The notes beneath the pieces are model-generated. The model had not been told where the DNA came from and ran no database searches. It saw only the letters and a list, made by a program, of their open reading frames with translations. From the NCBI RefSeq assembly GCF_036013525.1, contig NZ_CP107853.1, positions 1,612,001 to 1,676,000 on the forward strand: a stretch of DNA of 64,000 nt, written 5' to 3'. Of the stretch, positions 1 through 64,000 are shown one piece after another; the first letter of the stretch is position 1; every line of letters starts with the position of its first letter. The translations under genes were made by a program, and so were the position numbers. Origin of the DNA: Nonomuraea sp. NBC_00507. Its GTDB lineage: Bacteria > Actinomycetota > Actinomycetes > Streptosporangiales > Streptosporangiaceae.

Positions 1-1
1 G

Positions 2-232
2 GCCATCCGTGACGCCGTGGAATTCCCCGAGGACGAGGACTTTCAGTCTGCGCTCCGGGGCCAGCTCAAGAAGGCGTTGACGGCGGACTCGGCGCTGGCG
101 GCCGACCTGGCCCGCATGCTGGCCTCATCGATCGCTGGAAGCGCGGGCGGCCAGACCGTCTCGGGCAGCTTCATCGGCGGGGACAACATCCAGATCGGCC
201 AGGCCCGTGACGTCACCATCGACCGCCGCTGA
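2..232 (+). CDS. Small protein ending in a GGDNIQIG motif (5' end outside window)
   Basis: The frame is open from the first bases, so the start lies upstream; only the last 76 residues are seen. They hold a charged, Ala-rich helical stretch followed by a Gly-rich tail with GGDNIQIG and a terminal DVTIDRR. The same tail motif recurs near the N-terminus of the protein at 1910-2782, and the two genes share 16 identical bases at that point. The next gene starts inside this one (GTG at 207), so the three form an operon. I do not recognise the family. Short Gly-rich NIQIG/DVTI strands are common in actinobacterial conflict-type proteins, but a role here is inference. Confidence 0.7.
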   Translation, partial: AIRDAVEFPEDEDFQSALRGQLKKALTADSALAADLARMLASSIAGSAGGQTVSGSFIGGDNIQIGQARDVTIDRR

Positions 233-1913
233 CCCATCGGCCGTGGTTGTGCCAACACGTCGCAACCAGCCGGTTGTCTGGTTTGCAGTATTGTGCGTCG
301 CTTGCGTCGCGCTTCTATCCGTGCCCGTCGAGGAGCCCAGGGTCGCCGGGCCGACGCCCGTCCCGACGGGGATGCGCTCAGAACTGTGGCGACAGCCCCT
401 CGACGGCCGACACGAGACCCTGCTCCTGGACGACATGGTGGTCCTTGCCCAGGGTATGGATATCGGCGCCAGGGACGCGTTCACCGGCAGGACGTTGTGG
501 ACGTTCGACGTCTCTTCCCTCGCCGACTACGAGCCGTCGGAGCAACCCTCCGGGAACGGGATCGACCTGGCCAGGACCGGTGACGTGGTGGTGGCGGGCG
601 CATACGGCAGGAGGACGGACGGCACCAGGCCGCACGTCTCCCTGCTGGGCTTGGACAGCCGCACCGGCGCTCTTCTGTGGAGCCTGGCCTCGGGCATTCA
701 CCTACCGTACTTCTCCCACCTCGCCACCGGCGGCGGGCAGGTGCTGATCCATATCCCCGCGCTGGGCGTGGTAAGAGCCTTGGACGCGACGAGGGGGACA
801 CGTCGTTGGGATGCCCGCCTGCCCCCTGGGTGTCGCCTGGAGGATGACGGGGCCGCAGATAACCGGGTGCTGGCCCTGTTGATGGCCTGCGGTGATCGGT
901 CTCGGCTGCACATCCTCGCGGTCTCCACCGGACGATTGCTGTGGGAGCGGATGGTCTCTCCCCTGGGACCGGCGGGCGTCGAGGTCCAGCATGGAGTGAT
1001 CGGCGTGGAGAGCGCCAACGCGTTGAGCGTGTACGACATCGACGGGCGGCAGCTTTACGACCGCGTCGCGGAGGGGATCTGCGACTGTGGCTTCGCGGTC
1101 ACGGCCGACGACGTGCTCATCTCCCGCGTCGACGACGCGGTGTTCTGGCGCGTGAGCGAGATGATCGATAGGAGGTCGGGGCGGGTTAGGCAGGTAAGCG
1201 GTGGTCCGGATGAAAGCTTCCAGGTCCTCGCCGCCGGAGAACGACTCTATCTGAAGAGGGAATTCATCCACGGGCTCCGCGGCACCCTCATCGAGACCGT
1301 GGATCCGGTGACCGGGATCGTGACACCTGTGGTCGCGCTGCCATACACATCCGTGGTGATAGGCGTGAACCAGCGGTTAATCCTGGCCGACGAGTATGAA
1401 CTCGAGGGCTCCGGGCTCACCGCGTATCGAATTGCCGCCCCGCCTCTGGCCGAACCCGGCATAGTGGCCAGAGGGGGCGTGGACCGGAGCCGGTGGCCGG
1501 ACGCGTGCGCCCTGATTCCCCGGCAGACGTTGAGAAGTGAGTTCCCGGACACGCGCTACACCCTGATCCCTCGGCCCGCCCCGCCGGAGCTGGCGTTGTC
1601 CACTCCTGTCGGCTGTGACCTTGTCCCCACCGCCAGCAGAGGGGACGCCTCCACAATTTCCGTCAGCGTGTTGTGGGTGGGGCTGACGTCAGAGGAGGCA
1701 GGCGGTCTCATCGCGATCGAGACTTCTGGCTGCTTTGGCCGGCGGGTGCGTAGCCCCGCCCCGGCCGATGACATGTCCACCTGCCCTGATCTCGTGGACG
1801 CGGTGCTGATCCGCGTCGGAAACGCCGTTGTACGCATGGACGGCGCTGGCGATTCCGATCGTGCCGTACGGCTGGCCCGCTCTGCGGCCCGAACCCTCAG
1901 GAGCATGCCGTGA
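207..1913 (+). CDS. Membrane-anchored PQQ-type beta-propeller protein
   Basis: A 568-residue protein. Residues about 22-41 form one hydrophobic segment (WFAVLCVACVALLSV), predicting a membrane anchor or uncleaved signal. The rest is extracytoplasmic and shows repeated beta-propeller blades of the PQQ_2 type, for example DAFTGRTLWTFD, DSRTGALLWSL and STGRLLWERM. Such propellers usually act as binding or scaffold modules; no enzymatic residues can be assigned. The C-terminal 150 residues carry cysteines (CALIP, GCDLV, SGCFG, CPDLV) that could form disulfides. The GTG at 207 overlaps the upstream gene by 26 bases; GTG 243 is an alternative. The stop overlaps the next start (GTGA at 1910). Propeller fold fairly sure, function unknown. 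Confidence 0.75.
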   Translation: MTSPSTAADPSAVVVPTRRNQPVVWFAVLCVACVALLSVPVEEPRVAGPTPVPTGMRSELWRQPLDGRHETLLLDDMVVLAQGMDIGARDAFTGRTLWTFDVSSLADYEPSEQPSGNGIDLARTGDVVVAGAYGRRTDGTRPHVSLLGLDSRTGALLWSLASGIHLPYFSHLATGGGQVLIHIPALGVVRALDATRGTRRWDARLPPGCRLEDDGAADNRVLALLMACGDRSRLHILAVSTGRLLWERMVSPLGPAGVEVQHGVIGVESANALSVYDIDGRQLYDRVAEGICDCGFAVTADDVLISRVDDAVFWRVSEMIDRRSGRVRQVSGGPDESFQVLAAGERLYLKREFIHGLRGTLIETVDPVTGIVTPVVALPYTSVVIGVNQRLILADEYELEGSGLTAYRIAAPPLAEPGIVARGGVDRSRWPDACALIPRQTLRSEFPDTRYTLIPRPAPPELALSTPVGCDLVPTASRGDASTISVSVLWVGLTSEEAGGLIAIETSGCFGRRVRSPAPADDMSTCPDLVDAVLIRVGNAVVRMDGAGDSDRAVRLARSAARTLRSMP

Positions 1914-2782
1914 CGCCGGCGGACCCGGCCGGCCAGGCCGAAGGCGAGGGCCCGTCCCTGCGCGAGTCATCGGTGGGCGGCCACAACATCCAGATCGGCT
2001 CGGCCGGGAACATCTCCATCCAGCTGAGTAGGCACGCGGGTCGGCCATTGCTGGCCGATCCGCGAAGATGGCTGTTCGGCCTGGGATCCGCAATCGTGAT
2101 CGTGGCAGCGGTGCTCCTCTGGAGGTCCGATTTCGGCAAAGACATGACCGGCAGCCCGCCCCTCCACGCGAGGACTTCGTCCAGGATCAACGTGGGGGAC
2201 CGACTGGCGCTGCCCGACAAGGTGGCGTCCGGCAGCGACCAAGCGCTGCTTCTTCGCAATCCGGATGATATGGAACTGCTTGGCCTGCTCCAGCGGCACA
2301 AGGGCGCCCGCGTCGGCACGATGAACGTTGTCATCATCATTCAAGGCCTGCGCGACAGCGGCATCCGGCTCATCGACGTGAGGCCACGAGTCATCGCCTC
2401 CGGTCGCTCTTTCACGGGCACCTGCATCCAGGTTCCCGCGCAGGGCGAGGTTGACGAATACCAGATCAAGGTTGACCTCGATGTGCAACGCCCCGAGGGC
2501 CACCCGTCGCGTTACCTCCCCAAGAGCATCGACCTAGCCAGCGGCGAACGGGTGACCATCGAGTTCACGGTGACAGCCGAGGACAAGTCGTATGAGTGGG
2601 ATATCGAAGTGGTCTATGACTACGGTGGCCGGCTGCGACGGGCGTACTTCCGCGGCCCGGACAACGAACCCTTCCGGATCACCGGCCCAGCGACACGCTA
2701 CGAAATCACCTACCATGCCCCCACGGCGCTCCCCAACGGATACCGCGAAACACAACAAGACCCGGTATGCCAGGACAGGTGA
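1910..2782 (+). CDS. Single-pass membrane protein with GGHNIQIG motif
   Basis: A 290-residue protein starting with GTG in a GTGA overlap, hence translationally coupled to the propeller gene. Order: short acidic N-terminus, the motif GGHNIQIGSAGNISI (residues about 24-38) matching the tail of the first gene in the window, one membrane helix at about 54-68 (FGLGSAIVIVAAVLLW), then an extracytoplasmic region of about 210 residues rich in beta strands. I do not recognise that domain. The shared NIQIG motif inside one operon suggests the two proteins interact or bind a common partner through it, which is inference. A real gene by codon usage and context; function unknown. Confidence 0.7.
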   Translation: MTPADPAGQAEGEGPSLRESSVGGHNIQIGSAGNISIQLSRHAGRPLLADPRRWLFGLGSAIVIVAAVLLWRSDFGKDMTGSPPLHARTSSRINVGDRLALPDKVASGSDQALLLRNPDDMELLGLLQRHKGARVGTMNVVIIIQGLRDSGIRLIDVRPRVIASGRSFTGTCIQVPAQGEVDEYQIKVDLDVQRPEGHPSRYLPKSIDLASGERVTIEFTVTAEDKSYEWDIEVVYDYGGRLRRAYFRGPDNEPFRITGPATRYEITYHAPTALPNGYRETQQDPVCQDR

Positions 2783-3030
2783 CGGGCGGCGGGCGCCTTC
2801 CTCCGTGGGTGGGCGGCCCCCACGATGTACCGGCCAGCCGCGGGCGCCAAGGTGGCCCCGACGGGCGGCACGGGCGGCTGGGCTCCGGGGAGCGTTACCG
2901 GCGGCTGCACCACTTGGGCGGCTGGTAGGAGCCCCATACCGGCATAAACCAGGGCCCGACCCGGCAGGGGTTTGGGCCTTTCCGTAGTTCTGGCCTCGGA
3001 TCGGGACGCAAGCACGTCAGCACCGCCACC
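2783..3030 (+). other. Intergenic, no gene seen
   Basis: Very GC-rich spacer between the membrane protein and the tail-fibre-like fragment. Short frames exist on both strands, but none has a ribosome binding site or recognisable content. It probably marks the junction with old prophage DNA. Confidence 0.4.
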
Positions 3031-3339
3031 ATGCCGCCCACGACCGATCCGCTCACGAAGACGCGCCGGCCGCCCGACGACCTGGAGGCTTACGTGGCGC
3101 TGCCCCCGTCCTACAACCTGTGCACTCTGCGGGGAAACTTCGTTGACCTGCTAGGAAACCCCGCCACAGGGCAGATCACGTTCACAGCACCCACCACCAC
3201 GGTCTCCATCGGAGATGGCATCACGGTGCTGCCGTCCCCGCTGATTGTCATGCTGGTCAACGGCAAGTTCCAGGTGCAGCTACCAGCCACCGACGACGCC
3301 AACATGACCCCGCACGGCTGGACCTGCCCTGGACGGTGA
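3031..3339 (+). pseudogene. Truncated phage tail-fibre/minor-tail N-terminal domain
   Basis: A 102-residue frame whose middle reads like the first domain of actinophage minor tail proteins: a strand with LRGNFVDLLGNPATGQITFT, then NGKFQVQLPATDDANMTPHGWT. In the intact family the last motif continues as WTYTV and runs into a fibre or collagen-like region. Here it ends at WTCPGR and stop, so the gene is cut right after the first domain. No good ribosome binding site precedes the ATG. It lies directly beside a broken integrase, consistent with remains of an old prophage. Assignment rests on motif memory, not a search. Confidence 0.5.
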
Positions 3340-3435
3340 GCTGGACATCGCCTCGGCCCCCGCCTGGTGGCCACCGTCGCGCGGGTAGTTTCGGAGGAGC
3401 GGCGGCCTGGTGGTGGGCATGGCCAGCGACTCCTC

Positions 3436-3911
3436 CGGTATGGCGGAGGGTCTCGATGATGGCCCAGGCCCAGAAGGTTTCGTCCTCCTCGGTGGTCAGG
3501 TCGCGGCGGCTCCCGGTGGTCGGGTCGACGGCCCATACCAGAGGCGTTAGCCGACGTTCTTTGGCCGGGACGGGGCGGTGCCAGCGCTGGCCATCGACCT
3601 CGAAGTCCTGGCCCGCCTTGACCATGCTGGCCGCTTGCAGGCGGCGGCTGGCCGCGTTCAGCCGGTCTTTCGCAATCTTGACCAGGAGTGGAAGCACGGG
3701 GCAGGCGTTCGCGGGTGCGTTGGTCCATGCGGGCCTTGCGGTGCTTGTTGACCTTGCTCTGCCGGACCATGAGGTCGCTGTCGCGGATGGGACAGGGTGC
3801 AACCCACGGTCCCCAGCGGGTGGGTTCCTCCAGCGCCCACTGGGCGATGTCCTGATAGAACGCTCTGACCGTGGTCAACTCGTTGTCTGAGAGCCTTCTG
3901 GTGCGCTCCTC
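3436..3911 (-). pseudogene. Middle part of a tyrosine integrase, inverted and frameshifted
   Basis: Read on the minus strand this encodes the middle of a large actinobacterial phage-type integrase: PEERTRRLSDNELTTVRAFY, then WGPWVAPCPIRD and RKARMDQRTRERLP, then in another frame VLPLLVKIAKDRLNAASR, DPTTGSRRDLTTEEDETFW and IIETLRHTG. The frame changes at a run of four G (3698-3701), where one extra base breaks the ORF. The sequence stops at LRHTG, where the intact family continues RVEELLELTHH; that continuation is on the plus strand at 3912. The segment is therefore inverted relative to the rest of the gene. CTCCTC occurs at both junctions (3430-3435 and 3906-3911). The true N-terminus is absent. 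Confidence 0.75.
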
Positions 3912-4885
3912 GGGTGCGGGTGGAGGAACTGCTGGAGCTGACCCATCACGCCATCACCGAGTACAGGCTGCCCTCAACCGGCGAACTCGTCCCGCTGCTA
4001 CAGATCGCGCCGTCGAAGTCCGACGCGGAACGCCTGCTGCTGATCAGTCCCGAACTCGCTGACGTGCTCAGCGCGGTGGTCATGCGCGTTCGCGGTGCAA
4101 CTGGCGTGATCCCGCTGGTCACCGCCTACGACCGGCACGAGCGCACCTGGTCATCCCCCATGCCGCTGCTTTTCCAGCGACGGACGGGCAGCGAGATCAG
4201 AGGCATCGCCCCCGCAGCGGTCAAAGCGCTGCTGAACAAGACCCTGGCCGCCACCGGGCTGACCGACGACTCCGGTCTGCCCCTGCGCTTCACCCCTCAC
4301 GACTTTCGCCGAATCTTCATCACCGACGCCATCATGAACGGCCTCCCACCGCATATCGCCCAGGTCATCGCGGGCCACGAGAGCATCGAGACCACGATGC
4401 GTTACAAGGCCGCCTACCCCGAGGAAGCAATCGAGGCCTACCGCGCGTTCATCGCCCGGCGCCGCTCGGCACGCCCCAGTGCCGAGTACCGCACCCCCAC
4501 CGAGGAGGAATGGGACGAGTTCCTCGCCCACTTCGAGAAGCGCAAGCTGTCCATCGGCATCTGCGGCCGTGCCTTTTCGACCCCATGTGTTCACGAGCAC
4601 GCTTGTGTCCGTTGCTCACTTCTCCGGCCGGATCCAGCCCAGCGCCCCCGCCTGCAAGAGATCCGCGACAACCTCCTCGCCCGCATCGCCGAGGCCGAAC
4701 GCGAAGGATGGCTCGGAGAGATCGAAGGACTTCGCGTCAGCCTCGCCGGCGCCGAAGACAAGCTCGCCCAGCTCGACGAGCGGGCCCGCCTCGCGACCAC
4801 GATCCACCTCGGCATGCCCGTTTTCCCCAACGCCGCTGGCCGCACCGCTATCCTCCCCACCGGCCATCCAGGAGGCACATCATGA
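3912..4885 (+). pseudogene. C-terminal catalytic half of the same tyrosine integrase
   Basis: Encodes about 324 residues from RVEELLELTHHAITEYRL to the natural C-terminus. Catalytic-core features are present: LRFTPHDFRRIF (the HxxR box) and IAQVIAGHESIETTMRYKA (box with His and nucleophile Tyr). A Cys-rich patch CVHEHACVRCSLLRPDPAQR and a C-terminal coiled coil (EGLRVSLAGAEDKLAQLDER) follow, as in this family. The N-terminal half lies on the opposite strand immediately to the left, so no intact integrase can be made. An ATG occurs near 3914 but lacks a convincing ribosome binding site. Family identity is strong from the motif order. Confidence 0.8.
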
Positions 4886-5143
4886 CTATGGGAGGAGGTC
4901 GATCCTGATCGGCATCTGACGGTGTGGGAAGCGCCTGAGCCCTGGGCTACTTGAACGGTGATCGCCAAGGACTCCGGCATCGGGTCGATCGCGCCGCGCC
5001 CCCGCAATTCGCGATATGTGATGGAACGCGACACACCGCAGTGATCAACCGTGATAGGCGCCTATGTCCGGTCATACTTGCTGATGCCCGTCCTGTCTCG
5101 GGGCGGCCGACATAGCCCCCGATGTTCGCATGAGGGATCGCCA
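4886..5143. other. Intergenic, no gene seen
   Basis: Spacer between the integrase remnant and the AlbA_2 gene. I find no recognisable coding frame. The last 20 bases hold a moderate ribosome binding site (GAGGGA) for the gene starting at 5144. Confidence 0.4.
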
Positions 5144-6406
5144 ATGACGCCGATCTATCTGTCCGCCCAGCACTCCCGCTGGACCCCCAAGACTGAAACC
5201 GACCTCCAGGACGCCATCGACGGCGGCCTGCTGGAGGAATCGCACTACGTCGACCTGAAGGAAGTCCCCAGCAGCAAGAACGGCAACAAGGAATCCGCCC
5301 GGGACATGGCCTCGTTCGCCATCGACTCCGGCACCCTGATCATCGGAATCGCCGAGGACAAGACCAACCGAGCTTTCACCCTCGCTCCCCAGCCGCTGAG
5401 CGGGCTGGCCGAGAAGATGGAGCAGATCGCTCGCTCCCTCTGCGACCCCGCGCTGACCATCCTCACTTCAGAGATTCCCAGCGACGCCGACGCCACCCAG
5501 GGCTACCTGGTCATTCACATCCCGGCGAGCCCGGTCGCCCCGCACATGGTCGACGGGAAGTACTACGGCCGCGGCGACAAGACCAAGCACGTCCTGTCCG
5601 ACGCCGACGTGGTCGGGCTGCACGAACACCGCCGCTCTACCGACCGCGACACGCTGGCCCTACTTCAAGAAGAGATCGACAACGATCCGATCACTGGCGA
5701 GTACCGCCGCCAGGCCCACCTATTCCTGCTGGCGCACCCTCTTGCCGGGCCCTCGGACATGCTCGTCGATCTGGCCAGCGGGAACAACTGGAACCAGAAC
5801 CTCGCGATCTTCATCAACCAGGCGTTCACCATCGAACTCAATACCCTCCTAGAGGGCACTGATGTCAGCCCATCCTTGCAGGAAGCCGGCAACGGCTTCC
5901 GTCGCGGCGCCGGCGCCGCACGCGCCAGCAGCAACCTCGGCCACGGCCGTATCTTCACCCCTAACAACGAGATCTTCCCCGAAGACGCCATCGAACTGCA
6001 GGTCCACGAAGACGGTGGACTGCGCCTGTTCACCAGTCGCTTCTCCAGCGCAACCCGAGATGGCTCGGAGGAACAGTTGATTCTGCCGGCAGCGGCCGTC
6101 AACCACACCCACCGGTTCCTTGCCCTGATCAAGATCGCGTCCGAACACGCTGGCTACTTCGGCAACTGGGCCCTCGCCATCGGCGCCACCGGCCTACGCG
6201 GCCTGCGTGTTCACAGCAATGCCAACCCCAACTTCGGTTTCGGTCCTCAAGCACGCTACGACAAGGACACCTACACCCGAACTACCAGCGTGAGCTGGGC
6301 AGAGCTCAACAACGCCCCGGCGGCCACCACCCAACGCCTGGTGGGACCGCTTCTGCGCGCCCTGGAGATCGAACGCGCCTACAAGCATCTGCTGGCTGAC
6401 TCCTAG
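5144..6406 (+). CDS. AlbA_2 / Schlafen-type putative nucleic-acid-binding protein
   Basis: A 420-residue soluble protein. Residues about 25-170 match the AlbA_2 (divergent AAA_4, Schlafen) domain: ESHYVDLKEV, ESARDMASFAIDSGTLIIGI, and GYLVIHIPASPVAPHMVDGKYYGRGDKTKHVLSD. Proteins with this domain bind nucleic acid, are often linked to transcription control or phage defence, and some act as RNases. The C-terminal 250 residues are unassigned. I chose ATG 5144 over the upstream in-frame ATG at 5051 because GAGGGA precedes it and homology starts just after. It lies 111 bases upstream of the pentapeptide-repeat gene on the same strand, so the two may be co-transcribed. Confidence 0.8.
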   Translation: MTPIYLSAQHSRWTPKTETDLQDAIDGGLLEESHYVDLKEVPSSKNGNKESARDMASFAIDSGTLIIGIAEDKTNRAFTLAPQPLSGLAEKMEQIARSLCDPALTILTSEIPSDADATQGYLVIHIPASPVAPHMVDGKYYGRGDKTKHVLSDADVVGLHEHRRSTDRDTLALLQEEIDNDPITGEYRRQAHLFLLAHPLAGPSDMLVDLASGNNWNQNLAIFINQAFTIELNTLLEGTDVSPSLQEAGNGFRRGAGAARASSNLGHGRIFTPNNEIFPEDAIELQVHEDGGLRLFTSRFSSATRDGSEEQLILPAAAVNHTHRFLALIKIASEHAGYFGNWALAIGATGLRGLRVHSNANPNFGFGPQARYDKDTYTRTTSVSWAELNNAPAATTQRLVGPLLRALEIERAYKHLLADS

Positions 6407-6517
6407 CGTTGGCCGGGCGCGCTGGGCGAGCTTATGCATGCCTCGCACGCTGCACTCAGTTCGCTCAGCATTCGCGTTGAGAACCGACAGAGGGTCGAGT
6501 TTGTCCGAGAGGATGCC

Positions 6518-7843
6518 ATGAAGCCTCTTTCGATCATAGTCACCATGGTCGCCGGGGTACTCGTCGTTGTGATCGGCTGGATGCTCGGACCCGGCGCCGC
6601 TTGGTGGCTGGAGCACGTCGACGGCGTGACGGGCCTGCAGGGAGAAAAACTCGCAGCCGCCGTCGATATGGTCCGCGGTCGCGCTCTGGCAGTCGCCACC
6701 GGCTTGGCCGCGCTGCTCGCGGTCTACTACACCGCTCGCAACGCCGACACCGCCCGGCGCACCTTCCAGCTCGGCGAACGCGGCCACGACACCGACCGCT
6801 ACGGCAAGGCCGCTGAGCAGCTCGGCCACGACAAGGCGCCGGTCCGGCTGGCTGGCCTCTACGCGCTGGAGCAGCTGGCCCAGAACAACCCTTCACTGCG
6901 GCAACGAATCGTGGACCTGATCAGCGCTTACCTCCGCATGCCCTACAGTCCGCCGAGAGATGATGATCAAAACGATGCGTGGTCTGCTGTTCCCCGCGCG
7001 GCACTCGGCGGCAGGAGAGATGAGACCGGCGGCCGGGATCCACACGAGGAGCGGCAGGTCCGATTGACCGCCCAACGTGTTCTATCCGCGCACCTGCGTC
7101 GGCCCCCTTCGGAGAAGCGACGCCGGTGGCAACCCGACCCGCCGCTCCCTAACGATTTCTGGCCTGGCATCAGAATCGACCTGAGCGGTGCTCTACTCAT
7201 CGATCTTGACTTACGAGAGTGCCAGATACACGCCGCTCGCTTCAACCATGTCGTCTTCGCCGGCGACACGCACTTCGACCAGGCCATCTTCGCGGGTGAC
7301 GCCGACTTCAGCGGAGCGGCTTTCGCTGGCGAGGCCGGGTTTCGCAGCACCACCTTTACCGACGACGCCGAGTTCGACGGGTCCACCTTTGTCGGCGACG
7401 CTGACTTCAGCGGGGCAAAGTTCACTGACACTGTCGGATTTCATGGGGTCACCTTCACCCGCACGGCGGACTTCGGCGGGGCCTCCTTCGCCAGCGGCGT
7501 CTGGTTCAACCGAGCCGTATTCACCGGCGACGCCAAGTTCGGCGGTGCCTCTTGCGATGAGGAAAAGATCGATTGTGACGGCGCTACCTTCGCGGGCAGT
7601 GCCTGGTTTGGCGGGCTCATTCGTGACACCGAGGTCTCGTTGCAGGACGCGGTGGTCACACCTGAAGCGATGCGCTGCGTGAACGCGTGGCCTCTTGGTT
7701 GGGGAGTGGAACCACACCAGCAAGGGGGCGGAATGTTGCGGCGCCAAGCGGTGAGTGAGGAGCGGCAGCAACATGAACTGCGCGTCCAGCAGTGGGCTCA
7801 GAACATTCGTGTTAAACGACGCATGTTCTCACGCTTCCGCTGA
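6518..7843 (+). CDS. Two-TM pentapeptide-repeat protein
   Basis: A 441-residue protein. Two membrane helices lie at about 5-28 (ILLY-type hydrophobic run with VVVIGWML) and 55-75 (ALAVATGLAALLAVYY). Then comes a conserved cytoplasmic linker (ARNADTARRTFQLGERG, YGKAAEQLGHDKAPVRLAGL) seen in many actinobacterial membrane pentapeptide proteins. Residues about 225-375 form pentapeptide repeats (A-D/N-F-x-x: GDADFSGAAFAGEAGFRST, TADFGGASF), which fold as a right-handed quadrilateral beta helix. Such helices often mimic DNA or act as scaffolds, and many sit in defence or effector loci. ATG 6518 is preferred to 6434 because homology starts there, after GAGAGGA. An IS remnant abuts the 3' end. Confidence 0.8.
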   Translation: MKPLSIIVTMVAGVLVVVIGWMLGPGAAWWLEHVDGVTGLQGEKLAAAVDMVRGRALAVATGLAALLAVYYTARNADTARRTFQLGERGHDTDRYGKAAEQLGHDKAPVRLAGLYALEQLAQNNPSLRQRIVDLISAYLRMPYSPPRDDDQNDAWSAVPRAALGGRRDETGGRDPHEERQVRLTAQRVLSAHLRRPPSEKRRRWQPDPPLPNDFWPGIRIDLSGALLIDLDLRECQIHAARFNHVVFAGDTHFDQAIFAGDADFSGAAFAGEAGFRSTTFTDDAEFDGSTFVGDADFSGAKFTDTVGFHGVTFTRTADFGGASFASGVWFNRAVFTGDAKFGGASCDEEKIDCDGATFAGSAWFGGLIRDTEVSLQDAVVTPEAMRCVNAWPLGWGVEPHQQGGGMLRRQAVSEERQQHELRVQQWAQNIRVKRRMFSRFR

Positions 7844-7862
7844 TCCTCGGTAGTTCAGAGAA

Positions 7863-8111
7863 GTCGACCACGTACCGGATGGCATCCATGATCCGGCGAC
7901 GGCAGTACTTCTCGGGTCGTCCCCCGTTGCCGTATAACCAGGCCGGCCAGGGCATCAACGGCTTGATGACCTGCCATTCCGCGTCACTCATGTCGGTGGT
8001 GTAGCGGGGCGCCCGGATCGGGTGATCGGCTCCGCGACCGTACCGGCAGGCCACGCATGAGCAGGCAGTTTCTTCGTTACGGGAGACAGCGATGAGAGCG
8101 GTGGCGTACAA
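7863..8111 (-). pseudogene. N-terminal stub of an IS5-family (DUF4096) transposase
   Basis: Read on the minus strand from about 7991: MSDAEWQVIKPLMPWPAW, NGGRPEKYCRRRIMDAIRYVVD. This is the DUF4096 helix-turn-helix start of IS5-group transposases. The intact protein would continue into the catalytic DDE domain; here it ends after RYVVD and runs into unrelated sequence overlapping the pentapeptide gene end. Only about 45 residues remain. Confidence 0.75.
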
Positions 8112-8120
8112 CGGCGGCAG

Positions 8121-8171
8121 ACCTTCCGGTTGGTGACGGGGCTTCGATAACCACCGTTGCTACCGGAAGGT
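8121..8171. repeat. Perfect 10-bp inverted repeat
   Basis: ACCTTCCGGT (8121-8130) and ACCGGAAGGT (8162-8171) with a 31-base loop. It lies just outside the IS5 stub and could be a weak transcription terminator or part of a transposon end. No target-site duplication could be identified by eye. Confidence 0.45.
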
Positions 8172-8755
8172 CACTTTATGTCGCAGGAGATTCGCTCTAC
8201 GTCACAGTTTCGCCCGATATCGACCCCACGTAGCAAGCACGGGGATCAGTTTGTACACGGGCACTTAGGCAGTGGCGTGCGGTATCGGGGCGCAGATGAA
8301 TGTCGGCGAATCCTGCCACGCCCTGGCTCGCCGAGTCAGGTCCAGCACCCCTCACATTACCCTTCCGATCAGCCGTGCGAGTACCCCTCCTAATTAAATC
8401 GCATGGGCGAGAGGACGGATACGACCAGGACACCGCGGGGGTGATGTGTCCCGCAGTACCCCGACTTGGAGACGGGAACGACCCTTAGAGGGGCGGAACG
8501 AGCTTGAAGGGCAGACGCGAAATACAGAGGCTAGCATAGGCGTGGGCGAGAATTGAATTAAGAAATAGGAATAATGGGGAGTGAATTTCGGAACCAATAT
8601 TTCACCACTCGTACACAATCAGGCACCTAGAACATCGGGTGCCCCCATACCTTTTCGTCGAATTCTATTGCCTCGATCTCCATTTTGCGGTTCAATTGAA
8701 TTAGCCAAGAAAGGCGGCATCCCGGACGGGGAGCCGAAAAGGATCGGAGTAGGTC
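8172..8755. other. AT-rich non-coding region upstream of 8756 gene
   Basis: I find no credible gene here. Positions about 8515-8725 are clearly poorer in GC than the rest of the window, with stretches such as GAATTGAATTAAGAAATAGG and TTCAATTGAATTAGCC that partly mirror each other. A ribosome binding site (GGAGTAGGTC) ends the region. Likely holds promoters and possibly the left end or an origin of the conjugative element. Confidence 0.4.
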
Positions 8756-9559
8756 ATGACGCAATTCGACTTTGGAAAGGCCGCACCCACGCGCGTACCC
8801 GGGGCAACGCTCACGCCGGAAGACCTCGCCCGCGTGACATCGGAGGACTGGGCGCAGATCCAAAAGCTCGCGCGCGGCTACTGTCGTACGGTCGACGCCA
8901 CACGATCACGGAAGCGCATGGACGGGAGCGCGACGATCGTCAAGGGCGGATACGCACCTTACGGCACCGACGACATCTCCGACGATGTAACCCAGGACGC
9001 GATTCTCCTCTTCGCGCAACGTCTCCGGAACGTTCTGAGCACATGCGAGACCGCTTCCGACGGCGACGGGTGGATCTACATACGACGCGACGGGGCAGAA
9101 ATGACAATCACGCGCCTGACGCTCCAGAGATGGGCCGTCCGTGACGCGGCAGCGCGCAACGGCTACCGCATCGACGTCCCTCCGGAGGAGATGGACGCGA
9201 CTCCAGGCGCCCAGCTCATTCGTGGGCTTCCGCACATGGAGCACGTGGCGCGCGTGGCGGTCGCGTTCTCCGTGGCTCAGCACAGCGCGGAGATCTTCCG
9301 GCAAGCGTTCGGTGAGGGGGAGGAGTTCCCGACCCTTCGCCGGATTCTCCGCAAAGCAGAGGCAGCGGAGGATCTCGGGCGCGCCGGCATCCTGGCCACC
9401 GTAGCTCAGGAACAGCACGGCGGCGCGTACGGCTCCCGCCGCGCGGTAATCCGGGTGCGGGACGCCGCACGCGCGGAGCTTCGGGAGCTCTCAGAGCGCC
9501 TTGACGACGCCCGGAACGCCATGGTCTGCACGGGTACCGAGACTTCCATGAGCGACTGA
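8756..9559 (+). CDS. Putative sigma-like regulatory protein of the conjugative element
   Basis: A 267-residue soluble protein, ATG start after GGAGTAGGTC. I do not recognise a named family. The segment DDISDDVTQDAILLFAQRLR (about 75-94) resembles the DDxxQ helix of sigma-70 region 2, and the C-terminal third (residues about 195-260) is a long amphipathic helical stretch ending in an Arg/Glu-rich coil (RDAARAELRELSERLDDARN). A clear terminator follows directly. The upstream region is AT-rich and promoter-like. A DNA- or RNA-polymerase-binding role is plausible inference only; it could also be an element-specific hypothetical. Confidence 0.6.
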   Translation: MTQFDFGKAAPTRVPGATLTPEDLARVTSEDWAQIQKLARGYCRTVDATRSRKRMDGSATIVKGGYAPYGTDDISDDVTQDAILLFAQRLRNVLSTCETASDGDGWIYIRRDGAEMTITRLTLQRWAVRDAAARNGYRIDVPPEEMDATPGAQLIRGLPHMEHVARVAVAFSVAQHSAEIFRQAFGEGEEFPTLRRILRKAEAAEDLGRAGILATVAQEQHGGAYGSRRAVIRVRDAARAELRELSERLDDARNAMVCTGTETSMSD

Positions 9560-9572
9560 CACGGAGCCTATG

Positions 9573-9602
9573 AGAGCCCCGGCCGAATTCGGTCGGGGCT
9601 CT
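9573..9602 (+). terminator. Rho-independent terminator
   Basis: Nine-base arms AGAGCCCCG (9573-9581) and CGGGGCTCT (9594-9602), extended by GCC/GGT pairs, followed by TTACATTT. It closes the gene ending at 9559. Confidence 0.75.
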
Positions 9603-9630
9603 TACATTTCCGAAGAAAACTGTAAATCTG

Positions 9631-9676
9631 TGGACGGTTGGGCGGGCTGGCCGTCCGTATTTAAGTGAGAGCGAAA
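9631..9676 (+). promoter_or_regulatory. Promoter-like 46-bp repeat, copy 1
   Basis: Starts TGGACGGTTGGGCGGGC and ends GTATTTAAGTGAGAGCGAAA. Copy 2 at 10234-10279 matches it at 42 of 46 positions. A TATTTAAGT box in otherwise GC-rich DNA and the position about 90 bases before a short gene suggest a promoter or shared operator. Not experimentally known. Confidence 0.5.
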
Positions 9677-9764
9677 AACACGCGGTAAGCCTGCCGTGCG
9701 GCAAAGCGTGGCGCCTTGCTTTCCCGTGCGGCAATCCCGAACGACCCGAAGAGAGGTAGTTCGC

Positions 9765-9995
9765 ATGTCCGTGCCCACACTGTCGTGCATTCCTCGGTTC
9801 TGCCTCGCGCCGGTCGCGCGCGGTGTACAACGCTACGCAGCTGCTCGTAAGGCGACGCATATGGCGGTAACAGCCGTCATCGCTCTCGCCGAGATCGTGG
9901 CTATCTGCCTGATCCATGAACTCGCAGTCCACGTCACTCTCACCACGTCCGCCGTGGCCTGGGAAATGCTCGTAATCACTTACAGCGAATCGTAG
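9765..9995 (+). CDS. Small single-pass membrane protein (76 aa)
   Basis: ATG 9765 is preceded by GAGAGG at good spacing; the frame could extend upstream to 9696 but without a ribosome binding site. The protein has a basic N-terminus, then one membrane helix at about 32-53 (MAVTAVIALAEIVAICLIHE), then a short polar tail. It lies between a promoter-like repeat and a 16-bp perfect hairpin, so it looks like an independent short transcript. I do not recognise a family; small membrane proteins like this are frequent in conjugative elements. Confidence 0.55.
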   Translation: MSVPTLSCIPRFCLAPVARGVQRYAAARKATHMAVTAVIALAEIVAICLIHELAVHVTLTTSAVAWEMLVITYSES

Positions 9996-10008
9996 TTCTG
10001 GCTGCGAC

Positions 10009-10046
10009 ATCTGGACTTGGTTCCGAAACGGGAACCAAGTCCAGAT
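10009..10046 (+). terminator. Perfect 16-bp hairpin
   Basis: Arms ATCTGGACTTGGTTCC (10009-10024) and GGAACCAAGTCCAGAT (10031-10046) with a six-base loop. Placed 14 bases after the small membrane gene. There is no T-run, so it may stop transcription or protect the 3' end of the RNA; it could also act between this gene and the 29-residue frame that follows. Confidence 0.65.
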
Positions 10047-10090
10047 CCCTCACAACCCACACTTACACACCAAACGCGTGGAGGTCTGCC

Positions 10091-10180
10091 ATGCAGTTCT
10101 TGAGCTTCATGTGGCCCGGACTTTGGGTGGCATTCGTCATGTACGTGATCATCTCAAGCCTTAAGGACTCTGACGCTTGA
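10091..10180 (+). CDS. 29-residue membrane microprotein
   Basis: A very short frame with a strong ribosome binding site (GGAGGTCTGCC before ATG 10091). The product is almost entirely one membrane helix (LWVAFVMYVIISSL) with a polar tail KDSDA. It follows the 16-bp hairpin and precedes the second promoter-like repeat. The good SD sequence and amphiphilic composition argue for a real microprotein; no family is known to me. Confidence 0.5.
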   Translation: MQFLSFMWPGLWVAFVMYVIISSLKDSDA

Positions 10181-10233
10181 TCGGCAAGCATTGAATCAGG
10201 ACCTTGAAGCAGCTCGACGGTTTTTCGCTGCAC

Positions 10234-10279
10234 TGGACGGTTGGGCGGGCCGGTCGCCCGTATTTAAGTAAGAGCGAAA
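10234..10279 (+). promoter_or_regulatory. Promoter-like 46-bp repeat, copy 2
   Basis: Matches copy 1 (9631-9676) at 42 of 46 positions, including the GTATTTAAGT box. No convincing gene follows for 300 bases; a hairpin terminator lies at 10542-10564. It may drive a non-coding RNA or the long leader of the DUF4192 gene. Confidence 0.5.
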
Positions 10280-10541
10280 GCGGTCGCCGCCCACGCGCTG
10301 CCGTCTGGTCACTGGTGTTCGGGCCGTTCCCCGAATGGGCCGAACGGTCAACGCTTCCCAGCCCATTTACAACGGCATTCGCGTTCGCGCACCGGTGAAC
10401 GCGTCTGTGCGTTCACCCCGTGCGTGAGAGACGACTGCGAGATCCGTCCCTACCACTCTTGCAACTTGGGTGAGTGGCGTGAGATGCGGATCTTCCTCGG
10501 GACCCACGGCGGCGTTCGCTCAGAGCCCTGTTGATTTTCTC
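10280..10541 (+). ncRNA. Possible non-coding transcript between repeat and terminator
   Basis: A 260-base stretch that starts after a promoter-like repeat and ends at a strong terminator. The only frame (10204-10398) overlaps the repeat itself and has no ribosome binding site. If transcribed, it would be a small RNA or attenuated leader. This is inference from layout alone. Confidence 0.25.
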
Positions 10542-10564
10542 GCCCCGGCCCTAGGGGCCGGGGC
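10542..10564 (+). terminator. Strong GC hairpin before the DUF4192 gene
   Basis: Ten-base arms GCCCCGGCCC (10542-10551) and GGGCCGGGGC (10555-10564) with a three-base loop, then TTCATCGTGT. It lies only 23 bases before the start codon at 10588, so it may attenuate that gene rather than simply end an upstream one. Confidence 0.65.
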
Positions 10565-10587
10565 TTCATCGTGTCTGGAGGACACCC

Positions 10588-11202
10588 ATGCATGCTTCCC
10601 CTGACGCCTACGCTGGCGTGTTCCTGCGCGGCCGGTGCCACGACGCCGGTTCCGGGAGAGACGCGGTCAAAGCCGCGACCAGAGCCGCGCGCGACCGTAT
10701 GGCAAAGTCGAGCAACACCACGGACTGGTTTGCGGAAGGACTCCATCGGATCAGAGAGTGCTTCGATCACGTCCAGGCCGGACGCGTCATCCCTGTGGAT
10801 GAGCTCGCTTGGCTGGGAGTGCTGTTGACGAGCGTACTGATCCGCGACATCGCCTTCACCTTCTGCCGCGCGTATGGCGACGACGTCGCCCGGCGGCTCT
10901 GGACCGAGGTGGCTTGCAGGGTGGAGCCAGAGTTCGTCCCCGCCCCCGCCGCCAACCTCGCGTTCCTGGCAGCGCGATCAGATGACCTTGCGCTGGCCCG
11001 TGCCGCAGCGGAGCGGGCACTCACGATTGACCCGGAGTACTCGTTCGCCAACCTGATCATGCACGGGCTGAACATGGGCGTGCCGCCCGCACGGCTGCGC
11101 GACATAGATCTTGACGACCTAGCCGCCCAGATCACCGAACGGGCGATGGAGCATCCGGCAGAAACGCGCCCGGTGCTTCCTCCTGCTCCCGACCCAAGCT
11201 GA
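10588..11202 (+). CDS. Short DUF4192-type protein
   Basis: A 204-residue protein, ATG after TGGAGGACACCC. Residues about 55-165 match the C-terminal part of DUF4192: VDELAWLGVLLTSVLIRDIA, ARRLWTEVACRVEPEFVPAP, AANLAFLAARSDDLALARAA and ALTIDPEYSFANLI. Full DUF4192 proteins have a longer N-terminal domain that is missing; the first 40 residues are unrelated and basic. DUF4192 has no known biochemical role but is common in actinobacteria and their mobile elements. A terminator hairpin follows, so it is probably monocistronic. Family match is good; function unknown. Confidence 0.7.
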   Translation: MHASPDAYAGVFLRGRCHDAGSGRDAVKAATRAARDRMAKSSNTTDWFAEGLHRIRECFDHVQAGRVIPVDELAWLGVLLTSVLIRDIAFTFCRAYGDDVARRLWTEVACRVEPEFVPAPAANLAFLAARSDDLALARAAAERALTIDPEYSFANLIMHGLNMGVPPARLRDIDLDDLAAQITERAMEHPAETRPVLPPAPDPS

Positions 11203-11216
11203 CCGTCCCCCACACC

Positions 11217-11243
11217 GCGGCGCCGGACACTACCCGGCGCCGC
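11217..11243 (+). terminator. Hairpin after the DUF4192 gene
   Basis: Perfect ten-base arms GCGGCGCCGG (11217-11226) and CCGGCGCCGC (11234-11243), loop of seven. Position 15 bases after the stop fits a terminator. Confidence 0.65.
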
Positions 11244-11291
11244 GCTCATGTCTTGCCCTCACAATCCCCGACACGATCTGAGGAGATCACG

Positions 11292-12416
11292 ATGACCATC
11301 GACGTCAATCAGCAGCTCTACAACGAGCGTCGCGCTGCAATCGAGTCCGGCCAGTGGATCCGCCGTGACGATGGCACCTATGTTGCCTACGACAAGGCCG
11401 AAGTAATGGGCCGCGACGGGCTCGACATGACTACCGGTCAGGCCGCTCTCTACACCTCGACCCCGGCCTGGCATGGGCTGGGCAACGTCATCCCCGGCGG
11501 TATCACCGACATCGACGAGGTTCTCCGTCTCGGCGGGATCGACTTCGAGGTCGAGAAGCGAGCCGTCCGCTACAGCGTCATGGCTGACACCGAGTCGATG
11601 CCGGCGCTGCGCATCGACCCTGACCACTTCGTCACCATCCGTAGCGATACGGGCGCGCCGCTCGGCGTCGTCGGTCGAAAGTACGAGGTCATCCCAAACC
11701 GCAGCGTCTTCACCTTCCTTGAGGAGCTGGTGGGCGAGCACGGCGTGGTGTGGGAGTCGGCCGGGGCGCTGCGCGGCGGGCGCAAGGTCTTCGTCACGAT
11801 GCGCATCCCCGACAACGTGATCGTGGACCAAGGCGGCCTGAATGACGAGATCGCGCTGTTCATCGCCGCGATCAACTCGCATGATGGCACGAGCAAGGCG
11901 GAAACCGTCGTCACGCCCTGGCGGATCGTATGCGCGAATACTGAGCGGTTCGCCCTTCGCGACTCGGCATCCCGCTGGGGCATCCGGCACACCGCCGGCG
12001 CACTCGACCGCATCATGGAGGCGCGTCGCACCCTGGGGCTGACCGTGAAGTACGCCGAGTCGTTCGCGGCCGAGGAAACCGCGCTCGCCCGTACGAGCCT
12101 GGCCCTGGACGAGTTCCACAAGGTGATCGCCGACCTGTGGCCGGTCGAGCAGGAGGCCACCGTCCGCACCGTCAACAAGGCGGAACGCCGCCGCGACACG
12201 CTCACCGCGATGTTTGAGGGTGAGTCACAGCGCGTCGGCCGCACCGCCTACGCCGCCGAGAGGACGATCACGGACTACCTCGACCACGTCGCGCCGCGCC
12301 GCCCTGGCAAGACCATGACCGAGGAGATCGCCCGCGCGACTGCCCTCCTGGAGGGCACCGACGACGGGATGAAGACGAGGGCGCACAAGCGGCTCATGCT
12401 GCTGGTTCGCCGTTGA
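11292..12416 (+). CDS. DUF932 phage/plasmid-like protein
   Basis: A 374-residue protein of the DUF932 / TIGR03299 phage-plasmid family, found widely on mobile elements with unknown molecular role. Typical blocks: TPAWHGLGNVIPGG near residue 60, GRKYEVIPNRSVFTFLEELV, GRKVFVTMRIPDN, AAINSHDGTSKAETVVTPWR and IVCANTERFALR. The length and motif order match the family. I chose ATG 11292 (AGGAGATCACG upstream) instead of 11253 because homology begins there. It follows a terminator and is followed by a long-loop inverted repeat, so it is likely its own unit. DUF932 genes often accompany replication or recombination functions of elements, which is only suggestive here. Confidence 0.85.
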   Translation: MTIDVNQQLYNERRAAIESGQWIRRDDGTYVAYDKAEVMGRDGLDMTTGQAALYTSTPAWHGLGNVIPGGITDIDEVLRLGGIDFEVEKRAVRYSVMADTESMPALRIDPDHFVTIRSDTGAPLGVVGRKYEVIPNRSVFTFLEELVGEHGVVWESAGALRGGRKVFVTMRIPDNVIVDQGGLNDEIALFIAAINSHDGTSKAETVVTPWRIVCANTERFALRDSASRWGIRHTAGALDRIMEARRTLGLTVKYAESFAAEETALARTSLALDEFHKVIADLWPVEQEATVRTVNKAERRRDTLTAMFEGESQRVGRTAYAAERTITDYLDHVAPRRPGKTMTEEIARATALLEGTDDGMKTRAHKRLMLLVRR

Positions 12417-12457
12417 TCATCCCACGGTTCGCTAGGCACGCGGTCAACCCCCGATCC

Positions 12458-12517
12458 CCTGAGGGCCGGATATGCGACCGGGGCTCCAGTCCCATCGACT
12501 CGCTTCCGGCCCTCAGG
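12458..12517 (+). terminator. 12-bp inverted repeat with long loop
   Basis: CCTGAGGGCCGG (12458-12469) pairs with CCGGCCCTCAGG (12506-12517); the 36-base loop can fold further. It lies between the DUF932 and monooxygenase genes and may be a terminator or leader structure. Confidence 0.5.
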
Positions 12518-12557
12518 CCAGCAATCACACGCTCGCAGATCAAGACAGGAGCCCAAT

Positions 12558-13703
12558 ATGAAAACGGAGCAGTCCATCGCCATCGTCGGCGGCTCCCTCA
12601 CCGGACCCGCCCTGGCCTTACTACTACGCCAGGCCGGGTTCGAGGACGTCCACGTCTACGAGGCCATGCCCGAGGCCACCCCACAAGCCGGGGGAGTGAT
12701 CGGCCTTGACCATCACTCACTCGGCGTGCTGGACACGATCGGCGTTCCCCAGGAGGAGATCGTGCCGTTCCCCTCCGAGCGCGTCGTGTCCATCAAGGTC
12801 GCCGACGGCCACGAGGCCGGGCGCGTCCGCACCATTTACCCGGGACGCAACACCTCTTGGACGCTCGCCCACCAGGCACTTGCTGACCGTCTCCCGACCG
12901 GAACCCTCCACGCCGGGAAGCGGGTCGTCGCCCTCGACGACAACAGCGGTCCCATCGAGCTGCAGTTTGCCGACGGCGACCACGTCACAGCCGATCTCGT
13001 CGCCTTCGCCGACGGGCGCCGCTCGACCGGGCGCAAGCTGATCGACCCGTCCCGCGCCCTCCACTATGCGGGATATGTCGCCTGGCGCGGCCAGACGCCG
13101 TGGTACCCGCCCGGGATCCGCGACTTCACCCGGGTCGAGCCCGCCGGCACCCAATTCACCATGTTCCCCATCATGCGCCCGGACGGGAGCATCGCCACCG
13201 ACTGGACGTTCTACCTCGACCTGCCAACCGAGGAATTCCGCGACCTCATCGGGGCAGCCCCCACCGCTCGTACCTTCGTGCTCCCCCACCAGATAACCCC
13301 CGAGGCCCGCCGACTGGTCCTCAATCAGGCAGAGCACCTGCTCCCACCCGAGGACGCCCACATCGTCGCGGACAGCACGACCTGGATGGCCGCCCCTATC
13401 GTGGACATCGACCCGCCCGAGAAGATGGTCCATCGCGTCGGCCGGGCGCATGCTGTACTACTGGGTGACGCGCTTGCCCCGGTGAGGCCGCATACGGCAC
13501 GCGGGGCGAACAACGGCATCGAGCAGGCGGCCGGGCTCGTTACCGCTTTGCATCAGCACCGCCGGTATGGGGCCGACCTCGCCGCCGCTCTCAGCGGGTG
13601 GGAACAGAGGTCCTTGCCCGGCGTCGAGCATTGGATCCGGCTCGGCCCGAAGCTTGGAAGGGCACTGGGCCTCGGCATGGCACAGGAGAGGCAGCGAGCG
13701 TGA
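12558..13703 (+). CDS. FAD-dependent monooxygenase
   Basis: A 381-residue flavoprotein of the aromatic-hydroxylase (PHBH-like) group. The N-terminal FAD-binding fold is IAIVGGSLTGPALALLLR with the dinucleotide loop at residues 11-16, and the second FAD motif is VLLGDALAPVRPHTARGANN near residue 300. Such enzymes use NAD(P)H and O2 to hydroxylate small aromatic or polyketide-like substrates in the cytoplasm. The substrate cannot be read from sequence. RBS AGGAG precedes ATG 12558. It is coupled to a small downstream gene by a GTGA overlap. A metabolic enzyme inside transfer-element cargo is probably an accessory trait, for instance antibiotic modification, but that is inference. Confidence 0.85.
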   Translation: MKTEQSIAIVGGSLTGPALALLLRQAGFEDVHVYEAMPEATPQAGGVIGLDHHSLGVLDTIGVPQEEIVPFPSERVVSIKVADGHEAGRVRTIYPGRNTSWTLAHQALADRLPTGTLHAGKRVVALDDNSGPIELQFADGDHVTADLVAFADGRRSTGRKLIDPSRALHYAGYVAWRGQTPWYPPGIRDFTRVEPAGTQFTMFPIMRPDGSIATDWTFYLDLPTEEFRDLIGAAPTARTFVLPHQITPEARRLVLNQAEHLLPPEDAHIVADSTTWMAAPIVDIDPPEKMVHRVGRAHAVLLGDALAPVRPHTARGANNGIEQAAGLVTALHQHRRYGADLAAALSGWEQRSLPGVEHWIRLGPKLGRALGLGMAQERQRA

Positions 13704-13954
13704 TCGGGCAGTACCGACCCGCCACCGAGATCAATCCCGGCTGGCACATCCGCATCCAAGACCAGGACGAAACCTGGACGTGGCACGAAGTCGCCATGGT
13801 CGTGGAGACGGAGACGCCGGCCGGGGAACGCCGGCTCCGTTTCCTATGCAAGGGCGGGCGGGAGGCGGTCGCGCTCAAGACCGATGACGTGATGTGCCGT
13901 ACGCCAGAGGAGGCGCGCCAAGCGATAAAAGAGGACCCCGGCCGTATCTCTTGA
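13700..13954 (+). CDS. Small hypothetical protein coupled to monooxygenase
   Basis: 84 residues, starting at GTG 13700 inside the monooxygenase stop (GTGA). The content is beta-strand rich (GWHIRIQDQDETWTWHEVAM, RLRFLCKGG) and ends in a short helix TPEEARQAIKED, resembling a small barrel-like ligand or RNA-binding fold. I do not recognise a family. Translational coupling suggests it works with or is expressed at the level of the flavoenzyme. A longer frame to 13598 exists but overlaps the enzyme too far to be likely. Confidence 0.6.
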   Translation: MIGQYRPATEINPGWHIRIQDQDETWTWHEVAMVVETETPAGERRLRFLCKGGREAVALKTDDVMCRTPEEARQAIKEDPGRIS

Positions 13955-14090
13955 CCACACGGGCGCAATCGGTGGTCTCTCCCCGCCCGCGGGGGTGGCA
14001 ACTCCCTCAGAGAGAGCAAGGGTACGACTTCCGCCGTGGGGCAACCGTACGCCTGGCAGGATCTCACAGTGGCTGATTACGGAGGGCGGC

Positions 14091-14573
14091 ATGAACGACG
14101 AAACGGCGGAGTTGCTCTTCGATGTGGTCGGCCGGCTCGAGATAAACATCCTGGCTCGTGAATGCCCGGCGATCGTGGTCCTACAAGGTGAACGTCTGCT
14201 GGCACTCAGCGACTACGACTATCTGAGAGACGATCAGACGGCAGCCGCGTTCGAGGAGCGGGCCGCGGCGAAAGCGCGGGAGATCGACGCGACACGCTGG
14301 GTACTCGCCGTTCCCCAGGTGTGGATGATCACGTCGGACGCGATCATGAGCCGAGCGGTGTCGAACCACCCGCTTCGAGAGGGCGAGCAGGAAGCGATTA
14401 CTTGGATGAGCTACGACCGGCAGGACGGCGTCGACTACGGCCGCGTGCCGTACACTCGGCGCCCGAATGGGGAACCGATCTTCGACGAGCCCGAAATCAT
14501 CACCGTGGGCGTCCAACCGGAAGAGTCGATGCCGGGCCGCACTCTGCTGGAGGAGTTCCAGCGGGATGGATAG
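14091..14573 (+). CDS. Hypothetical protein, 160 aa
   Basis: ATG 14091 follows GGAGGGCGGC at good spacing; the in-frame extension to 13995 lacks a ribosome binding site. The protein is soluble and acidic, with an N-terminal helical segment (ETAELLFDVVGRLEINILA), a central helix rich in Ala/Glu (AAAFEERAAAKAREID) and a Tyr-rich C-terminus. I recognise no family. It is the last plus-strand gene before the convergent secretion operon. Confidence 0.55.
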   Translation: MNDETAELLFDVVGRLEINILARECPAIVVLQGERLLALSDYDYLRDDQTAAAFEERAAAKAREIDATRWVLAVPQVWMITSDAIMSRAVSNHPLREGEQEAITWMSYDRQDGVDYGRVPYTRRPNGEPIFDEPEIITVGVQPEESMPGRTLLEEFQRDG

Positions 14574-14779
14574 CGGAAGGGCCAGCCCACGTGGAGCCAG
14601 CCCTTCCTGGGACCTGCTCTTTCCAAACAGCCAAGAAAGGTAGGAGCGGGTCGCCTTTAGCGTACGCCTGGACGATACGCTCCTGCAGCCAGACAATCTT
14701 GCTGCGGGCCAGGTCTACGATGGCGATGCCCTCATCGCATGGCCTATATGCCGACTATTGGTTCTGCGCACGCCATCAG
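14574..14779. other. Convergent intergenic region
   Basis: Lies between the end of the plus-strand cargo genes and the end of the minus-strand secretion operon. An imperfect hairpin (AAGGGC...GCCCTT, 14577-14605) could serve as a terminator. A minus-strand frame about 14595-14730 (AIVDLARSKIVWLQERIVQA) reads like protein but has no start codon after its upstream stop, so I treat it as a possible remnant. Confidence 0.35.
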
Positions 14780-15691
14780 TCATCCAGGCCGGGCGGCTCC
14801 GACATAGCCTGGGCGATCGATGGGATCGATCCTGACCGTGGCGCCGGTGTAGGGCGCGTTGACCATCTCCTTGTCGTTGATCGCGAGGCCGACGTGGTCG
14901 GGGCCGGGCCGGGACGAGTCGGTCTCATAGAAGATCAGGTCGCCGGGCTTGATCTGAGCACGGGAGATGGTGGCTCCGGCTCTGACCTGCTCATAAGTGG
15001 TGCTGCCGATGCGGACCCCGGCCCTGGCCCAGGCGTATTCTGTGAGCCCGGAACAGTCGAAGCCCTTCGTGTTCGCGCCCCGCCCTATTCCGTACGACGG
15101 TCCGGAAGGTCCGCCTCCTCCCCAGCTATACGGCGTCCCCCGCATCTCTAGTGCCGCGGCAAGGGCAATCGCTCCTCGCCCCATCACGCTGATCGCTGAG
15201 TCGGTGACGTTCTCGGCGTTCTTGCTGAGCTCCACACAGAGCGTGTTCGCGATCCTCGTGACAATCTGCTCAGCGGCCTTTGTCGGATCGCCGTTGATCT
15301 TGGCGCTGGTTAGTTGGCCGGCCTTGAGTCCCGTCGCTACGTCCGCGACGACCGCGCTCTTGTTGATACCTAAGGAGATCGCGGTCTGCAAGCTGGATTT
15401 GATGATCTCGTTATCGCGGGGTGACAGGCTGATCGATTCAGCGGGTTCTGGTCGCTCGCTGGTCTGCGCCCGTCGCGCTCTCGCGGCCGTCGACACTCTC
15501 TGGGAGGAGTTGTGCCGTTGATCAGCAGACTGATCGGCGTAGGCGCAGGCAGAGGCCGTGAGGGTGGGCTTGTCCGCCTGGGCAGCGGCGTACTGGCCTC
15601 CGCCGGCCATTCCGGCGAGCAGGACGATACCGGTGATGAGACCCCCGCCTGCGGCGATGGTCTTGAAGACGATGCCGTCCCCCGGAGTCAT
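14780..15691 (-). CDS. NlpC/P60 peptidoglycan hydrolase of the transfer system
   Basis: A 303-residue protein. An N-terminal hydrophobic segment (residues about 10-33, IAAGGGLITGIVLLAGMAGG) anchors or exports it. A central unassigned helical region follows, then a C-terminal NlpC/P60 (C40) peptidase domain from about residue 170. The catalytic Cys is in FDCSGLTEYAW and the His in GPDHVGLAI. These enzymes cut cell-wall stem peptides and in Gram-positive conjugation open the wall for the channel (VirB1/TcpG role). It is the last gene of the secretion operon, overlapping the Replic_Relax gene by ATGA. The last motif APYTGATVRIDPI is typical for the fold. High confidence in the activity class. 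Confidence 0.85.
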   Translation of the reverse strand: MTPGDGIVFKTIAAGGGLITGIVLLAGMAGGGQYAAAQADKPTLTASACAYADQSADQRHNSSQRVSTAARARRAQTSERPEPAESISLSPRDNEIIKSSLQTAISLGINKSAVVADVATGLKAGQLTSAKINGDPTKAAEQIVTRIANTLCVELSKNAENVTDSAISVMGRGAIALAAALEMRGTPYSWGGGGPSGPSYGIGRGANTKGFDCSGLTEYAWARAGVRIGSTTYEQVRAGATISRAQIKPGDLIFYETDSSRPGPDHVGLAINDKEMVNAPYTGATVRIDPIDRPGYVGAARPG

Positions 15692-16596
15692 TCCTCGTCA
15701 TCCTCCGGCGGCTCAGGTGGCTGCTGGGGTCCGAGTCCCGGCCAGTGCTGAGCGAGGTAGGCGAGCCGGTGGCGAGGCCCGTCGGTGTCGGTGGGCAACC
15801 ACAGAGCGCCAGCGGGGCCGTCGTTGACGAGATGATCGAGGGCGGCGGCATGGCCTGTAGCAACGGGCACGAACATATGCGCCGGGTGCTGCTTGAGCTT
15901 CTTGCGGAGATTGGTCTCGCGGCGATCGCCCTGCACCCAGAAGAGGACAGGGGTGACGATGCGGGTGGCCTCGGTGAGTTCGGCGTAGCCCTCAAGCTTG
16001 TGGGCGACACGATCCAGGGGTTCGGTACCGGTGTCGTACTCCAGGAAGAACTCGATGCGGTGACCGTCCTCGCTCCAGCGAGCGTAGGCGTCCGGGCGCG
16101 CAGTCGGAGCCCATTCCTTCGTGCAGCGGTGTTCGGGCCACCAGATGATCACTTCGGCTCCGGGGTGGCGGCGAGCATAGCCGTACAGGCTGGCGGCAAT
16201 GTCGTTGGTGCCTACGGTGTGCGCCAGTTGCGAGCTGAAGGCGATGCCGGTGACGCGGTCGCGGCGGTAGCCGAAGTTGGCCATGTCGACGCCGTCCTCG
16301 GAGGCGAGCACAGCGGCGGCGGTCTCGCCGATGACGTAGTGGTACGGAGCTGTTCCCATGGCGGGCGGGAGGTTGGGCCGGAAGCGCTCCAGGATGCCCA
16401 TGCGGGTCAGCGTGAGCAGTCGTCGGCGCGCTGCGTCGTCGGTGTCGAAGAACATCTCGCTGACCTGTGGGGAGGTCAGGACGCGGAATTCGTGGATCAG
16501 GCGGATGAGTTGGCGGTCGCGATCGGTGAGGCGGACGGCCAGCTCGATAAGCATTTTCGGGGTGTAGCGCGTTGCGGACACGATGATCTCCTTCAC
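15688..16596 (-). CDS. Replication-relaxation (Replic_Relax) family protein
   Basis: A 302-residue protein matching the Replic_Relax family (PF13814) of actinobacterial plasmids and conjugative elements. The N-terminal winged helix is TDRDRQLIRLIHEFRVLTSP followed by DDAARRRLLTLTRMGILERF; the core includes AFSSQLAHTVGTNDIAASLY, RPDAYARW and FFLEYDTGTEPLDRVAHKL. The D...E-D core pattern resembles restriction-endonuclease-like folds, so it may process or bind transfer DNA. GTG start with GTGA overlap to the coupling-ATPase gene. No canonical relaxase is visible in the window, so this protein is the best local candidate for DNA processing; that role is inference. An acidic Pro-rich tail ends it. 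Confidence 0.85.
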   Translation of the reverse strand: MKEIIVSATRYTPKMLIELAVRLTDRDRQLIRLIHEFRVLTSPQVSEMFFDTDDAARRRLLTLTRMGILERFRPNLPPAMGTAPYHYVIGETAAAVLASEDGVDMANFGYRRDRVTGIAFSSQLAHTVGTNDIAASLYGYARRHPGAEVIIWWPEHRCTKEWAPTARPDAYARWSEDGHRIEFFLEYDTGTEPLDRVAHKLEGYAELTEATRIVTPVLFWVQGDRRETNLRKKLKQHPAHMFVPVATGHAAALDHLVNDGPAGALWLPTDTDGPRHRLAYLAQHWPGLGPQQPPEPPEDDEE

Positions 16597-18956
16597 GGGG
16601 TGTGCCGGTAGTCAGGCCTGCGGGTGGAAGTGACGACCGTGCGGCCGTGTGCTTGTGCGGCAGCTGCTCGGATACGGCGGGCGAGGCCTCGATCGGGTTC
16701 GGGCAGAGGGCGTGTGCGCAGCGTGAAGGGCGGCGTCTCTACGGCTCTGACCACGAGGCGAGCGGCGGCTTGGAAGGCATCGAGGTTGGTCAAGTCGTGC
16801 GTGGTCAAGTGCGGCGTGAAGTGGTGTTCGACCTCGCGGGCGTCTTCGGGGGACAGCGAGAAATAGATCTTGTTGCGGGCGTCCGAGCTGATTGCCTGGC
16901 GTAGGTCGCGAGGCAGCTGGGCCAGATGCTGGTGGGCAAGGGTGAGGGAGATCCGGTAGGCGCGGGCCTCGGCGAGCATGTCAGTGAGGGCGTGCGGCAG
17001 GGTGAGGAAGTTGTGGCACTCGTCCACGTAGATCGCAGCGGGGTTGCGGTGGTGGCCGAGTTTGGCGCGGTGGGCGGCGGCCTGCCACACCTGGGCGAGG
17101 ATCATGGAGCCGAGCAGGCGTGCGGTCTCGTCGCCCAGCACGCCCTTGGGGTGGCGTACGAGCAGGATGCCGCCGTCGAGCACGGTGTCCAGGTCGAACG
17201 TGGAGGTGGCCGAGCCGATGACGTCGCGGACGAACGGGCGGAGCAGGAAAGCACGCAGTTTGTTCATGATCGGCGCGGTGACGTGAGCCTGTGCCTGCTC
17301 TGATAGGGCGCCATACCATGACCAGAAGCCGCGCAACAGCGGATCGCGGATTGTGGCGATCATTCGGTGGCGAGAGGTCTCGTTGGATAGCAACTCGGGG
17401 ATGTCGGCGAGAGTGCCACCGCTGCGGGCCAGGGTGAGGGTGCAGCCACGCAGGATGTCGTCGGTGCGTGGCCCCCAGTAGTCGGCATAGATCTGACGGA
17501 AGACGCCAACGAGGTTGTCCACGCCCATGACCAGGTCCGAACCGGCGAGAACGTTGAGAGAGGGGCGAGGGTGGCGGTCGTCGGGATCGATCAATACGAC
17601 CTTGCCGGCCGCTTCCTCGGGAATGAGTCCGAGAAGGTCCCGGACCAGGTCACCCTTAGCTTCGATGACTACGGTGCCGCGGCCGGCTTCGACATCGGCG
17701 AGGATCATTTGGGCCAGCAGGGTGGATTTTCCGGTGCCGTTGGGGCCGAGCACGTGGACGTGGTGGAAGGAGTCAGGGACACGCAGAGCGACCGGTCGCT
17801 CTTGTCCGGTATCGGAGAAGCCCAGCACTTTCCCGGTTCTGGAGATGGCCGGTGACGGCGGCACGGCGTTGGCGCCGGCGCGTTGGAGACCCGGCACGAC
17901 TGAGTCCAGGGGCAAGTGGGCGAGAGCCGCGAGCTCGGGTACCGAGAGCAGGTAACCGCGCCCCAGCCGACGGCTGGCCAGATGCCGCGTGGGTCGGTAC
18001 ATACGCCGTCTCCCCAGCCGGTTATGGCCGCTGAACAGGGCGAACGCGGCAGCGATGGCGTGCGCGCGGCCGACCACTCCGTTGTGTCGGACGGTCTGCA
18101 GTTGCTTGGTGTCGGCGGGATCGGCCTGTACCGCGTAGCGGACGGCGACCTCGTAGCGGGAATGGTGTGACTTGTCGCGGATGGCGCGCGCTTCAGCGGA
18201 CTCTTCCAGCCGGGTGACTTGGTCGTGAGCGTAGTTGCGCAGGTGGTGGGGATGAAGGCGGGTGTGCAGCGGGCCGGGCGTAAGGAAGTCGAGCAGGCCA
18301 CTGAGCAGCTTGTGTGGACCGCTGCGCGCGAGACGGCCGAGGCGGCGTCCGGTCGCTGGACGGGCGAGGATTTGGACGGTTGCGTGCTGCCAAGGCGGCA
18401 TGCCGACCGCGGCGCCGATTATGGCTCGCAGCGGGTCCGTGGTGTGGTGGTGCCGGATCGGCAAGCGTTCGGTACGGGCGAGCGCGAGCTGTCCACCGCT
18501 GGCTTGGCCGGTGAGCGGGACGGGCGCGCTTGCGCTGTGGATTGCTGTACGGGCGGAGGGCCAGGCCGCTTCTATGGCGCGCTCGACCAGGTATTGCGGT
18601 ACGGCACCGGGCACCCACAACTGGATCTGGACTCCGGCGTTGCTGAAGAGGTACTCGAAGGTGAGGTGCGGCTGGCCGAACAGGACCCTCTTCCACGCGG
18701 GTCGCAAGAGCCCGATGAGGTTGTCCCACAGGGCCTCTGCGCCTGGCATAGCAGCGACGGGTGGAGCGAGAATCTCCACGCATCGCGCGCCTTTGGCCAA
18801 GGGCCGGTGACGTAGCCGCACAAGCGTAAACCGCACGGAAGCGAGCACGATCACGCTGCCGAGAGCCACGGCGGCGAGCTGCCAGACGTGGCCGGCGAAC
18901 CAGGACAGGATGGCTTCGAGGAAGGCTGCGGGGTCTGTGAAGAGGTCGTGAATCAC
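16593..18956 (-). CDS. TraD/VirD4-type coupling ATPase
   Basis: A 787-residue protein. The N-terminus has a membrane helix (about 24-47, LAAVALGSVIVLASVRF) and a long region typical of Gram-positive conjugation ATPases. Walker A GPNGTGKSTLLAQ is near residue 405, Walker B AIYVDECHNFL near 643, and an arginine-finger-like stretch with a sensor QHLAQLPRDLRQAI follows. It should form a hexamer at the inner face of the membrane, bind transfer DNA and feed it to the channel. GTG start overlaps the VirB4 stop by four bases and its stop overlaps the Replic_Relax gene, so it is tightly coupled to both. Family level is certain; the exact clade (TraG/TraD/VirD4) is less so. Confidence 0.9.
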   Translation of the reverse strand: MIHDLFTDPAAFLEAILSWFAGHVWQLAAVALGSVIVLASVRFTLVRLRHRPLAKGARCVEILAPPVAAMPGAEALWDNLIGLLRPAWKRVLFGQPHLTFEYLFSNAGVQIQLWVPGAVPQYLVERAIEAAWPSARTAIHSASAPVPLTGQASGGQLALARTERLPIRHHHTTDPLRAIIGAAVGMPPWQHATVQILARPATGRRLGRLARSGPHKLLSGLLDFLTPGPLHTRLHPHHLRNYAHDQVTRLEESAEARAIRDKSHHSRYEVAVRYAVQADPADTKQLQTVRHNGVVGRAHAIAAAFALFSGHNRLGRRRMYRPTRHLASRRLGRGYLLSVPELAALAHLPLDSVVPGLQRAGANAVPPSPAISRTGKVLGFSDTGQERPVALRVPDSFHHVHVLGPNGTGKSTLLAQMILADVEAGRGTVVIEAKGDLVRDLLGLIPEEAAGKVVLIDPDDRHPRPSLNVLAGSDLVMGVDNLVGVFRQIYADYWGPRTDDILRGCTLTLARSGGTLADIPELLSNETSRHRMIATIRDPLLRGFWSWYGALSEQAQAHVTAPIMNKLRAFLLRPFVRDVIGSATSTFDLDTVLDGGILLVRHPKGVLGDETARLLGSMILAQVWQAAAHRAKLGHHRNPAAIYVDECHNFLTLPHALTDMLAEARAYRISLTLAHQHLAQLPRDLRQAISSDARNKIYFSLSPEDAREVEHHFTPHLTTHDLTNLDAFQAAARLVVRAVETPPFTLRTRPLPEPDRGLARRIRAAAAQAHGRTVVTSTRRPDYRHTP

Positions 18957-20713
18957 AGTTCGGCCTCCTCGTCGTCGAGATTGGCCAACTCCTGTGGGCT
19001 GGACGTGGCAAGATCATGTTCACGCTGGCTGGAGATCACGCGCAGCGGGCAGCGTTGTCCGCCGGGCCCAGCGGTAAGGAGCCCGGTCCCCTTCTCGGCA
19101 GACAGCAGCAGCTGGCGCTCGCCGTCGGAGAGGTGGAAGGCTTCGGCGACCTTGTCGATGGCCTGGGGCGCTTGGCGGAGGAGGATCTGCGTGGTGGAGT
19201 TGGCAATGATCGCTTGGCCGTTCTCCGAGGCGAGCAGGTCGGCGGAATCTTGAGTGACCACACTTAGCCCGGCCCAGTGCTTCCTGGCAGCTTTCGCCAT
19301 CCTCAGCAGGAAGGCGGCGCCCTCGGGATCCTTCATCAGGAGCCAGGCTTCGTCGACGACCACGAGACGGGGGCGTCGTTGCCGCGGGTTGGAGACGCGC
19401 CACCAAATGGCATCCAGCGTGAGCAGGGTGCCGACCGATTTGAGCTCTTCGGGCAGGTCTCGAAGTGAGAAGACAATCAGGTGGGAGTCGGGCCGGGTGG
19501 TGGTCGGACCGGCGAAGAGCTGACGGTGACTGCCGGTCACGTACGGGGCGAGCCCGGCGGCCAACTCTTTGGCCTTGGGGTCTCTGTCCTTGCTCAGCGC
19601 TGTGGACAGGTCTTTGAGCAGGGGCGGGCGGCTGCTCCATGTGCGTGGCTCCGCAGTGATCCCGGCTTGCCGGTAGGCGGCCAAGATGCCGCGGTCGAGG
19701 GCGGCCTTGCTGGCCTTGTCGAGTGGCTCACCCAGCATGACCGCGACGAGTGTGTGCAGGAACAGCGCCCTGCGCGTCAGCGGATCGCTGTCGCGCTGGT
19801 TGAGGGGTGGCAAGTCGAAGGGATTGAGCCTGACCTTCGCCGCGCCGAGATGGATATATGCGCCGCCGACCGCTTTGGCCAGGCGGGCGTACTCGTCCTC
19901 GGGATCGATGACGGCGACCTCGACGCCTACATAGAGGGAGCGGAGAGCTTCCAGCTTGGCCAGGTAGCTCTTGCCCGCGCCGGATCGGGCCAAGATGACG
20001 GAGTTGTGGTTGTCCTGGGCGAAGCGGTCCCAAGCGACGAGGGACGCAGAAGAGAGGTTGGCCCCGTACAGCACGGCGGTGGAGCCGAGTTCTGTGGTCA
20101 GGTCGGGGCTGGTGAAGGGGAAGGCGGTGGCCAGGGCGGGGGTATCGAAGGTACGGCGCATGGTCAGGTTGTCGTAGGCCAGAGGCAGACTCGACACCCA
20201 GCCCTGGAGTTGGCGGAAGGCCACTTGGCGAGCATCGAGCAGCAGTGAGGCTGCCAGTGCGCGGACCTGGGCGCAGGCGTCGTCGAGTTCCTCCTGCGTG
20301 GAGGCGTGGACGGTGAGGTAGATAGAGGCGCGAAACAGCTTGGCCTGACCGCGTGCGATTCTGGAGGCCAGGTCCTGAGCGTCTTCGGCCGCGGCTTCCA
20401 TGCCCGGATCCAGCAATCGTCCGTGCTGGTCGTCGGCGCGCAGCCCGGATTCGAACCTGGCGAGTTGCTTGCGCAGCCGGTCGCTTGCGACGAGGGAGGG
20501 GACGGGTTCGATGTGGAGGGAGACATCCAGCCGTCCGGGGTAGGTGAGCAGAGGTTCCAGCCAGCCGGGCGCCACGTCGCGCGGGTAGCCCGTGATGGCC
20601 AGGGTGGCGCACATACCGTTAGCGATTTCGAGGTTGCGGGGTCGGGCGTGGACCATGTCGGGTCCGAGGCCGGAGGTGGCGGAGGCCGTCCGGCGACGCG
20701 ATGGGAATTTCAC
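18953..20713 (-). CDS. VirB4-type conjugation ATPase
   Basis: A 586-residue cytoplasmic or peripheral-membrane ATPase of the VirB4/TraC/TcpF group. Walker A is ILARSGAGKSYLAKLEAL (about residue 243), followed by VEVAVIDPEDEYARL; Walker B is RLVVVDEAWLLM (about 450), then MAKAARKHWAGLSVVTQDSADLLAS. The N-terminal 200 residues correspond to the VirB4 N-domain with RGQAKLFRASIYLTVHA. It powers assembly of the secretion channel and pilin handling. Starts at GTG 20713 in a GTGA overlap with the PrgI gene. The length is shorter than Gram-negative VirB4 (about 800) but usual for actinobacteria. Confidence 0.9.
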   Translation of the reverse strand: MKFPSRRRTASATSGLGPDMVHARPRNLEIANGMCATLAITGYPRDVAPGWLEPLLTYPGRLDVSLHIEPVPSLVASDRLRKQLARFESGLRADDQHGRLLDPGMEAAAEDAQDLASRIARGQAKLFRASIYLTVHASTQEELDDACAQVRALAASLLLDARQVAFRQLQGWVSSLPLAYDNLTMRRTFDTPALATAFPFTSPDLTTELGSTAVLYGANLSSASLVAWDRFAQDNHNSVILARSGAGKSYLAKLEALRSLYVGVEVAVIDPEDEYARLAKAVGGAYIHLGAAKVRLNPFDLPPLNQRDSDPLTRRALFLHTLVAVMLGEPLDKASKAALDRGILAAYRQAGITAEPRTWSSRPPLLKDLSTALSKDRDPKAKELAAGLAPYVTGSHRQLFAGPTTTRPDSHLIVFSLRDLPEELKSVGTLLTLDAIWWRVSNPRQRRPRLVVVDEAWLLMKDPEGAAFLLRMAKAARKHWAGLSVVTQDSADLLASENGQAIIANSTTQILLRQAPQAIDKVAEAFHLSDGERQLLLSAEKGTGLLTAGPGGQRCPLRVISSQREHDLATSSPQELANLDDEEAEL

Positions 20714-21648
20714 CGTGCTTCCCTCCTCGTGATGGTCTCGTCGGGCAAGGCAAGCCCCTCGCGCCGCAGCGGCGGCGCCGAGGGGTCGAAGCAGACGCTC
20801 AGCAGCGTGTTCACGTCACCGGCGTCGAGCTGGCGAACGGTCAGTCCGCACGCACTCAACAGCCGGGCCGCCTCGACCATCCGACGGAGTGTTCGCGCAG
20901 CGGCGGCGTTCCTGCCGTTGGGCCTCATCAAGGGTTCGCGGATGATGAGGAGGATCTGGCGGCGAAGTAGGTCGTGACGGACGGAAAGATCCGTGAGAAA
21001 CGCTGCATGCTCGCGAGCGGCCAGGCCCAGGGCGGGGTGGGGCAGGAGACGGGCGTGCTCCTCCAATGCGATGATCGCTTCGGACAAGTGGACTCGTTCG
21101 GCGCGGACGAGAATCTGCGCCGGACCAGACAGGGCGTTCAGCCATCGACCGAACACCGCGACCAGGGCCTCCTGCTCTTCGGGGGTCCGCAGGGCGAAAC
21201 TGACAGTGGAGACTTCCGCGACTGCCGCCACGCCGTCCGGGCCCAGGTCGATCATGCCGTCCTGGAGAACTCCCTTGGCGGGCAGCTTGAGGAGGGTCGG
21301 GACCGGTCCTGGCCGTGCGGAGATCCAGGCTGGAGTGGCGGGGATCCCCTCGGCGGTGCTGATGAGGCTCTTGGGGGAACGCTGGTAGCGCATGGCTGCC
21401 AGCAGGTAACGGTCCAGGGAGATGCCGTCGTGCTGTCCGACGGCCAGCAGGAAGCCCCCGACAGCAATTGGAAGAGCTAGCGCGGCGAATGCGACCAGCG
21501 GGAGGTGCTCGCCGAAGGTCAAATAGCCCGCGTAGAGCAGCGCGCCCGCGCCGCCGAGGATGGCCACCTGCCGGGCGGTGAAGCTCCCAATGATCTTGTC
21601 TGCTTGCTCCACGTTGGCGGGGATGCGTACCGGTTCGATCCAGCTCAC
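20710..21648 (-). CDS. PrgI/TcpE-type membrane protein with extended cytoplasmic domain
   Basis: 312 residues from GTG 21648, which overlaps the upstream stop (GTGA); an in-frame extension to 21753 would overlap that gene and is rejected. The start PVRIPANVEQADKIIGSFTA is the PrgI hallmark, followed by two membrane helices (QVAILGGAGALLYAGYL and LVAFAALALPIAVGGFLLA). The remaining 220 residues are cytoplasmic, with FALRTPEEQEALVAVFGRWL resembling the domain that in other systems is fused to or works with VirB4. In Gram-positive transfer systems PrgI-like proteins sit in the inner-membrane complex (VirB3 position). Gene order directly upstream of VirB4 agrees. Confidence 0.85.
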   Translation of the reverse strand: MSWIEPVRIPANVEQADKIIGSFTARQVAILGGAGALLYAGYLTFGEHLPLVAFAALALPIAVGGFLLAVGQHDGISLDRYLLAAMRYQRSPKSLISTAEGIPATPAWISARPGPVPTLLKLPAKGVLQDGMIDLGPDGVAAVAEVSTVSFALRTPEEQEALVAVFGRWLNALSGPAQILVRAERVHLSEAIIALEEHARLLPHPALGLAAREHAAFLTDLSVRHDLLRRQILLIIREPLMRPNGRNAAAARTLRRMVEAARLLSACGLTVRQLDAGDVNTLLSVCFDPSAPPLRREGLALPDETITRREAR

Positions 21649-23120
21649 GAACGTCCACCTCGCCCGTCTTGTCCGCCGCGCCTGCGAGCGGCACGGCTCG
21701 GCCGGCTGGACGCGGTTGGCAGCGGTGCCGACCGATGATCGGGCGGGACCCATGCGGTGTGCGACGCTGACGGAGGTGTTCTTGGTGGCGTGGCTACGGG
21801 TGAGGTCGGGCCATCGGGGGGCGTCCAGCGTTGGCTGGGATTCGACCAGCGCTGATGCGCCTGCGCGGAGCTAGGCGCTCCCCATGCGACAGGCGCGCGT
21901 GTGTCAGGCGGGGTCCACCGCCGCCGCGGTGCCTGCCACCGTGGTTGCGGCTGTGCCGCCTGGGTGCCGGCAGCTGGGGCGGCAGCCTGAACGCCACGCC
22001 GGGCAGCGGCGGCGGCCGTGCCGGCAGCAACGCTCGCCGCGGCACCCACCGGTCCCCCGGCTGAACCGGCGATGGCCTTGCCGACGATCGCACGTCCTGC
22101 CGCTTTACCGACCGAGCTCTTGCCGCCCTTGCCCAAGCGCAGGGCGCTCAAGATAGGGGAGGTGAGTTTGTAGGTCAGGGCGTACTTGACGATCCTGGTC
22201 ACCAGGAAGCCTCGGCCGCCCAGGTCGGCGAAAACGCGCCGGGTCACCCATGACGGGATACGCACCAAGATGACCAGCAGGCACAGGGCGAGCAGCAGGT
22301 TGACGAGTTGGCCGGTGGGCGCGATGCCGAGCAGCAGGCGGCCGTCCTGGTTGAAGAAGATCCGCACGGCCATGACCAGCGTGAGCGACTGGCCGACCTG
22401 GATGATCAACAGGCCGCCGAAACAGCGCCACCAGAAGCGAGCGATCCCGTCGGTATGGGGAAGCGCGTGGCAAGCGAGCGCGAGGGGAGCGGCGACCACG
22501 AGCAGCAGCACCAGCGTGGCGCGCATGATGAAGGTGAGCAGCAGCAGGATGAGCAGGATGACGGCGACCAGCGCGAGCAGGTTGTAGAAGATCTGGCCCT
22601 GGGTCGGTGGGATGATCAAGTAGCGGATGGAGGCCTGCGCGCGGGACGCGTCGAAGTCCTGACCAAGCAGCGCACGCGACAAGGCGTTGGCAACCTCGAT
22701 GACCTTGCCACAGAGCAGGAAGCTGGCATTGGTTAAGAGGACTGCCAGGGCCAGGCGCGGCAGGACTTCCCTGACCGCGTAGCGCGTCTGGAGCGTCTGG
22801 TGGCTCATGGCCACGATGGCGCCGATCGTGGCAAGGATGAGGAAGCTGGAGTTGGCCATGGCCACACAGACTTTCCACAGGTCGGCGACCCTGCCGCTGG
22901 ACGTGACGTCCGGGGTGGCCAGCAGCGTGGCGCCCAAGAGGTTCAGCAGTGGCTTGATCGCGGAAGCCACCAGGCCAGCGAACCAGGAGTTGATCTGGTC
23001 GGCGATCCAGCCGCCAATGCCCGCGCTGCCCCCAGTTCCGCCCAAGGGGGAATCGCCCCACGGCAGCGGATTGGTCGGAATACTCGGCGTCGGGCTCGGG
23101 GAGGGGGTCGGCGTGAACAT
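21645..23120 (-). CDS. Polytopic VirB6/TrbL-like conjugation membrane protein
   Basis: 491 residues from ATG 23120; the longer frame to 23564 lies inside the upstream gene and is a shadow. After a Pro/Ser/Thr-rich N-terminus there are about five to seven membrane helices, for example FLILATIGAIVAMS, LALAVLLTNASFLL, LLALVAVILLILLLLTFIM, LVLLLVVAAPLALACH and VNLLLALCLLVILVRI. The C-terminal 160 residues are a low-complexity Ala/Pro/Trp/Arg tail (RWTPPDTRAP repeats), likely cytoplasmic. This layout matches VirB6/TrbL channel components of Gram-positive type IV systems. It begins five bases after the pilin-gene stop. Tail repeats RWTPPD occur at least twice and may bind DNA or partner ATPases. 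Confidence 0.85.
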   Translation of the reverse strand: MFTPTPSPSPTPSIPTNPLPWGDSPLGGTGGSAGIGGWIADQINSWFAGLVASAIKPLLNLLGATLLATPDVTSSGRVADLWKVCVAMANSSFLILATIGAIVAMSHQTLQTRYAVREVLPRLALAVLLTNASFLLCGKVIEVANALSRALLGQDFDASRAQASIRYLIIPPTQGQIFYNLLALVAVILLILLLLTFIMRATLVLLLVVAAPLALACHALPHTDGIARFWWRCFGGLLIIQVGQSLTLVMAVRIFFNQDGRLLLGIAPTGQLVNLLLALCLLVILVRIPSWVTRRVFADLGGRGFLVTRIVKYALTYKLTSPILSALRLGKGGKSSVGKAAGRAIVGKAIAGSAGGPVGAAASVAAGTAAAAARRGVQAAAPAAGTQAAQPQPRWQAPRRRWTPPDTRAPVAWGAPSSAQAHQRWSNPSQRWTPPDGPTSPVATPPRTPPSASHTAWVPPDHRSAPLPTASSRPSRAARRRGGQDGRGGRS

Positions 23121-23125
23121 GGCTC

Positions 23126-24430
23126 TCACCCGCCGCCCACGACGCGCTGGAGCACGTTGACGAACAGCGGCGCGAGGACCGCCAGCCCGTACCCCAAGGC
23201 GGCGGCCTTGAGCGCGGTCTTGGCCTTGGCCACCTCGCCCGGATCGCCGCCCGCAATCAGATACCGCAACCCGCCGATGGTCAGCATCAGCGTCGCCAAC
23301 GCAGCGAGCAGACCGATCAGCCAGTTCCGCAGGTTGGTGAAGACCGCGTTCAAGTCCGAGGGCGGCGCGGGGGTTGCCGCAAGTGCCGCACCGGCCGCCA
23401 CCGCGAGAACGACCCCTGCCACGACTACGACTGCCACGACCAGGAGTGCCATCCTGCAGAATCGGCGCCTGCGGAAATTGCCACGCGGCTGCTTCCAGTG
23501 CGCGGTGGCAGGTTGCCGCGGGGTGATGGAGAGGGTCCGCGCGGAGCCAGTGGGGCAGCCCCAACCTCCCTTCTGCTCGCTGCTGACAGGCTGCGAATCT
23601 GAGGCGATCCGACTCCGCGCGGACGTTTCCGGAATCACCTCCTCACTCCTTCTAGGGAGCCTGGAAGTGATCGTTAGGGACAGCGCCGACTCGACTTCCC
23701 CCGCCAGCACCGCGTCGATCAACAAGGGCTCGGCGCGCTGGCGGCGCTTCTTGGCCCCTTCGGTACTCAGCCCGAGCAGTGCGGCGGCTTCCGCCAGGGT
23801 GCGCTTCTCCAGCCGGGTCAGTGCGATCAGCTCGGCGTCCAGGTCGCTGACGACGCCCTTGGCGACCGCGTCGGCGAGAACGAGGTCCGGGTGCCCGTAG
23901 GGCGTTGGCGGCTCGGCCGACTCATGGAGCGGGAAGCTACGCGAGGCGTCTGACTCGGCGAGCTCTCGTGCTCGCTGGCCGGCACGCTTCGCGGCGTCCC
24001 TCATCCGAGGAAGGATGTTCGGCAGATCAACGTCGATGGTGCGGAGGGCCTCGATGAACCGGGCGAGCACCTCGGTGTCGATGTCGGTCGAGTCGCCCGC
24101 GACGTAGCCACGGCAGATCCGCCCCGAAACTGCCCGGAGCGCCGGTACGGCAACGCCGACCGCTCCCACCAGCCACTGGGCCCCCTCGTGCCGCGCCCGC
24201 GTGACCAAATGGCGCCAGACCACATCACGCGTGGCATTGGACACCTCGCGGGAGCTGAGCAGGTTCCGCAACTCGGTGAGCAATATCGAGCGCTGCGGCA
24301 GCTCGTGCCCGAGCACAGTGCCGTCCACGGCCAGGCCACCAGGCTCGCAGGCAACCAAGCGGAAGACGCGGTCAGCAACATCGAGCGGTGAGGGATCTGT
24401 ACCAATCATGTCGTGCAGCGCGGTAGACAT
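23126..24430 (-). CDS. HTH (sigma-4-like) domain fused to a VirB2/TrbC-like pilin
   Basis: A 434-residue protein, first gene of the secretion operon, with GGAGCAAGCCG before ATG 24430. Residues 1-300 form a soluble helical protein; residues about 195-250 hold an HTH like sigma region 4 (LIALTRLEKRTLAEAAALLG, STEGAKKRRQRAEP). After a basic linker, Met 327 starts a signal-like helix (LLVVAVVVVAGVVLAVAAGA, then ALA-AT, a possible cleavage site) and a pilin core with two helices, including RNWLIGLLAALATLMLTIGG, GGDPGEVAKAKTALKAAALG and VLAPLFVNVLQRVVGG. No stop separates the parts, and the internal ATG lacks a good SD. It may be one regulator-pilin polyprotein or two products from one frame. Confidence 0.8.
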   Translation of the reverse strand: MSTALHDMIGTDPSPLDVADRVFRLVACEPGGLAVDGTVLGHELPQRSILLTELRNLLSSREVSNATRDVVWRHLVTRARHEGAQWLVGAVGVAVPALRAVSGRICRGYVAGDSTDIDTEVLARFIEALRTIDVDLPNILPRMRDAAKRAGQRARELAESDASRSFPLHESAEPPTPYGHPDLVLADAVAKGVVSDLDAELIALTRLEKRTLAEAAALLGLSTEGAKKRRQRAEPLLIDAVLAGEVESALSLTITSRLPRRSEEVIPETSARSRIASDSQPVSSEQKGGWGCPTGSARTLSITPRQPATAHWKQPRGNFRRRRFCRMALLVVAVVVVAGVVLAVAAGAALAATPAPPSDLNAVFTNLRNWLIGLLAALATLMLTIGGLRYLIAGGDPGEVAKAKTALKAAALGYGLAVLAPLFVNVLQRVVGGG

Positions 24431-24455
24431 CGGCTTGCTCCGTTGCGAGAGGAAA

Positions 24456-24775
24456 TGCGTTCTCGCATCCCGATGTACGCGCCACCTCTGGCACCCCTCT
24501 GGCTCCCCGAATCGGCGACCTTGGGCGCCAGAGACAACCTGTTGACGACCTTGACCTCGGCTTGTCCGCCAATGGTCCGCCCAAGGTCACTGCCGTGGGT
24601 GGAAAGGGTTCGCCAAAGCTGCGCCCATGCCCTGCCAGAGGCGCGTGCTCAACTGATAGGCGCGGATCTGAGGACCGCCCTACCTGGCGATGGACACGTC
24701 CATAGTCATCACCCGTGGGGGTGAATCACCCCCGACGGCCATCCAGCCCACCACAGCGCCGTGCACCGGGAGCCC
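24456..24775 (+). repeat. Structured leader element, copy 1
   Basis: Runs from TGCGTTCTCGCA (a small hairpin) to an ATG at 24690 and some 80 bases beyond, and matches copy 2 at 27152-27445. Nested pairing: CACCTCTGGC (24483-24492) with GCCAGAGGCG (24634-24643), enclosing GACCTTGGGCG (24517-24527) with CGCCCAAGGTC (24578-24588). A 22-base block at 24652-24673 is identical in both copies. The frame after the ATG (MDTSIVITRGGESPPTAIQP) resembles that of copy 2 but then loses coding character, so this copy seems to precede a lost gene. Confidence 0.6.
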
Positions 24776-25032
24776 ATCCCGCCCGTGGACATCGGGACGG
24801 TCGGCGTTGCCTAGCAAAAGGTCCAGCACCCAGCCGCCGCTCTCCCGGGCTTCAGCGTGCGCACGGGTCACAAATCCCCTGTTCAGGGCCTATGTCACAG
24901 GTCGTGCAATGCGTGGCTGCATGACTGGCTCCCGCAAGCACGCATCACGAGAGCAGCCCGTCGACGTGAGTCACAGCTCGTCTCCGCTTCCTCCACAGAA
25001 CGCTTACTCCTCTTCAGAAGGGAATGCTGATC

Positions 25033-25419
25033 ATGACGTCGCATCGCCGTACACGCCGCTTCGCGATCGTGGCAGGAGCCGCTGCTGCATGTCTGCTGGC
25101 GATCTCTCCAGCCGCTCACGCGGGCGCCCGAGCCTGGTCTGACGGCTACGGAAACGTCGGCCACGGAGAGATCGTCTTCGACCGGAAAGAGATCGTGGTC
25201 TGTGACTCCCGCAACGACACCGATCGCGTCGGCGTCGAATACGAGGTCGCCTACGGCCCCTTCCGTAGAACCGCGCTCCTCCAGGCCGGCCCCAGACGAG
25301 GCTGCAAGATTGACAACGTCCTGCTGGGCACCATCACCTCGGCGAAATTCTGCTACGGCGGCGACGTGAGCTCCGGCCCGGGCAGCTATCGCCACTGCAA
25401 CAACACCGCACGGTTCTGA
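25033..25419 (+). CDS. Small secreted protein
   Basis: 128 residues with a clear Sec signal peptide: basic RRTRRF, hydrophobic AIVAGAAAACLLAISPAAHA with cleavage after AHA. The mature part (about 95 residues) has four cysteines (VVCDS, RGCKI, KFCYG, RHCNN) likely to form two disulfides, and no domain I recognise. ATG 25033 has AGAAGGG 12 bases upstream; ATG 25024 in frame is the alternative but sits too close to it. A strong terminator follows the gene. Secreted small disulfide proteins are typical of streptomycete-like genomes; possible roles include inhibitors or surface factors, but none can be assigned. Confidence 0.65.
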   Translation: MTSHRRTRRFAIVAGAAAACLLAISPAAHAGARAWSDGYGNVGHGEIVFDRKEIVVCDSRNDTDRVGVEYEVAYGPFRRTALLQAGPRRGCKIDNVLLGTITSAKFCYGGDVSSGPGSYRHCNNTARF

Positions 25420-25486
25420 CAGCCCACTCCCCAGAGACACGTCCCACAGTGGGTCGAAAAGATCTTCGATCCAGACCACGTCTTCC

Positions 25487-25519
25487 ACGGCCTCGCCCCT
25501 CAGCGTCGGGCGAGGCCGT
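25487..25519 (+). terminator. Perfect 12-bp terminator hairpin
   Basis: Arms ACGGCCTCGCCC (25487-25498) and GGGCGAGGCCGT (25508-25519) with a nine-base loop, 68 bases after the secreted-protein stop. No T-run. Confidence 0.65.
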
Positions 25520-25670
25520 CCCATATCGTCACCATCATCGATGACGCCATCATGGACGCCACGCTGGGCAGCACCGAGGTCAGCACGGCTGTGATGCCGT
25601 CCCCTTTTCCGGGTGCCCTGCCCTGCCGGGGATGCGAACCCGCCGTTGCGCGGAAGAGCGGAAGATCCTC

Positions 25671-26294
25671 ATGCAGCAACCCAACAACCTCGGCCACGCC
25701 GCCCTGAACCTCGACGCGATCATCAAGTGGTCCACGATCGTCGTCGTTCTTCTCCTGGCGGCCATTGCCGCGATCGTCTCCTACCGCCACGCACACGAGC
25801 TTGTCTCCGCGTACGGCGAGACAGGGATCACGGCGGCGCTCGTCCCGCTCACTGTCGATGGGCTCGTCTACGCCTCCTCCATGGTTTTGCTGCAGGCGGC
25901 CCGGCTGGCCCGGCCCGCGCCACTCCTGGCGCGCCTCCTCCTGGCTGTCGGCATCCTGGCCACCCTCGGCGCGAACGTGGCGCACGGCTGGGGAACCGGC
26001 CTCATCGGTGCGATTGTCAGCGCCTGGCCCGCAGTGGCTCTGGTCGGCTCATACGAACTACTGATGTGGCTCCTGCGAGCCGACGCCCGGCCCGCCACGG
26101 ACCGGGCGGAGCCGGATGTGGACCAAGAAGCGCTCGCCGTCTACCGCGCGAGCATAGAGTCCGGAGAGCCCCTCTCACAGCGCGAACTCGCCCGGCGGTT
26201 CGGCCGCTCCCGACGGTGGGCCGCCGGAATCGCCGAGCAGGCAAACGAAACCGGCAGCGAAAACAGCGAAGATCGTACCGCAACCAGCGCCTAA
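25671..26294 (+). CDS. DUF2637 (SpdB-like) membrane protein with C-terminal HTH
   Basis: 207 residues from ATG 25671. Four membrane helices: IIKWSTIVVVLLLAAIAAIV, ITAALVPLTVDGLVYASSMV, LARLLLAVGILATLGANVA and LIGAIVSAWPAVALVGSYEL. The last 60 residues are cytoplasmic with a small HTH (SQRELARRFGRSRRWAAGI). The helix with the PLTVDGLVYA motif defines DUF2637, related to the spread proteins SpdB of actinomycete plasmids and integrative elements, which help the element move through the mycelium after transfer. RBS CGGAAG precedes the start. A second family member is encoded at 38999-39907 in the other element. Confidence 0.85.
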   Translation: MQQPNNLGHAALNLDAIIKWSTIVVVLLLAAIAAIVSYRHAHELVSAYGETGITAALVPLTVDGLVYASSMVLLQAARLARPAPLLARLLLAVGILATLGANVAHGWGTGLIGAIVSAWPAVALVGSYELLMWLLRADARPATDRAEPDVDQEALAVYRASIESGEPLSQRELARRFGRSRRWAAGIAEQANETGSENSEDRTATSA

Positions 26295-26352
26295 CACGAC
26301 ACAACCTTGCAACGAGGGGCCCAGCATCGCGTGGCGACGCAGGCGAGCTGGA

Positions 26353-27033
26353 TCACGCACTGACGGCGTAGTGCGAGGTGATCTCGATGCCGATGAAGGA
26401 GCGGCCCTCGGCGAGGGCGGCCACACCGGTGGAGCCGGAGCCAGCGCACGGGTCCAGAACGGTTCCGCCAGCCGGGCAGATGCGTACGAGCTGCCGCAGG
26501 ACCTCGACCGGTTTCTGCATGATGTGGTGGCGTTGGTGGCCACGGGGCTGGGAACCCTCGACCAGGCCGGGCAGATAGATCGGGGTGTCGTGGCGGAACG
26601 GGGCGCCGTGACTGCCCCACAGGATGTACTCGCACTCGCGACGGAAGCCATCACGTACGGGCCGGGCGATCGGCTTATGCCACGGGATGACGCCGCGCCA
26701 GGTCCAGCCGGCGGCCTGCAGCGCATCGCTCGTGGCGGGAGTCTGGCGCCAGTCGCAGAACACCAGGCAGGAGGCGCCAGATCGGGCGGTGCGCAGGCCC
26801 TAGGCGAGGACCAGGGTGAGCCAGTAGGTGTAGCCGCGTTGGTCGCGGTTATCTCCGACGAAGTCAGCCAAGTCGTGCGCCGCGTCACTGCGTATGTACT
26901 TGTCACGGGCGCTCTGCAAGGCTCGTTCGTTGCCGGTTCGTCCGCCGCTGTTGTACGGCGGGTCGGCCAGCAGCAGATCCACGAAGCGCTCGGGGATGGC
27001 GAGTACGTCGCCGTGGTAGATGGTCCAGGACAA
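26353..27033 (-). pseudogene. Beta-class DNA methyltransferase interrupted by an in-frame TAG
   Basis: Read on the minus strand from ATG 27033: MSWTIYHGDVLAIPERFVDL, motif IV LLADPPYNSGG, then YTYWLTLVLA and TAG at 26800-26802, after which the same frame continues GLRTARSGASCLVFCDWRQT, WTWRGVIPWHKP, CEYILWGS, QKPVEVLRQLVRICPAGGTV and motif I LDPCAGSGSTGVAAL to the normal end. The order DPPY then FxGxG marks a beta-class adenine-N6/cytosine-N4 enzyme of about 227 residues. The position of the stop corresponds to a Glu/Gln-like codon in the family. Without readthrough only a 77-residue fragment with no SAM site is made, so it is probably inactive. Confidence 0.85.
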
Positions 27034-27151
27034 ACGAGGTCTCCCCTTCGGGTCGCATACACCGCGAGCGGGTGAGCGAGTCGAGACGAGGGTGGAAACC
27101 CAGGGGTCCTGGCCCCAGCTACCCCCCGGTTGAGCCGGGACCAGGAGTCTT

Positions 27152-27365
27152 TGCGTTCTCGCATCCCGATATACGCCCCACCTCTGGCAACCCTCCGGCT
27201 ATCCGGATCGGCGACCTTGGGCGCCAGAGCCGCTCCGTAAATGACCTTGACCTCGGCCCATCCGCCAGAAGAACGCCCAAGGTCACCGCTGTAGGCGCGC
27301 ATACCCCGCCAGAGGTGAGTGCTCCACTGATAGGCGCGGATCTGAGGCCCGCCCCTCACTCGGCG
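27152..27365 (+). promoter_or_regulatory. Structured leader element, copy 2
   Basis: Copy of the element at 24456. Small hairpin TGCG-TTCT-CGCA; outer stem CACCTCTGGC (27179-27188) with GCCAGAGGTG (27308-27317); inner stem GACCTTGGGCG (27213-27223) with CGCCCAAGGTC (27274-27284); a 22-base invariant block at 27326-27347 ending in a GAGG that could be a ribosome binding site; then ATG 27366. Loops differ between copies while the stems are kept, which favours a functional RNA (or DNA) structure. Lies before a methyltransferase-like frame. Confidence 0.6.
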
Positions 27366-27716
27366 ATGAACACGCCCACCACCATCACCGGCGAAGGTGA
27401 ATCGCCTCCGACCACCATCCAACCGACCACCACGCCAAGGACCGTTCCCGCGTGTTCCGGCTACGGCTGGCTGGACCTTGGGATCATGGCCACCACCGTT
27501 CACCGTTGGGAAGCCGTATCTGGACGTCATGCCCCCAACCGTTTCATTGAATGGACAATGAGGCTGCCCAACGGATGGGTCAGCGCCGTCTCCGGCCTGC
27601 CCCACACCGCCCAATCGCGCGCCGTCGGCAACGGAGTCGTCCCCCGGCAGACCGCGCCTGCCCTCACTATCCTCGACGAGACGCTCGGCGGAGGAGGCCC
27701 GCGATGGAGACCTTGA
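27366..27716 (+). pseudogene. Internally deleted C5-cytosine methyltransferase
   Basis: A 116-residue frame from ATG 27366. After a Thr/Pro-rich start comes ACSGYGWLDLGIMA, which matches motif I (SGYGGLDLGV) at the N-terminus of C5-methyltransferases, followed at once by VHRWEAVSGR, RFIEWTMRLPNGWV and QSRAVGNGVVPRQTAPAL, the C-terminal motifs IX/X. The roughly 200-300 residues between, including the PCQ and ENV motifs, are missing. The product cannot methylate DNA. The ORF overlaps the HTH gene start at 27704. I infer an in-frame deletion; the remaining parts are well conserved. Confidence 0.65.
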
Positions 27717-27934
27717 CGGTCGCGGACCTGGAACACCTACCACCGACCGTCGACCTCATGACAGCTGCCAAGGCCCTCGGTATCGGCCGTACAAAGGCTT
27801 ACGCACTCGCGAAGGCAGACAACTTTCCTGTCCACCTCATACGCGTCGGAGACCAGTACCGTGTCTCCACGATGGACCTCATCAGAATTCTTCAAGGTCC
27901 CAGGGCCGCTGCGGAGGCACCGAACCCCCCTTGA
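27704..27934 (+). CDS. Excisionase-like HTH protein
   Basis: 76 residues; ATG 27704 preceded by GGAGGAGG. The core VDLMTAAKALGIGRTKAYAL, then HLIRVGDQYRVSTMDLIRIL, is the MerR-like winged helix of the excisionase/HTH_17 family. Small proteins of this type bend att-site DNA during excision or regulate element genes. It overlaps the end of the deleted methyltransferase frame by 13 bases. A hairpin terminator follows at 27953. No integrase is nearby (the only one, at 3.4-4.9 kb, is broken), so its function may be regulatory. Confidence 0.75.
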   Translation: METLTVADLEHLPPTVDLMTAAKALGIGRTKAYALAKADNFPVHLIRVGDQYRVSTMDLIRILQGPRAAAEAPNPP

Positions 27935-27952
27935 AGCGATCACCTACGATAG

Positions 27953-27979
27953 CGCCCGGGACGCACGTGCTCCCGGGCG
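27953..27979 (+). terminator. Hairpin after the HTH gene
   Basis: Arms CGCCCGGGA (27953-27961) and TCCCGGGCG (27971-27979) with a nine-base loop, 19 bases after the stop codon. Confidence 0.6.
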
Positions 27980-28075
27980 TCGTCATGTGCACGATCAGCA
28001 GATGTTCAAGGGACGAAAACCGGTGAGCGAAAAGCCGGTAAAGGTCAGCGGCGGGCTCCGGTACGGGCGGCGAGC

Positions 28076-28760
28076 ACGTCGGTGACCCCGAGGATCGCGG
28101 CAGTGACGGCGGCCCGCCCTGGCGGCCCCCTTCTCCACCGCCCGCATGCTCGCCCATGACCAGCGAGGCGAGCTACCCTACATCGTCCAGCGCGTACGGC
28201 GACGGGCCGAGCCTGAGCCAGGCCAGGCCGTCCAGCAGGCCGGGCCGTACGCCGACGATGAAGCCTGCATCGCCTCGGCACGGGAGTCGCGACGGCGATG
28301 GCAGCCATCCATGGCGTCGTCCACCGGGACCTGAAGATGGACAACGTGCTGCTGCGCCCGGACGGGCCACGAGTGATCGACTTCGGCATAGCCCACTACT
28401 GGACGGCACCGCGGCTACCGCATCGGGCTGGTCGGCACTCCGGCCTCCATGTCGCCTGAGCGTTTCACCGGCAACCGGGCCGGTCCGCAGGTCGATGCCT
28501 ACGCCTGGGGCGCGATCATGGTCTTCGCCGCCACCGATAACCCGCCCTTCCGCGTCACCGAGCCGGAAGGCGTCTTCGCCCACCTCAACCGCGAGCCCCG
28601 GCTGGACGTAGTACCCGAACCGCTCAGTGCGCTCGCCGCCAGACCCCGAGCAAAGGACCCGGCCCAGCGCTCCTCGCCCCGGGCAACTGCTCATGGCGCT
28701 CATAGAGGCCGACGCCCCCCGCGCGGGGCAGCCTGGCGGCCCACGGGGCTGTCTTGTTCC
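28076..28760 (+). pseudogene. Frameshifted Ser/Thr protein kinase
   Basis: Parts of a Hanks-type kinase appear in order but in changing frames: PFSTARMLAHDQRGELPYIV, then AYGDGPSLSQA, then VQQAGPYADDEA, then ATAMAAIHGVVHRDLKMDNV with the catalytic loop, LRPDGPRVIDFGIAHYW with the DFG motif, then in another frame VGTPASMSPERFTGNRAGPQ and DAYAWGAIMVFAATDNPPFR. At least four frameshifts are needed to join them. The N-lobe with the ATP-binding lysine is not found. This is a decayed regulatory kinase; no functional product is expected. Confidence 0.8.
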
Positions 28761-29003
28761 GCAGTAGTGGATCGCCCGCCGCTCACCGGCCGGGCATCGG
28801 CACCACCCCCGAGCTGATACAACTCCTCCAGCGGGTGACGGGGTACTGACGAGCTGACGGAGTTGCCGGCCCGGCATGACGGAAGGACCCGCAAGTGATC
28901 CCCGAACCACACCGGATGAAGGGCGGCGCACCACTGCTCGGCGCGCTGCCCGGGGAGAGCGGCCATCGGCCCGTACGGCGCCGAACTGCGCGATGCTGGA
29001 GAT

Positions 29004-29330
29004 GTGGAGATTGAGGTCCTGGTGATGCCGGACTGCCCCCACCAGCAGCTCGCCGCCGAGCAGCTGCTGCAGGCGCTGGGCGAGACTGGGCTGAGCACCA
29101 CCGGCTTCACCACCCGGGTGATCGCCGACCAGGCCGAGGCCGAGCGGACGGCCTTCACCGGCTCCCCGACGATCCTGATCGACGGCCGCGACCCGTTCGC
29201 CGAACCCGGCGCCGCCCCGTCGCTGTCCTGCCGGATCTACCGCACCCCCGACGGCCCGGCCGGAGCACCCGGCCTCGACCAGCTCCGGCAGGCCCTCCGA
29301 GCAGCCGCTGACACGGGCACCAGGGCATAA
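29004..29330 (+). CDS. Thioredoxin-like small protein
   Basis: 108 residues starting at GTG 29004. EIEVLVMPDCPHQQLAAEQL is a thioredoxin-like first strand and loop, but the active motif is DCPH with one cysteine rather than CxxC; GSPTILIDGRDPFAEPGAAP is the cis-Pro part of the fold, followed by SCRIYRTPDG and a C-terminal helix. Actinobacterial relatives are annotated as thioredoxin-family or alkylmercury-lyase-like proteins; some have selenocysteine at the Cys position. No partner gene is adjacent; it lies between pseudogenes. Redox or metal-binding role is plausible but unproven. Confidence 0.7.
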   Translation: MEIEVLVMPDCPHQQLAAEQLLQALGETGLSTTGFTTRVIADQAEAERTAFTGSPTILIDGRDPFAEPGAAPSLSCRIYRTPDGPAGAPGLDQLRQALRAAADTGTRA

Positions 29331-29586
29331 CCCGGATCACCGTCGGGAAGCTCCGGCGGAGTGCTCACACCCACGAACAGTTCGCCGCCCCCCGTAACCG
29401 CATGACTTGAAGGTCAAGTTGTCTTGGCCTTCTTAACCGGGAGGATGAACGGTAGAAAGGCGATCTGGCGAGCGCGGGGGACGGGCACGCGGAACACTTT
29501 CGGTGATCTTTCGGGGGCCCTGCTACTTTGCTCCGATCCCCACCGTCCAGGACGTGATCGACACGCCGGACGGCAAGATAGAACTC
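29331..29586. other. Intergenic, no gene seen
   Basis: No supported gene or strong hairpin. A short frame from 29503 runs into the next gene but lacks a ribosome binding site. Confidence 0.35.
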
Positions 29587-30105
29587 ATGCCCGCCATTCC
29601 GGAGTCGACCAAGACCTCCCTGGCCCAGCGACTGCGCCAGCGCGCCCGCGACCGCTGGCCCCAACTGGCAGGACTACACGTCCGCTACCACGGCCAGTTC
29701 GCCTACGTCGAAGGTGAACTGACCGACGGAGACCAGCTGCCCCTCATCCGGCTCCGCTACGGCGGATCGGCCTCCATCTGGGGATTCGGGCTCTACCTCG
29801 CCAGCAGCGGCAAGTACGAAAACCAGATCCTGCCCACCGGCATGTCCGCCGGCACACCCCAAGAAGCCCTCGACTGCGCCTGCGATCTCTATGGTGCCCT
29901 GCTGTCAATCCAGCTGGGGTGTCGGTCGTGGTTGCCGCATCCGCAGCGTCCCCGCGTGCAAGGGCCGCCGAAGATGGGCTCGCCTCCATGGCGAGGCGGG
30001 CCGGCCGTTGGCGCCGGCACGTACTCGTCGGCGAGCCGGCCACGTCAGGCCACGGGGTTTACAACGCATGATTGGCCAGAGGCAACTGCAGCCACGACGG
30101 CGTGA
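29587..30105 (+). pseudogene. Conserved actinobacterial hypothetical, C-terminus replaced
   Basis: From ATG 29587: MPAIPESTKTSLAQRLRQRA, HVRYHGQFAYVEGEL, PLIRLRYGGSASIWGFGLY, LPTGMSAGTPQEALDCACDL. These are the blocks of a small hypothetical protein frequent in actinobacterial accessory regions. In intact copies the sequence after the CACDLY helix ends within about 15 residues; here it passes into SIQLGCRSWLPHPQ and a further 60 residues of non-coding character. The 3' end therefore seems lost by recombination near 29905. No function is known. Confidence 0.5.
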
Positions 30106-30256
30106 TGAAAGCCAGACGACAGGGCTCACCGCCAGGATGGTGGTGTGTCAGACCAAGGGCGGCGCTGGGTGGGCACGCCATGTCCCGGCTGAGCCGTCGC
30201 ACCATTGTCAGAGCAGCGGTGCGCCGTACCACGTTGCAGCGGGGAAGGGGGACCAG

Positions 30257-33200
30257 ATGACGCAGGTGATTCCTGGTTGGAAGGATTGGATCGACCGGCC
30301 GGAGGTAGACCGGGTGGTCGAGGCTCTGACTTCGGGGGAGAGCGGGGTTGTGGTGGTGGCCCCGGATCTGGAAGGGGTCGGAGGGCTGGGCGTTACCGCC
30401 GTGGCGGCGGCTGCCCTGCACCGTACAGAGGTGATCGAGCACTTCCACGAGGGTGTCTGCTGGGCCCGCGTGGGCGACGCGCGTACGGAGCACTGGGCCG
30501 ACGACGTGTTGAAGGCCGCAGATGGCATGTGGGGTAAGGACGACGAACCCTTCCTCCAGTCTGACTTGATCGAAATCCACGCGGCCCTTCACGACGAGGA
30601 AGCGGCACGCGAATTGATGGACGATATGTTCGCCCCGGGACCTCGATTGATGGCGGTCGACGGGCTGCCTGATGGTGGCCTGCTGTTGCCCTTGGCATAC
30701 ATTGTGCGGGGCTGCGTGTGGCTGGCCATGGTGGACAGCGCAGGTGAGGCGCCGCCGGTAGCGGACGTGGTGCGCGTCGGCCCGATGTCATTGGCCGAGG
30801 GCGTGGCGCTGTTGCGCCGTGACCTGCCCTCGCTGGATGAGGGAACGGCAGTGCGGCTGGCGGAGTTGACCGGCGGCTGGTCGTTGGCGCTGACGCTGGC
30901 CCACTCGATGATCCTGAGCCAGGTGGTGACAGGGGAATCGGCCAACGTCGCAGCCACGCAAGTCGCCGAACGGCTGCCGCGCAGCCTCGACCTCGCCGAC
31001 CGCGCCTCAAGAGAGGCCTTGATCGGTGCGCTAGTGGATCACTCGCTCAATTGGCTACCCCTGGTGGATCCGGGAGCCTCCGAGCGGTTTCTGGAGCTGG
31101 GCCTGTTCGCCGAGGAGAAGCCGATTCCGGTCGGCGTGGCGGCGATGATGTGGGGAGTCGTGGGCATGACGGGCGACGAGATCGGCGCGCTCATCGCGCG
31201 GTTGGAAGCGCTGTCGCTGCTGGAGCGGCGCACCGATGAGGCGGTTCTGGAACTCGCTCCTGCCGTCATGGCATACGTACGCGATCGCCTCGGCCCCGAA
31301 GGGCTCGACCATGCCCGGCGGAGATTGATCGATGCTGACCCGGACGACATCCTGGAGGGGTGGGCTGTCTTGCCCGGCACCAGGGAGTGGGTGGTGCGTA
31401 ACCTGCCCGACCACTACCTGGCCGCTGGCGAGATGGAGCTGCTGGCGGGGCTGGTGTGCGACGTGTCATGGATCGCCGATCGGACGATCCTTTCCGGCGT
31501 CGAAGGGGTCGTGGAGGATCTGTCCAAGGTGGGCACCGGGCAGGCCGAGTTGCTCATCCGTACCATTGCCGCCTCTGCACACCTGCTTGAATCCGCGCGA
31601 GAGACGGGTCTGAGCCTGCTGCCCACCCTGGCCTGCCGTCTGCATGCAGTGCCAGGGAAAGCAGAGGAGGCTCACACAAGGTTGCGGGAGATGGGCAGGC
31701 CATGGTTGGAATCGCGCTGGACACCGCCGGACCTACCCCACCCCGCGCTCCTTCGCACCCTGCACAGCCGCACCGATGAGATGACCGACGTCACGATCGC
31801 GCCCGACGGCACCTGGCTGGCCGGCGCGAATGCGGACGGGCGGGTACTGTGCTGGCGCGTGGACGGTGCGCGGCTGGGGAGTCTGCTCGGCCACGAGTCC
31901 ATCGTCACCTCAGTCGACATCGCGGCTGACGGAGCCTGGCTGGCGAGCGCGGCCTGGGATGGGACCGTACGTCTGTGGGATGTCGACGGGACACCGCGTG
32001 CCGTACTGTCAGATCACCCCGGCGTCGTGCAGGCCGTCGCCATCGCACCCGACGGCAGTTGGCTCGCCTCGGCGGGTGAGGGGTTCCTCCGGTTCTGGAA
32101 CTCCGACGGGACGCTGCGTGCCGCGGTCTCGGGGCGGGACGCTTCTTACGAGCGCGTCGCGATCGCCCCCGACAGCTCGTGGCTGGCGGCCGTCGGGTTC
32201 GACGTCGCCGAGTTCTGGAACGCCAACGGGACACTCAAGGCCATCCTCGGCAAGCGCCACGTCGGCGCGGGTGCACTTGCCTTCGCTCCCGGGGGGCAGT
32301 GGCTGGCGCTGATTGCCAGGGACGGCAAGATCCAGCTGCTCAACCCGGACGGCACCATGCGCGCCTCGCTCGACGACGTGATCTACAGCTGCAATTCTGG
32401 TTTAGCCGTCGCGCCCGATGGCCGGTGGCTGGCCGTATCGGACTTCGACGACGTGATCCTCGCGGACGTGGACGGCTCGACCCGCGCCCGCCTCCCCGGA
32501 CGCAGCGCTGACGTCGTTGCCGCCATCGCAATCGCGCCCGGCGGTAGTTGGCTGGCCTCGGCTGGCAACGATCGTACGATCCGGATCTGGGACACGAACC
32601 CAGCTGCGACAGGAGGTAGCAAAGAGCGGAGCGGCACGCGCGAGCTGGAAGCCGTCGCCATCGCACCGGACGGCTCGTGGCTGGCCACGGCCGGGCTAGA
32701 CGGCCTCATCTTCTGGGACGCCGACGGCAGCCTGCGCTCCAAGGGCCAGCAGGCGTGGATGTGCAGTGTGGACATCGCCGCCGACGGCGGGACCCTGCTC
32801 ACCGGCGGCGGGAGCGACGGTACGGTGCGGCTGCACGAGACCGATGGCACGGTACGCCGCAGCGACGTCGTGCCAGGCGCATCCGATATTCGTGCGGCGG
32901 CGATCGCGCCGGATGGCACGTGGATGGCGATCGGCTACCAGGACCGAGTGAGGATCATGGCAGCGGAGGGCAGGAGGTCCAAGACCCTCAAGCGTCTGGG
33001 CGACGAGGTCAATGCCGTCGCCATCGCACCTGACTCATGCTGGCTCGCCGTGGCGGCGGGTCAGCACCTGCAGCGGTGGAGCACCAAAGGCCGCAAGCTC
33101 GGTCCCGTCGCGGAAACCTGCGGCCCTATCTCGGGGGTGGCGATCGCCCCCGACGGGCAGTCCCTGGCCGCAGTCACGACCTTGGGCTCAGTTGAGCTGT

Positions 33201-33460
33201 TCGACCTGGACGGTGGCGTGCTGATAGGGCAGTTCAGGGCGGACGAGTGGGTGAGGGGCGTCGCATTCTCCCCCGACGGTGCCTGGTTGGCTACGACGGC
33301 GGAGAACGGATGTCTTCGGGTGTGGGACGTCGGCACGCTCAGCTGTGTCGCTGTCATCGTCGTAGACGGCGCCTTGCGCGACTGCGCATGGTTTCCCGAC
33401 GGCTCGGGGTTGTGTGCGGTAGGCAATCCCGGCTTGTTCGGTTTCACCTTCCACCGGTAA
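30257..33460 (+). CDS. STAND-type NTPase with WD40 propellers, P-loop lysine missing
   Basis: 1067 residues from ATG 30257 (GGGGAAGGGGGA upstream); the longer frame to 29891 has no support. Residues about 15-320 form an NB-ARC-like NTPase: VVVVAPDLEGVGGLGVT with the P-loop at about 40-47 in which Val replaces the usual Lys before Thr; Walker B-like GPRLMAVDGLPDG; a winged-helix region follows. Residues about 495-1067 are WD40 repeats of the type VAIAPDGSWLASAG...WD.DGT, at least twelve, enough for two propellers. Such proteins sense a signal with the propeller and oligomerise on NTP binding to drive effectors, often in defence. No effector domain is recognised. The missing lysine suggests no hydrolysis. 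Confidence 0.8.
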   Translation: MTQVIPGWKDWIDRPEVDRVVEALTSGESGVVVVAPDLEGVGGLGVTAVAAAALHRTEVIEHFHEGVCWARVGDARTEHWADDVLKAADGMWGKDDEPFLQSDLIEIHAALHDEEAARELMDDMFAPGPRLMAVDGLPDGGLLLPLAYIVRGCVWLAMVDSAGEAPPVADVVRVGPMSLAEGVALLRRDLPSLDEGTAVRLAELTGGWSLALTLAHSMILSQVVTGESANVAATQVAERLPRSLDLADRASREALIGALVDHSLNWLPLVDPGASERFLELGLFAEEKPIPVGVAAMMWGVVGMTGDEIGALIARLEALSLLERRTDEAVLELAPAVMAYVRDRLGPEGLDHARRRLIDADPDDILEGWAVLPGTREWVVRNLPDHYLAAGEMELLAGLVCDVSWIADRTILSGVEGVVEDLSKVGTGQAELLIRTIAASAHLLESARETGLSLLPTLACRLHAVPGKAEEAHTRLREMGRPWLESRWTPPDLPHPALLRTLHSRTDEMTDVTIAPDGTWLAGANADGRVLCWRVDGARLGSLLGHESIVTSVDIAADGAWLASAAWDGTVRLWDVDGTPRAVLSDHPGVVQAVAIAPDGSWLASAGEGFLRFWNSDGTLRAAVSGRDASYERVAIAPDSSWLAAVGFDVAEFWNANGTLKAILGKRHVGAGALAFAPGGQWLALIARDGKIQLLNPDGTMRASLDDVIYSCNSGLAVAPDGRWLAVSDFDDVILADVDGSTRARLPGRSADVVAAIAIAPGGSWLASAGNDRTIRIWDTNPAATGGSKERSGTRELEAVAIAPDGSWLATAGLDGLIFWDADGSLRSKGQQAWMCSVDIAADGGTLLTGGGSDGTVRLHETDGTVRRSDVVPGASDIRAAAIAPDGTWMAIGYQDRVRIMAAEGRRSKTLKRLGDEVNAVAIAPDSCWLAVAAGQHLQRWSTKGRKLGPVAETCGPISGVAIAPDGQSLAAVTTLGSVELFDLDGGVLIGQFRADEWVRGVAFSPDGAWLATTAENGCLRVWDVGTLSCVAVIVVDGALRDCAWFPDGSGLCAVGNPGLFGFTFHR

Positions 33461-33960
33461 GGCCGATCGCTTACTACCCGAGCGGCTCCGGTCGCTCCAG
33501 GCGTTGTATGTCGGAGGATGCACATTTCCATCCCTGGGAGTGAAGCAGGCCGCCGACGAGGTGCCGTGGATCGGGTCCTATTCCGACGACCCCGCCCCGA
33601 GTGAAGTTGACCGCCGGCGAGGTGCCCTTGGCCGGGTGCTTTTTCGTTGGTCTCTTCCCGAACGGTGCGTGCGAGCTTTCCCGGACGAACGGGGCTCGGC
33701 CTGTTCTGGTGGCGCTCTTCGAAATTGGCTCTGGCGATCTTTGTGTGATGGCGTCACAGGCGGTGGTGGAGACTCCTGCCCGTGACTGATCGCAATCGTG
33801 TAACTGGCCGCGTATAGGCGCGGTCGGCCGGTGAGGATCTTGTTCAACCAAGAACGTGATCATCATTTGAGCGGTCGCGAGGTTCATTGTGCCCTGTGCG
33901 CAGCATGCGGTGGTGGGCGATGCCTGCTGCCTGAGGATGTTCTTACCCCATCTGGCGGAA
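33461..33960. other. Non-coding spacer, no gene recognised
   Basis: Only short frames without ribosome binding sites or family features. Probably old mobile-element flank, since a reverse-transcriptase fragment follows directly. Confidence 0.35.
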
Positions 33961-34185
33961 CGACGGGCCCATGGCGCGATCGCTGAGGTGCACCACTTCG
34001 GCACCAAGGGCTATCACTGGGTGTTGGATGCGGACATCGAAGCGTGCTTCGACAACATCGCGCACTCCGCCCTCATGGAGCGGATGCGTCGACGAGTCGG
34101 TGATAAGCGGGTTCTCTCCCTGGTCAAGGCTTTTCTGAAGGCGGGCATCATGTCCGTCGATGGCCAGACCAGGGACACGAACACC
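33961..34185 (+). pseudogene. Fragment of a group II intron reverse transcriptase
   Basis: Encodes about 75 residues: RAHGAIAEVHHFGTKGYHWV, LDADIEACFDNIAHSALMER, RRVGDKRVLSLVKAFLKAGI and RDTNTG. This is the RT domain around motif A (DADIEACFD) of bacterial group II intron proteins. The next expected block, GTPQGGILSPLLAN with the following YADD box, is gone; the sequence switches to an ISL3 transposase piece on the other strand. No intron RNA domains were recognised. Confidence 0.75.
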
Positions 34186-34275
34186 GGCCCGGGCTGGGCG
34201 GGTAGCACCCGGCGGGCGTGCTCGGTGAACGCCGCCGACACGATCGGCCAGGACACCCTGTGATCCCGCGCCGAT
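34186..34275 (-). pseudogene. Fragment of an ISL3-family transposase
   Basis: On the minus strand: SARDHRVSWPIVSAAFTEHA, RRVLPAQPGP. This resembles the helix-turn-helix region of ISL3 transposases just before the first catalytic Asp segment (LGIDE), which is missing. About 30 residues remain, wedged between the reverse-transcriptase and mctB remnants. Confidence 0.5.
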
Positions 34276-35061
34276 TGGATCAAGCGGAGAATGACACGTT
34301 CATCGCTTCGATAGCGCCCGAACGGGTAGCCGAGGTGCTCGTGGGTGAGCGGGTCCTGCTGGTGGAGGCTCCAGATGCGAAGCCCGCCGAGCGTGAGGCT
34401 ATCCAGGAGGCACTCATACAGGCTGGCGCCGACTACGCAGGGCAGGTCACGCTTACGAACGCGTACCTTGACCAACAGCGCCTCGACAAGCTCGACATGC
34501 TGGTCAACGGGCTCATGCCGGACGACATGACCATCGATCCCGCAGCGACCACTTATGAGAAGGGCGCCATGCTGCTCAGCGCCACGCTATTGACCAGCGA
34601 CCCCGACCAAGCGGGGACCCGCAACGAGGAAACCCTCACGGTTCTTGACGAATTCGAGCGAGCCGGGCTGCTCAGCATCGACGGGGAGCCGGGCAAGCGC
34701 GCGACGATCGCCGTCATGATCGCTCCTGAGAATCCGTTCGAAGGTGAGAATGCCGAGGCGCAGGCCAGCGCCCCTGGTCTCGCTGGCAGCCAGGCTCGAT
34801 GCGGCGAGCCGAGGCACTGTACTCGCTGGCGGCAGTACCTCCACCGTTCCCGGCGGCCTCATCGCCACCTTGCGCGACAAGAACCAGACCGACGAGCACG
34901 TCACAACCGTCGACACCGCCGATACTCCTTTAGGGCGCATTACGGTCGTCTACGCCCTGCGAGAGCAACTGAGTGGGCGGGCTGGTCAATACGGCACGGG
35001 CGCCGGAGCCTCGTCATTCCCGCTCCCGACGTCACTCTCGACTCCATCGCCTCGCCGGTAA
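34276..35061 (+). pseudogene. mctB: Copper-transport protein MctB remnant, truncated and frameshifted
   Basis: Encodes most of an MctB/DUF3186-type envelope protein: DTFIASIAPERVAEVLVGER, VLLVEAPDAKPAEREAIQEA, ADYAGQVTLTNAYLD, then after a frame change near 34772, PLVSLAARLDAASRGTVLAG, GGLIATLRDKNQTDEHVTTV, DTPLGRITVVYALREQLSGR and AGQYGTGAGASSF, the usual C-terminus. The N-terminal membrane anchor and coiled coil are lost at the ISL3 junction. Family members span the cell envelope and protect against copper; this copy cannot be functional. Intact copies are normally single-copy chromosomal genes, so this is a displaced duplicate or scar. Confidence 0.75.
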
Positions 35062-35283
35062 GGGGATTGGCCTGGCCCATTCGCTTTCTCGTCGGAGGCT
35101 CGGTTTGGGTCCTGACGTGCCTGCGAGATGTGTCCATGTCCTGGCGCGCGGCTCCGTAGTAAAGCGGTAAAGCGTGGCCAGCCGCCGCTCTGTTGCCGGC
35201 GACTCGATTGAGTCGGCGCCAACCCTTGCCAAGCTGGGCGAGCATGTGGCCATCAACCGTACCATCGCCGAACTGCGCCGATT

Positions 35284-35490
35284 ATGAGGTGTGAGTCCAG
35301 GCACTGGCACTTCGCGAGCCCGAACCGGAGCAAGGAGGCGCTCAAGCTGGAGGAGGCCGTGCACGAACGGCTCCCGCAGCGGGACCTGCTCGACATTCTC
35401 ACCCGCACCGCCTACCAGACAGGCTGGACTCGGCACCTCGGCCCGGCCTCGGGCTCTGACCCGAAGATCAAGGAAGCGCTCGGCCGGACG
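35284..35490 (+). pseudogene. Fragment of a Tn3-family transposase
   Basis: KLEEAVHERLPQRDLLDILT, RTAYQTGWTRHLGPASGSDP, KIKEALGR match the central part of Tn3-type transposases before the YGTN segment. Only about 60 residues are readable, with diverged sequence on both sides. No terminal inverted repeats of the Tn3 type were found nearby. Confidence 0.65.
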
Positions 35491-36014
35491 CGCGTACTGC
35501 GGCAATTGACCATTTACCTGGGTCAAGCATTACCGGGCGATCATCTGCGACCACCGACCCGGGGGAAGGACTCCGAGCACATGGTCAGCCCCGCGGACTG
35601 GGACAGGTGCATCTCCATGCACCGCTTCACCGTGGCTGGTGGCTATCCTCACCCCAACCTGGGCGGGGGATCCAACGGGCGAACGGACCGGCATCGGGAC
35701 TGCCCGCGGCGCTGACGCGTCGTGCTCGCCCTCGCCGCCCAGACGGCACCGCTGATGGAGACCGTCTTCCGCGCGTGCGTCGCCGAGGGGCGGGCCAAAG
35801 CGCGCACGATCCCGCCTACAACCTGAGCGTGGGCACGATCGCCGCACAGCAGCGGGGCGCCGCCACAATGCTGTTCGCGGAGTCGTGTGCACGATCCGCC
35901 TTGTTCAAGGAAACGAAAATCCAAGATCAAGGCGATGACATTGGGTATCTGTTCGGACTGATCCATGTCACCTGGTCGCGGCCGTTCCCACTAACGAATG
36001 GCTAACAAACGATC
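35491..36014. other. Non-coding region left of the tRNA remnant
   Basis: Short frames only; none recognised. By position this is the chromosomal side of the integration site. Confidence 0.35.
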
Positions 36015-36048
36015 AAAAGGCCGCCTCCCGATCTTCGGAAGACGACCT
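36015..36048 (-). terminator. Terminator of the tRNA-Ile transcript
   Basis: On the minus strand AGGTCGTCTTCC pairs with GGAGGCGGCCT using G-U pairs, followed by TTTT. It lies 20 bases beyond the 3' end of the tRNA fragment, as expected for the terminator of the original tRNA gene, and marks this side as chromosomal flank. Confidence 0.6.
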
Positions 36049-36067
36049 CTGAACTGCTGAAACTCTG

Positions 36068-36114
36068 TGGGGCTACCAGGACTTGAACCTGGGACCTCTT
36101 CCTTATCAGATAAG
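36068..36114 (-). other. attachment site: 3' half of tRNA-Ile(GAT)
   Basis: Read on the minus strand: CTTATCTGATAAGG (anticodon arm with GAT), then AAGAGGTCCCAGG, the T arm GGTTCAAGTCC and the acceptor strand GGTAGCCCCA. The 5' half of a tRNA is absent at higher coordinates. Elements that integrate into tRNA genes leave such a displaced 3' half at the far end, so the inserted element lies to the right and an intact tRNA-Ile is expected at its other end beyond the window. Confidence 0.85.
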
Positions 36115-36204
36115 TCAGCCAAGATCTCTGACCTGCACGATCTACAAACGCCCTGGTAGACACGATATCTGAAGCAGTTTCGCTTCTTTTCGATTCATTT
36201 CAGC

Positions 36205-36243
36205 GTCTCCCAACCAAGATCGTGTCTCCCAAATTTCTCCCAA
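36205..36243. repeat. Three CTCCCAA repeats, possible integrase arm sites
   Basis: GTCTCCCAA at 36205-36213 and 36224-36232, TTCTCCCAA at 36235-36243. They lie 90-130 bases inside the element from the tRNA-derived core, where arm-type sites of tyrosine recombinases are expected. Confidence 0.5.
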
Positions 36244-36278
36244 GGCCTCCCCGGGGAGAGTCCGCGAGGATCCGCGAC

Positions 36279-37037
36279 TTACACGGGTGGCGGCACGTCG
36301 ATGGTGTATTCAAACGTGAACGCGTCGCCTGGCACGACCGAATCGAGTAGCTCCACGGCTCGACCGTCAGCGCCGTACGCGACGCGCAGCGTACGGGCGA
36401 CCGGTACGCCGGGCGGAATCCTCAACAGGGCGGACTCGTTGGGAGTCGGCATCCGGATGGACACTCGCTCAACGAACTGGGCGATGCGGCCGCCTATGAC
36501 GTCCTCGTAATAGCCGGCCACGCCACCCTTGATACGCCGTGGCTCCCCCACAGGAGTGCCGGAGAAGAGGTCCGCCGGATAGTACCCGTCGCTGAGCTGC
36601 ATCGGCTCGCCATCGATGGTGACCCCACGGCGACGTACGATCACGGCTTGACCCGCGGGCAGCCGGAGCGCGGCGGCCACGTCGTCACTGGCCGGTTCCT
36701 CATGGACCTCGAGCAGCCTCTGCTCAACCTTGAATCCTTGGTCGGCCAACTCTGAGTTGAGGTTCGAAATGCCGCCGTCTCGGCGCGCCCGCCACTGGCT
36801 TCCGGTGGAAACCATAATGATCGTCGGCCGTTTGCGGACGTGAGTCTTGGCGCCTTGCGAGCTGACGACGTGGCCTTCGGCGCGGAGGAGCGCGATCGCT
36901 TTCCGGACAGTCGTCCGGGTGGTGCGATAGCGGCCGGCGAGTTCGTTCTCTGATGGCAGCGGGTCACCTGCGGTCAGACGTCCGTCGAGGATCTCCTCTC
37001 GGAGGTCGTCGGCGATCCGTCGGAATGGTGGCACCAT
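36279..37037 (-). CDS. GntR-family regulator with UTRA domain
   Basis: 252 residues from ATG 37037 (GGAGTGCGCCG upstream; ATG 37052 is the alternative). N-terminal GntR winged helix: PPFRRIADDLREEILDGRL, PLPSENELAGRYRTTRTTVR, ALLRAEGHVVSSQG. C-terminal UTRA ligand domain from about residue 95, with RLPAGQAVIVRRRGVTIDGE, LSDGYYPADLF and the closing FTFEYTIDVPP. UTRA/GntR proteins of actinomycete elements (KorSA/Pra type) control replication and transfer genes in response to a small ligand. It is the first gene next to the attachment site, in the place usual for such regulators. Confidence 0.85.
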   Translation of the reverse strand: MVPPFRRIADDLREEILDGRLTAGDPLPSENELAGRYRTTRTTVRKAIALLRAEGHVVSSQGAKTHVRKRPTIIMVSTGSQWRARRDGGISNLNSELADQGFKVEQRLLEVHEEPASDDVAAALRLPAGQAVIVRRRGVTIDGEPMQLSDGYYPADLFSGTPVGEPRRIKGGVAGYYEDVIGGRIAQFVERVSIRMPTPNESALLRIPPGVPVARTLRVAYGADGRAVELLDSVVPGDAFTFEYTIDVPPPV

Positions 37038-37064
37038 CGGCGCACTCCTCATGTATGCCTGGCC

Positions 37065-37478
37065 TTACTCGCTGTACGCCCAGCCGGACCACCGGTCGAC
37101 CGTAGTCACGATCACGGGTCCTTCGGGGGTGTGCTGGCGGTACTGCTCGTATTTGGTTGAGAGCGCTCGGATGGCGGCTTCCCGTTCTGTGCCATCGTCA
37201 TGGATGGCTGCATTGCCGTCGGCGCGCGCCCACCACAGGCGTGTCCAGTCGTCTTCGTAGTGGTCAACCAGCAGGCTGACCTTGGGATTCTCTCGGATGT
37301 TGCGCAGTCGTCGCAGGTTCATTGTGGTCTTCGGCTTGTGATCAATGGCGATCACGATCTGTTCGTCCAACATGGCGAACGTCACGGGCACGAGGTGTGG
37401 AGCTCCGCTTGCCGCAGCCGTGGCCAGGCGGGCGATGCGTTCGTTGGCGAACAGCGTTCTGGCTCGATGCGCATCCAT
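37065..37478 (-). CDS. PPOX-class F420-dependent oxidoreductase (TIGR03668 type)
   Basis: 137 residues: ARTLFANERIARLATAAASG, APHLVPVTFAM, IVIAIDHKPKTTMNLRRLRN, NPKVSLLVDHYEDDWTRLWW and GTEREAAIRALSTKYEQYRQ. This is the split-barrel flavin/F420-binding fold of the TIGR03668 family, found across actinobacteria as small soluble enzymes reducing unknown substrates with F420H2. It lies 28 bases upstream of the GntR gene on the same strand, so they form an operon read leftwards from the repeat-containing promoter region near 37500. Confidence 0.85.
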   Translation of the reverse strand: MDAHRARTLFANERIARLATAAASGAPHLVPVTFAMLDEQIVIAIDHKPKTTMNLRRLRNIRENPKVSLLVDHYEDDWTRLWWARADGNAAIHDDGTEREAAIRALSTKYEQYRQHTPEGPVIVTTVDRWSGWAYSE

Positions 37479-37502
37479 ACCTCATTCTCCACGGAACAGC
37501 TT

Positions 37503-37546
37503 GCATATCCATGTGACCCAAGTCTAGGGTCAAACATGCATATCCA
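37503..37546 (-). promoter_or_regulatory. Direct repeats in the PPOX/GntR promoter region
   Basis: GCATATCCA at 37503-37511 and 37538-37546, flanking a GACCC...GGGTC inverted pair (37516-37532). Placed just upstream of the 37478 start, so a likely operator, possibly for the GntR protein encoded in the same operon. Confidence 0.45.
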
Positions 37547-37653
37547 AGTTGTAGTCATGGGAGGTGGACGCCATGGCCCACCCTGCGGATACCTCAGCCC
37601 TCAGTAGGCCGCTTCACCTCTTCCGCGCTGGCCGAGGCATCATGCCAACGAGC

Positions 37654-37911
37654 TCACTCACGGTCCGCGGGCCACTCATTACGAGGGCGGACATAGGTCC
37701 CACGACCCGAAATGGGATTGATCCAGCCTTCCTCGGTGAGGATCCCCAACACCTTGCGGATCGTCCCACGACTGACCGCGAATTCTTGATCAAGCTGATT
37801 GATCGACGGAATGGGTGTCCTCTCCCTGTAGACACCCGTCTCGATTCGCTTGCGCAGCGTCTCGTAGAGCTGGACCCACATCAGCCGATCCTCGTCGAAC
37901 TCGATCATCAC
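37654..37911 (-). CDS. Short GntR-type DNA-binding protein
   Basis: 85 residues consisting of the GntR winged helix only: WVQLYETLRKRIETGVYRER, PIPSINQLDQEFAVSRGTIR, LGILTEEGWINPISGRGTY. No ligand domain. ATG 37911 (or the next codon, ATG 37908). Small GntR proteins like this control copy number or transfer genes in actinomycete plasmids. Its promoter region faces that of the 38066 gene and contains a 20-bp palindrome that is a natural operator candidate. Confidence 0.8.
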   Translation of the reverse strand: MMIEFDEDRLMWVQLYETLRKRIETGVYRERTPIPSINQLDQEFAVSRGTIRKVLGILTEEGWINPISGRGTYVRPRNEWPADRE

Positions 37912-37957
37912 GTGCGTGACGCTAAGGCGTCATGGCAGTGCATGCCCTGGCGGGACT

Positions 37958-37977
37958 TGCCGATGCAGGCATCGGCA
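37958..37977. promoter_or_regulatory. 20-bp palindrome, operator candidate
   Basis: TGCCGATGC-AG-GCATCGGCA, perfect nine-base arms, between the divergent GntR gene (start 37911) and the gene at 38066. Partial copies of its half site (ATGGCAGTGCATGCC at 37932, GGCATATGCATGC at 37978) flank it, so several dimers may bind. Confidence 0.55.
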
Positions 37978-38065
37978 GGCATATGCATGCTATGGCAGGC
38001 AGTGACACGGAGTATTCGAAACTTGCACGCCTTTACGAGCCCTCCACCGCCGGGAAGGACCCGCG

Positions 38066-38434
38066 ATGCTGCACCCCGTGTATCAGCAGTCGCTGCCACC
38101 GACCACGTCCAGCCCCGCGATCGTCGGAAGCTGGGCGCGCAGCGTGGCCGAGGCCGAACAGCCCACCCTCGCCGAGCGCATCCACAAGACGGCGCAGACC
38201 CTCGTCCACCATGTCATACGGGACATCTCGCCACACCGTCGACTGCACGCGGAGCTTGAGCTGACTGACACCGGTCTGCGGCTCACGGTCCGCGTGCCAG
38301 GGCACGCTGCCCACGTCGGCAGTCTGGAGTGCTTCGAAATGTCAGGGGAGCTGACCAGCTTCGGGTGCAGTGGCAGCCCCGCTGGGCGCGAGGCCTGGGC
38401 CGAGCTCCGGATCGAAACGGCAGCTGTGGCGTGA
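38066..38434 (+). CDS. Hypothetical protein, 122 aa
   Basis: ATG 38066 preceded by GGGAAGGACC. A soluble protein with a helical first half (GSWARSVAEAEQPTLAERIH) and beta-rich second half (LHAELELTDTGLRLTVRVPG). No family recognised. The stop overlaps the next start (TGATG), so the two are co-translated. First gene of the plus-strand operon controlled from the palindrome region. Confidence 0.6.
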   Translation: MLHPVYQQSLPPTTSSPAIVGSWARSVAEAEQPTLAERIHKTAQTLVHHVIRDISPHRRLHAELELTDTGLRLTVRVPGHAAHVGSLECFEMSGELTSFGCSGSPAGREAWAELRIETAAVA

Positions 38435-38724
38435 TGGCCAGTGGCGAAGAGCGCACGCAGGACCAGCTGGCCAAGGACGGCCGTCGGCTGAGACTGCTGG
38501 CGCAGCTGTACCCGGGCTACCGGCTGAACCGGCACGTCGACCGGCATGGCCGAGTGTGGTGGTGGGCCGTCCGGCTGTCCATGACTGACGAGCTGCGGGC
38601 GGCAGGCGTCCATCAATCCCTCGGGCGCACCAGCTTCGACGACCTGCAGGCGGCGCTGGTGCAGCAGGACTGGATCACGCATATGCGCCAGGACTGGACA
38701 GGGCCCGAGCGCGGCCGTTCATGA
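38434..38724 (+). CDS. Hypothetical protein, 96 aa
   Basis: Starts at ATG 38434, one base overlapping the previous stop; GTG 38431 is an alternative. Basic first half with a strand pattern LYPGYRLNRHVDRHGRVWWW, then helices (DELRAAGVHQSL, FDDLQAALVQQ). No family recognised. Coupled to the preceding gene and probably part of the same maintenance or transfer-control unit. Confidence 0.6.
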   Translation: MASGEERTQDQLAKDGRRLRLLAQLYPGYRLNRHVDRHGRVWWWAVRLSMTDELRAAGVHQSLGRTSFDDLQAALVQQDWITHMRQDWTGPERGRS

Positions 38725-38998
38725 ACTCCCGGCGCGTCGCCTGCGAATGGCGGCGCGTCGGGCGGGTGGCCCTGCCAGCGGGAGGGCCCTTGGCGGGGCC
38801 ACCCCATCGACCAGGGCGGTGCGGGAGCCCCTACACCCATTCCCCCGCACCGCCCGTCCCCCACGTTCGCCGGCGGCCGCGCCTCCCACGCTCCTCGGCC
38901 GCTGCGGTGTAGCGTGCCCCGATTCCAAACGAGACAGGGCTCCCGGCCGGTACGCCGAGAGCCCTTGCGATCGATCCCCCTTCCCCAGGAGACCGACC
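38725..38998 (+). other. Leader region of the DUF2637 gene
   Basis: No gene supported. Contains a hairpin GGGCTC-C-CGGC / GCCG-A-GAGCCC at 38937-38964, 35 bases before the start codon at 38999. It could end upstream transcripts or shape the leader. Confidence 0.4.
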
Positions 38999-39907
38999 AT
39001 GCATGACCCTACGAGCGCGGCCGCGGCCGCGCCAACCCGCCGCGCCCACCAGGCCGACCCGATCGAGCGCGTCGGCGTGGCGGTGGTCGCGGTCGCCGCG
39101 GCGGTACTCAGCTTCTCCGCGCTGGCCGGCCTCGGCGGGTACGCCGGATTCGGCACCGTCGCCGTCTTCGCGTGGGACGCGCCGCTCAGCCCGCTGATCC
39201 CGCTGTGCATCGACGTCTACGGTGCCACGGCCGTGCGCATCGCCAGCAGGCGCTGCTACAGCGACGAGACGCGACGCCAGGCCCTGATTCACGCCATGGC
39301 CGCCATCGTGGTCGGCGTGATCGGTAACGGGACTTACCACTTGTTAGAGACGCACGTCCTTGTACTCGGCGACCTCCGATGGCTGCTCGTGATCGCGGTC
39401 AGCGTCGTCCCGCCCGTGGCGCTGGGCGCCATGCTGCACCTGATGGCGCTCACCGCACGCGACCGCCAGGACGCCGACCAGGTGCACGAGGCGGCCGCCG
39501 TACCCGCGACCGAACCCACCGAGGTACGTGACGCACCCGCGCAAGTACGTGAACCTGGTGACGTACCCACAGCCGCCGGTGCCCCGCCGGCGCCGACCTC
39601 GGCGGCCGCGCCGCCGCCGTTGCTCGAGCTCGGCCCCGCCCACGAGGAGCACCAGTGGTACCCGGCGCGACATGCGCAGACGCTGCCCGCACCCGAGCCG
39701 GAACCGGCGCCGGAACCCGGTCAGGTACGCCTGCCCCAGCTGGACCCGGCGCTACGGCCCGTCGTACTCCAGGCGGTCGAGACGTTCGCGCCCGACGGCG
39801 AGCTCGACCGCGTGCCGACCATCCGAGAGGTTAAGGAGGCGCTCAACGTCGGCCAGCCGAAGGCGACCCGAGTACGCGCGTACCTGAGCGAGCTCGTCGC
39901 CAGCTGA
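38999..39907 (+). CDS. DUF2637 (SpdB-like) membrane protein with Pro-rich linker and HTH
   Basis: 302 residues from ATG 38999 (AGGAGACCGACC upstream). Four membrane helices: ERVGVAVVAVAAAVLSFSAL, APLSPLIPLCIDVYGATAVR, HAMAAIVVGVIGNGTYHLLE and WLLVIAVSVVPPVALGAMLH. A long Ala/Pro/Glu-rich linker follows, then a C-terminal HTH (VPTIREVKEALNVGQPKATR, VRAYLSEL). The second helix with PLCIDVYGATA marks DUF2637. Such proteins resemble the spread proteins SpdB that act after conjugation in mycelial actinomycetes; in phage-like elements their role is open. The frame to 38747 is non-coding by composition. Confidence 0.85.
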   Translation: MHDPTSAAAAAPTRRAHQADPIERVGVAVVAVAAAVLSFSALAGLGGYAGFGTVAVFAWDAPLSPLIPLCIDVYGATAVRIASRRCYSDETRRQALIHAMAAIVVGVIGNGTYHLLETHVLVLGDLRWLLVIAVSVVPPVALGAMLHLMALTARDRQDADQVHEAAAVPATEPTEVRDAPAQVREPGDVPTAAGAPPAPTSAAAPPPLLELGPAHEEHQWYPARHAQTLPAPEPEPAPEPGQVRLPQLDPALRPVVLQAVETFAPDGELDRVPTIREVKEALNVGQPKATRVRAYLSELVAS

Positions 39908-39965
39908 CCGTGAACCCCCGGCTGTATCCGTATGAACCCGTCGCTGATCAACCCGAGAGGAGCAT

Positions 39966-40235
39966 GTGCCCGAGATGCAAATAGCAAAGATGATCATCAT
40001 GTATTTGGAGGGGCAGGCGATCCGGACGTCCGGCTTCGCCATGGAGGAGTCCGACCGGGACGCCCTGCTGGCGCAGGCCCAGGCCGCGGACGCCACAAGA
40101 GCGGACGGCACGCAGGTGCGGATCGTCTACGGACGACTGGAGGAGCTACACGTGCTGCTCGGCCGGGAGGACCTCGACAGCCTCCTGGAGAGGTGCATGA
40201 CGGCCGAAGTGCGGATCATGCAGAGGAGCGCGTGA
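39966..40235 (+). CDS. Hypothetical protein, 89 aa
   Basis: GTG 39966 after GAGAGGAGC. Soluble; helical with a central strand (VRIVYGRLEELHVLLGREDL). No family recognised. The stop overlaps the next start (GTGATG). Confidence 0.55.
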   Translation: MPEMQIAKMIIMYLEGQAIRTSGFAMEESDRDALLAQAQAADATRADGTQVRIVYGRLEELHVLLGREDLDSLLERCMTAEVRIMQRSA

Positions 40236-40651
40236 TGAGCACCGACCACGCCTACGAGGTCGACCACGACGACTACGAGCGGCTCATGGGCCCGCCCCAG
40301 GAGGAGCCGGACGAGGAGCCGCCGCTGTCCCTCGAGGAGATCCAAGCCGCCTACGACGAGTGCGGGGGCAAGATCTGGGAGCTCGGGCCGAGCGCCCGCA
40401 CCGTGGCGGTCGGCCTGCTGCAGCTGATCACCGAGGCACGCGCGGCACGGGCCGAGCTCGAGCGCATGCGGGCCGGCACCCGGCATGAGTACACCGTGAC
40501 CGACGGCGCGCCGCCGGCCGACGACGCCGAACTGGTGACCGCCGAGCAGGCCGACGCCGTTCTGGCCAACACGGCCACCGCCCAGACGGTGTGGATCCGC
40601 GGCGTGCACGCCGAGCCGTGGCAGCAGCTCTCCAAAGAGCCGCCGTTCTAG
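40235..40651 (+). CDS. Acidic hypothetical protein, 138 aa
   Basis: ATG 40235 overlaps the previous stop. Very acidic N-terminus (EEPDEEPPLSLEEIQAAYDE), then a helical core (ARTVAVGLLQLITEARAARA) and a Glu/Ala-rich tail. No family recognised; acidic helical proteins of this size in elements are sometimes DNA mimics, but nothing specific supports that here. A long hairpin terminator follows. Confidence 0.55.
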   Translation: MSTDHAYEVDHDDYERLMGPPQEEPDEEPPLSLEEIQAAYDECGGKIWELGPSARTVAVGLLQLITEARAARAELERMRAGTRHEYTVTDGAPPADDAELVTAEQADAVLANTATAQTVWIRGVHAEPWQQLSKEPPF

Positions 40652-40661
40652 GCCGCGAGAC

Positions 40662-40706
40662 GACGAAGAGCCCCACCCGGTCCAGGACCGGGTGGGGCTC
40701 TTCGTC
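40662..40706. terminator. 22-bp perfect terminator hairpin
   Basis: Arms 40662-40683 and 40685-40706 are exact reverse complements (GACGAAGAGCCCCACCC... and ...GGGTGGGGCTCTTCGTC). Works in both directions by symmetry. Confidence 0.8.
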
Positions 40707-40773
40707 TGTGCTGGTCGGAGGGCTACAGGACTGTTCCGCTGACGAGCGCTGCAGGCGGTCGTACCGTGAAGGT

Positions 40774-40923
40774 ATGGCCAAGGGCGAGGACGACGACGAA
40801 GCTCCGCCGATCTGCGGCACCTGCCTGGGAGCCGGCGGGGAGTGGATGGAGCAGAACGGCAAGAGAGGCCAGCAACGCGTGTGGGTGCCCTGCAGCTCGT
40901 GCGGCGGGACAGGCCGAAGGTGA
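40774..40923 (+). CDS. 49-residue zinc-ribbon protein
   Basis: ATG 40774 after GTGAAGGT. Two CxxCxGxG knuckles, CGTCLGAGG and CSSCGGTG, as in the DnaJ zinc-finger repeat, predict one bound zinc. The stop overlaps the next start (GTGA). Confidence 0.6.
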   Translation: MAKGEDDDEAPPICGTCLGAGGEWMEQNGKRGQQRVWVPCSSCGGTGRR

Positions 40924-41237
40924 CCGATCCCATCACCTGCCCCGAATGCGAGGGCAAGCGCGGGCAGCAGCTCGGGCCGCTCTTCCTGGCGTGCCTGTTC
41001 TGCGGCGGCCGCGGCTGGGTCGGCGCCGACAACGAACCGGCCGAAGCGTGCCAGAAGCCGCCCCCGCCGCCGCCGACTGCCACCGACCACAAGGTGTGGA
41101 CCGACCCCTACATCGCCGCGGCGTTCCCGTGCCGGATGTGTTTCGGGTCCAAGCAGGTGACCCACGTCGACGAGGACTCCGGCGTGCTGATGACGTCGAC
41201 GTGCCCCTGCTCGGTTGAGCCTGCGCCGGGGGCGTGA
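40920..41237 (+). CDS. Zinc-ribbon protein, 105 aa
   Basis: GTG 40920 coupled to the preceding zinc-ribbon gene. CPECEGK...CLFCGGRG forms one zinc site; a Pro-rich linker follows, then CRMCFGSKQ...CPCSVE suggests a second. Together with its neighbour this looks like a pair of small DnaJ-type zinc-knuckle proteins, frequent in actinophages and elements with unknown role. A terminator follows. Confidence 0.6.
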   Translation: MTDPITCPECEGKRGQQLGPLFLACLFCGGRGWVGADNEPAEACQKPPPPPPTATDHKVWTDPYIAAAFPCRMCFGSKQVTHVDEDSGVLMTSTCPCSVEPAPGA

Positions 41238-41249
41238 CAACGCGAAAGA

Positions 41250-41289
41250 GCCCCCGCCCGGTCCGCTTCCGTGAGGACCGGGCGGGGGC
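41250..41289. terminator. 15-bp terminator hairpin
   Basis: Arms GCCCCCGCCCGGTCC (41250-41264) and GGACCGGGCGGGGGC (41275-41289), then GTTTCTTT. Ends the plus-strand operon before the convergent phage genes. Confidence 0.75.
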
Positions 41290-41591
41290 GTTTCTTTGGG
41301 GTGGTCGGAGGGACAGGGGCCAGCTCTTCAGGCTGCTGGCGCCCGCCGGTTCTGCGGCCAGAGGCCGGGACCGGACATCCCATCCCCTGCGCGTCCCCCC
41401 TGTGCGGGAGTACTCGAAGCTCGCGGTGATCTTACACAGTGGTGCTGCAGGATGCTGCCGGCGATGACAGGGTGTCGGGTCTGCGCCGTGGCGGCCAGTA
41501 CCGCGGGCTGGTCCGCCACGGGTGACGCTGCAGACGTCACTGCTCGCCTGGCCAGCTCCGCAACCCGGTCCGCGGGGCGAGCGGTCCCAGG
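41290..41591. other. Convergent spacer between early genes and phage late genes
   Basis: No gene or strong structure recognised beyond the terminator on its left. Confidence 0.35.
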
Positions 41592-41867
41592 CTATCGCTC
41601 GACGTGCCCCTGCACGACGAGTGGCCGCCCGCGGTCGTCCCGGGGGTCCGCGACGGGCGTGACGCGCCTCTGGCTGCTGAACCACACCCACGCGAAGAGC
41701 GCCGCGTCGAACAGCTGCTCGACGCCCGCCTCGCTCAGCTCCCACTCCGGCGGGATCCAGCCGAGCGCGATGCCGAGCCGGACCAGTCCCATGAGGACCA
41801 GGGCAAGCGCGCCCCGCACCATCAGCGGGTATCGCACGGTGAACGGAGTCTTGGGGATGGGATGCAT
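41592..41867 (-). CDS. Small membrane protein, holin candidate
   Basis: 91 residues from ATG 41867, with AAGGAGGGGCAT directly before. Two membrane helices: LMVRGALALVLMGLVRLGIA and VEQLFDAALFAWVWFSSQ, joined by a short polar loop, then a basic tail. The two-helix size and its place at the end of the late operon behind the endolysin gene fit a phage holin. Holins are diverse and no family name can be given. Confidence 0.6.
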   Translation of the reverse strand: MHPIPKTPFTVRYPLMVRGALALVLMGLVRLGIALGWIPPEWELSEAGVEQLFDAALFAWVWFSSQRRVTPVADPRDDRGRPLVVQGHVER

Positions 41868-41948
41868 ATGCCCCTCCTTAAGGGACGCGCCTCATTCGAG
41901 GGCGAAAATGAGGAACCTGCAGCACATCGCCGCAGGTGAGGCTCAGGC

Positions 41949-42170
41949 CTAGTCGACCAGCGTGAAGTCGAGGTAGTACGACGTGCCCGGCTCGAACGAC
42001 ACGTTCGGGTTGTCCACCTGGATGCGCAGTTCGCCTGAGGGCGTGTACTTCGCGTATCGCCGGTCCTCGGGCACGTCCGCGTCGTACTCGGCGCTGAACC
42101 GGAAAGTGCGTGTTCCGGGCTGCGAGTACGTTTCGACGCTCGTGCAGCGGAACTTGGCCCGTACGGTCAT
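41949..42170 (-). CDS. Small beta-rich phage protein, 73 aa
   Basis: ATG 42170 is preceded by GGAGGGACAC. An upstream ATG at 42266 would overlap the endolysin stop (ATGA) and add 32 low-complexity residues; both starts are possible. The product is strand-rich (RTFRFSAEYDADVPEDRRYA, TSYYLDFTLVD). It occurs among lysis genes; function unknown. Confidence 0.55.
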   Translation of the reverse strand: MTVRAKFRCTSVETYSQPGTRTFRFSAEYDADVPEDRRYAKYTPSGELRIQVDNPNVSFEPGTSYYLDFTLVD

Positions 42171-42262
42171 GTGTCCCTCCATAGGGGTTGAGGTTGCGGT
42201 CTCGCCGCGGGGTGGGGTGGCCCGTGCCGTCCGGAGGAGGTACAGCCGGACCAAGTTGTCGA

Positions 42263-43045
42263 TCATGTGATCGGGGCGGTCCAGGCGGCGCGCCAGGTCC
42301 GCTCGTCGACCTCGCCGGTGGGCGTGAGGCCCTTCGAATCCCGTTGGAACGCGGTGCAGACCTCTTCGTCGGCGCCGCTATACCAGCCGTCGACGTCGAG
42401 TTTCCAGCCGCGCTTGCGCATCTGCCGCTGCCACATCCGGACGTCGTCGCCCTTGGTGGTGGGCGGCCAGGACAGCGGCCGCTTCCAGTCGGGGACGTCG
42501 ACGTCGTCGCGGCCGTCGTCCTTGCCGCCCAGCTCGTCCTTCACGAGGCCGAGCAGCACGTCCCAGGGGAAACTGGTTCCGGGGTCGGTGTGGTCGGTGC
42601 GCCGGTAGACAGCGCTGATGTCGGCATGGCTGGTGATGCCTCGCTTGCCGGCGCGCAGCTCGGCGCGGGTCAGTTTCCGCACCGGGATCTTGTGAGCGCG
42701 GCACCAGCCGGCGATGACGCCGGCGGCCTGGCCGAGCATGGCGTTGCCGTAGGCGTCCAGCCACTCCTTCCGGCTCTGGCGGGCGAAACCGGCCAACTCC
42801 AGCTGTAGCCCGTCGCTGTTGCCCCCGGGCGCGGCCCAGGCAGTGTCTTGGTCCCGGACGCATCTGACCACGCTGTCGGCGTCGACGCAGGCGTGCGCGC
42901 TGGCCTGCCGGTTCATGGTCGCGAACATGCGCGCGCACTCCTCGGCCGTGGTAGCCCGCTCCACCCATTCCATGGAGTGCACGACGATCAACCTGATCGG
43001 AGAGATGCGGCCGCGGTGGAACCAGCGGGCCTGGACGAGTCTCAC
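42263..43045 (-). CDS. Endolysin: N-acetylmuramoyl-L-alanine amidase with peptidoglycan-binding domain
   Basis: 260 residues. An amidase_2 (PGRP-type) domain covers residues 15-165: zinc ligands include His23 in IVVHSME and the region GITSHADIS / HTDPGTSFPW near 140-157; QLELAGFARQ is the conserved middle. A C-terminal PG_binding_1 domain (residues about 195-255: MWQRQMRKRGWKLDVDGWYS, AFQRDSKGLTPTGEVDERTW) anchors it to the wall. It cleaves the amide bond between MurNAc and the stem peptide to lyse the host. No signal peptide, as usual for holin-dependent endolysins. Adjacent small membrane proteins support a lysis cassette. Confidence 0.9.
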   Translation of the reverse strand: MRLVQARWFHRGRISPIRLIVVHSMEWVERATTAEECARMFATMNRQASAHACVDADSVVRCVRDQDTAWAAPGGNSDGLQLELAGFARQSRKEWLDAYGNAMLGQAAGVIAGWCRAHKIPVRKLTRAELRAGKRGITSHADISAVYRRTDHTDPGTSFPWDVLLGLVKDELGGKDDGRDDVDVPDWKRPLSWPPTTKGDDVRMWQRQMRKRGWKLDVDGWYSGADEEVCTAFQRDSKGLTPTGEVDERTWRAAWTAPIT

Positions 43046-43062
43046 AGGGTCCTCCTGATGGG

Positions 43063-43413
43063 TTAGCCGCGGGCGATGGCGATGCCGACGACGGCGACGA
43101 TCACGCTGATAACGGCGACGATCACGCTGACCACGCCGATGATCTGGCGCCGGCTTTCAGCGAGCTGGGGCCGGGTCACCCCGTCACGCTCGACCGCGTC
43201 GACGCGCTTCTCCAGCGCCTCGGTCGCGGCCGCCGCGGACGCCCGGTCTGCTTCAACCCGCCGGGAAAGCTCCTCGACCTTCCAGTCGGAATGATCGGCC
43301 CGCTGCAGCAGCAACGCGACCTGGCCCTTGATCTCGGCCAGCCCCACCGCGGTGATCTCGGACAGCTTGGCCAGGGCCAGGTGAAGGTCGCCGGGTGGCT
43401 GCTGGTCGGTCAC
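43063..43413 (-). CDS. XhlA-like coiled-coil membrane protein
   Basis: About 116 residues from GTG 43413 (GAGG upstream; GTG 43419 and the frame start 43452 are alternatives). A long amphipathic coiled coil (ALAKLSEITAVGLAEIKGQV, KVEELSRRVEADRASAAAAT) ends in one C-terminal membrane helix (IIGVVSVIVAVISVIVAVVG). This layout resembles hemolysin XhlA/holin accessory proteins of phage lysis cassettes. It lies 17 bases before the endolysin gene. Confidence 0.65.
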   Translation of the reverse strand: MTDQQPPGDLHLALAKLSEITAVGLAEIKGQVALLLQRADHSDWKVEELSRRVEADRASAAAATEALEKRVDAVERDGVTRPQLAESRRQIIGVVSVIVAVISVIVAVVGIAIARG

Positions 43414-43513
43414 GGACACCTCATCTCGTGCGAGGTGGCCGGATCCGGCCACGTGGTCAACCGGTCAGCTGTCCCGGGCGTCTCACTAGTCCCCGTAGAC
43501 GCTGGAGGCAGCG

Positions 43514-44140
43514 GTGAGCCATCCCGTGTACGACGAGCCGCGGACGCAGCGCTCGAAGAGGCCGGCGGGCAGAGACCGGACGATTGCGCTGGTCGCGGTC
43601 ATGGTCGCCGTGGTGGCCACGCTCGTGGCCGTGGTCCTGGCGGTGCTGCTCGTCGCCCGGCCCACTGCGACGCCGAGCTCCGCGGCCGCGGCCGCCACGT
43701 CGCCGGCCGGGAAGCCGAGCGCGGCGCCGAGCGCGGCGGCCAGCCCGTCGCCCAAGCCGGTGCAGCCCCGTACCCAAGCGGCCGTGCGGAAGGTCGCCGA
43801 GCAGGCGTTCGACGCCTACGGGGCCGGCGAGTACGGCGAGTTCTGGGACATGTGGACAAGCCAGGCCAAGAAGGTGGTCTCCCGCAAGGATTACGTGCGC
43901 CGCTTCCGGCTGTGCCCGTCGGCCGCGCAGGGTCTGCGCTGGCAGATCCAGAAGGTGACCATCTCCGGTGCGCGGGCGAGCGTCCGCGCGGTCCGGTCGA
44001 TCCTCGTGCAGACCTACACGTTCGCCTACCAGGGCGGCCGGTGGCGGTTCCAGCCGTCGGCGGAGATGCTGCAGCCGTACCGGACGAAGACGATCGATCA
44101 GATCGTGCGGGAGGAGCGGGCGGCAGGCGGCTGCGCCTAG
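43514..44140 (+). CDS. Plus-strand membrane-anchored NTF2-like protein (moron candidate)
   Basis: 208 residues starting at GTG 43514 (TGGAGGCAGCG upstream). A basic N-terminus, one membrane helix (IALVAVMVAVVATLVAVVLA), a Ala/Pro/Ser linker of about 45 residues, then an extracytoplasmic domain (VRKVAEQAFDAYGAGEYGEF, WDMWTSQAKKVVSRKDYVRR, TFAYQGGRWRFQPSA) with the alpha+beta pattern of NTF2/SnoaL-like folds. It is the only gene on this strand within 22 kb of minus-strand phage late genes, set between tail and lysis genes. That is typical of a moron expressed in the lysogen; a surface or superinfection-related role is inference. Confidence 0.75.
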   Translation: MSHPVYDEPRTQRSKRPAGRDRTIALVAVMVAVVATLVAVVLAVLLVARPTATPSSAAAAATSPAGKPSAAPSAAASPSPKPVQPRTQAAVRKVAEQAFDAYGAGEYGEFWDMWTSQAKKVVSRKDYVRRFRLCPSAAQGLRWQIQKVTISGARASVRAVRSILVQTYTFAYQGGRWRFQPSAEMLQPYRTKTIDQIVREERAAGGCA

Positions 44141-44150
44141 CGGAGGGGCG

Positions 44151-44549
44151 TCAGCCCATGAGGTCGACCAACTGAAAGTTGGCCAGCATCGAGTTGACCG
44201 CGAACACCAGAGCGTTGAGGATGTCCCGCTCGACGGTGCCGTAGGTGTCGTCGGCGGTGCCGGTGACGTCGTTGACGTGGCCGGCCTTCGGGATCGGCAC
44301 CAGCTGCACCTCGACGGCGTTGCCGCCGCCGCGGAAGGTTAGGCGGCCGCCTTTCACGTACACCTTGCCGTCCGTCGCGGGCAGCCCGGACGTGTCGGGT
44401 GCTGCCATTCCTCGCAGGATCACCCCGAGGGACAGCTCTGTGATGGGGTCGCGGAGACCGGCCCGCGCCTCTAGCGCCTCCACGCGCTTCTCCAGCTCGC
44501 GGTGGAGCCGGTTGGAGTCGGTAGGGAGGGGATCGAATCGGTTGGTCAT
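44151..44549 (-). CDS. Minor tail protein with N-terminal coiled coil
   Basis: 132 residues from ATG 44549, overlapping the previous stop (ATGA). Starts with a coiled coil (RLHRELEKRVEALEARAG), then a strand-rich domain (GVILRGMAAPD, KVYVKGGRLTFRGGGNAVEV). Last of the tail genes; probably trimeric and tip-associated. Family not named. Confidence 0.65.
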   Translation of the reverse strand: MTNRFDPLPTDSNRLHRELEKRVEALEARAGLRDPITELSLGVILRGMAAPDTSGLPATDGKVYVKGGRLTFRGGGNAVEVQLVPIPKAGHVNDVTGTADDTYGTVERDILNALVFAVNSMLANFQLVDLMG

Positions 44550-46396
44550 TCGGCGGCCTCCTGGGCGGTGATCAGCGTGGCGAGGTCTTTGCCTTGGCGG
44601 CGTCGGGCGGGCCGGATTTGCCAGCCGATCAGTCGCTGACTGAGGTTGAAGGACGCCGCGCCCTGCGCGGTGATCGGGTAGCGGGGGTTGTTGAGGATGA
44701 ACCGCACGTACTCGCCGAGCGAGGTGGGGCCGAGCGTCGAGCCCTTGCCCAAGATGACGTCGGCGGAGAACACGCGGGCCGCGCCAGCGGCGCGGGCCGC
44801 CCAGTACTGCGCGTACTGGTTGATCGTCGTCTGATCCGTGGACTGGGTCGGGTGTTGCAGGCGACGGTCGTAGATGGGATGGCCAGCCGCGATGTGCGGA
44901 GTCGTGATGAGCGTGGACCGGACCGGGGTGCCGGCGACGGATCCGTCCCCGGCCGGGGTGCCGCCGATGATGGCCCACCGGGTGCCGCCGCGCATCGCGG
45001 ATCGTTCCTCGCGCCAGCCGGTGATATCCCCAGCGGTGCCTTGCCTGGCCTGAGTGAACACGTGCACGACGTTGGGGAAGTCGAGCTTGGGTGCGCCGAA
45101 CTCCAGATTCCGGAAGATCGCGCCGCCGGAGACGCGGTTGTTGACCACATACTCGAACCCGACCTCGGAGCGGGCGAAGTTCTGGAGGAGATCGCCGAAC
45201 CGGTCGTCGATCTTCCCTTCGAGGTTCCTGTTCACACCGGACGCGCCTGCCTGCAACGCGAGGCCGATGTTGGAGGCCGGGGTGGACTGCATCTCCAGGA
45301 TGAGCTGCCGGGCGGCGTCCAGCTGGTCGCCGCCGGCGAAGAACGGCGCGGTGAGACATACCTGGTGCGGGTAGCCGTCCAGGGTGCAGCCCTGCAGGTT
45401 CATGACGACGCCGCCGCGCTCCGATTGCTCGGTGACCGTGGTGTGCAGCCAGTAGATGGGGTAGAGCACCCCGTCGCGCCACGGGTGCACCACGAGCCTG
45501 CCCGGGCCGCCTGTCAGGTCGTCGATGTCGCGCGGGAAGATCTCGTTGTAGCGGGCGGCGATCTTCGGGTTCGGCATCGGCAGCTGGGCGGAGAACTGGC
45601 CTGGTTCCCCGATGCGGCAGTCCAGGGACGGATCACGCGGGTAGATGTCGCCGTAGTAGGAGCCGGTCAGCGCGTCGTGCACCGTGTACCGCCACCGCGT
45701 CACACCCCGGGCCGGCGTGAACGCCGGGAATGACGGCGGGGTCGGCGTCTCGTGCTCAGGCCCGGACGCGACCAGGACGGTGAACCCGGACCCGGCCTGC
45801 AGGGACGCGCCGCCGCCGACGATGTGGGCGACCGTGCCGAGGGCGGCCGTGGAGGTGATAGGCCGCCACACCACCGCGCCGGACACGCTGGTGCCGGATT
45901 GGACGTCGCCCAGCTCCGTGAACCCGACCGGCTGCGACCAGTTGATCGTGACGGAGGTGGAGGGGAGGCCGGCGGCGAACCGGAACTCGATCCCGCTGGG
46001 CGTGGCCGGGACCGCGCCGGGGGTGACAACGGCTGGCCCGGTTGTGACGCCGGTCGGCACGATTTGGGGCGGGGTGGTGGCGGCGCCCTGCATCGGTACG
46101 AGGATGACGGCGGCGCGCGAGGTCGCCCCCTGGTCGACGTTGTAGACGCTGGGCTCGGTGCCGGTCGCCTGTGGCCTCCACCACACGTCCAGGGCCTGCA
46201 TGGTGCCGGGCAGGTTCTGGATGCGGCCGATCCGCTGCCAGGTGCCGCCGCCCGTGATCGCCACCGGCAACGGCCCCGTGCTCACCAGGAACGCGAGCAG
46301 CCCGTTCTTGGAGGTGAGCCCGGCCGGGACCGGAACCGTGAACGGGCCCTGGCCGGCCGCCGTACGTACGGAGGCGGTTACGGGGGTGGCGGGCAT
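44546..46396 (-). CDS. Minor tail (tail-tip) protein, Gp37-like
   Basis: 616 residues. The N-terminal 220 residues form an Ig/jelly-roll-like beta domain (PFTVPVPAGLTSKNGLLAFL, VWWRPQATGTEPSVYNVDQG). From about residue 230 comes a tail-tip domain like Siphovirus ReqiPepy6 Gp37: WRYTVHDALTGSYYGDIYPR, GQFSAQLPMPNPKIAARYNE, VVHPWRDGVLYPIYWLHTTV and, near the end, GKGSTLGPTSLGEYVRFILN. Such proteins follow the distal tail protein in actinophages and make up the baseplate hub. Gene order after the Dit-like gene agrees. Confidence 0.75.
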   Translation of the reverse strand: MPATPVTASVRTAAGQGPFTVPVPAGLTSKNGLLAFLVSTGPLPVAITGGGTWQRIGRIQNLPGTMQALDVWWRPQATGTEPSVYNVDQGATSRAAVILVPMQGAATTPPQIVPTGVTTGPAVVTPGAVPATPSGIEFRFAAGLPSTSVTINWSQPVGFTELGDVQSGTSVSGAVVWRPITSTAALGTVAHIVGGGASLQAGSGFTVLVASGPEHETPTPPSFPAFTPARGVTRWRYTVHDALTGSYYGDIYPRDPSLDCRIGEPGQFSAQLPMPNPKIAARYNEIFPRDIDDLTGGPGRLVVHPWRDGVLYPIYWLHTTVTEQSERGGVVMNLQGCTLDGYPHQVCLTAPFFAGGDQLDAARQLILEMQSTPASNIGLALQAGASGVNRNLEGKIDDRFGDLLQNFARSEVGFEYVVNNRVSGGAIFRNLEFGAPKLDFPNVVHVFTQARQGTAGDITGWREERSAMRGGTRWAIIGGTPAGDGSVAGTPVRSTLITTPHIAAGHPIYDRRLQHPTQSTDQTTINQYAQYWAARAAGAARVFSADVILGKGSTLGPTSLGEYVRFILNNPRYPITAQGAASFNLSQRLIGWQIRPARRRQGKDLATLITAQEAAE

Positions 46397-46414
46397 GAGC
46401 TCACCCCCTCAGGG

Positions 46415-48208
46415 TCATTGCCAGGCGTGCTCCCACAAGGCGACCGCGGCCGGTGCGGTCCCTGTCGAGGTCTCGTACGTGATCGCGCTGACCCCCGGGC
46501 CGAGCACGAAGTCCGGCACGCCGATGCTCGCGCCGGTGAGATGGCTCATCTGCGAGACGCCATCGATGAGCGCGTTCCCGGCGAATACGTCGATCTCGAG
46601 CTGCTTGCCCGCGGCGACGGTGAGATTGAATTGGATCACCCTGACGTCCTGGCTGCCGTCCGGGAGGGTTCCGACGATTTCGAGGAGCGGTGTGGTGGCC
46701 GGGCCGGGGCAGCGGAACCGGACACGCGGGGTGGGCGTGTTGCCGAAGTTCGTGACCTCGATCGTTTGGCCGTCGCCGATGGTGGCGTTGCCGAGCGCCC
46801 GCGAGTAGAGGCGGGGATCGGCGCATTTGAACTGTGCGAGCAGCTTGTCGGTGTACCCGATCCGGTACCGGATATCGATCGGGCCTGGCGTGCGTTTGAT
46901 CACCACCCCGTACGCGATGTATATCTGATCCGCAATCTGCATCGCGATCGGCACCTGCTCGTCAGCGATCGGCTTCGGCAGGTTCTGCCGCCAGGCTTCC
47001 ATCACTTCACGCATCTGGTCCTTGGGGACGCTGACCTTGCCGGAGAAGATGATGTTCCTGGGCAACGAGTATTTCTCGCCAGGCATCGCGCCGTCGCTGT
47101 TGGGGTTTTCAACGTCGCCGTCGTCGAGGTCGGGCATGTCGATGTCGGCACCGATGAGCTCGTTCAGCCGGTACACGGTTCCGCTCCCGATCCGGAACCC
47201 GTTGTAGGAGAGTTGGCCGGGTCCGTCGAGGTCGTCGCCAGGATTCACCGGAACCGTCACCGTGAACGCAGGCAGCGTCCACGGGGCGATGATCGGGTCG
47301 GGGGTGACCGCGACGTTCTTGTTCGTCGTCACCGTCGGCGTGAGCACGGACCAGACGGCCGGGATTTGGTCGGGCTGCACGTTCGTCGGCGGTGAGTCGC
47401 CGACGAAAACGTCCGGCGTTGGTAGCCCCCAGCTCGCCAGGATCGCCCCAGGTTGCGTGTTCAACCCGAGGGAGATGCCCGGGGCCGGCAGCGACCACGG
47501 CGCGGCCAGCACGCCTGGCTCGACGGTGACGGGCACCGACTGGTGCGGCATCACGGTCACGGGTGCGCCGTACCCGATCGGCGCGCTGGAGGCGGCCACC
47601 GTGGTGCCGTTGATCGACGTCTGGTTCGACCCGTTGCCGGTCCAGTCCAGCACGGTCTGAGCGATGTCGGACTGGTCGAGCACCCACATGGCCTGCGGCG
47701 CGGCCGAGATCCACGCAGTCAGCGAGTGGGCGAGGTTCTCGATCTCGCCGTCGGTGAGGACGCGGTTCCAGACGCCGGCGGCTGCGATGTCGGAGTCGGA
47801 TGAGCTACCAATCGTCATCGACGTGACGGACGGGCCGAAGTCGTCGTTGGTGCCGGTGCCAGCCTGGTGCGTCCACGTGCCCGTGCTGTACACGTATTTG
47901 TGCATGCGTGCGGCGACGCCGTTGCCGGCCGCTTTGGTGGCGGCCACCAGCACCCAGCCGTCGGCCGAGGTGACGGTGAACTGGGATTCGGTCGCGGTTG
48001 TCTGCGAGCGCAACCTCAGGAGGTTCGTGGAGGTGGTCACGGCGAGTTCGGCGACGCGGACCGCCGTCGCGAACATGCTTAATGTGGTGGAGATGACGGT
48101 GCCGTTGCGGCGTATCACCGCCACATAGGTGCCTGCCGTGGTCTGCCCCGACAAGGCGCCCGTGTTGACGTTGACAGAGCTGCTGGCGGAGGCGAAAGTG
48201 CGCGCCAC
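46415..48208 (-). CDS. Distal tail (Dit)-like protein with N-terminal LamG domain and Pro/Trp repeats
   Basis: 597 residues. Residues 1-170 are a concanavalin/LamG-like sandwich (SADGWVLVAATKAAGNGVAA, AAAGVWNRVLTDGEIENLAH), a carbohydrate-binding type of fold. Residues about 215-320 hold four imperfect repeats with the pattern QPD-IxAPWSLPxPxV. Residues about 330-597 match actinophage distal-tail proteins (YNGFRIGSGTVYRLNELIGA, LPRNIIFSGKVSVPKDQMRE, DKLLAQFKCADPRLYSRALG). Dit proteins form the hexameric ring joining the tail tube to the tip; the added sandwich likely binds host surface sugars. Confidence 0.8.
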   Translation of the reverse strand: MARTFASASSSVNVNTGALSGQTTAGTYVAVIRRNGTVISTTLSMFATAVRVAELAVTTSTNLLRLRSQTTATESQFTVTSADGWVLVAATKAAGNGVAARMHKYVYSTGTWTHQAGTGTNDDFGPSVTSMTIGSSSDSDIAAAGVWNRVLTDGEIENLAHSLTAWISAAPQAMWVLDQSDIAQTVLDWTGNGSNQTSINGTTVAASSAPIGYGAPVTVMPHQSVPVTVEPGVLAAPWSLPAPGISLGLNTQPGAILASWGLPTPDVFVGDSPPTNVQPDQIPAVWSVLTPTVTTNKNVAVTPDPIIAPWTLPAFTVTVPVNPGDDLDGPGQLSYNGFRIGSGTVYRLNELIGADIDMPDLDDGDVENPNSDGAMPGEKYSLPRNIIFSGKVSVPKDQMREVMEAWRQNLPKPIADEQVPIAMQIADQIYIAYGVVIKRTPGPIDIRYRIGYTDKLLAQFKCADPRLYSRALGNATIGDGQTIEVTNFGNTPTPRVRFRCPGPATTPLLEIVGTLPDGSQDVRVIQFNLTVAAGKQLEIDVFAGNALIDGVSQMSHLTGASIGVPDFVLGPGVSAITYETSTGTAPAAVALWEHAWQ

Positions 48209-48218
48209 AGGTCACCCC

Positions 48219-48743
48219 CTACGCGGTCTGGTACTCCAAGGTGACGGCGACGACTTCGATCTTGGTGGCGTCGACCGTGTCGGCAGCGTTGCCCGCGTCC
48301 CGAGCCAGATAGACCACTACGAAGTCACCCGCGGCCACGCTGTCGGCGTTGGTGAGCGTGATGGAGATCTCGAACAGCCGCCGCGCGGACGCCGGGACCG
48401 CAGTGGCCGCGCTGGTGTTGGCGGCGGCGAAACCCTTGGTGTTGACGTCGATCGCGTCCGCCGGGGTGACCGCCGCCAGGCGCGCCTCGAACACCGTGTT
48501 CCCTGCGGTGGCCGCCGTCTTGCACTGCACCTTCAGGACGGGTGCGGACCCGTAGTCGGCGGGCATCCGGAACGACCACATCACCTGCTCGCGCGTGCTG
48601 AAGTCGAACGCGAACTGCATCAGATACGGGGTCGGCGCCGCCGCCGAGCTTTTCACGCGCTGGATCGCCGGGGCGGCGTTGGACGCCGACCCGTCCGGCA
48701 GGGTGGCGGCGGCGGTCGCCAGGGGGATGGTTCCGGTAGCCAC
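48219..48743 (-). CDS. Phage tail-associated structural protein, 174 aa
   Basis: Strand-rich protein without cysteine pattern or membrane helix: MQFAFDFSTREQVMWSFRMP, PVLKVQCKTAATAGNTVFEA, EISITLTNADSVAAGDFVVV. The style is that of carbohydrate-binding-like beta sandwiches attached to tails. Located between tape measure and distal tail genes in the minus-strand late operon. No family recognised. Confidence 0.6.
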   Translation of the reverse strand: MATGTIPLATAAATLPDGSASNAAPAIQRVKSSAAAPTPYLMQFAFDFSTREQVMWSFRMPADYGSAPVLKVQCKTAATAGNTVFEARLAAVTPADAIDVNTKGFAAANTSAATAVPASARRLFEISITLTNADSVAAGDFVVVYLARDAGNAADTVDATKIEVVAVTLEYQTA

Positions 48744-48752
48744 GACGTCCTC

Positions 48753-49196
48753 CTACGGGCTGCAGTCGAGCACGGCGATCCCGGACGCGTGCCACGTGAT
48801 CAGGAAAGTGCCGTCTTGCGTCTCCTTGGGCGCCCCGAACCACACCGCGAGAAACGCCCGGTTGGACTTGAGCGGCCAGTACTGCAACGCGCCCTCGGCG
48901 ATGATCGTCGAGTTGTTGAGCTGCACGTTTTCGGCGTCGAACACCATCGACCCAGACGCGGCAGTCAGCGTGGTGAGGGTGAGCGTGGGGCCGCCCGCCG
49001 TGTACCCCGCCCCGCTGGATTCGCCCGCGTTCCACGGGGCGACACCATAGGCCGTGTCGGTGGTGAAGTTCGGCGTGACCGCCGAACCCCACAGTGCGAG
49101 CTTGCCGTCCTCTGCGCCGAGATCGATCGCGAGGTTGGTGACGTCCCATTGGTCAACGTGGGTGGCCACGAACAAACCGGATGCGCTCCAAGCCAT
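48753..49196 (-). CDS. Phage tail-associated structural protein, 147 aa
   Basis: Strand-rich, aromatic protein (FVATHVDQWDVTNLAIDLGA, TLTLTTLTAASGSMVFDAEN, GTFLITWHASGIAVL). The opening block resembles small decoration proteins that actinophages encode next to tail genes. Nine bases separate it from the previous gene, so same transcript. Function unknown. Confidence 0.6.
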   Translation of the reverse strand: MAWSASGLFVATHVDQWDVTNLAIDLGAEDGKLALWGSAVTPNFTTDTAYGVAPWNAGESSGAGYTAGGPTLTLTTLTAASGSMVFDAENVQLNNSTIIAEGALQYWPLKSNRAFLAVWFGAPKETQDGTFLITWHASGIAVLDCSP

Positions 49197-49205
49197 GCAA
49201 GCCTC

Positions 49206-49547
49206 CTACGACACCGAGACGTGGGTGTGGTTGATCTCGGCGTATCCGGCCATGTTGAACATCTTGAGTGCTGGGTCCGAACCCCAAATGCCGAAAAGCA
49301 ATTGCAGGCTGGTGTTGGGCCAATAGGCGCTGTAGTGAGCGGTCCCCACCGCGCTGGCGCCCACGCCGACCGCAAACTGTGGAAGTCCGGGGAAGTTGAA
49401 GGTGAACGTGCGCGACACGCTGCCGAGGTTGTAGCAGCGGATCTGATTGATCGTGAAAGCTCTAGCCAGGCTGGTTTCCACCTCGGCGAGTACCGCCCAG
49501 CCGCCGGGACCGTATTGCGCGGTGATCTCATACAGAACAGATGGCAT
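49206..49547 (-). CDS. Phage tail-associated structural protein, 113 aa
   Basis: Strand-rich small protein (SVLYEITAQYGPGGWAVLAE, TFTFNFPGLPQFAVGVGASA). ATG 49547 overlaps the stop of the upstream gene (TGATG). One of three consecutive small beta proteins here; no family recognised. Confidence 0.6.
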   Translation of the reverse strand: MPSVLYEITAQYGPGGWAVLAEVETSLARAFTINQIRCYNLGSVSRTFTFNFPGLPQFAVGVGASAVGTAHYSAYWPNTSLQLLFGIWGSDPALKMFNMAGYAEINHTHVSVS

Positions 49548-49957
49548 CAGGCACCTCCAGGTCGCATGGCGCGGCCCCTACCGCGCACAGGTTGAACGTG
49601 AACAACTGCGTCACCGGGCTCCGGTGGCGGCCCCGACTGCATCGCTTCGAGTTCGGCGATGAGCGGTCCCCAGTCGGCTTCAAGGCGTTCAATCTCGCGC
49701 TCGATCGCGGCCCGCAGGCCAGCGTCGAGGTCGCGGGTGAGGTCCTGGCGCAGCTGCTTGATGCGGGCGACGGCGCGGATCCAGCCGCGGACCTTCCGCA
49801 TCTGCTCCATCGCCGCCCGCCGCGCCACGCTGTTCTCTGGCGACGGGTCCTCCGCGTAGGCGTCCTTCGCTGCGGCCAGGGCCTCCTGCTCGCCGGCGCA
49901 CGCCTCCAGCAGCTCCGCCTCCGCCCGCAGCTCGCGGGCCATCCTCCTCGAGGTCAC
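49547..49957 (-). CDS. Coiled-coil phage protein, 136 aa
   Basis: GTG 49957 in a GTGA overlap with the previous gene (ATG 49942 is the alternative). Almost wholly helical and charged: ARELRAEAELLEACAGEQEA, RKVRGWIRAVARIKQLRQDL, AIEREIERLEADWGPLIAEL, then a Pro/Gly tail. Likely a structural or assembly protein of the tail; family unknown. Confidence 0.6.
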   Translation of the reverse strand: MTSRRMARELRAEAELLEACAGEQEALAAAKDAYAEDPSPENSVARRAAMEQMRKVRGWIRAVARIKQLRQDLTRDLDAGLRAAIEREIERLEADWGPLIAELEAMQSGPPPEPGDAVVHVQPVRGRGRAMRPGGA

Positions 49958-50202
49958 TGCGAGATCGCCCCCTTCGCGGTGATGAGCGGTGCCTGGATGT
50001 GGACGTCCTGATGGTCGCCCGTGTCGGAGGTGCGGTTGCGGGTGGTGGCGATGCACCCGGACTCGGTCACCTCGGTCACGGTGCGCACGATGCGGCCCGC
50101 CTGGTCGCGGCGTTCGCGGCGGACCGGCCGGGACCGGCCCGTCGCCACCTGAATGGTTTTGATCTTCTCGGCGAACGACAGTCCGCCATCGTTTCCGGGC
50201 AC
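49954..50202 (-). CDS. Small hypothetical phage protein, 82 aa
   Basis: GTG 50202 after AAAGGCGG. Basic strand-rich protein (AEKIKTIQVATGRSRPVRRE, AGRIVRTVTEVTESGCIATT). Lies directly after the tape-measure gene. No family recognised. Confidence 0.55.
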   Translation of the reverse strand: MPGNDGGLSFAEKIKTIQVATGRSRPVRRERRDQAGRIVRTVTEVTESGCIATTRNRTSDTGDHQDVHIQAPLITAKGAISQ

Positions 50203-50232
50203 GCGAAAACCGCCTTTCGATGAGGAGTAGTG

Positions 50233-53200
50233 CTAGATGATGGCGAGGACCTGGTAGCCCATCTCCGTCGCCAGCGCGGGCACGTCCGCCTTCTCCTGGA
50301 TGGTGGAGCCGGACATGTCGACCTGGATCGTCACGCCGCCGGACGTGCCGGGCGTGGTGCTGTCAGATCTGGCCCGGCTGCCGGCGGAGCGGGCGACCGC
50401 CTGCTGGCGAGCGTCGGTGCCGCTGATCGCCAGGCCGAACGTGTCGTCGGCCAGGCCTGCGGCAGCCTGGCCGGTCACGCTGGCGGCGACGCCGGCGATG
50501 GCGCCCAGGGCCTGCCCGGCGGCGGAGGTGATGCCGAGCGCCAGACCGGCGATGGTCTGCATGCCGATGTCCGCCATCACCTGCGACGGCGATTTGATCT
50601 TGAGTTCTTTCTTGATTGCCTTCACCAGCGCCTTGACGATCTTCGTCATTTCGGCGTCCAGCTTCGCCAGACTGTCCTGTAGGCCTTTCAGGTAGCCGGC
50701 GCCCGCCTTGGATCCGACGTCGTAGAGGGCGTCCGCGCCGGTCTTGCCCAAGGTCTTCGACAGCTTGTCGATCTGGGCTTGGGCCTTGTTGATGGCCTTG
50801 ATTTCGCTGCCGGGCGCGCCGACCAGCATCTCGGCCAGGCTGCCGCCACCCTCGACGCCGGCGTCGATGATCTGCCGCAACGTCTCTTTGTTGAGGCCGC
50901 GCTTGGCGAGCTCTTTGATGTTGTTGGCGAAGTCCTTGATCTGCTGGGCGCGATCTTTCAATGCGCCGGCGAAGTTGCCCGAGTTGAGCTCCTCCTCCGT
51001 CAGGCCGGTGATGGAGGCCCAGTCTTTGGCGTCGCCGGCGATGGTCTTCGCCTTCTCCTTCGCCTCGGCGAGCCTGGCCACCAGGTCCTCGCGCTGCTTG
51101 GCGAGGGCGGCGAGGCTGTCGTTGCCTTTCGTCACGAACGCGATCAGGTGATCGGCTACGTCGGGCTTGGACCCGAACGCGGCCTTGATCTTCTCCACCA
51201 TGCGCTTGACGACGTCGACGGCCTTGCCCTGCTCGGCTGTAAGCCCTTGGATGAGGCCTTGGACGGTCCAGCGGCCGATCTGGTCGAAAACGCGGCTGGG
51301 GGAGCCCGTGTCGACACCCTGCTTACCCGTGACGGTGCCGATGATCTGGTCCGCCAGGCCCTTCGCCGCGGCGGCGAGTTCGCCGGCCTTGGCCTGGATG
51401 CCGTTGATGAGACCTGCGACGACGTCCTTGCCGGCCTGGAGCAGCAGGGTGCCGAGGTTGCCGAGCGCCGTCTTGACCCTGCCCGGGAGCCCCTTGAACC
51501 ACGTGATGACCTTGGCGGCGCCGTCTTGCACGGCCTTTCCCGCCTGTGCCATCGCCTGATCGAATTTGGCCCTCATCTCTTTGGCCAGTTCGGCGATGGC
51601 GACCCCGACCGCATAAAGGAGGGCAGCCGCCAAACTGGCCATAATGGTGGGGATGGCGAGGACGGCGACTCCGACCGCGAGCGCCAGTCCGGCTGCGATT
51701 TTCGGCCCCCACTCCTTGAGCCAGTTGATGAGCTTTTCGCCGTTCCCGATCCATTGCCGGATCTTGTCGGGCAGCCCCTTCGCCCACTCGGCTATCTTGT
51801 GGCCGAGCTGCTCCAAAGCGGGTGGAATCTTCGGCGCCGTTTCCTTGATCCATGCGAGCAGGGATTCGCCCAGGACGGCGGCCTTTCCCGCGATCCAGCC
51901 AGGAAGGTCAGAAAGCCATTTCCCGATACTTTCGCCGACCTGGCCGAGCCAGGTGACGACCTGCTGCGCGGCCCCCCGGAGCAGCTCGCCGACTCTGCCC
52001 CAGTCGCCGTTGATGATGGCGCCGATGAGTTCGCCGATTCCGGCGATGAACGGCTGAATGTAGGTGGTGTAAGCCTGCTTGAGGAATGAGAAGACGCCGT
52101 CGACGATTTCGCGGAATTTGGCGGATTCCTGGTATGCGGTGTAGAGGGCGGTGCCGAGCAGGATGAGCCCGGTGATGATCAGGCCGATCGGGTTGCCCGC
52201 GATCGCGGCGCCGATGGCCCGGATCGCGACGACCAGGAGCTTGCTGGCGCCGATCATCGACTTGATCGCGGGGACCGCCTTGCGGATGCCGCCGGCCAGA
52301 GCGGCCACGCCGGTGACGACGGGGCCGAGCTTGCTGGCGATGGCGCCGGCCACCACGGTGAAGGCCAGCGCCTGGGCGGCCGCCGACTGCACCGGCGCCG
52401 GCAGCGAGCTGAACCAGCCCACCACCGCGCCGAGCGGGCCGACCAGCAGGCCGAGGATCGGGCCGAGCGCGGCCGCGGCCTGGGACAGGAAGGTGAACAC
52501 CTGCCCGATCTGCTCTTGGCCTTGGGCCGATTGGGCCCAGGCGGCGAACCGGGCGGTCAGCTGCTGGATGGTACTCAGCAGGCCGCCGCCTTCGGTGTTG
52601 GCGCCCTTGAAGAAGCCGGCTAGGCCGACGCCGATGTTCTTGCCGATCCGGCCGAGCGTCGCCAGGGTGTCGCCGGCCCGCTGGACGATGCCGGCCATCT
52701 GCTCGGCGCCGTCCTTCGACTTCAGGAACGCCGCGGCGCTCTTGACCCCTTCGACGGCCCAGCCGGCCATCCGCTGCACCAGCGGCAAGCCCAGGTTCGA
52801 CAGCCGCAACACGACGGCGATGAGCGGTTCGACGCCGCGCTTGAGGATGGTGGCGGTCTTGGCGGTGCCGGTGAACACCTGGGCGAGCTGGCCGCGGAAG
52901 AACGGAGTCGCGGCCACCCGCAGCGCTTCGCGGCCCATGCCGTTGATCGCGCCGGCGACACGGACCATGCCTGCCTTCGCGGTCGGCAGCACCGCGGCGG
53001 CGGCCGTCTTCAGCGGCCCGACCAGCCGGTCGAACAGCTTGTCCTGCACCGCGGCGCGCAGCGGGTCGAACGCCTTCGCCTTCAGCGAGGCGGTCTCCTT
53101 GACGAAAGCGGCGGCCGCCGGCGACAGCTCCTTGAGCGCCTCCTGCAGCTTCTTGCTGTCGCCCTCGGCGACGGCCGACATGGCCTCGCCGACGCCGGCC

Positions 53201-53469
53201 ATACCGACCTTGAGGGTGAGCGCGGCGGCCTTGGCGGTGGCCATCGCCGCGGGCAGCGCCAGGATCGCGCCTGCCGCCGGCACGAGCGCGGCGGTCAGCT
53301 GGACGGCCTGGCCGCCCAGGATGGCCAGGCCGCCGGCCTTGGCGACGCTGTTGAGCTTGGCCGCCCGGGACACCAGCGAGTCGAGCCCGGCCAGGCCGCG
53401 GTTGACACCGGACTTGAACGCCTTGGTGTCCATGCCCAGCTTGACCAGCAGGGTCTTGAGGGTGGCCAT
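50233..53469 (-). CDS. Tape measure protein
   Basis: 1078 residues, the longest gene of the late operon. N-terminal start MATLKTLLVKLGMDTKAFKS and LAGLDSLVSRAAKLNSVA is typical for actinophage tape measures; the middle has hydrophobic stretches (AGNPIGLIITGLILLGTALY, LAVGVAVLAIPTIMASLAAA) and a TMP domain with alternating Trp/Gly (WGPKIAAGL, GDWGRVGELLRGAAQQVVTW). The C-terminal part carries LINGIQAKAGELAAAAKGLA and DTGSPSRVFDQIGRWTVQGL. Its helical length sets tail length; at about 1.5 angstrom per residue this suggests a tail near 160 nm. It follows the two tail-assembly chaperone genes, as expected. Confidence 0.9.
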   Translation of the reverse strand: MATLKTLLVKLGMDTKAFKSGVNRGLAGLDSLVSRAAKLNSVAKAGGLAILGGQAVQLTAALVPAAGAILALPAAMATAKAAALTLKVGMAGVGEAMSAVAEGDSKKLQEALKELSPAAAAFVKETASLKAKAFDPLRAAVQDKLFDRLVGPLKTAAAAVLPTAKAGMVRVAGAINGMGREALRVAATPFFRGQLAQVFTGTAKTATILKRGVEPLIAVVLRLSNLGLPLVQRMAGWAVEGVKSAAAFLKSKDGAEQMAGIVQRAGDTLATLGRIGKNIGVGLAGFFKGANTEGGGLLSTIQQLTARFAAWAQSAQGQEQIGQVFTFLSQAAAALGPILGLLVGPLGAVVGWFSSLPAPVQSAAAQALAFTVVAGAIASKLGPVVTGVAALAGGIRKAVPAIKSMIGASKLLVVAIRAIGAAIAGNPIGLIITGLILLGTALYTAYQESAKFREIVDGVFSFLKQAYTTYIQPFIAGIGELIGAIINGDWGRVGELLRGAAQQVVTWLGQVGESIGKWLSDLPGWIAGKAAVLGESLLAWIKETAPKIPPALEQLGHKIAEWAKGLPDKIRQWIGNGEKLINWLKEWGPKIAAGLALAVGVAVLAIPTIMASLAAALLYAVGVAIAELAKEMRAKFDQAMAQAGKAVQDGAAKVITWFKGLPGRVKTALGNLGTLLLQAGKDVVAGLINGIQAKAGELAAAAKGLADQIIGTVTGKQGVDTGSPSRVFDQIGRWTVQGLIQGLTAEQGKAVDVVKRMVEKIKAAFGSKPDVADHLIAFVTKGNDSLAALAKQREDLVARLAEAKEKAKTIAGDAKDWASITGLTEEELNSGNFAGALKDRAQQIKDFANNIKELAKRGLNKETLRQIIDAGVEGGGSLAEMLVGAPGSEIKAINKAQAQIDKLSKTLGKTGADALYDVGSKAGAGYLKGLQDSLAKLDAEMTKIVKALVKAIKKELKIKSPSQVMADIGMQTIAGLALGITSAAGQALGAIAGVAASVTGQAAAGLADDTFGLAISGTDARQQAVARSAGSRARSDSTTPGTSGGVTIQVDMSGSTIQEKADVPALATEMGYQVLAII

Positions 53470-53493
53470 CGGCTCACCCCCTCGGGCAGGTCG

Positions 53494-53844
53494 CTATTCA
53501 GGTGTGCGCTGGGCGGTCAGGTCGGTCCCGCCGAGCCCGGCGTTGATCTGCCGGATCCGGTCGTAGATCTCCTCCGGCGTCTGCGCCGGTTTGTCGAACC
53601 AGGACGGCAGGAACTTCGACAGTGGCAGCGGCCGCCGTTTGCCGCGCTGGGAGTTGACGACCCAGGAGCCGATCATCGCCGTGTGGATGTCGTCGCGGAC
53701 CGGGCCGAGCGGCCCGGCGATCTTCTCGTAGACCATCCATTCGGTCAGCTCGCGCGAGGTGATGCGGGCCAGCAGCTCGCCGACGGTCATGTGCAGGTGG
53801 GAGGCCAGCCTGAAGTAGAAGCGCCGCTCGGGGCGGCGCCTCAT
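53494..53844 (-). CDS. Tail assembly chaperone, second frame
   Basis: 116 residues from ATG 53844 (ATGA overlap). RFYFRLASHLHMTVGELLAR, ITSRELTEWMVYEKIAGPLG, HTAMIGSWVVNSQRGKRRPL and PLSKFLPSWFDKPAQ are typical of the T part of G/GT tail chaperones in actinophages. It may be made alone or as an extension of the upstream protein by a -1 shift at the G-run just before the overlap. It helps the tail tube protein assemble on the tape measure. Confidence 0.75.
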   Translation of the reverse strand: MRRRPERRFYFRLASHLHMTVGELLARITSRELTEWMVYEKIAGPLGPVRDDIHTAMIGSWVVNSQRGKRRPLPLSKFLPSWFDKPAQTPEEIYDRIRQINAGLGGTDLTAQRTPE

Positions 53845-54236
53845 TCCCCCTCGAGTTCCTCCATGTCCGCATCGGTCAGCCCGGACAGCCGCTGGGCGAC
53901 CTCGAACACGCGCGACAGCGCGGCCGCCGACTTGCGGCCCAGGGCGGAGATGTCCTCGCGGGAGAACAGCAGCTGGCCGCGCTCGTCGATGATGCACAGC
54001 TGCACCAGCTTGGCGCGCGGGTTCTCGCGGATCTGGTTCTTCTTGTCCAGCAGCGAGGTCTCCCACCGGTCGCGTTCGTTGCCCTGCAGGCCGCGCACCC
54101 GCACGGTGCCGCCCCACTCCGGCACCGGCACGTCCTCGAACTGGCGGTCGTCGACGCCCAGGATCTGCTCGCGCGTCAGGTACACCGGCGCCGCCGCGGC
54201 GGCGGCGGTCGGGGTGTCGGTTCTGGACGTGGTCAT
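53841..54236 (-). CDS. Tail assembly chaperone, first frame (gpG-like)
   Basis: 131 residues: YLTREQILGVDDRQFEDVPV, PEWGGTVRVRGLQGNERDRW, LVQLCIIDERGQLLFSREDI, LGRKSAAALSRVFEVAQRLS. The block VPEWGGTVRVRGL is widespread in tail chaperones of phages and relatives. It ends in GAGGGGGAATGA where a -1 slip would read into the next gene. Lies directly before the tape-measure pair. Confidence 0.8.
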   Translation of the reverse strand: MTTSRTDTPTAAAAAAPVYLTREQILGVDDRQFEDVPVPEWGGTVRVRGLQGNERDRWETSLLDKKNQIRENPRAKLVQLCIIDERGQLLFSREDISALGRKSAAALSRVFEVAQRLSGLTDADMEELEGE

Positions 54237-54748
54237 CAGGCAGATGCTCCGATCAGGACGATGTCGTAGGTGACGGGGGTGCCGGGGCCGCTGTTGGCGA
54301 CCTGCAGCAGGTCGCCGGTGCCGGCGGTGACCGTGTAGCCGATGGCGTCGACGTCGCTGGTGGCCAGCAGCAGCGTGGTGCCGGGGCGGACGACGAACTT
54401 GTCGGTGGGGTCTGCGACGAAGGTGGCGAAGGCGTTGGTGACCGCGCCGCCCACCACCACGTTGTTGACGTTGGCCGCGGCCGCGCGGATGAGCAGCAGC
54501 TTGATCCGGGCGAAGGTGAGGCTGACGCCGAGCGGGTCGGTCAGCCCGCCGGCCAGGTCCAGGCTTTCGCTGCCGGAGGCGGCCAGGGTGCGCCGGCCCT
54601 GGAAGGTGCGGTCGGCCTGGGCTGCGCCGGTGCCGTCATCCAGCTCGACGATCTGGCGCAGCGACAGCGGCACGCTGGCCGAGGCCAGGGCCTGGGCGCT
54701 GGTCAGCGTCGCGGCCAGGTTCAGCACCATCTTGGTGGTCAAAGACAT
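54236..54748 (-). CDS. Tail-region structural protein, 170 aa
   Basis: Strand-rich protein: KMVLNLAATLTSAQALASAS, QIVELDDGTGAAQADRTFQG, RRTLAASGSESLDLAGGLTD, VVRPGTTLLLATSDVDAIGY. The motif order recalls phage proteins that line the tail tube or stopper. ATG 54748; stop overlaps the chaperone start. Family not named. Confidence 0.65.
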   Translation of the reverse strand: MSLTTKMVLNLAATLTSAQALASASVPLSLRQIVELDDGTGAAQADRTFQGRRTLAASGSESLDLAGGLTDPLGVSLTFARIKLLLIRAAAANVNNVVVGGAVTNAFATFVADPTDKFVVRPGTTLLLATSDVDAIGYTVTAGTGDLLQVANSGPGTPVTYDIVLIGASA

Positions 54749-54761
54749 GGCGTTCCGCCCT

Positions 54762-55175
54762 TCAGCTCAGGACCGGCTTGCCGGTCACCTTGAAGGTGAG
54801 CTCGGCGGCCAGCTTGTCGTCGTGCGGACCCTCCGGGGAGAACCCGGTCATCACCGCGGCGAAGTCCCACTGGGCGGCGGTGATCGTCGGCCAGACGAGG
54901 CGGTAGTTGCGCGGCAGCTCGTCGTCGAAGTCGGCGACCAGCACGTCGTGCTCGCGCGGGTCGTAGTTGACCTCGATGCTGACTTCGCCGCCGTCCTTCA
55001 GGCCGCCGATGAACTCCCGCCACGCACCCGGGCTGGAATGGTCGGTGACGTCGTAGGTTTCGCGTTCGATCTCCGGGCCGCCCACGTTGGTGACGTTGGC
55101 GATCGCGGTGAAGACCGGGCTGCCGGCCATGTCGCTGCGCTGCAGCTGGCAGCCGAACCCGTCCACTCCGGACAT
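54762..55175 (-). CDS. Major tail tube protein
   Basis: 137 residues from ATG 55175 (GGAGAGTCC upstream; the frame start 55226 has none). SGVDGFGCQLQRSDMAGSPV, FTAIANVTNVGGPEIERETY, DVTDHSSPGAWREFIGGLKD, GGEVSIEVNYDPREHD match the tail tube proteins of HK97-type actinophages, which stack as hexameric rings around the tape measure. Position between tail terminator and chaperones is as expected. Confidence 0.85.
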   Translation of the reverse strand: MSGVDGFGCQLQRSDMAGSPVFTAIANVTNVGGPEIERETYDVTDHSSPGAWREFIGGLKDGGEVSIEVNYDPREHDVLVADFDDELPRNYRLVWPTITAAQWDFAAVMTGFSPEGPHDDKLAAELTFKVTGKPVLS

Positions 55176-55236
55176 GGACTCTCCTATCTGTGCTGCTGAT
55201 CGGGGCTGGCTATCGGGCCCAGCCATCGGGGCCGAG

Positions 55237-55653
55237 CTATCGGGGCTCGGTGACCCAGACGCGAAAGCGCGCCTGGCCCTGTCGGATGTTCGGGTCGGCC
55301 ACCCGCCGCACCCCGGCGCTCTGCTGGGGGGCGGGCTGGCGGGCGATACTGATCAGCTCCCAGCCGGCGACGTCCAGCTGCACCCGGTGCAGCACCCGGT
55401 CGACGTTGGTGAGGACCTGGCCGATCTGGCCGAACCCCCGGTAGGCGGACCAGATGTTGAGGGTGACCATCAGCTCGAACCCACGCCGGTCGTGCGTCGA
55501 GTCGTCCTTCTCGGTGATCTCGGCGAACACGATGTACGGCTTGTCCTTGGCTTCGGGCACCTCGTCGTAGACGCCGTCGATCAGTCCCATCAGCGGCGCG
55601 TCCGCGGTGAGGCGGGCGTAGATGGCCTGCTGCACCGGCCAGATGGCGCTCAC
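55237..55653 (-). CDS. Tail terminator (DUF3168)
   Basis: 138 residues starting at GTG 55653 (GTGA overlap). IWPVQQAIYARLTADAPLMG, IDGVYDEVPEAKDKPYIVFA and HDRRGFELMVTLNIWSAYRG define DUF3168. These proteins cap the tail tube and join it to the head connector. Confidence 0.85.
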   Translation of the reverse strand: MSAIWPVQQAIYARLTADAPLMGLIDGVYDEVPEAKDKPYIVFAEITEKDDSTHDRRGFELMVTLNIWSAYRGFGQIGQVLTNVDRVLHRVQLDVAGWELISIARQPAPQQSAGVRRVADPNIRQGQARFRVWVTEPR

Positions 55654-56009
55654 GAGGGCAGATGCCGATCCAGCGCCGCCCGGGTCAGCTCCGGCAGCCG
55701 GTCGTTGCCGTCCTCGGCCGCGGGCTCCAGGAACGGGTCAGCGGTGATCGACTCGGTGCCGCGCTCGATGAAGTCGCCGTAGTAGCCGTCCGGCTCGAAC
55801 ACACCGACGGTGGCGTCCATCCGCTTGCGCGACACCTTCTTGTCGATGTGCACGCCCAGGAACCCGGTGTCGACGGCGACGTGATCGACGGCGTGGCCCT
55901 GCACATGGGCGGCCCACTCGGCCGCCACGTCGGCGCCGGCCTCGTCGACGTCGTGGAACAGGCGGTACAGCTGCCGGCGGACCGCGGCCGCGTCTACGTC
56001 GATCTTCAC
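55650..56009 (-). CDS. HK97 gp10-like minor protein
   Basis: 119 residues from GTG 56009 (GTGA overlap). KIDVDAAAVRRQLYRLFHDV, GADVAAEWAAHVQGHAVDHV, GVHIDKKVSRKRMDATVGVF, YYGDFIERGTESITADPFLE follow the pattern of HK97 gp10-like proteins that sit between connector and tail terminator. Confidence 0.8.
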   Translation of the reverse strand: MKIDVDAAAVRRQLYRLFHDVDEAGADVAAEWAAHVQGHAVDHVAVDTGFLGVHIDKKVSRKRMDATVGVFEPDGYYGDFIERGTESITADPFLEPAAEDGNDRLPELTRAALDRHLPS

Positions 56010-56350
56010 AGCCCCTCCTCCTCGCTCTGCCGCAGCCGGCAGTCGGCGCGCAGGTAGATCGGCTGCGACGGCGGGTAGACGGCCAGCACCTCGAACATGC
56101 GGCCGCCGCCCACCACGTCGAGCAGCTCGTCGCCGCGGCGTACGTCCGCGCGCGGCCCCAGGTACACCGGGTAGGTGAGGTCGGCGCCGTGCTGGTCGGC
56201 CTCCTCCCGCTCCACGCTTGATGTGGGCTGGGAGACGCGGCCGCGGACGGTGCCGAGCGGCAGCCACGTGGTGGACTGGCCGCCGCCGCTGTCGCGGACG
56301 GTGACCGGCCGCCGGTGCGTCAGGCTCACGTTCAGCAGGTGGTCGATCAT
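56006..56350 (-). CDS. Head-tail joining protein (head closure)
   Basis: 114 residues; ATG 56350 in an ATGA overlap. LNVSLTHRRPVTVRDSGGGQ, GTVRGRVSQPTSSVEREEAD, YPVYLGPRADVRRGDELLDV resemble head-closure proteins (SPP1 gp16/HK97 adaptor type), which complete the connector after packaging. Confidence 0.75.
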   Translation of the reverse strand: MIDHLLNVSLTHRRPVTVRDSGGGQSTTWLPLGTVRGRVSQPTSSVEREEADQHGADLTYPVYLGPRADVRRGDELLDVVGGGRMFEVLAVYPPSQPIYLRADCRLRQSEEEGL

Positions 56351-56901
56351 GTGCGGGCCCGGTAGATGGACAGGGTGCGCAACTCGCCGGTGGTCGGCAG
56401 CATGCCGGGGGTGGCCCACTTGGCCGCCCAGTCGCCCAGCCGCTCCGACTCCTTGCCGGCCCCGTTCTCCCACCCGGCCCGGGCCAGGCGCAGGCACATC
56501 GCCTTCACCCCGTCCGGGATCGGGTCGTAGCCGGCGGTGTAGGTGACGTCGACGGCCTGCTCGCGGCACGGCCAGCAGCCGCGGATGCGGCGCAGCCTGC
56601 CGTAGGACGTCCACCGGTAGTCGACGCCGTGCACCAGGTCGGTCTCGCTATCGTCGTCCTCGAGGACCGTGACCGTGGCCACCGCGGTGACGGGCCAGCG
56701 CGGCAGCAGCAGCCGGTGCCGGCCGGACCCGTCGAGGGTCACGGTGTCGGTGGCCATTGTCAGCGACTGGCCGGTCTCGTCGTCGATGACGCCGGTGGCC
56801 AGCTGCAGCAGCAGCTCGGCGCGCGCGGTCTCGGCCGCGTCCAGGCCGGCGTCGCCGCGGCCCATGAGCACGCCGAGCTCGGCCGCCTCGGCGTACGGCA
56901 T
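56347..56901 (-). CDS. Head-tail connector (gp6-like)
   Basis: 184 residues. YAEAAELGVLMGRGDAGLDA, ELLLQLATGVIDDETGQSLT, LLLPRWPVTAVATVTVLEDD, YRWTSYGRLRRIRGCWP and VTYTAGYDPIPDGVKAMCLR are typical of the connector family that sits on the portal. Stop coupled to the closure gene by ATGA. Confidence 0.8.
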   Translation of the reverse strand: MPYAEAAELGVLMGRGDAGLDAAETARAELLLQLATGVIDDETGQSLTMATDTVTLDGSGRHRLLLPRWPVTAVATVTVLEDDDSETDLVHGVDYRWTSYGRLRRIRGCWPCREQAVDVTYTAGYDPIPDGVKAMCLRLARAGWENGAGKESERLGDWAAKWATPGMLPTTGELRTLSIYRART

Positions 56902-56904
56902 CGA

Positions 56905-57231
56905 CTACTCCGCCGGCTTGTCCGGGCCGCCCTGGCCCTCGCCGCCGCCGGCGTTGTCCGGCGTCTGTACGGGGTCCTTGGCGGTCTTCGCCGGTGCCTT
57001 GGCGGGCGTCTTCGCCGGCGCCTTGGCCGGCGTCTTGGGCTCCTGGCCTGCCTTGGGCGGCTGCGGCACCGGCCGGGTACGCACCTGCTCGCCGTCGGCC
57101 GGCACGTCGACCGGCACGGCGTAGCCGCCCTCGATCAGCGCCTCGGCCTCCTCGTTGGGGAACAGGGCGATCTCGCCCGCTTGCACGCTGCGCTCGGCGC
57201 TGGCGTACAGCGTCATCATCTTGATCTTCAT
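56905..57231 (-). CDS. Small phage protein with Lys/Pro/Ala repeats
   Basis: 108 residues, ATG 57231 after GAGAGGAACCC. First 60 residues are globular (MMTLYASAERSVQAGEIALF, NEEAEALIEGGYAVPVDVPA); the last 48 are a basic, repetitive tail (PAKAPAKTPAKAPAKTAK). Located between capsid and connector genes. The repeat could contact DNA or the capsid surface; no family recognised. Confidence 0.6.
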   Translation of the reverse strand: MKIKMMTLYASAERSVQAGEIALFPNEEAEALIEGGYAVPVDVPADGEQVRTRPVPQPPKAGQEPKTPAKAPAKTPAKAPAKTAKDPVQTPDNAGGGEGQGGPDKPAE

Positions 57232-57304
57232 GGGTTCCTCTCAGGGTGACCGGGCCCGGGCCGGTACGGGGGGACCGGCCCGGGCACCGGAGCTCGGGGC
57301 GGGG

Positions 57305-57700
57305 TCAGGCCGGGTAACGGCGGGGCTTGCCGCGCACCACCACGGCGCCGAACACGCCGCCTGAGGTGGAGCCGGAGGTGGTGACGCTGACCCGCAGGTA
57401 GCGCCGTGCGCCCTTGTAGCCGAACTTGAACGCCGTGTTGTCGTCGGCGGCCACGACGGTCGGCAGGTTGCCGATCCGCTCGTCCGCGGCCACCGCGGTC
57501 CAGTTGCTGTTGTCCGCGGAGTCCTCGATCGTGATGGCGTGCGAGCCATCGGTGATGGTTCCCGTGGTGACGATGATCGCGGCCGCGTTGACGTTCGCCA
57601 GGTCCACGCCGGTGCCGTTGACGGTCGCGTTCGCCGTCCGGCTGGCCGGAGGTAGCGAGGTGACCGCGGAGATGTCGTTGACGATGTCGAACCGGGACAT
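57305..57700 (-). CDS. Head-associated structural protein, 131 aa
   Basis: ATG 57700 after GAGAGGGTTCC. Strand-rich: VNGTGVDLANVNAAAIIVTT, HAITIEDSADNSNWTAVAAD, RRYLRVSVTTSGSTSGGVFG. Placed right after the capsid gene, so possibly a head decoration protein. Family not recognised. Confidence 0.6.
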   Translation of the reverse strand: MSRFDIVNDISAVTSLPPASRTANATVNGTGVDLANVNAAAIIVTTGTITDGSHAITIEDSADNSNWTAVAADERIGNLPTVVAADDNTAFKFGYKGARRYLRVSVTTSGSTSGGVFGAVVVRGKPRRYPA

Positions 57701-57709
57701 GGAACCCTC

Positions 57710-58915
57710 TCAGTTGGTCTTGATGCGGACGAAGGCCTCTTCCAGGACCGGCATGCCGTCGGTCTCCAGGCGGCCGATAAAGCCGACCTGGTTGGCCGTG
57801 GCGTACAGCTCGACGAGGCGCTGCACCTCCATGTCGAGGGCGTCGACGATCCAGTAGAAGCTGAAGTCGGCGATCATGCCGACGTACAGGCCGGTCGTGA
57901 ACGTGTTGGGCACCCACTCCGACACCACGTAGGGGACGTCGAGGATGCTGTCGGGCCGGTCGGAGGCGAGCCCGGCCTGCCAGATGTAGACGCCGTTGAG
58001 GTCCTTGAGCTTGCGGATGCGCCGGATCGCGTCGCGGTGCCACAGCCAGCGCGCCCGCGCCCAGTACTGGGGCTTGAGGGTGTACTTGGCGTCGATGAGG
58101 CCGTCGGCGGTGACGTCGGTCGCCGAGCCGGTCTGGACGTCGCGGGCGGTGGAGATGCCCTGGGTGGAGGCGGTGAACAGGCCGAGCGGCTTCTTGTTGC
58201 CGTCGCCGGTCATGAACGCCTTCTCCTGGGTGACCGAGAACTTGTAGGCCATCCGGTCGCGGACGATCTGCTCAGGGTTGTGGTTGGAGCGGCGCAGCAG
58301 CGTGCGACTGATCTTGACCTGCTTGGCGACCGGGTTGGGCGACAGCTCGCGGCCGCCGAACCGCAGCGCGTCGTCCAGGCTGCCGGTGGCCAGCTCGGTG
58401 GTCCAGTCGGCGTCGGCCAGGTCGGTGTCCAGGGTGGGCACGCCGAGCCCTTCGCCCTCGGTGAGAGCCATGACGGTGGCCAGGGCGCGCAGCGGCACGT
58501 CGTCGTCGACGGCCTGCAGCATCTCGGTGACCCACTGGACGGGCGGCACGAGGTAGCCGCCCTCGGGGTCGGTGCCCATGTTCAGCGCGCGGGCGTGCTC
58601 CTCGGTCAGGCCGGCGCGGCCGTCGCGGCAGTAGGTGCGCCAGGCGCGCATCCGCCGCTCGTCCTCGCTGCCGGTGCCGGGCCCGTTCGGCTCGTTCTTG
58701 GGCGGGTTGTCGCCGGCGATGCGCTTCTCCAGCTCGCGCGCCTTCTCCTCCCGCGCGATCGTGGTCTCCAGCTTGTCGGCCTGCTCCATGAGCCGGTCGA
58801 ACTCGGCCTCTTCCTCGCCGGTGATGGACCGGCTGGCCGCCTGGGCGGTGTCGAGGATGTCGCGCGCCTGCTTGGCCAGCTTGGCGCGTTCCTGCTTGAG
58901 GGCGTTGACGTCCAC
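57710..58915 (-). CDS. HK97-family major capsid protein
   Basis: 401 residues from GTG 58915 (GGAGGCAAGG upstream; the frame to 59047 is not supported). Residues 1-100 are a helical scaffold-like delta domain (LKQERAKLAKQARDILDTAQ, ADKLETTIAREEKARELEKR), normally removed by the protease. The HK97 fold follows: MGTDPEGGYLVPPVQWVTEM, KISRTLLRRSNHNPEQIVRD, WLWHRDAIRRIRKLKDLNGV, LDVPYVVSEWVPN. Forms the icosahedral shell. Lies after portal and protease genes in the usual order. Confidence 0.9.
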   Translation of the reverse strand: MDVNALKQERAKLAKQARDILDTAQAASRSITGEEEAEFDRLMEQADKLETTIAREEKARELEKRIAGDNPPKNEPNGPGTGSEDERRMRAWRTYCRDGRAGLTEEHARALNMGTDPEGGYLVPPVQWVTEMLQAVDDDVPLRALATVMALTEGEGLGVPTLDTDLADADWTTELATGSLDDALRFGGRELSPNPVAKQVKISRTLLRRSNHNPEQIVRDRMAYKFSVTQEKAFMTGDGNKKPLGLFTASTQGISTARDVQTGSATDVTADGLIDAKYTLKPQYWARARWLWHRDAIRRIRKLKDLNGVYIWQAGLASDRPDSILDVPYVVSEWVPNTFTTGLYVGMIADFSFYWIVDALDMEVQRLVELYATANQVGFIGRLETDGMPVLEEAFVRIKTN

Positions 58916-58988
58916 CCTTGCCTCCAGTTCGTTTTCGGGCAGCCGCCAGCGCAGGGCCCTGATGGTCCTGGGGCGGAGGTCGTTTGGG

Positions 58989-59636
58989 TTAGAGCGATGC
59001 TTCGAGGGCGCGCAGCCGGCGCGCCCGGTCGGCGGCCGCCGATGCATCCAGGCGGGGCCCAGGCGGCGGGGTGGGTAGCAGCGCCTGCAGCGAGTCGATC
59101 GCCTGCCGGACGGTGTGCTCGTCGACTGCGCCGCCAGCGGAGCCGCGGCCGCCGGCGATGCCGAGGGCGCGGGCGAGCGCGAACTGGCCGGCCCGGTCGG
59201 GGTCGGCGATCGCGTCGGGGTCGAGCGGCAGCGGCACGACGCTGATCTCGTACAGCTCCCACCGCTCGGGCACGCCGGCCTCGTCGATGTTGTAGGCGCC
59301 GAACCCGATCGAGACGGCGTTGAGGAAGCGGCCGCGGATCTTCCGGTCCACGGTGCGGGCGAAATCGTCCTCCAGGTCGAAGGTCAGCTCGGCGCGCAGC
59401 TGCTCGCCGTCGACCCGGACGTTCTCCGACCGGCCGATCGGGAGCGACTCCCGCCCCCAGTATTCGTGGTCGTACATGACGACCGGGTTGGCCTGGTAGC
59501 GGGTCAGGTCGACGCCGGACATCTGCAGGTCCAGTCCGTCGCCCTTGACGCCGGCGTTCGCGGCGACGAACGGGATGGGGCCCTCTCCGGTGGCCCGGGC
59601 CAGGTCGGTGTAGCCCCGAAGGTGCACGGTCTTCAT
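58989..59636 (-). CDS. HK97-family prohead protease
   Basis: 215 residues from ATG 59636 (AAGGAGTGATC upstream). VHLRGYTDLARATGEGPIPF, VDLTRYQANPVVMYDHEYWG (catalytic His region), LPIGRSENVRVDGEQLRAEL, GRFLNAVSIGFGAYNI (Ser region) and ERWELYEISVVPLPLDPDAI are characteristic of the S78 serine protease that matures HK97-type heads. C-terminal tail helical. Confidence 0.9.
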   Translation of the reverse strand: MKTVHLRGYTDLARATGEGPIPFVAANAGVKGDGLDLQMSGVDLTRYQANPVVMYDHEYWGRESLPIGRSENVRVDGEQLRAELTFDLEDDFARTVDRKIRGRFLNAVSIGFGAYNIDEAGVPERWELYEISVVPLPLDPDAIADPDRAGQFALARALGIAGGRGSAGGAVDEHTVRQAIDSLQALLPTPPPGPRLDASAAADRARRLRALEASL

Positions 59637-59648
59637 GATCACTCCTTC

Positions 59649-61700
59649 TCAGGCGGGCACGATCTGGCAGTCGCAGCCGGGGTGCAGCGGCGGGTGGTGG
59701 ATGTCGCGGCTGATCTGCAGCTTCTCGGCCAGGCCGAGCTCGCTGCCCTTGGCCGCGAACGGCTGCTCGATGTCGGTGGTGGCGCCGTCCATCGCGTCGC
59801 AGAACGGGCAGTCGTCGGAGCCGAAGGTGACCCACTTGACCGCGCGGATGCCGGCCGCCCGCCACACCTCGCGCGCGGCCGCGTTGGGTAGCTGGTTGCC
59901 CTGCCAGCGGGCGATGCGATCCGGCCGCTCGCTCACCCACCGGGCCAGCCGCTCGAGCACCGCGGCCGCGGCGTCGGCGCCGGAGGCGGCGGCGGTCAGC
60001 TGGCCGAGCTCGGAGGCGATGCGGTAGCCGACGTGGCTGGCCACGTACTGCTGCACCCACGCCGCCAGGTCGATGGGCTCGTCGTGGCCGACGTCGGCGG
60101 CCGCGTCGCCGGCGATCGCCGCGGCGAACTCGGTGATGATCGGCAGCCACGCCGCCATGGTGCGTTCGGTGACCAGCCCGCGGTACAGCTCCTCGAGCGC
60201 GGCCAGGAACTCCGCGGGTGAGGCGCCGTCGGCCAGATGCTCGTCGGCCAGGGCGGTCACCCGGTCCTGCTCGAACTTGGCCAGCTTCAGGTCGGCCTCG
60301 GCGATCAGGGCGGCGTACTGCTCGGCGATGCGCTGGCGGGCGGCGATCCCGCGGCCGCGCCAGCCGTACCCGCGCGGGTCGCCCTCGGGGTCGTCCTCCG
60401 GCTCCGGAGCCGGAGGCGGTGGCGGCCCGGGCGCCGGTTTGGGGGCGGGCTTGGTCTGGTCGGCCTTGATCTCGGCCGGGGTCTTGGCCGCCACCATGTT
60501 GAGCGGCACCAGGTACACCTCGCCGCGGCCGTCGGGCAGCGGGTTCTGGTTCTCCATCTCCCGCACATCATCGGCCGAGGCCCAGCCCCAGTTGCGGGCG
60601 ATCGCGTACGCCTCGTACCGGGACTTGATGTCGCCCCGCAGCAGCGCGTCGACCAGGTGCTCAGCGAAGAACCGGCCGCGCTCGGCCGAGGTGAGCGCGC
60701 GGGTCAGGATCGCCTGCTCCCACCGCACCAGCCAGATCCGCAGGGCCGACGTTACGTAGTCGAGCGCCTGGTGCTCGATGTTGGAGTAGGTGGCGTGTTC
60801 CAGGTCGCCGACCTTGTGCGGCGGCAGCCGCAGCCAGCGCGCCATGTCGGTGACGCCGAACTTTCTGGTCTGCAGGAACTGCGCGTCCTCCGGCGGCAGG
60901 CCGATCGTCTCCCAGTCCATGCCCTCCTCGAGGATCGCGACCCGCTGGGCGTTGTCCAGGCCGCGGTGCATCTCGTTCCAGCCCTCGCGCAACCGCTTGG
61001 ACGCGCCGTCGCCGAGCGTGCCCGGGTGCTTGAGCACACCGGCCGGCTGGGCCGAGTTGCCGAAGAAGCTGGCACCATATGCCTCGGCCGCCAGGCCCAG
61101 GCCGATGGACTTGCGGGCCAGCCCGATCAGGCTGTAGCCCTCGATGCCGTTGCCGCCCAGGCCGTGCACGTGCAGCACCTCATCCGGGTGCAGCATCACG
61201 TAGATGCCGTTGACGTCGTCGGTGTAGCGGTACATGAGCGTCATCCGGCCGGCGCCGGTTCGGGTGATCTCCGGCTTGGTGCGGTCGGGCCGCAGCGGCC
61301 ACAGCTCGACGACGTCGCCGGCGCCGTTGCGGACGATGTTGGCGTAGCCGCCGCGCCAGGTCATCGCGTGCCCCTGCAGCGTCTCCCGCAGCGCGACCGA
61401 GCTCATGTACGGGTTGGGCTGGTCGTGCAGCACCGCGTACAGAGGATGGTCGGTGGCGCGCCGCTTGCCCCGGGCCAGCCGCTCGTAAGTGATCAGAGGC
61501 AGCGAGGCGAGGTCCTCGGAGATGACCCGGACGCCGGCGAAGAACGGGCTGTAGTGCAGCGCGGTCTCCTCATTCACGTACACCCCGGCGGAGGCCTGGC
61601 CGTCGCCGGCCCACCAGCCGTTGACCAGGGACGTCTCCGGCCGGGACGGGTCGAACGAGGGATGCTTGGTGGCGCGCAGCACAGACCGGATCAGACCCAC
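59649..61700 (-). CDS. Portal protein fused to a MuF-type head morphogenesis domain
   Basis: 683 residues from GTG 61700. Residues 1-400 are an HK97 portal: HYSPFFAGVRVISEDLASLP, ERLARGKRRATDHPLYAVLH, LVGRW-type core with EEGMDWETIGLPPEDAQFLQ and TRKFGVTDMARWLRLPPHKV. A Pro-rich linker (about 435-465) leads to a helical region and a C-terminal MuF-like zinc-binding motif, SDDCPFCDAMDG ... HHPPLHPGCDCQIVP (about 625-683). The portal forms the packaging ring; MuF-type domains are minor head proteins, usually a separate gene. The fusion means a dodecamer would carry twelve MuF domains into the head. Confidence 0.9.
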   Translation of the reverse strand: MGLIRSVLRATKHPSFDPSRPETSLVNGWWAGDGQASAGVYVNEETALHYSPFFAGVRVISEDLASLPLITYERLARGKRRATDHPLYAVLHDQPNPYMSSVALRETLQGHAMTWRGGYANIVRNGAGDVVELWPLRPDRTKPEITRTGAGRMTLMYRYTDDVNGIYVMLHPDEVLHVHGLGGNGIEGYSLIGLARKSIGLGLAAEAYGASFFGNSAQPAGVLKHPGTLGDGASKRLREGWNEMHRGLDNAQRVAILEEGMDWETIGLPPEDAQFLQTRKFGVTDMARWLRLPPHKVGDLEHATYSNIEHQALDYVTSALRIWLVRWEQAILTRALTSAERGRFFAEHLVDALLRGDIKSRYEAYAIARNWGWASADDVREMENQNPLPDGRGEVYLVPLNMVAAKTPAEIKADQTKPAPKPAPGPPPPPAPEPEDDPEGDPRGYGWRGRGIAARQRIAEQYAALIAEADLKLAKFEQDRVTALADEHLADGASPAEFLAALEELYRGLVTERTMAAWLPIITEFAAAIAGDAAADVGHDEPIDLAAWVQQYVASHVGYRIASELGQLTAAASGADAAAAVLERLARWVSERPDRIARWQGNQLPNAAAREVWRAAGIRAVKWVTFGSDDCPFCDAMDGATTDIEQPFAAKGSELGLAEKLQISRDIHHPPLHPGCDCQIVPA

Positions 61701-61702
61701 GC

Positions 61703-61894
61703 TCAGCCTCCCGTCCGTCGCATGACCAGCAGCTCGGTCCCGAACACGAAGACCAGGCCCAGGACGCCATGCACGATCAGCGCCACGCCGAACCCGAAGA
61801 CGATACACAGGCCGAAGAACAGCGCGAAGGTGGCCACGATGGCGATCGCGTCCATGCCGTCGAGCTGGGCGGCGAACTCGCGCAGCCGCTTCAT
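61703..61894 (-). CDS. Small two-TM phage membrane protein
   Basis: 63 residues, ATG 61894 after AAAGGGGCGCC. Two membrane helices (AIAIVATFALFFGLCIVFGF and LIVHGVLGLVFVFGTELLVM) with a basic end. Encoded between large terminase and portal genes, three bases before the portal start. Small membrane proteins at this site are frequent in actinophages; role unknown. Confidence 0.65.
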   Translation of the reverse strand: MKRLREFAAQLDGMDAIAIVATFALFFGLCIVFGFGVALIVHGVLGLVFVFGTELLVMRRTGG

Positions 61895-61904
61895 GGCGCC
61901 CCTT

Positions 61905-63680
61905 TCACAGCACGGTCAGACCGCGCGTCTGGTAGATGCTCTCGGCGGGCGCTCGGCGGCGGCCGTCGATCGCGTACAGCAGGGTCACCATGCCGTCGAT
62001 GCGGGCGCCGGCCTTGTCGCGGTCGGGCTTGACCGGCCGGTACCGGTCGGGGTCATCCGACGGGCTTTTCGCCTGCAGGTTGTCGGCCATCCACCGGGCG
62101 ACCGGATCACTGCCGTGAGAGAACTCGCCGTCGTGCTTCTTCAGCAGCCGGGCCAGCTCCTTCATCGGGTCGGTCATCCGCTCGTAGGTGGTGTTGCTCT
62201 CGTACATCACCAGCCCGGTGCGCTTGACGATCTCCTGCCGGACGGGCTCGCCGCACCACTTGTCGTAGGTGATGTCGACGATGCGCATCCGCTCGTGGTC
62301 CTCGGCGATGGCGTCGTAGATCGCGTCGTAGTCGATCGTGTCGCCCTCGGTCAGGCTCACCCACCCGTCGTCGACCCATTCGGAGAACAGGCCGCCGGTG
62401 TGCTCGTCGAGGATCGGCGCCATCGATTCGGGCAGCCAGTGCCGCCACCGCACCCAGCCGTTGTCGGCCATCAGGCAGAAGCTCGTCAGGTCCAGCTTGG
62501 AGGACAGGTCCAGGCCGCCCCAGCAGCGGCGCCCCTCCAACTTGGGCAGCACCCAATCCGGCGTCGGCGCGACCTCACCGACGCAGGCGTCCCACAGGTC
62601 CATGGAGATGTAGCGGGTGACCTGCTGCACACGCACGTTCAGCTGAAACTGCAGGAAGCCGTTCTCCTTCAGCTTGCTGCCCCGGGCGTCCATCGCCTGC
62701 CGGCGCATCGCCTCGCGCGACTTGAAGTCGTCCAGCGCCGGGTTCGGCCACTTCCAGTTGCGCTCGTCATACGGGTCGAGGCTGACCGGCAGATCAGGAT
62801 GCCCGGCGTACAGCCGGCGCAGACGCTCCAGCTGCTCGGCGGTGCGCGGGAACTTGCGCACGAAGCTGAAGACGTGCGGCGCCCGGGCCGGATCCTCCTG
62901 CACCCGCTCAGCATCGTCGATCATCACCGCGCCGAAGCTGGCCGAGTCGTTCGTCTCGGTGGTCGTGGTGAACATCAGCTCCTGCTCGCGGGCGCCCGCC
63001 GCGGTGGTCATCGCCTGCCACAGCGAGCCGTCCGGCTGGCTGAGCACCTCGTCGAGGTTGAAGCCGTGCGGGTTGTGGCCGAGCTCCTTGTCCGCGTCGG
63101 CGGTGATGACCTCGTAGTGGCTGTTGCTCTTCTCGTCGACCAGGCGCTGGGCGTCTTTGAGGAACTTCAGCCGCCGGGCCAGCGGCGTGGACAGCTGCAC
63201 CATGCGCACGGCCGGCTCGAACACCTTGCGCGCCTGGATCTTGTCGGCGGCCGCGGAGTACACCTCGGCGAACTCCTCGTCGTCGCCGACCAGGAGGTAG
63301 AGCTGGATCGCCGCGGCGATCTCGGACTTGCCGTTTTTGCGGGCGACGACGATGTGCGCGATGCGGTAGCGGCGCACGTACCGCTCCCACTCGGCCGACC
63401 AGACGACCTCGCCGAACAGCGGCCGGGCGATCTCGTGCTCCTGCCAGAAACGCAGGATGAACGGCTTGCGCCGGTGCGGGCCCTTGGTGAAGACCAGCAG
63501 GTCGCTACAGAACAGCACGAACCGGTCGGCGCGCGGCTCGCAGTAGTGCGCGCCCTTCTTGCTGCAGGTCTTGCCGCGCAGCGTGAACCCGCATACCGGG
63601 CCCTTGCGGTCGGCGGGCCGCCAGTGCTTGTCGTGGTTCGGCGGCCGCCGCTCAGGTGAGGAGGTCCTCCGTCGGGTCAC
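61905..63680 (-). CDS. Large terminase subunit
   Basis: 591 residues from GTG 63680 (GGAGGCGGGCACC upstream). The N-terminal ATPase has Walker A VVARKNGKSEIAAAIQLYLL near residue 112 and Walker B GFNLDEVLSQ near 205, with TTTTETNDSASFGAVMIDDA (coupling motif). The C-terminal nuclease starts around residue 385 (GGLDLSSKLDLTSFCLMADN, an acidic metal site) and includes VDITYDKWCGEPVRQEIVKR. It cuts the concatemer and pumps DNA into the portal. Overlaps the small-terminase stop by 29 bases. Confidence 0.9.
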   Translation of the reverse strand: MTRRRTSSPERRPPNHDKHWRPADRKGPVCGFTLRGKTCSKKGAHYCEPRADRFVLFCSDLLVFTKGPHRRKPFILRFWQEHEIARPLFGEVVWSAEWERYVRRYRIAHIVVARKNGKSEIAAAIQLYLLVGDDEEFAEVYSAAADKIQARKVFEPAVRMVQLSTPLARRLKFLKDAQRLVDEKSNSHYEVITADADKELGHNPHGFNLDEVLSQPDGSLWQAMTTAAGAREQELMFTTTTETNDSASFGAVMIDDAERVQEDPARAPHVFSFVRKFPRTAEQLERLRRLYAGHPDLPVSLDPYDERNWKWPNPALDDFKSREAMRRQAMDARGSKLKENGFLQFQLNVRVQQVTRYISMDLWDACVGEVAPTPDWVLPKLEGRRCWGGLDLSSKLDLTSFCLMADNGWVRWRHWLPESMAPILDEHTGGLFSEWVDDGWVSLTEGDTIDYDAIYDAIAEDHERMRIVDITYDKWCGEPVRQEIVKRTGLVMYESNTTYERMTDPMKELARLLKKHDGEFSHGSDPVARWMADNLQAKSPSDDPDRYRPVKPDRDKAGARIDGMVTLLYAIDGRRRAPAESIYQTRGLTVL

Positions 63681-64000
63681 GGTGCCCGCCTCCCCCGACC
63701 TTCAGCTGGGAGCGGTCGCTGGGCGTCAGCCCGAACCGGGCGCCGTATCGCTGGACCTGTGCGTCGGCCTCGTTGAGCACCAGCGTCCAGGGTGACTTCT
63801 GCAGCCGGTAGCCGGCGACGTTCCCGAGCATGTCCATGATCGGGATCCGGTTGACCTCCCCGTGGGCGCGCAGTTCCTTCACCGCGCGCCGGCGCCGGTC
63901 CGCCGCGTCGCAGAAGATCGCGAATGCCTCGACATCCCAGGCGGTCAGAACGCCCTTGCTCTGCAGATCGGGCGCGTACTGCCGCCAGATCGAACGGGCG
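63652..64000 (-). CDS. Small terminase subunit, P27 family (start outside window)
   Basis: About 115 residues are visible; the frame is open to the window edge. SIWRQYAPDLQSKGVLTAWD, VEAFAIFCDAADRRRRAVKE and ARFGLTPSDRSQLKVGG are characteristic of the P27 small terminase. It binds the packaging site and brings the large subunit to DNA. The 3' end is complete. Confidence 0.85.
   Translation of the reverse strand, partial: ARSIWRQYAPDLQSKGVLTAWDVEAFAIFCDAADRRRRAVKELRAHGEVNRIPIMDMLGNVAGYRLQKSPWTLVLNEADAQVQRYGARFGLTPSDRSQLKVGGGGHRDPTEDLLT

Follow-up and report, generated by a model that had tools for sequence, protein, structure and literature searches.

An apparent DNA control site with helix-turn-spaced repeats between two predicted divergent promoters of an actinobacterial conjugative element

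The intergenic element described here, found in the window (the whole 64,000-nucleotide stretch of Nonomuraea sp. NBC_00507 DNA that was analyzed), appears, from its sequence, to be a DNA site that controls a conjugative element, with two divergent promoters and repeats spaced by one helix turn. An ICE is present in the window; its genes include a type IV secretion operon and one for a relaxase of MOBC type (Replic_Relax). In relatives, the element separates the secretion operon from a variable right-hand gene. The sequence-only reading had offered two alternatives, an RNA leader and an oriT-like DNA site; the former did not stand, whereas the latter was supported in kind, because this is a conserved intergenic site whose repeats are helix-phased and lineage-specific, and the elements bearing it encode a relaxase of the MOBC class. 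Our preferred reading is that of a cis-acting DNA site belonging to the type IV secretion ICE of an actinobacterium: it carries a 7-bp motif, in pairs and runs with a period of 11 bp (one helix turn), at a fixed distance from two -10-like boxes, and one of the predicted divergent promoters would drive the transfer operon and the other the right-hand gene.

Pfam searches assigned TraG/VirD4-like, VirB4-like, PrgI, and TrbL genes to the transfer operon (16593..23564, minus strand), and the first gene of the secretion operon (23126..24430, minus strand) encodes a sigma-factor-like protein fused to a T4SS pilin (PF18895), as indicated by Pfam, an AF2 model, and PDB comparison. In copy 1 of the element, the -10-like box of the predicted leftward promoter (TACATC on the minus strand, 24472..24477) has directly 3' of it, in the 5' UTR of the secretion operon, a palindrome, GCGAGA..TCTCGC (24445..24466, minus strand), of which copy 2 retains just the right arm; in alignment A4, 76% of the palindrome cells were paired, with one double change, not above shuffles. 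The left repeat pair of copy 1, CTCTGGC-N4-CTCTGGC (24486..24503, minus strand; 11-bp period), is the sole exact pair in the genome. It is accompanied by an opposite-orientation repeat, GCCAGAG (24527..24533, plus strand), and by GCCAAAG (24612) and GCCAGAG (24634), which are 22 bp apart (24612..24640, plus strand). The conserved core GCGGATCTGAGGACCGCCC (24662..24680, plus strand) was delimited in alignments A4 and A8 and overlaps a 22-base block shared by the two copies; relatives have a similar core. The conserved ATG of the right-hand gene (24690..24692, plus strand) is followed by a remnant after ∼26 codons. Copy 2 has a -10-like box (TATATC on the minus strand, 27168..27173), a left pair CTCTGGC-N4-CTCCGGC (27182..27199, minus strand), the repeats GCCAGAG (27223), GCCAGAA (27264), and GCCAGAG (27308) (27223..27314, plus strand), and the core GCGGATCTGAGGCCCGCCC (27336..27354, plus strand; sequence and alignment A4).

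Exactly two copies of the element were found in the 12.9-Mb genome by a genome-wide search with a 321-base query, confirming the earlier claim of two copies sharing a 22-base block and an ATG. They are 74% identical over query positions 13 to 305 and 82% identical over 214 aligned core positions; within the window the block is exact at 24652-24673 and 27326-27347, and the start ATG stands at 24690 and 27366, respectively. The accompanying claim that differences after the ATG fall mostly in third codon positions proved weak (11 of 21 differences, with 9 amino-acid changes in 26 codons). The duplication that gave rise to the second copy is old, and the methyltransferase genes that flank this copy have decayed: copy 2 now parts an incomplete N4/N6 DNA methylase on its left (26353..26763, minus strand; PF01555, E 8e-19, profile positions 52-216 only) from a decayed DNA methyltransferase remnant that begins at its own start codon (27366..27716, plus strand; C5 type by eye). 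Pfam gave nothing for this remnant, and when 50,697 phage records were searched, positions 27438-27713 matched DNA methylases of actinophages (220 records; for the 8 matches listed, the best E was 1e-11). Copy 1 shares only ∼26 codons after its ATG, and no family was detected downstream of them. The methyltransferase link is real but indirect, because the right-hand gene changes between relatives, where its product is either an N4/N6 DNA methylase or a protein that matches nothing in Pfam, as for the right-hand genes of L008, L004, and L036, for which the labels "GNAT" and "PAPS-reductase-like" are guesses by eye. An HTH_17 (excisionase-like) gene follows at 27551..27934 (plus strand; PF12728, E 1.1e-5, slightly below the curated cut-off); a homologue also lies 3' of the right-hand gene in L036, and homologous ORFs occur in 8 other loci. 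An attachment-site search with the tRNA-Pro region found no direct repeat of at least 14 bases in the window.

Across relatives, the short repeats are phased at exactly 11 bp and stand in opposite orientations at the two ends of the element, while their sequences are lineage-specific (GCCAGAG, TTCTGAG, GCACGAA, CGAGCCAGTGC, and others). Identical 6-mer pairs at offset 11 numbered 86 in 31 regions versus ∼5 in simple shuffles, and 67 distinct loci gave 190 pairs at offset 11 versus 4 to 42 at the other offsets from 7 to 30. At least one offset-11 pair was present in 29 of 36 near loci and 17 of 31 distant loci, compared with 5 to 11 near and 4 to 10 distant loci at five control offsets. Before counting, L040, L045, and L046 (fragment or off-target starts), L055 (short), L024 and L052 (no core found), and 21 near-duplicate regions were dropped. 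Moreover, of the 32 loci in which a script detected a pair (36 examined), 25 have TA at a distance of exactly 8 nt from the first repeat, and at the right promoter a T..[CT]C[CT] box recurs at equal spacing in all 18 TTCTGAG loci. The repeat pairs are thus at a fixed distance from the -10-like boxes of both predicted divergent promoters. Nearly all motif pairs of relatives (up to 2 mismatches) lie inside the element, with exceptions in L027 and L028, and a genome-wide regulon was not seen, the whole-genome motif counts being lower than the control (98 + 83 versus 147 + 137). Against this reading, an unguided scan at offset 11 placed the single best 300-nt window 5' of the first gene in only 12 of the 26 loci, and in 4 others a window there tied for best. 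In the Nonomuraea window itself, the best offset-11 hit fell on copy 1, tied with 58751; offsets 10 and 16 reach maxima at least as high as that of copy 1, and the two loose motif pairs are not above shuffles (2.7). When 20 further Replic_Relax regions were taken from the class, only 7 had their highest value, singly or jointly, at offset 11, and in some another period was stronger. Repeats also occur in other replicons, namely, plasmids L190 and L191 and, class-wide, L237 and L240; L192 showed no strong array.

Among the partners compared, the repeats covaried most strongly with the relaxase (15688..16596, minus strand; Replic_Relax PF13814, E 1.2e-44; AF2 pLDDT 92.8), a family named MobC in PMC5357655. 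It has an N-terminal winged HTH in a domain resembling MarR/TubR-type winged helices. P168-D169, E186, D188, and K200 are invariant in 41 sequences, and in the comparison of its nuclease domain with PD-(D/E)XK folds, restriction endonucleases appeared only among weak Foldseek matches (E about 0.006-0.02). With repeat classes assigned by hand and shared ancestry only partly controlled, Mantel tests on 22 loci gave r = 0.82 between motif and recognition helix and 0.76 between motif and nuclease domain; the partial values were 0.54 for the helix given the nuclease (0 of 2,000 permutations) and 0.27 for the nuclease given the helix. The nuclease domains of L024, L047, and L038 are about as distant from that of the window (51 to 54%) as those of TTCTGAG loci (48 to 54%), but the repeats of these three are of the GCC type and their helix is RKRLL. 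Against this pattern, CTGAG-type repeats occur in L168 and L189 together with a different relaxase helix, and no relaxase was found for L022, L007, and L184. Judged by these sequence comparisons, the repeat class follows the winged-helix recognition helix of the relaxase better than it follows the nuclease domain or the first gene.

Whether the repeats serve as the relaxase binding site of a MOBC-type oriT, doubling as an operator, is in our view evenly balanced. They would be read by the relaxase that the ICE itself encodes, through its N-terminal winged helix, and the repeat-bound relaxase would repress the right-hand gene as well as the transfer operon, in which its own gene lies. The conserved core, which lies next to the start codon on the right-hand side and has an adjacent hairpin in some lineages, may contain a nic region, and nic is predicted in or near GCGGATCTGAGG-CCCGCCC; a nic site in the core next to the right-hand ATG would mean that the right-hand gene enters the recipient first. 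A likeness of the core to the CloDF13 nic sequence was considered and dropped. A similar arrangement is described for pAD1 of Enterococcus, whose MOBC relaxase TraX carries a winged HTH at its N terminus and binds to five short direct repeats 70 to 120 bp from nic (PMC12857230); the window element differs in being actinobacterial and in having promoter-side repeats with an 11-bp phase, in opposite orientations at both ends. As in the oriT subtypes of the staphylococcal pWBG749 family, a conserved core is combined with diverging specificity sequences and a matching reader protein, but SmpO is described as a ribbon-helix-helix protein with two sites 65 to 67 bp apart (PMC8136818), in contrast to phased arrays and a proposed relaxase winged helix. 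The IncA/C oriT at the mobI promoters likewise lies between divergent genes, where its direct and inverted repeats overlap promoters, although these are reported as 14-bp repeats in AT-rich DNA of another relaxase system (PMC5587640).

Alternatively, the phased repeats could be an operator only, regulating both promoters through a reader of the ICE other than the relaxase, such as the sigma-like first-gene product, with oriT elsewhere; we consider this rather unlikely, though the fixed spacing to -10-like boxes at both sides agrees with it. L190, L191, and L060 each have two separate places, ∼0.7 to 1.9 kb apart, with an identical or nearly identical motif, which suits an operator more than a single oriT. 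The first gene also has a sigma2/sigma4-like fold: its best structural matches are mostly sigma factors (none by Foldseek at E ≤ 0.001), and among 37 members 8 have weak Pfam matches to sigma region 4 and 1 to region 2. Relatives of this gene (E 1e-20 or better) are present in 142 of the 345 genomes of the order searched; PDB sequence searches yielded no useful match, and NCBIfam yielded none. However, region 4 is absent in L025, L029, L030, L031, L036 (TTCTGAG), L028, L038, and L003, all of which bear repeats, and the sigma-like product was rejected as the repeat reader on this ground. In addition, the partial correlation with repeat class is 0.68 for the relaxase helix and 0.43, not zero, for the N-part of the first gene (15 loci).

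It is improbable that the excised ICE is stabilized by the repeats acting as a centromere- or iteron-like array (ParR/TubR/StbA style). The stbDRs of R388 are described as two sets of five 9-bp direct repeats with 2-nt spacing (11-bp period) around the promoter of an oriT-adjacent operon (PMC3098194), and the window element similarly has repeats of 11-bp period around a predicted promoter; the resemblance of the relaxase N-domain to MarR/TubR-type winged helices is also in keeping with such a role. Unlike in R388, however, the repeat sequence differs between elements and the array sits at the secretion operon, and the strongest covariation seen is with the relaxase.

A structured 5' RNA leader, a riboregulator controlling a methyltransferase gene, was rejected after Rfam searches, folding z-scores, RNAalifold, and three pair counts; it is largely refuted for the described stems and now appears very improbable. 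The covariation claimed for these stems was not borne out in homologues, in pair counts on 6 or on 7 sequences. For six homologous sequences (alignment A8), 69.3% of the 30 described pairs were paired versus 68.0% when shuffled (reached in 7 of 500 shuffles) and 25 to 42% when slid; there was one double-side change (reached in 266 of 500), and the covariation score was 0.100 versus 0.106 (452 of 500). The seven-sequence count including L017 gave 68.4% paired (18 of 500), 5 double-change pairs versus 3.0 (45 of 500), and a score of 0.165 versus 0.154 (105 of 500); the left half of L017 is not homologous in A4, its genome having the first-gene half (L052) and the core half ∼1.9 kb apart, and the count redone without it had the same outcome. 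The 11-bp stem GACCTTGGGCG/CGCCCAAGGTC is perfect and identical in both copies and therefore yields no covariation. The third hairpin is complete in both window copies, as had been noted, but four relatives keep only 0 or 1 of its 5 pairs; they keep 1 to 3 of the 4 pairs of the 5' hairpin. Minimum-energy folds are unlike between the copies, with folding z of -1.8 and -2.0 (other strand, -2.6 and -3.2; window reference, -0.5 ± 1.25), and RNAalifold on alignment A3 picked long-range pairing with one double change. Rfam gave no match at gathering score in the whole window and just two chance-level matches (E 1.6 and 4.3) in 24200-27800. The TTCTGAG loci do have a right-hand leader hairpin immediately 3' of the predicted -10 (mean z -2.73 in 18 loci, -0.76 to -4.85; controls, -0.63, -0.67, and -0.13), as do 5 of 6 close relatives, but the window copies lack it (z +0.2 and -0.5), and the array region folds with mean z of only -0.13 and -0.46. 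Finally, a single-stranded DNA promoter (Frpo/ssi-like), by which the incoming strand would drive leading-region anti-restriction genes, is scarcely to be expected, since the promoters are arranged as in duplex DNA and the repeats keep to one face of the helix, although the opposed repeats would be able to fold on one strand and the right-hand genes include DNA methylases, a class reported as enriched in plasmid leading regions (PMC11541004).

Extending the relaxase reading, we tentatively suggest a self-addressing switch, a proposal that could well fail: MOBC relaxases of actinobacterial ICEs and plasmids would repress their own transfer operons via 11-bp-phased oriT repeats, with recognition helix and repeat diverging together, so that each lineage would have its own address and neighbors in multi-ICE genomes would be neither transferred nor silenced. 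No description of an oriT for MOBC-type T4SS ICEs of Actinobacteria came to light in the open-access literature searched. A predicted cis-site together with a predicted reading helix would make mobilization testable in antibiotic-producing actinomycetes, and the lineage-specific repeats and helices may offer a natural set of specificity pairs.

Relatives of the first gene of the transfer operon, which in the window (23126-24430) encodes a sigma-factor-like part fused to a T4SS pilin, were found by search in 142 of 345 genomes of the order. The best 80 of 123 loci from a scan with the first-gene alignment were taken and named, and 67 distinct intergenic regions were used for repeat counts. These regions carry short repeats with an exact 11-bp period, identical 6-mers occurring 190 times at offset 11 versus 4 to 42 times at any other offset between 7 and 30. 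The repeat is lineage specific: the window and its near relatives have GCCAGAG, a second group has TTCTGAG, and distant ICEs have other sequences. Motif pairs in the relatives are nearly confined to the element site, and a genome-wide count revealed no excess of such pairs elsewhere in the genome. In 12 of 26 named loci, the best-scoring stretch at offset 11 preceded the first gene, and in 4 more it did so in a tie. The offset-11 scan of the window alone was not exceptional, with tied positions and comparable maxima at other offsets; the 11-bp signal belongs to the family as a whole and is not evident from the window alone.

Box spacing was examined at 36 loci, a repeat pair being found in 32; in 25 of these 32, a -10-like box containing TA lay 8 nt from the pair nearest the transfer operon. 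The same repeat-N4-repeat-N8-box layout was found at the rightward promoter in all 18 TTCTGAG loci. Two plasmids of actinobacteria that share these transfer genes also carry such arrays (L190, with GCACGAAGGTG, and L191, with four copies identical or nearly identical to CGAGCCAGTGC), in each case adjoining the first gene and again near the start of another gene; no strong array was found in a third plasmid, L192. Among 20 further Replic_Relax regions of the class, offset 11 was jointly highest in seven only, so the 11-bp array is not universal at this sensitivity, and striking arrays with inverted halves occurred in two (33 hits per 150 nt in L237 and 21 in L240, versus ≤5 at other offsets). 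These two are very dense GATCTGACACA arrays near PF13814 genes of a distant actinobacterial genus (L237, 10989-11090; L240, 1173-1335).

The ICE around the element encodes an integrase (3914-4885), NlpC/P60, a Replic_Relax relaxase, TraG, VirB4, PrgI, TrbL, and the first gene. In relatives of the first gene, the sigma-factor-like protein is fused to a pilin or has a pilin next in line, and sigma region 4 is missing in several lineages. Of the six relatives read first, five (L003, L004, L006, L007, and L008) have the element between the first gene and an opposite-strand, right-hand gene of varying identity; in the sixth, L017 (same genome as L052), the two halves of the site are ∼1.9 kb apart. 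Pfam identified the right-hand gene as an N4/N6 DNA methylase in L003 and L017 and gave no match for three other right-hand proteins. In L052, the core is at about 4057 and the first gene at 6001, as though an insertion had separated promoter half from core half; the arrangement invites comparison with the two window copies.

A genome search confirmed that the element is present twice and is unique in the genome, with a shared 22-base block (24652 and 27326) and ATG (24690 and 27366). Copy 1 (24456-24775) adjoins the first gene, and copy 2 (27152-27445) adjoins an HTH_17 gene whose homologue in the related locus L036 comes after the right-hand gene; between the copies are a gene for a DUF2637 protein and a partial N4/N6 methylase gene (Pfam). 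The methyltransferase start proposed after each copy was borne out in part, for copy 2, which runs into a DNA methyltransferase piece. Since core identity is 82% between the copies and ≤64% to five aligned relatives, they probably represent a duplication within this ICE lineage, old enough to have diverged. A long WD40-like repeat protein (by eye, 29891-33460) adjoins the ICE genes, a tRNA-Pro (TGG) at 36067-36152 showed no repeat of at least 14 bases elsewhere in the window, and prophage-like genes (lysin-, tape-measure-, capsid-, and terminase-like, by eye) occupy 42000-64000.

The sequence-only reading had offered either a conserved RNA structure or an element-specific DNA site such as an oriT; an ordinary RNA leader is unlikely. 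Its helices were 69% paired on six homologous sequences, slightly above the shuffles (a value reached by 7 of 500), but the covarying stems it described found no support, the covariation score (0.100) falling below the shuffle mean (0.106) with one double change; an earlier count including a partly nonhomologous row gave the same outcome. Its third hairpin pairs completely in both window copies and in none of the relatives compared. At many loci, the element taken as a whole showed folding modestly above average on both strands, as expected from the same short motif being opposed at its two ends. A different hairpin, immediately downstream of the predicted rightward -10, was strong on average in the 18 TTCTGAG loci (mean z of -2.73), had z of -2.05 to -4.26 in five of six near relatives (L004, -0.49), and was absent from both window copies and from another eight loci (z above -1.1). 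In L153, L155, L158, L183, and L059, the transfer operon seems by eye to have leader hairpins ahead of the first gene; they differ in sequence, seem to pair the ribosome-binding site, and could silence read-through transcripts.

There is good support for reading the element as a DNA control site. Of several more specific readings, the best is a MOBC oriT binding site that doubles as an operator, with about an even chance of being correct. PMC12857230 describes TraX of pAD1 as a MOBC relaxase with an N-terminal winged helix, five direct repeats being bound 70 to 120 bp from nic; by analogy, the repeats here may be the binding site of the MOBC relaxase of the ICE. Staphylococcal oriTs have a conserved core plus variable specificity sequences, as described in PMC8136818, and methylase genes beside the site would fit a leading region, as outlined in PMC11541004. 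Nicking, binding, regulation, and transfer direction at the site are what we infer. Repeats on both promoters suggest that the bound relaxase would also repress both, the transfer operon on one side and the right-hand gene on the other, a promoter-placed control comparable to that of the R388 stbDRs (PMC3098194) and the IncA/C oriT over the mobI promoters (PMC5587640).
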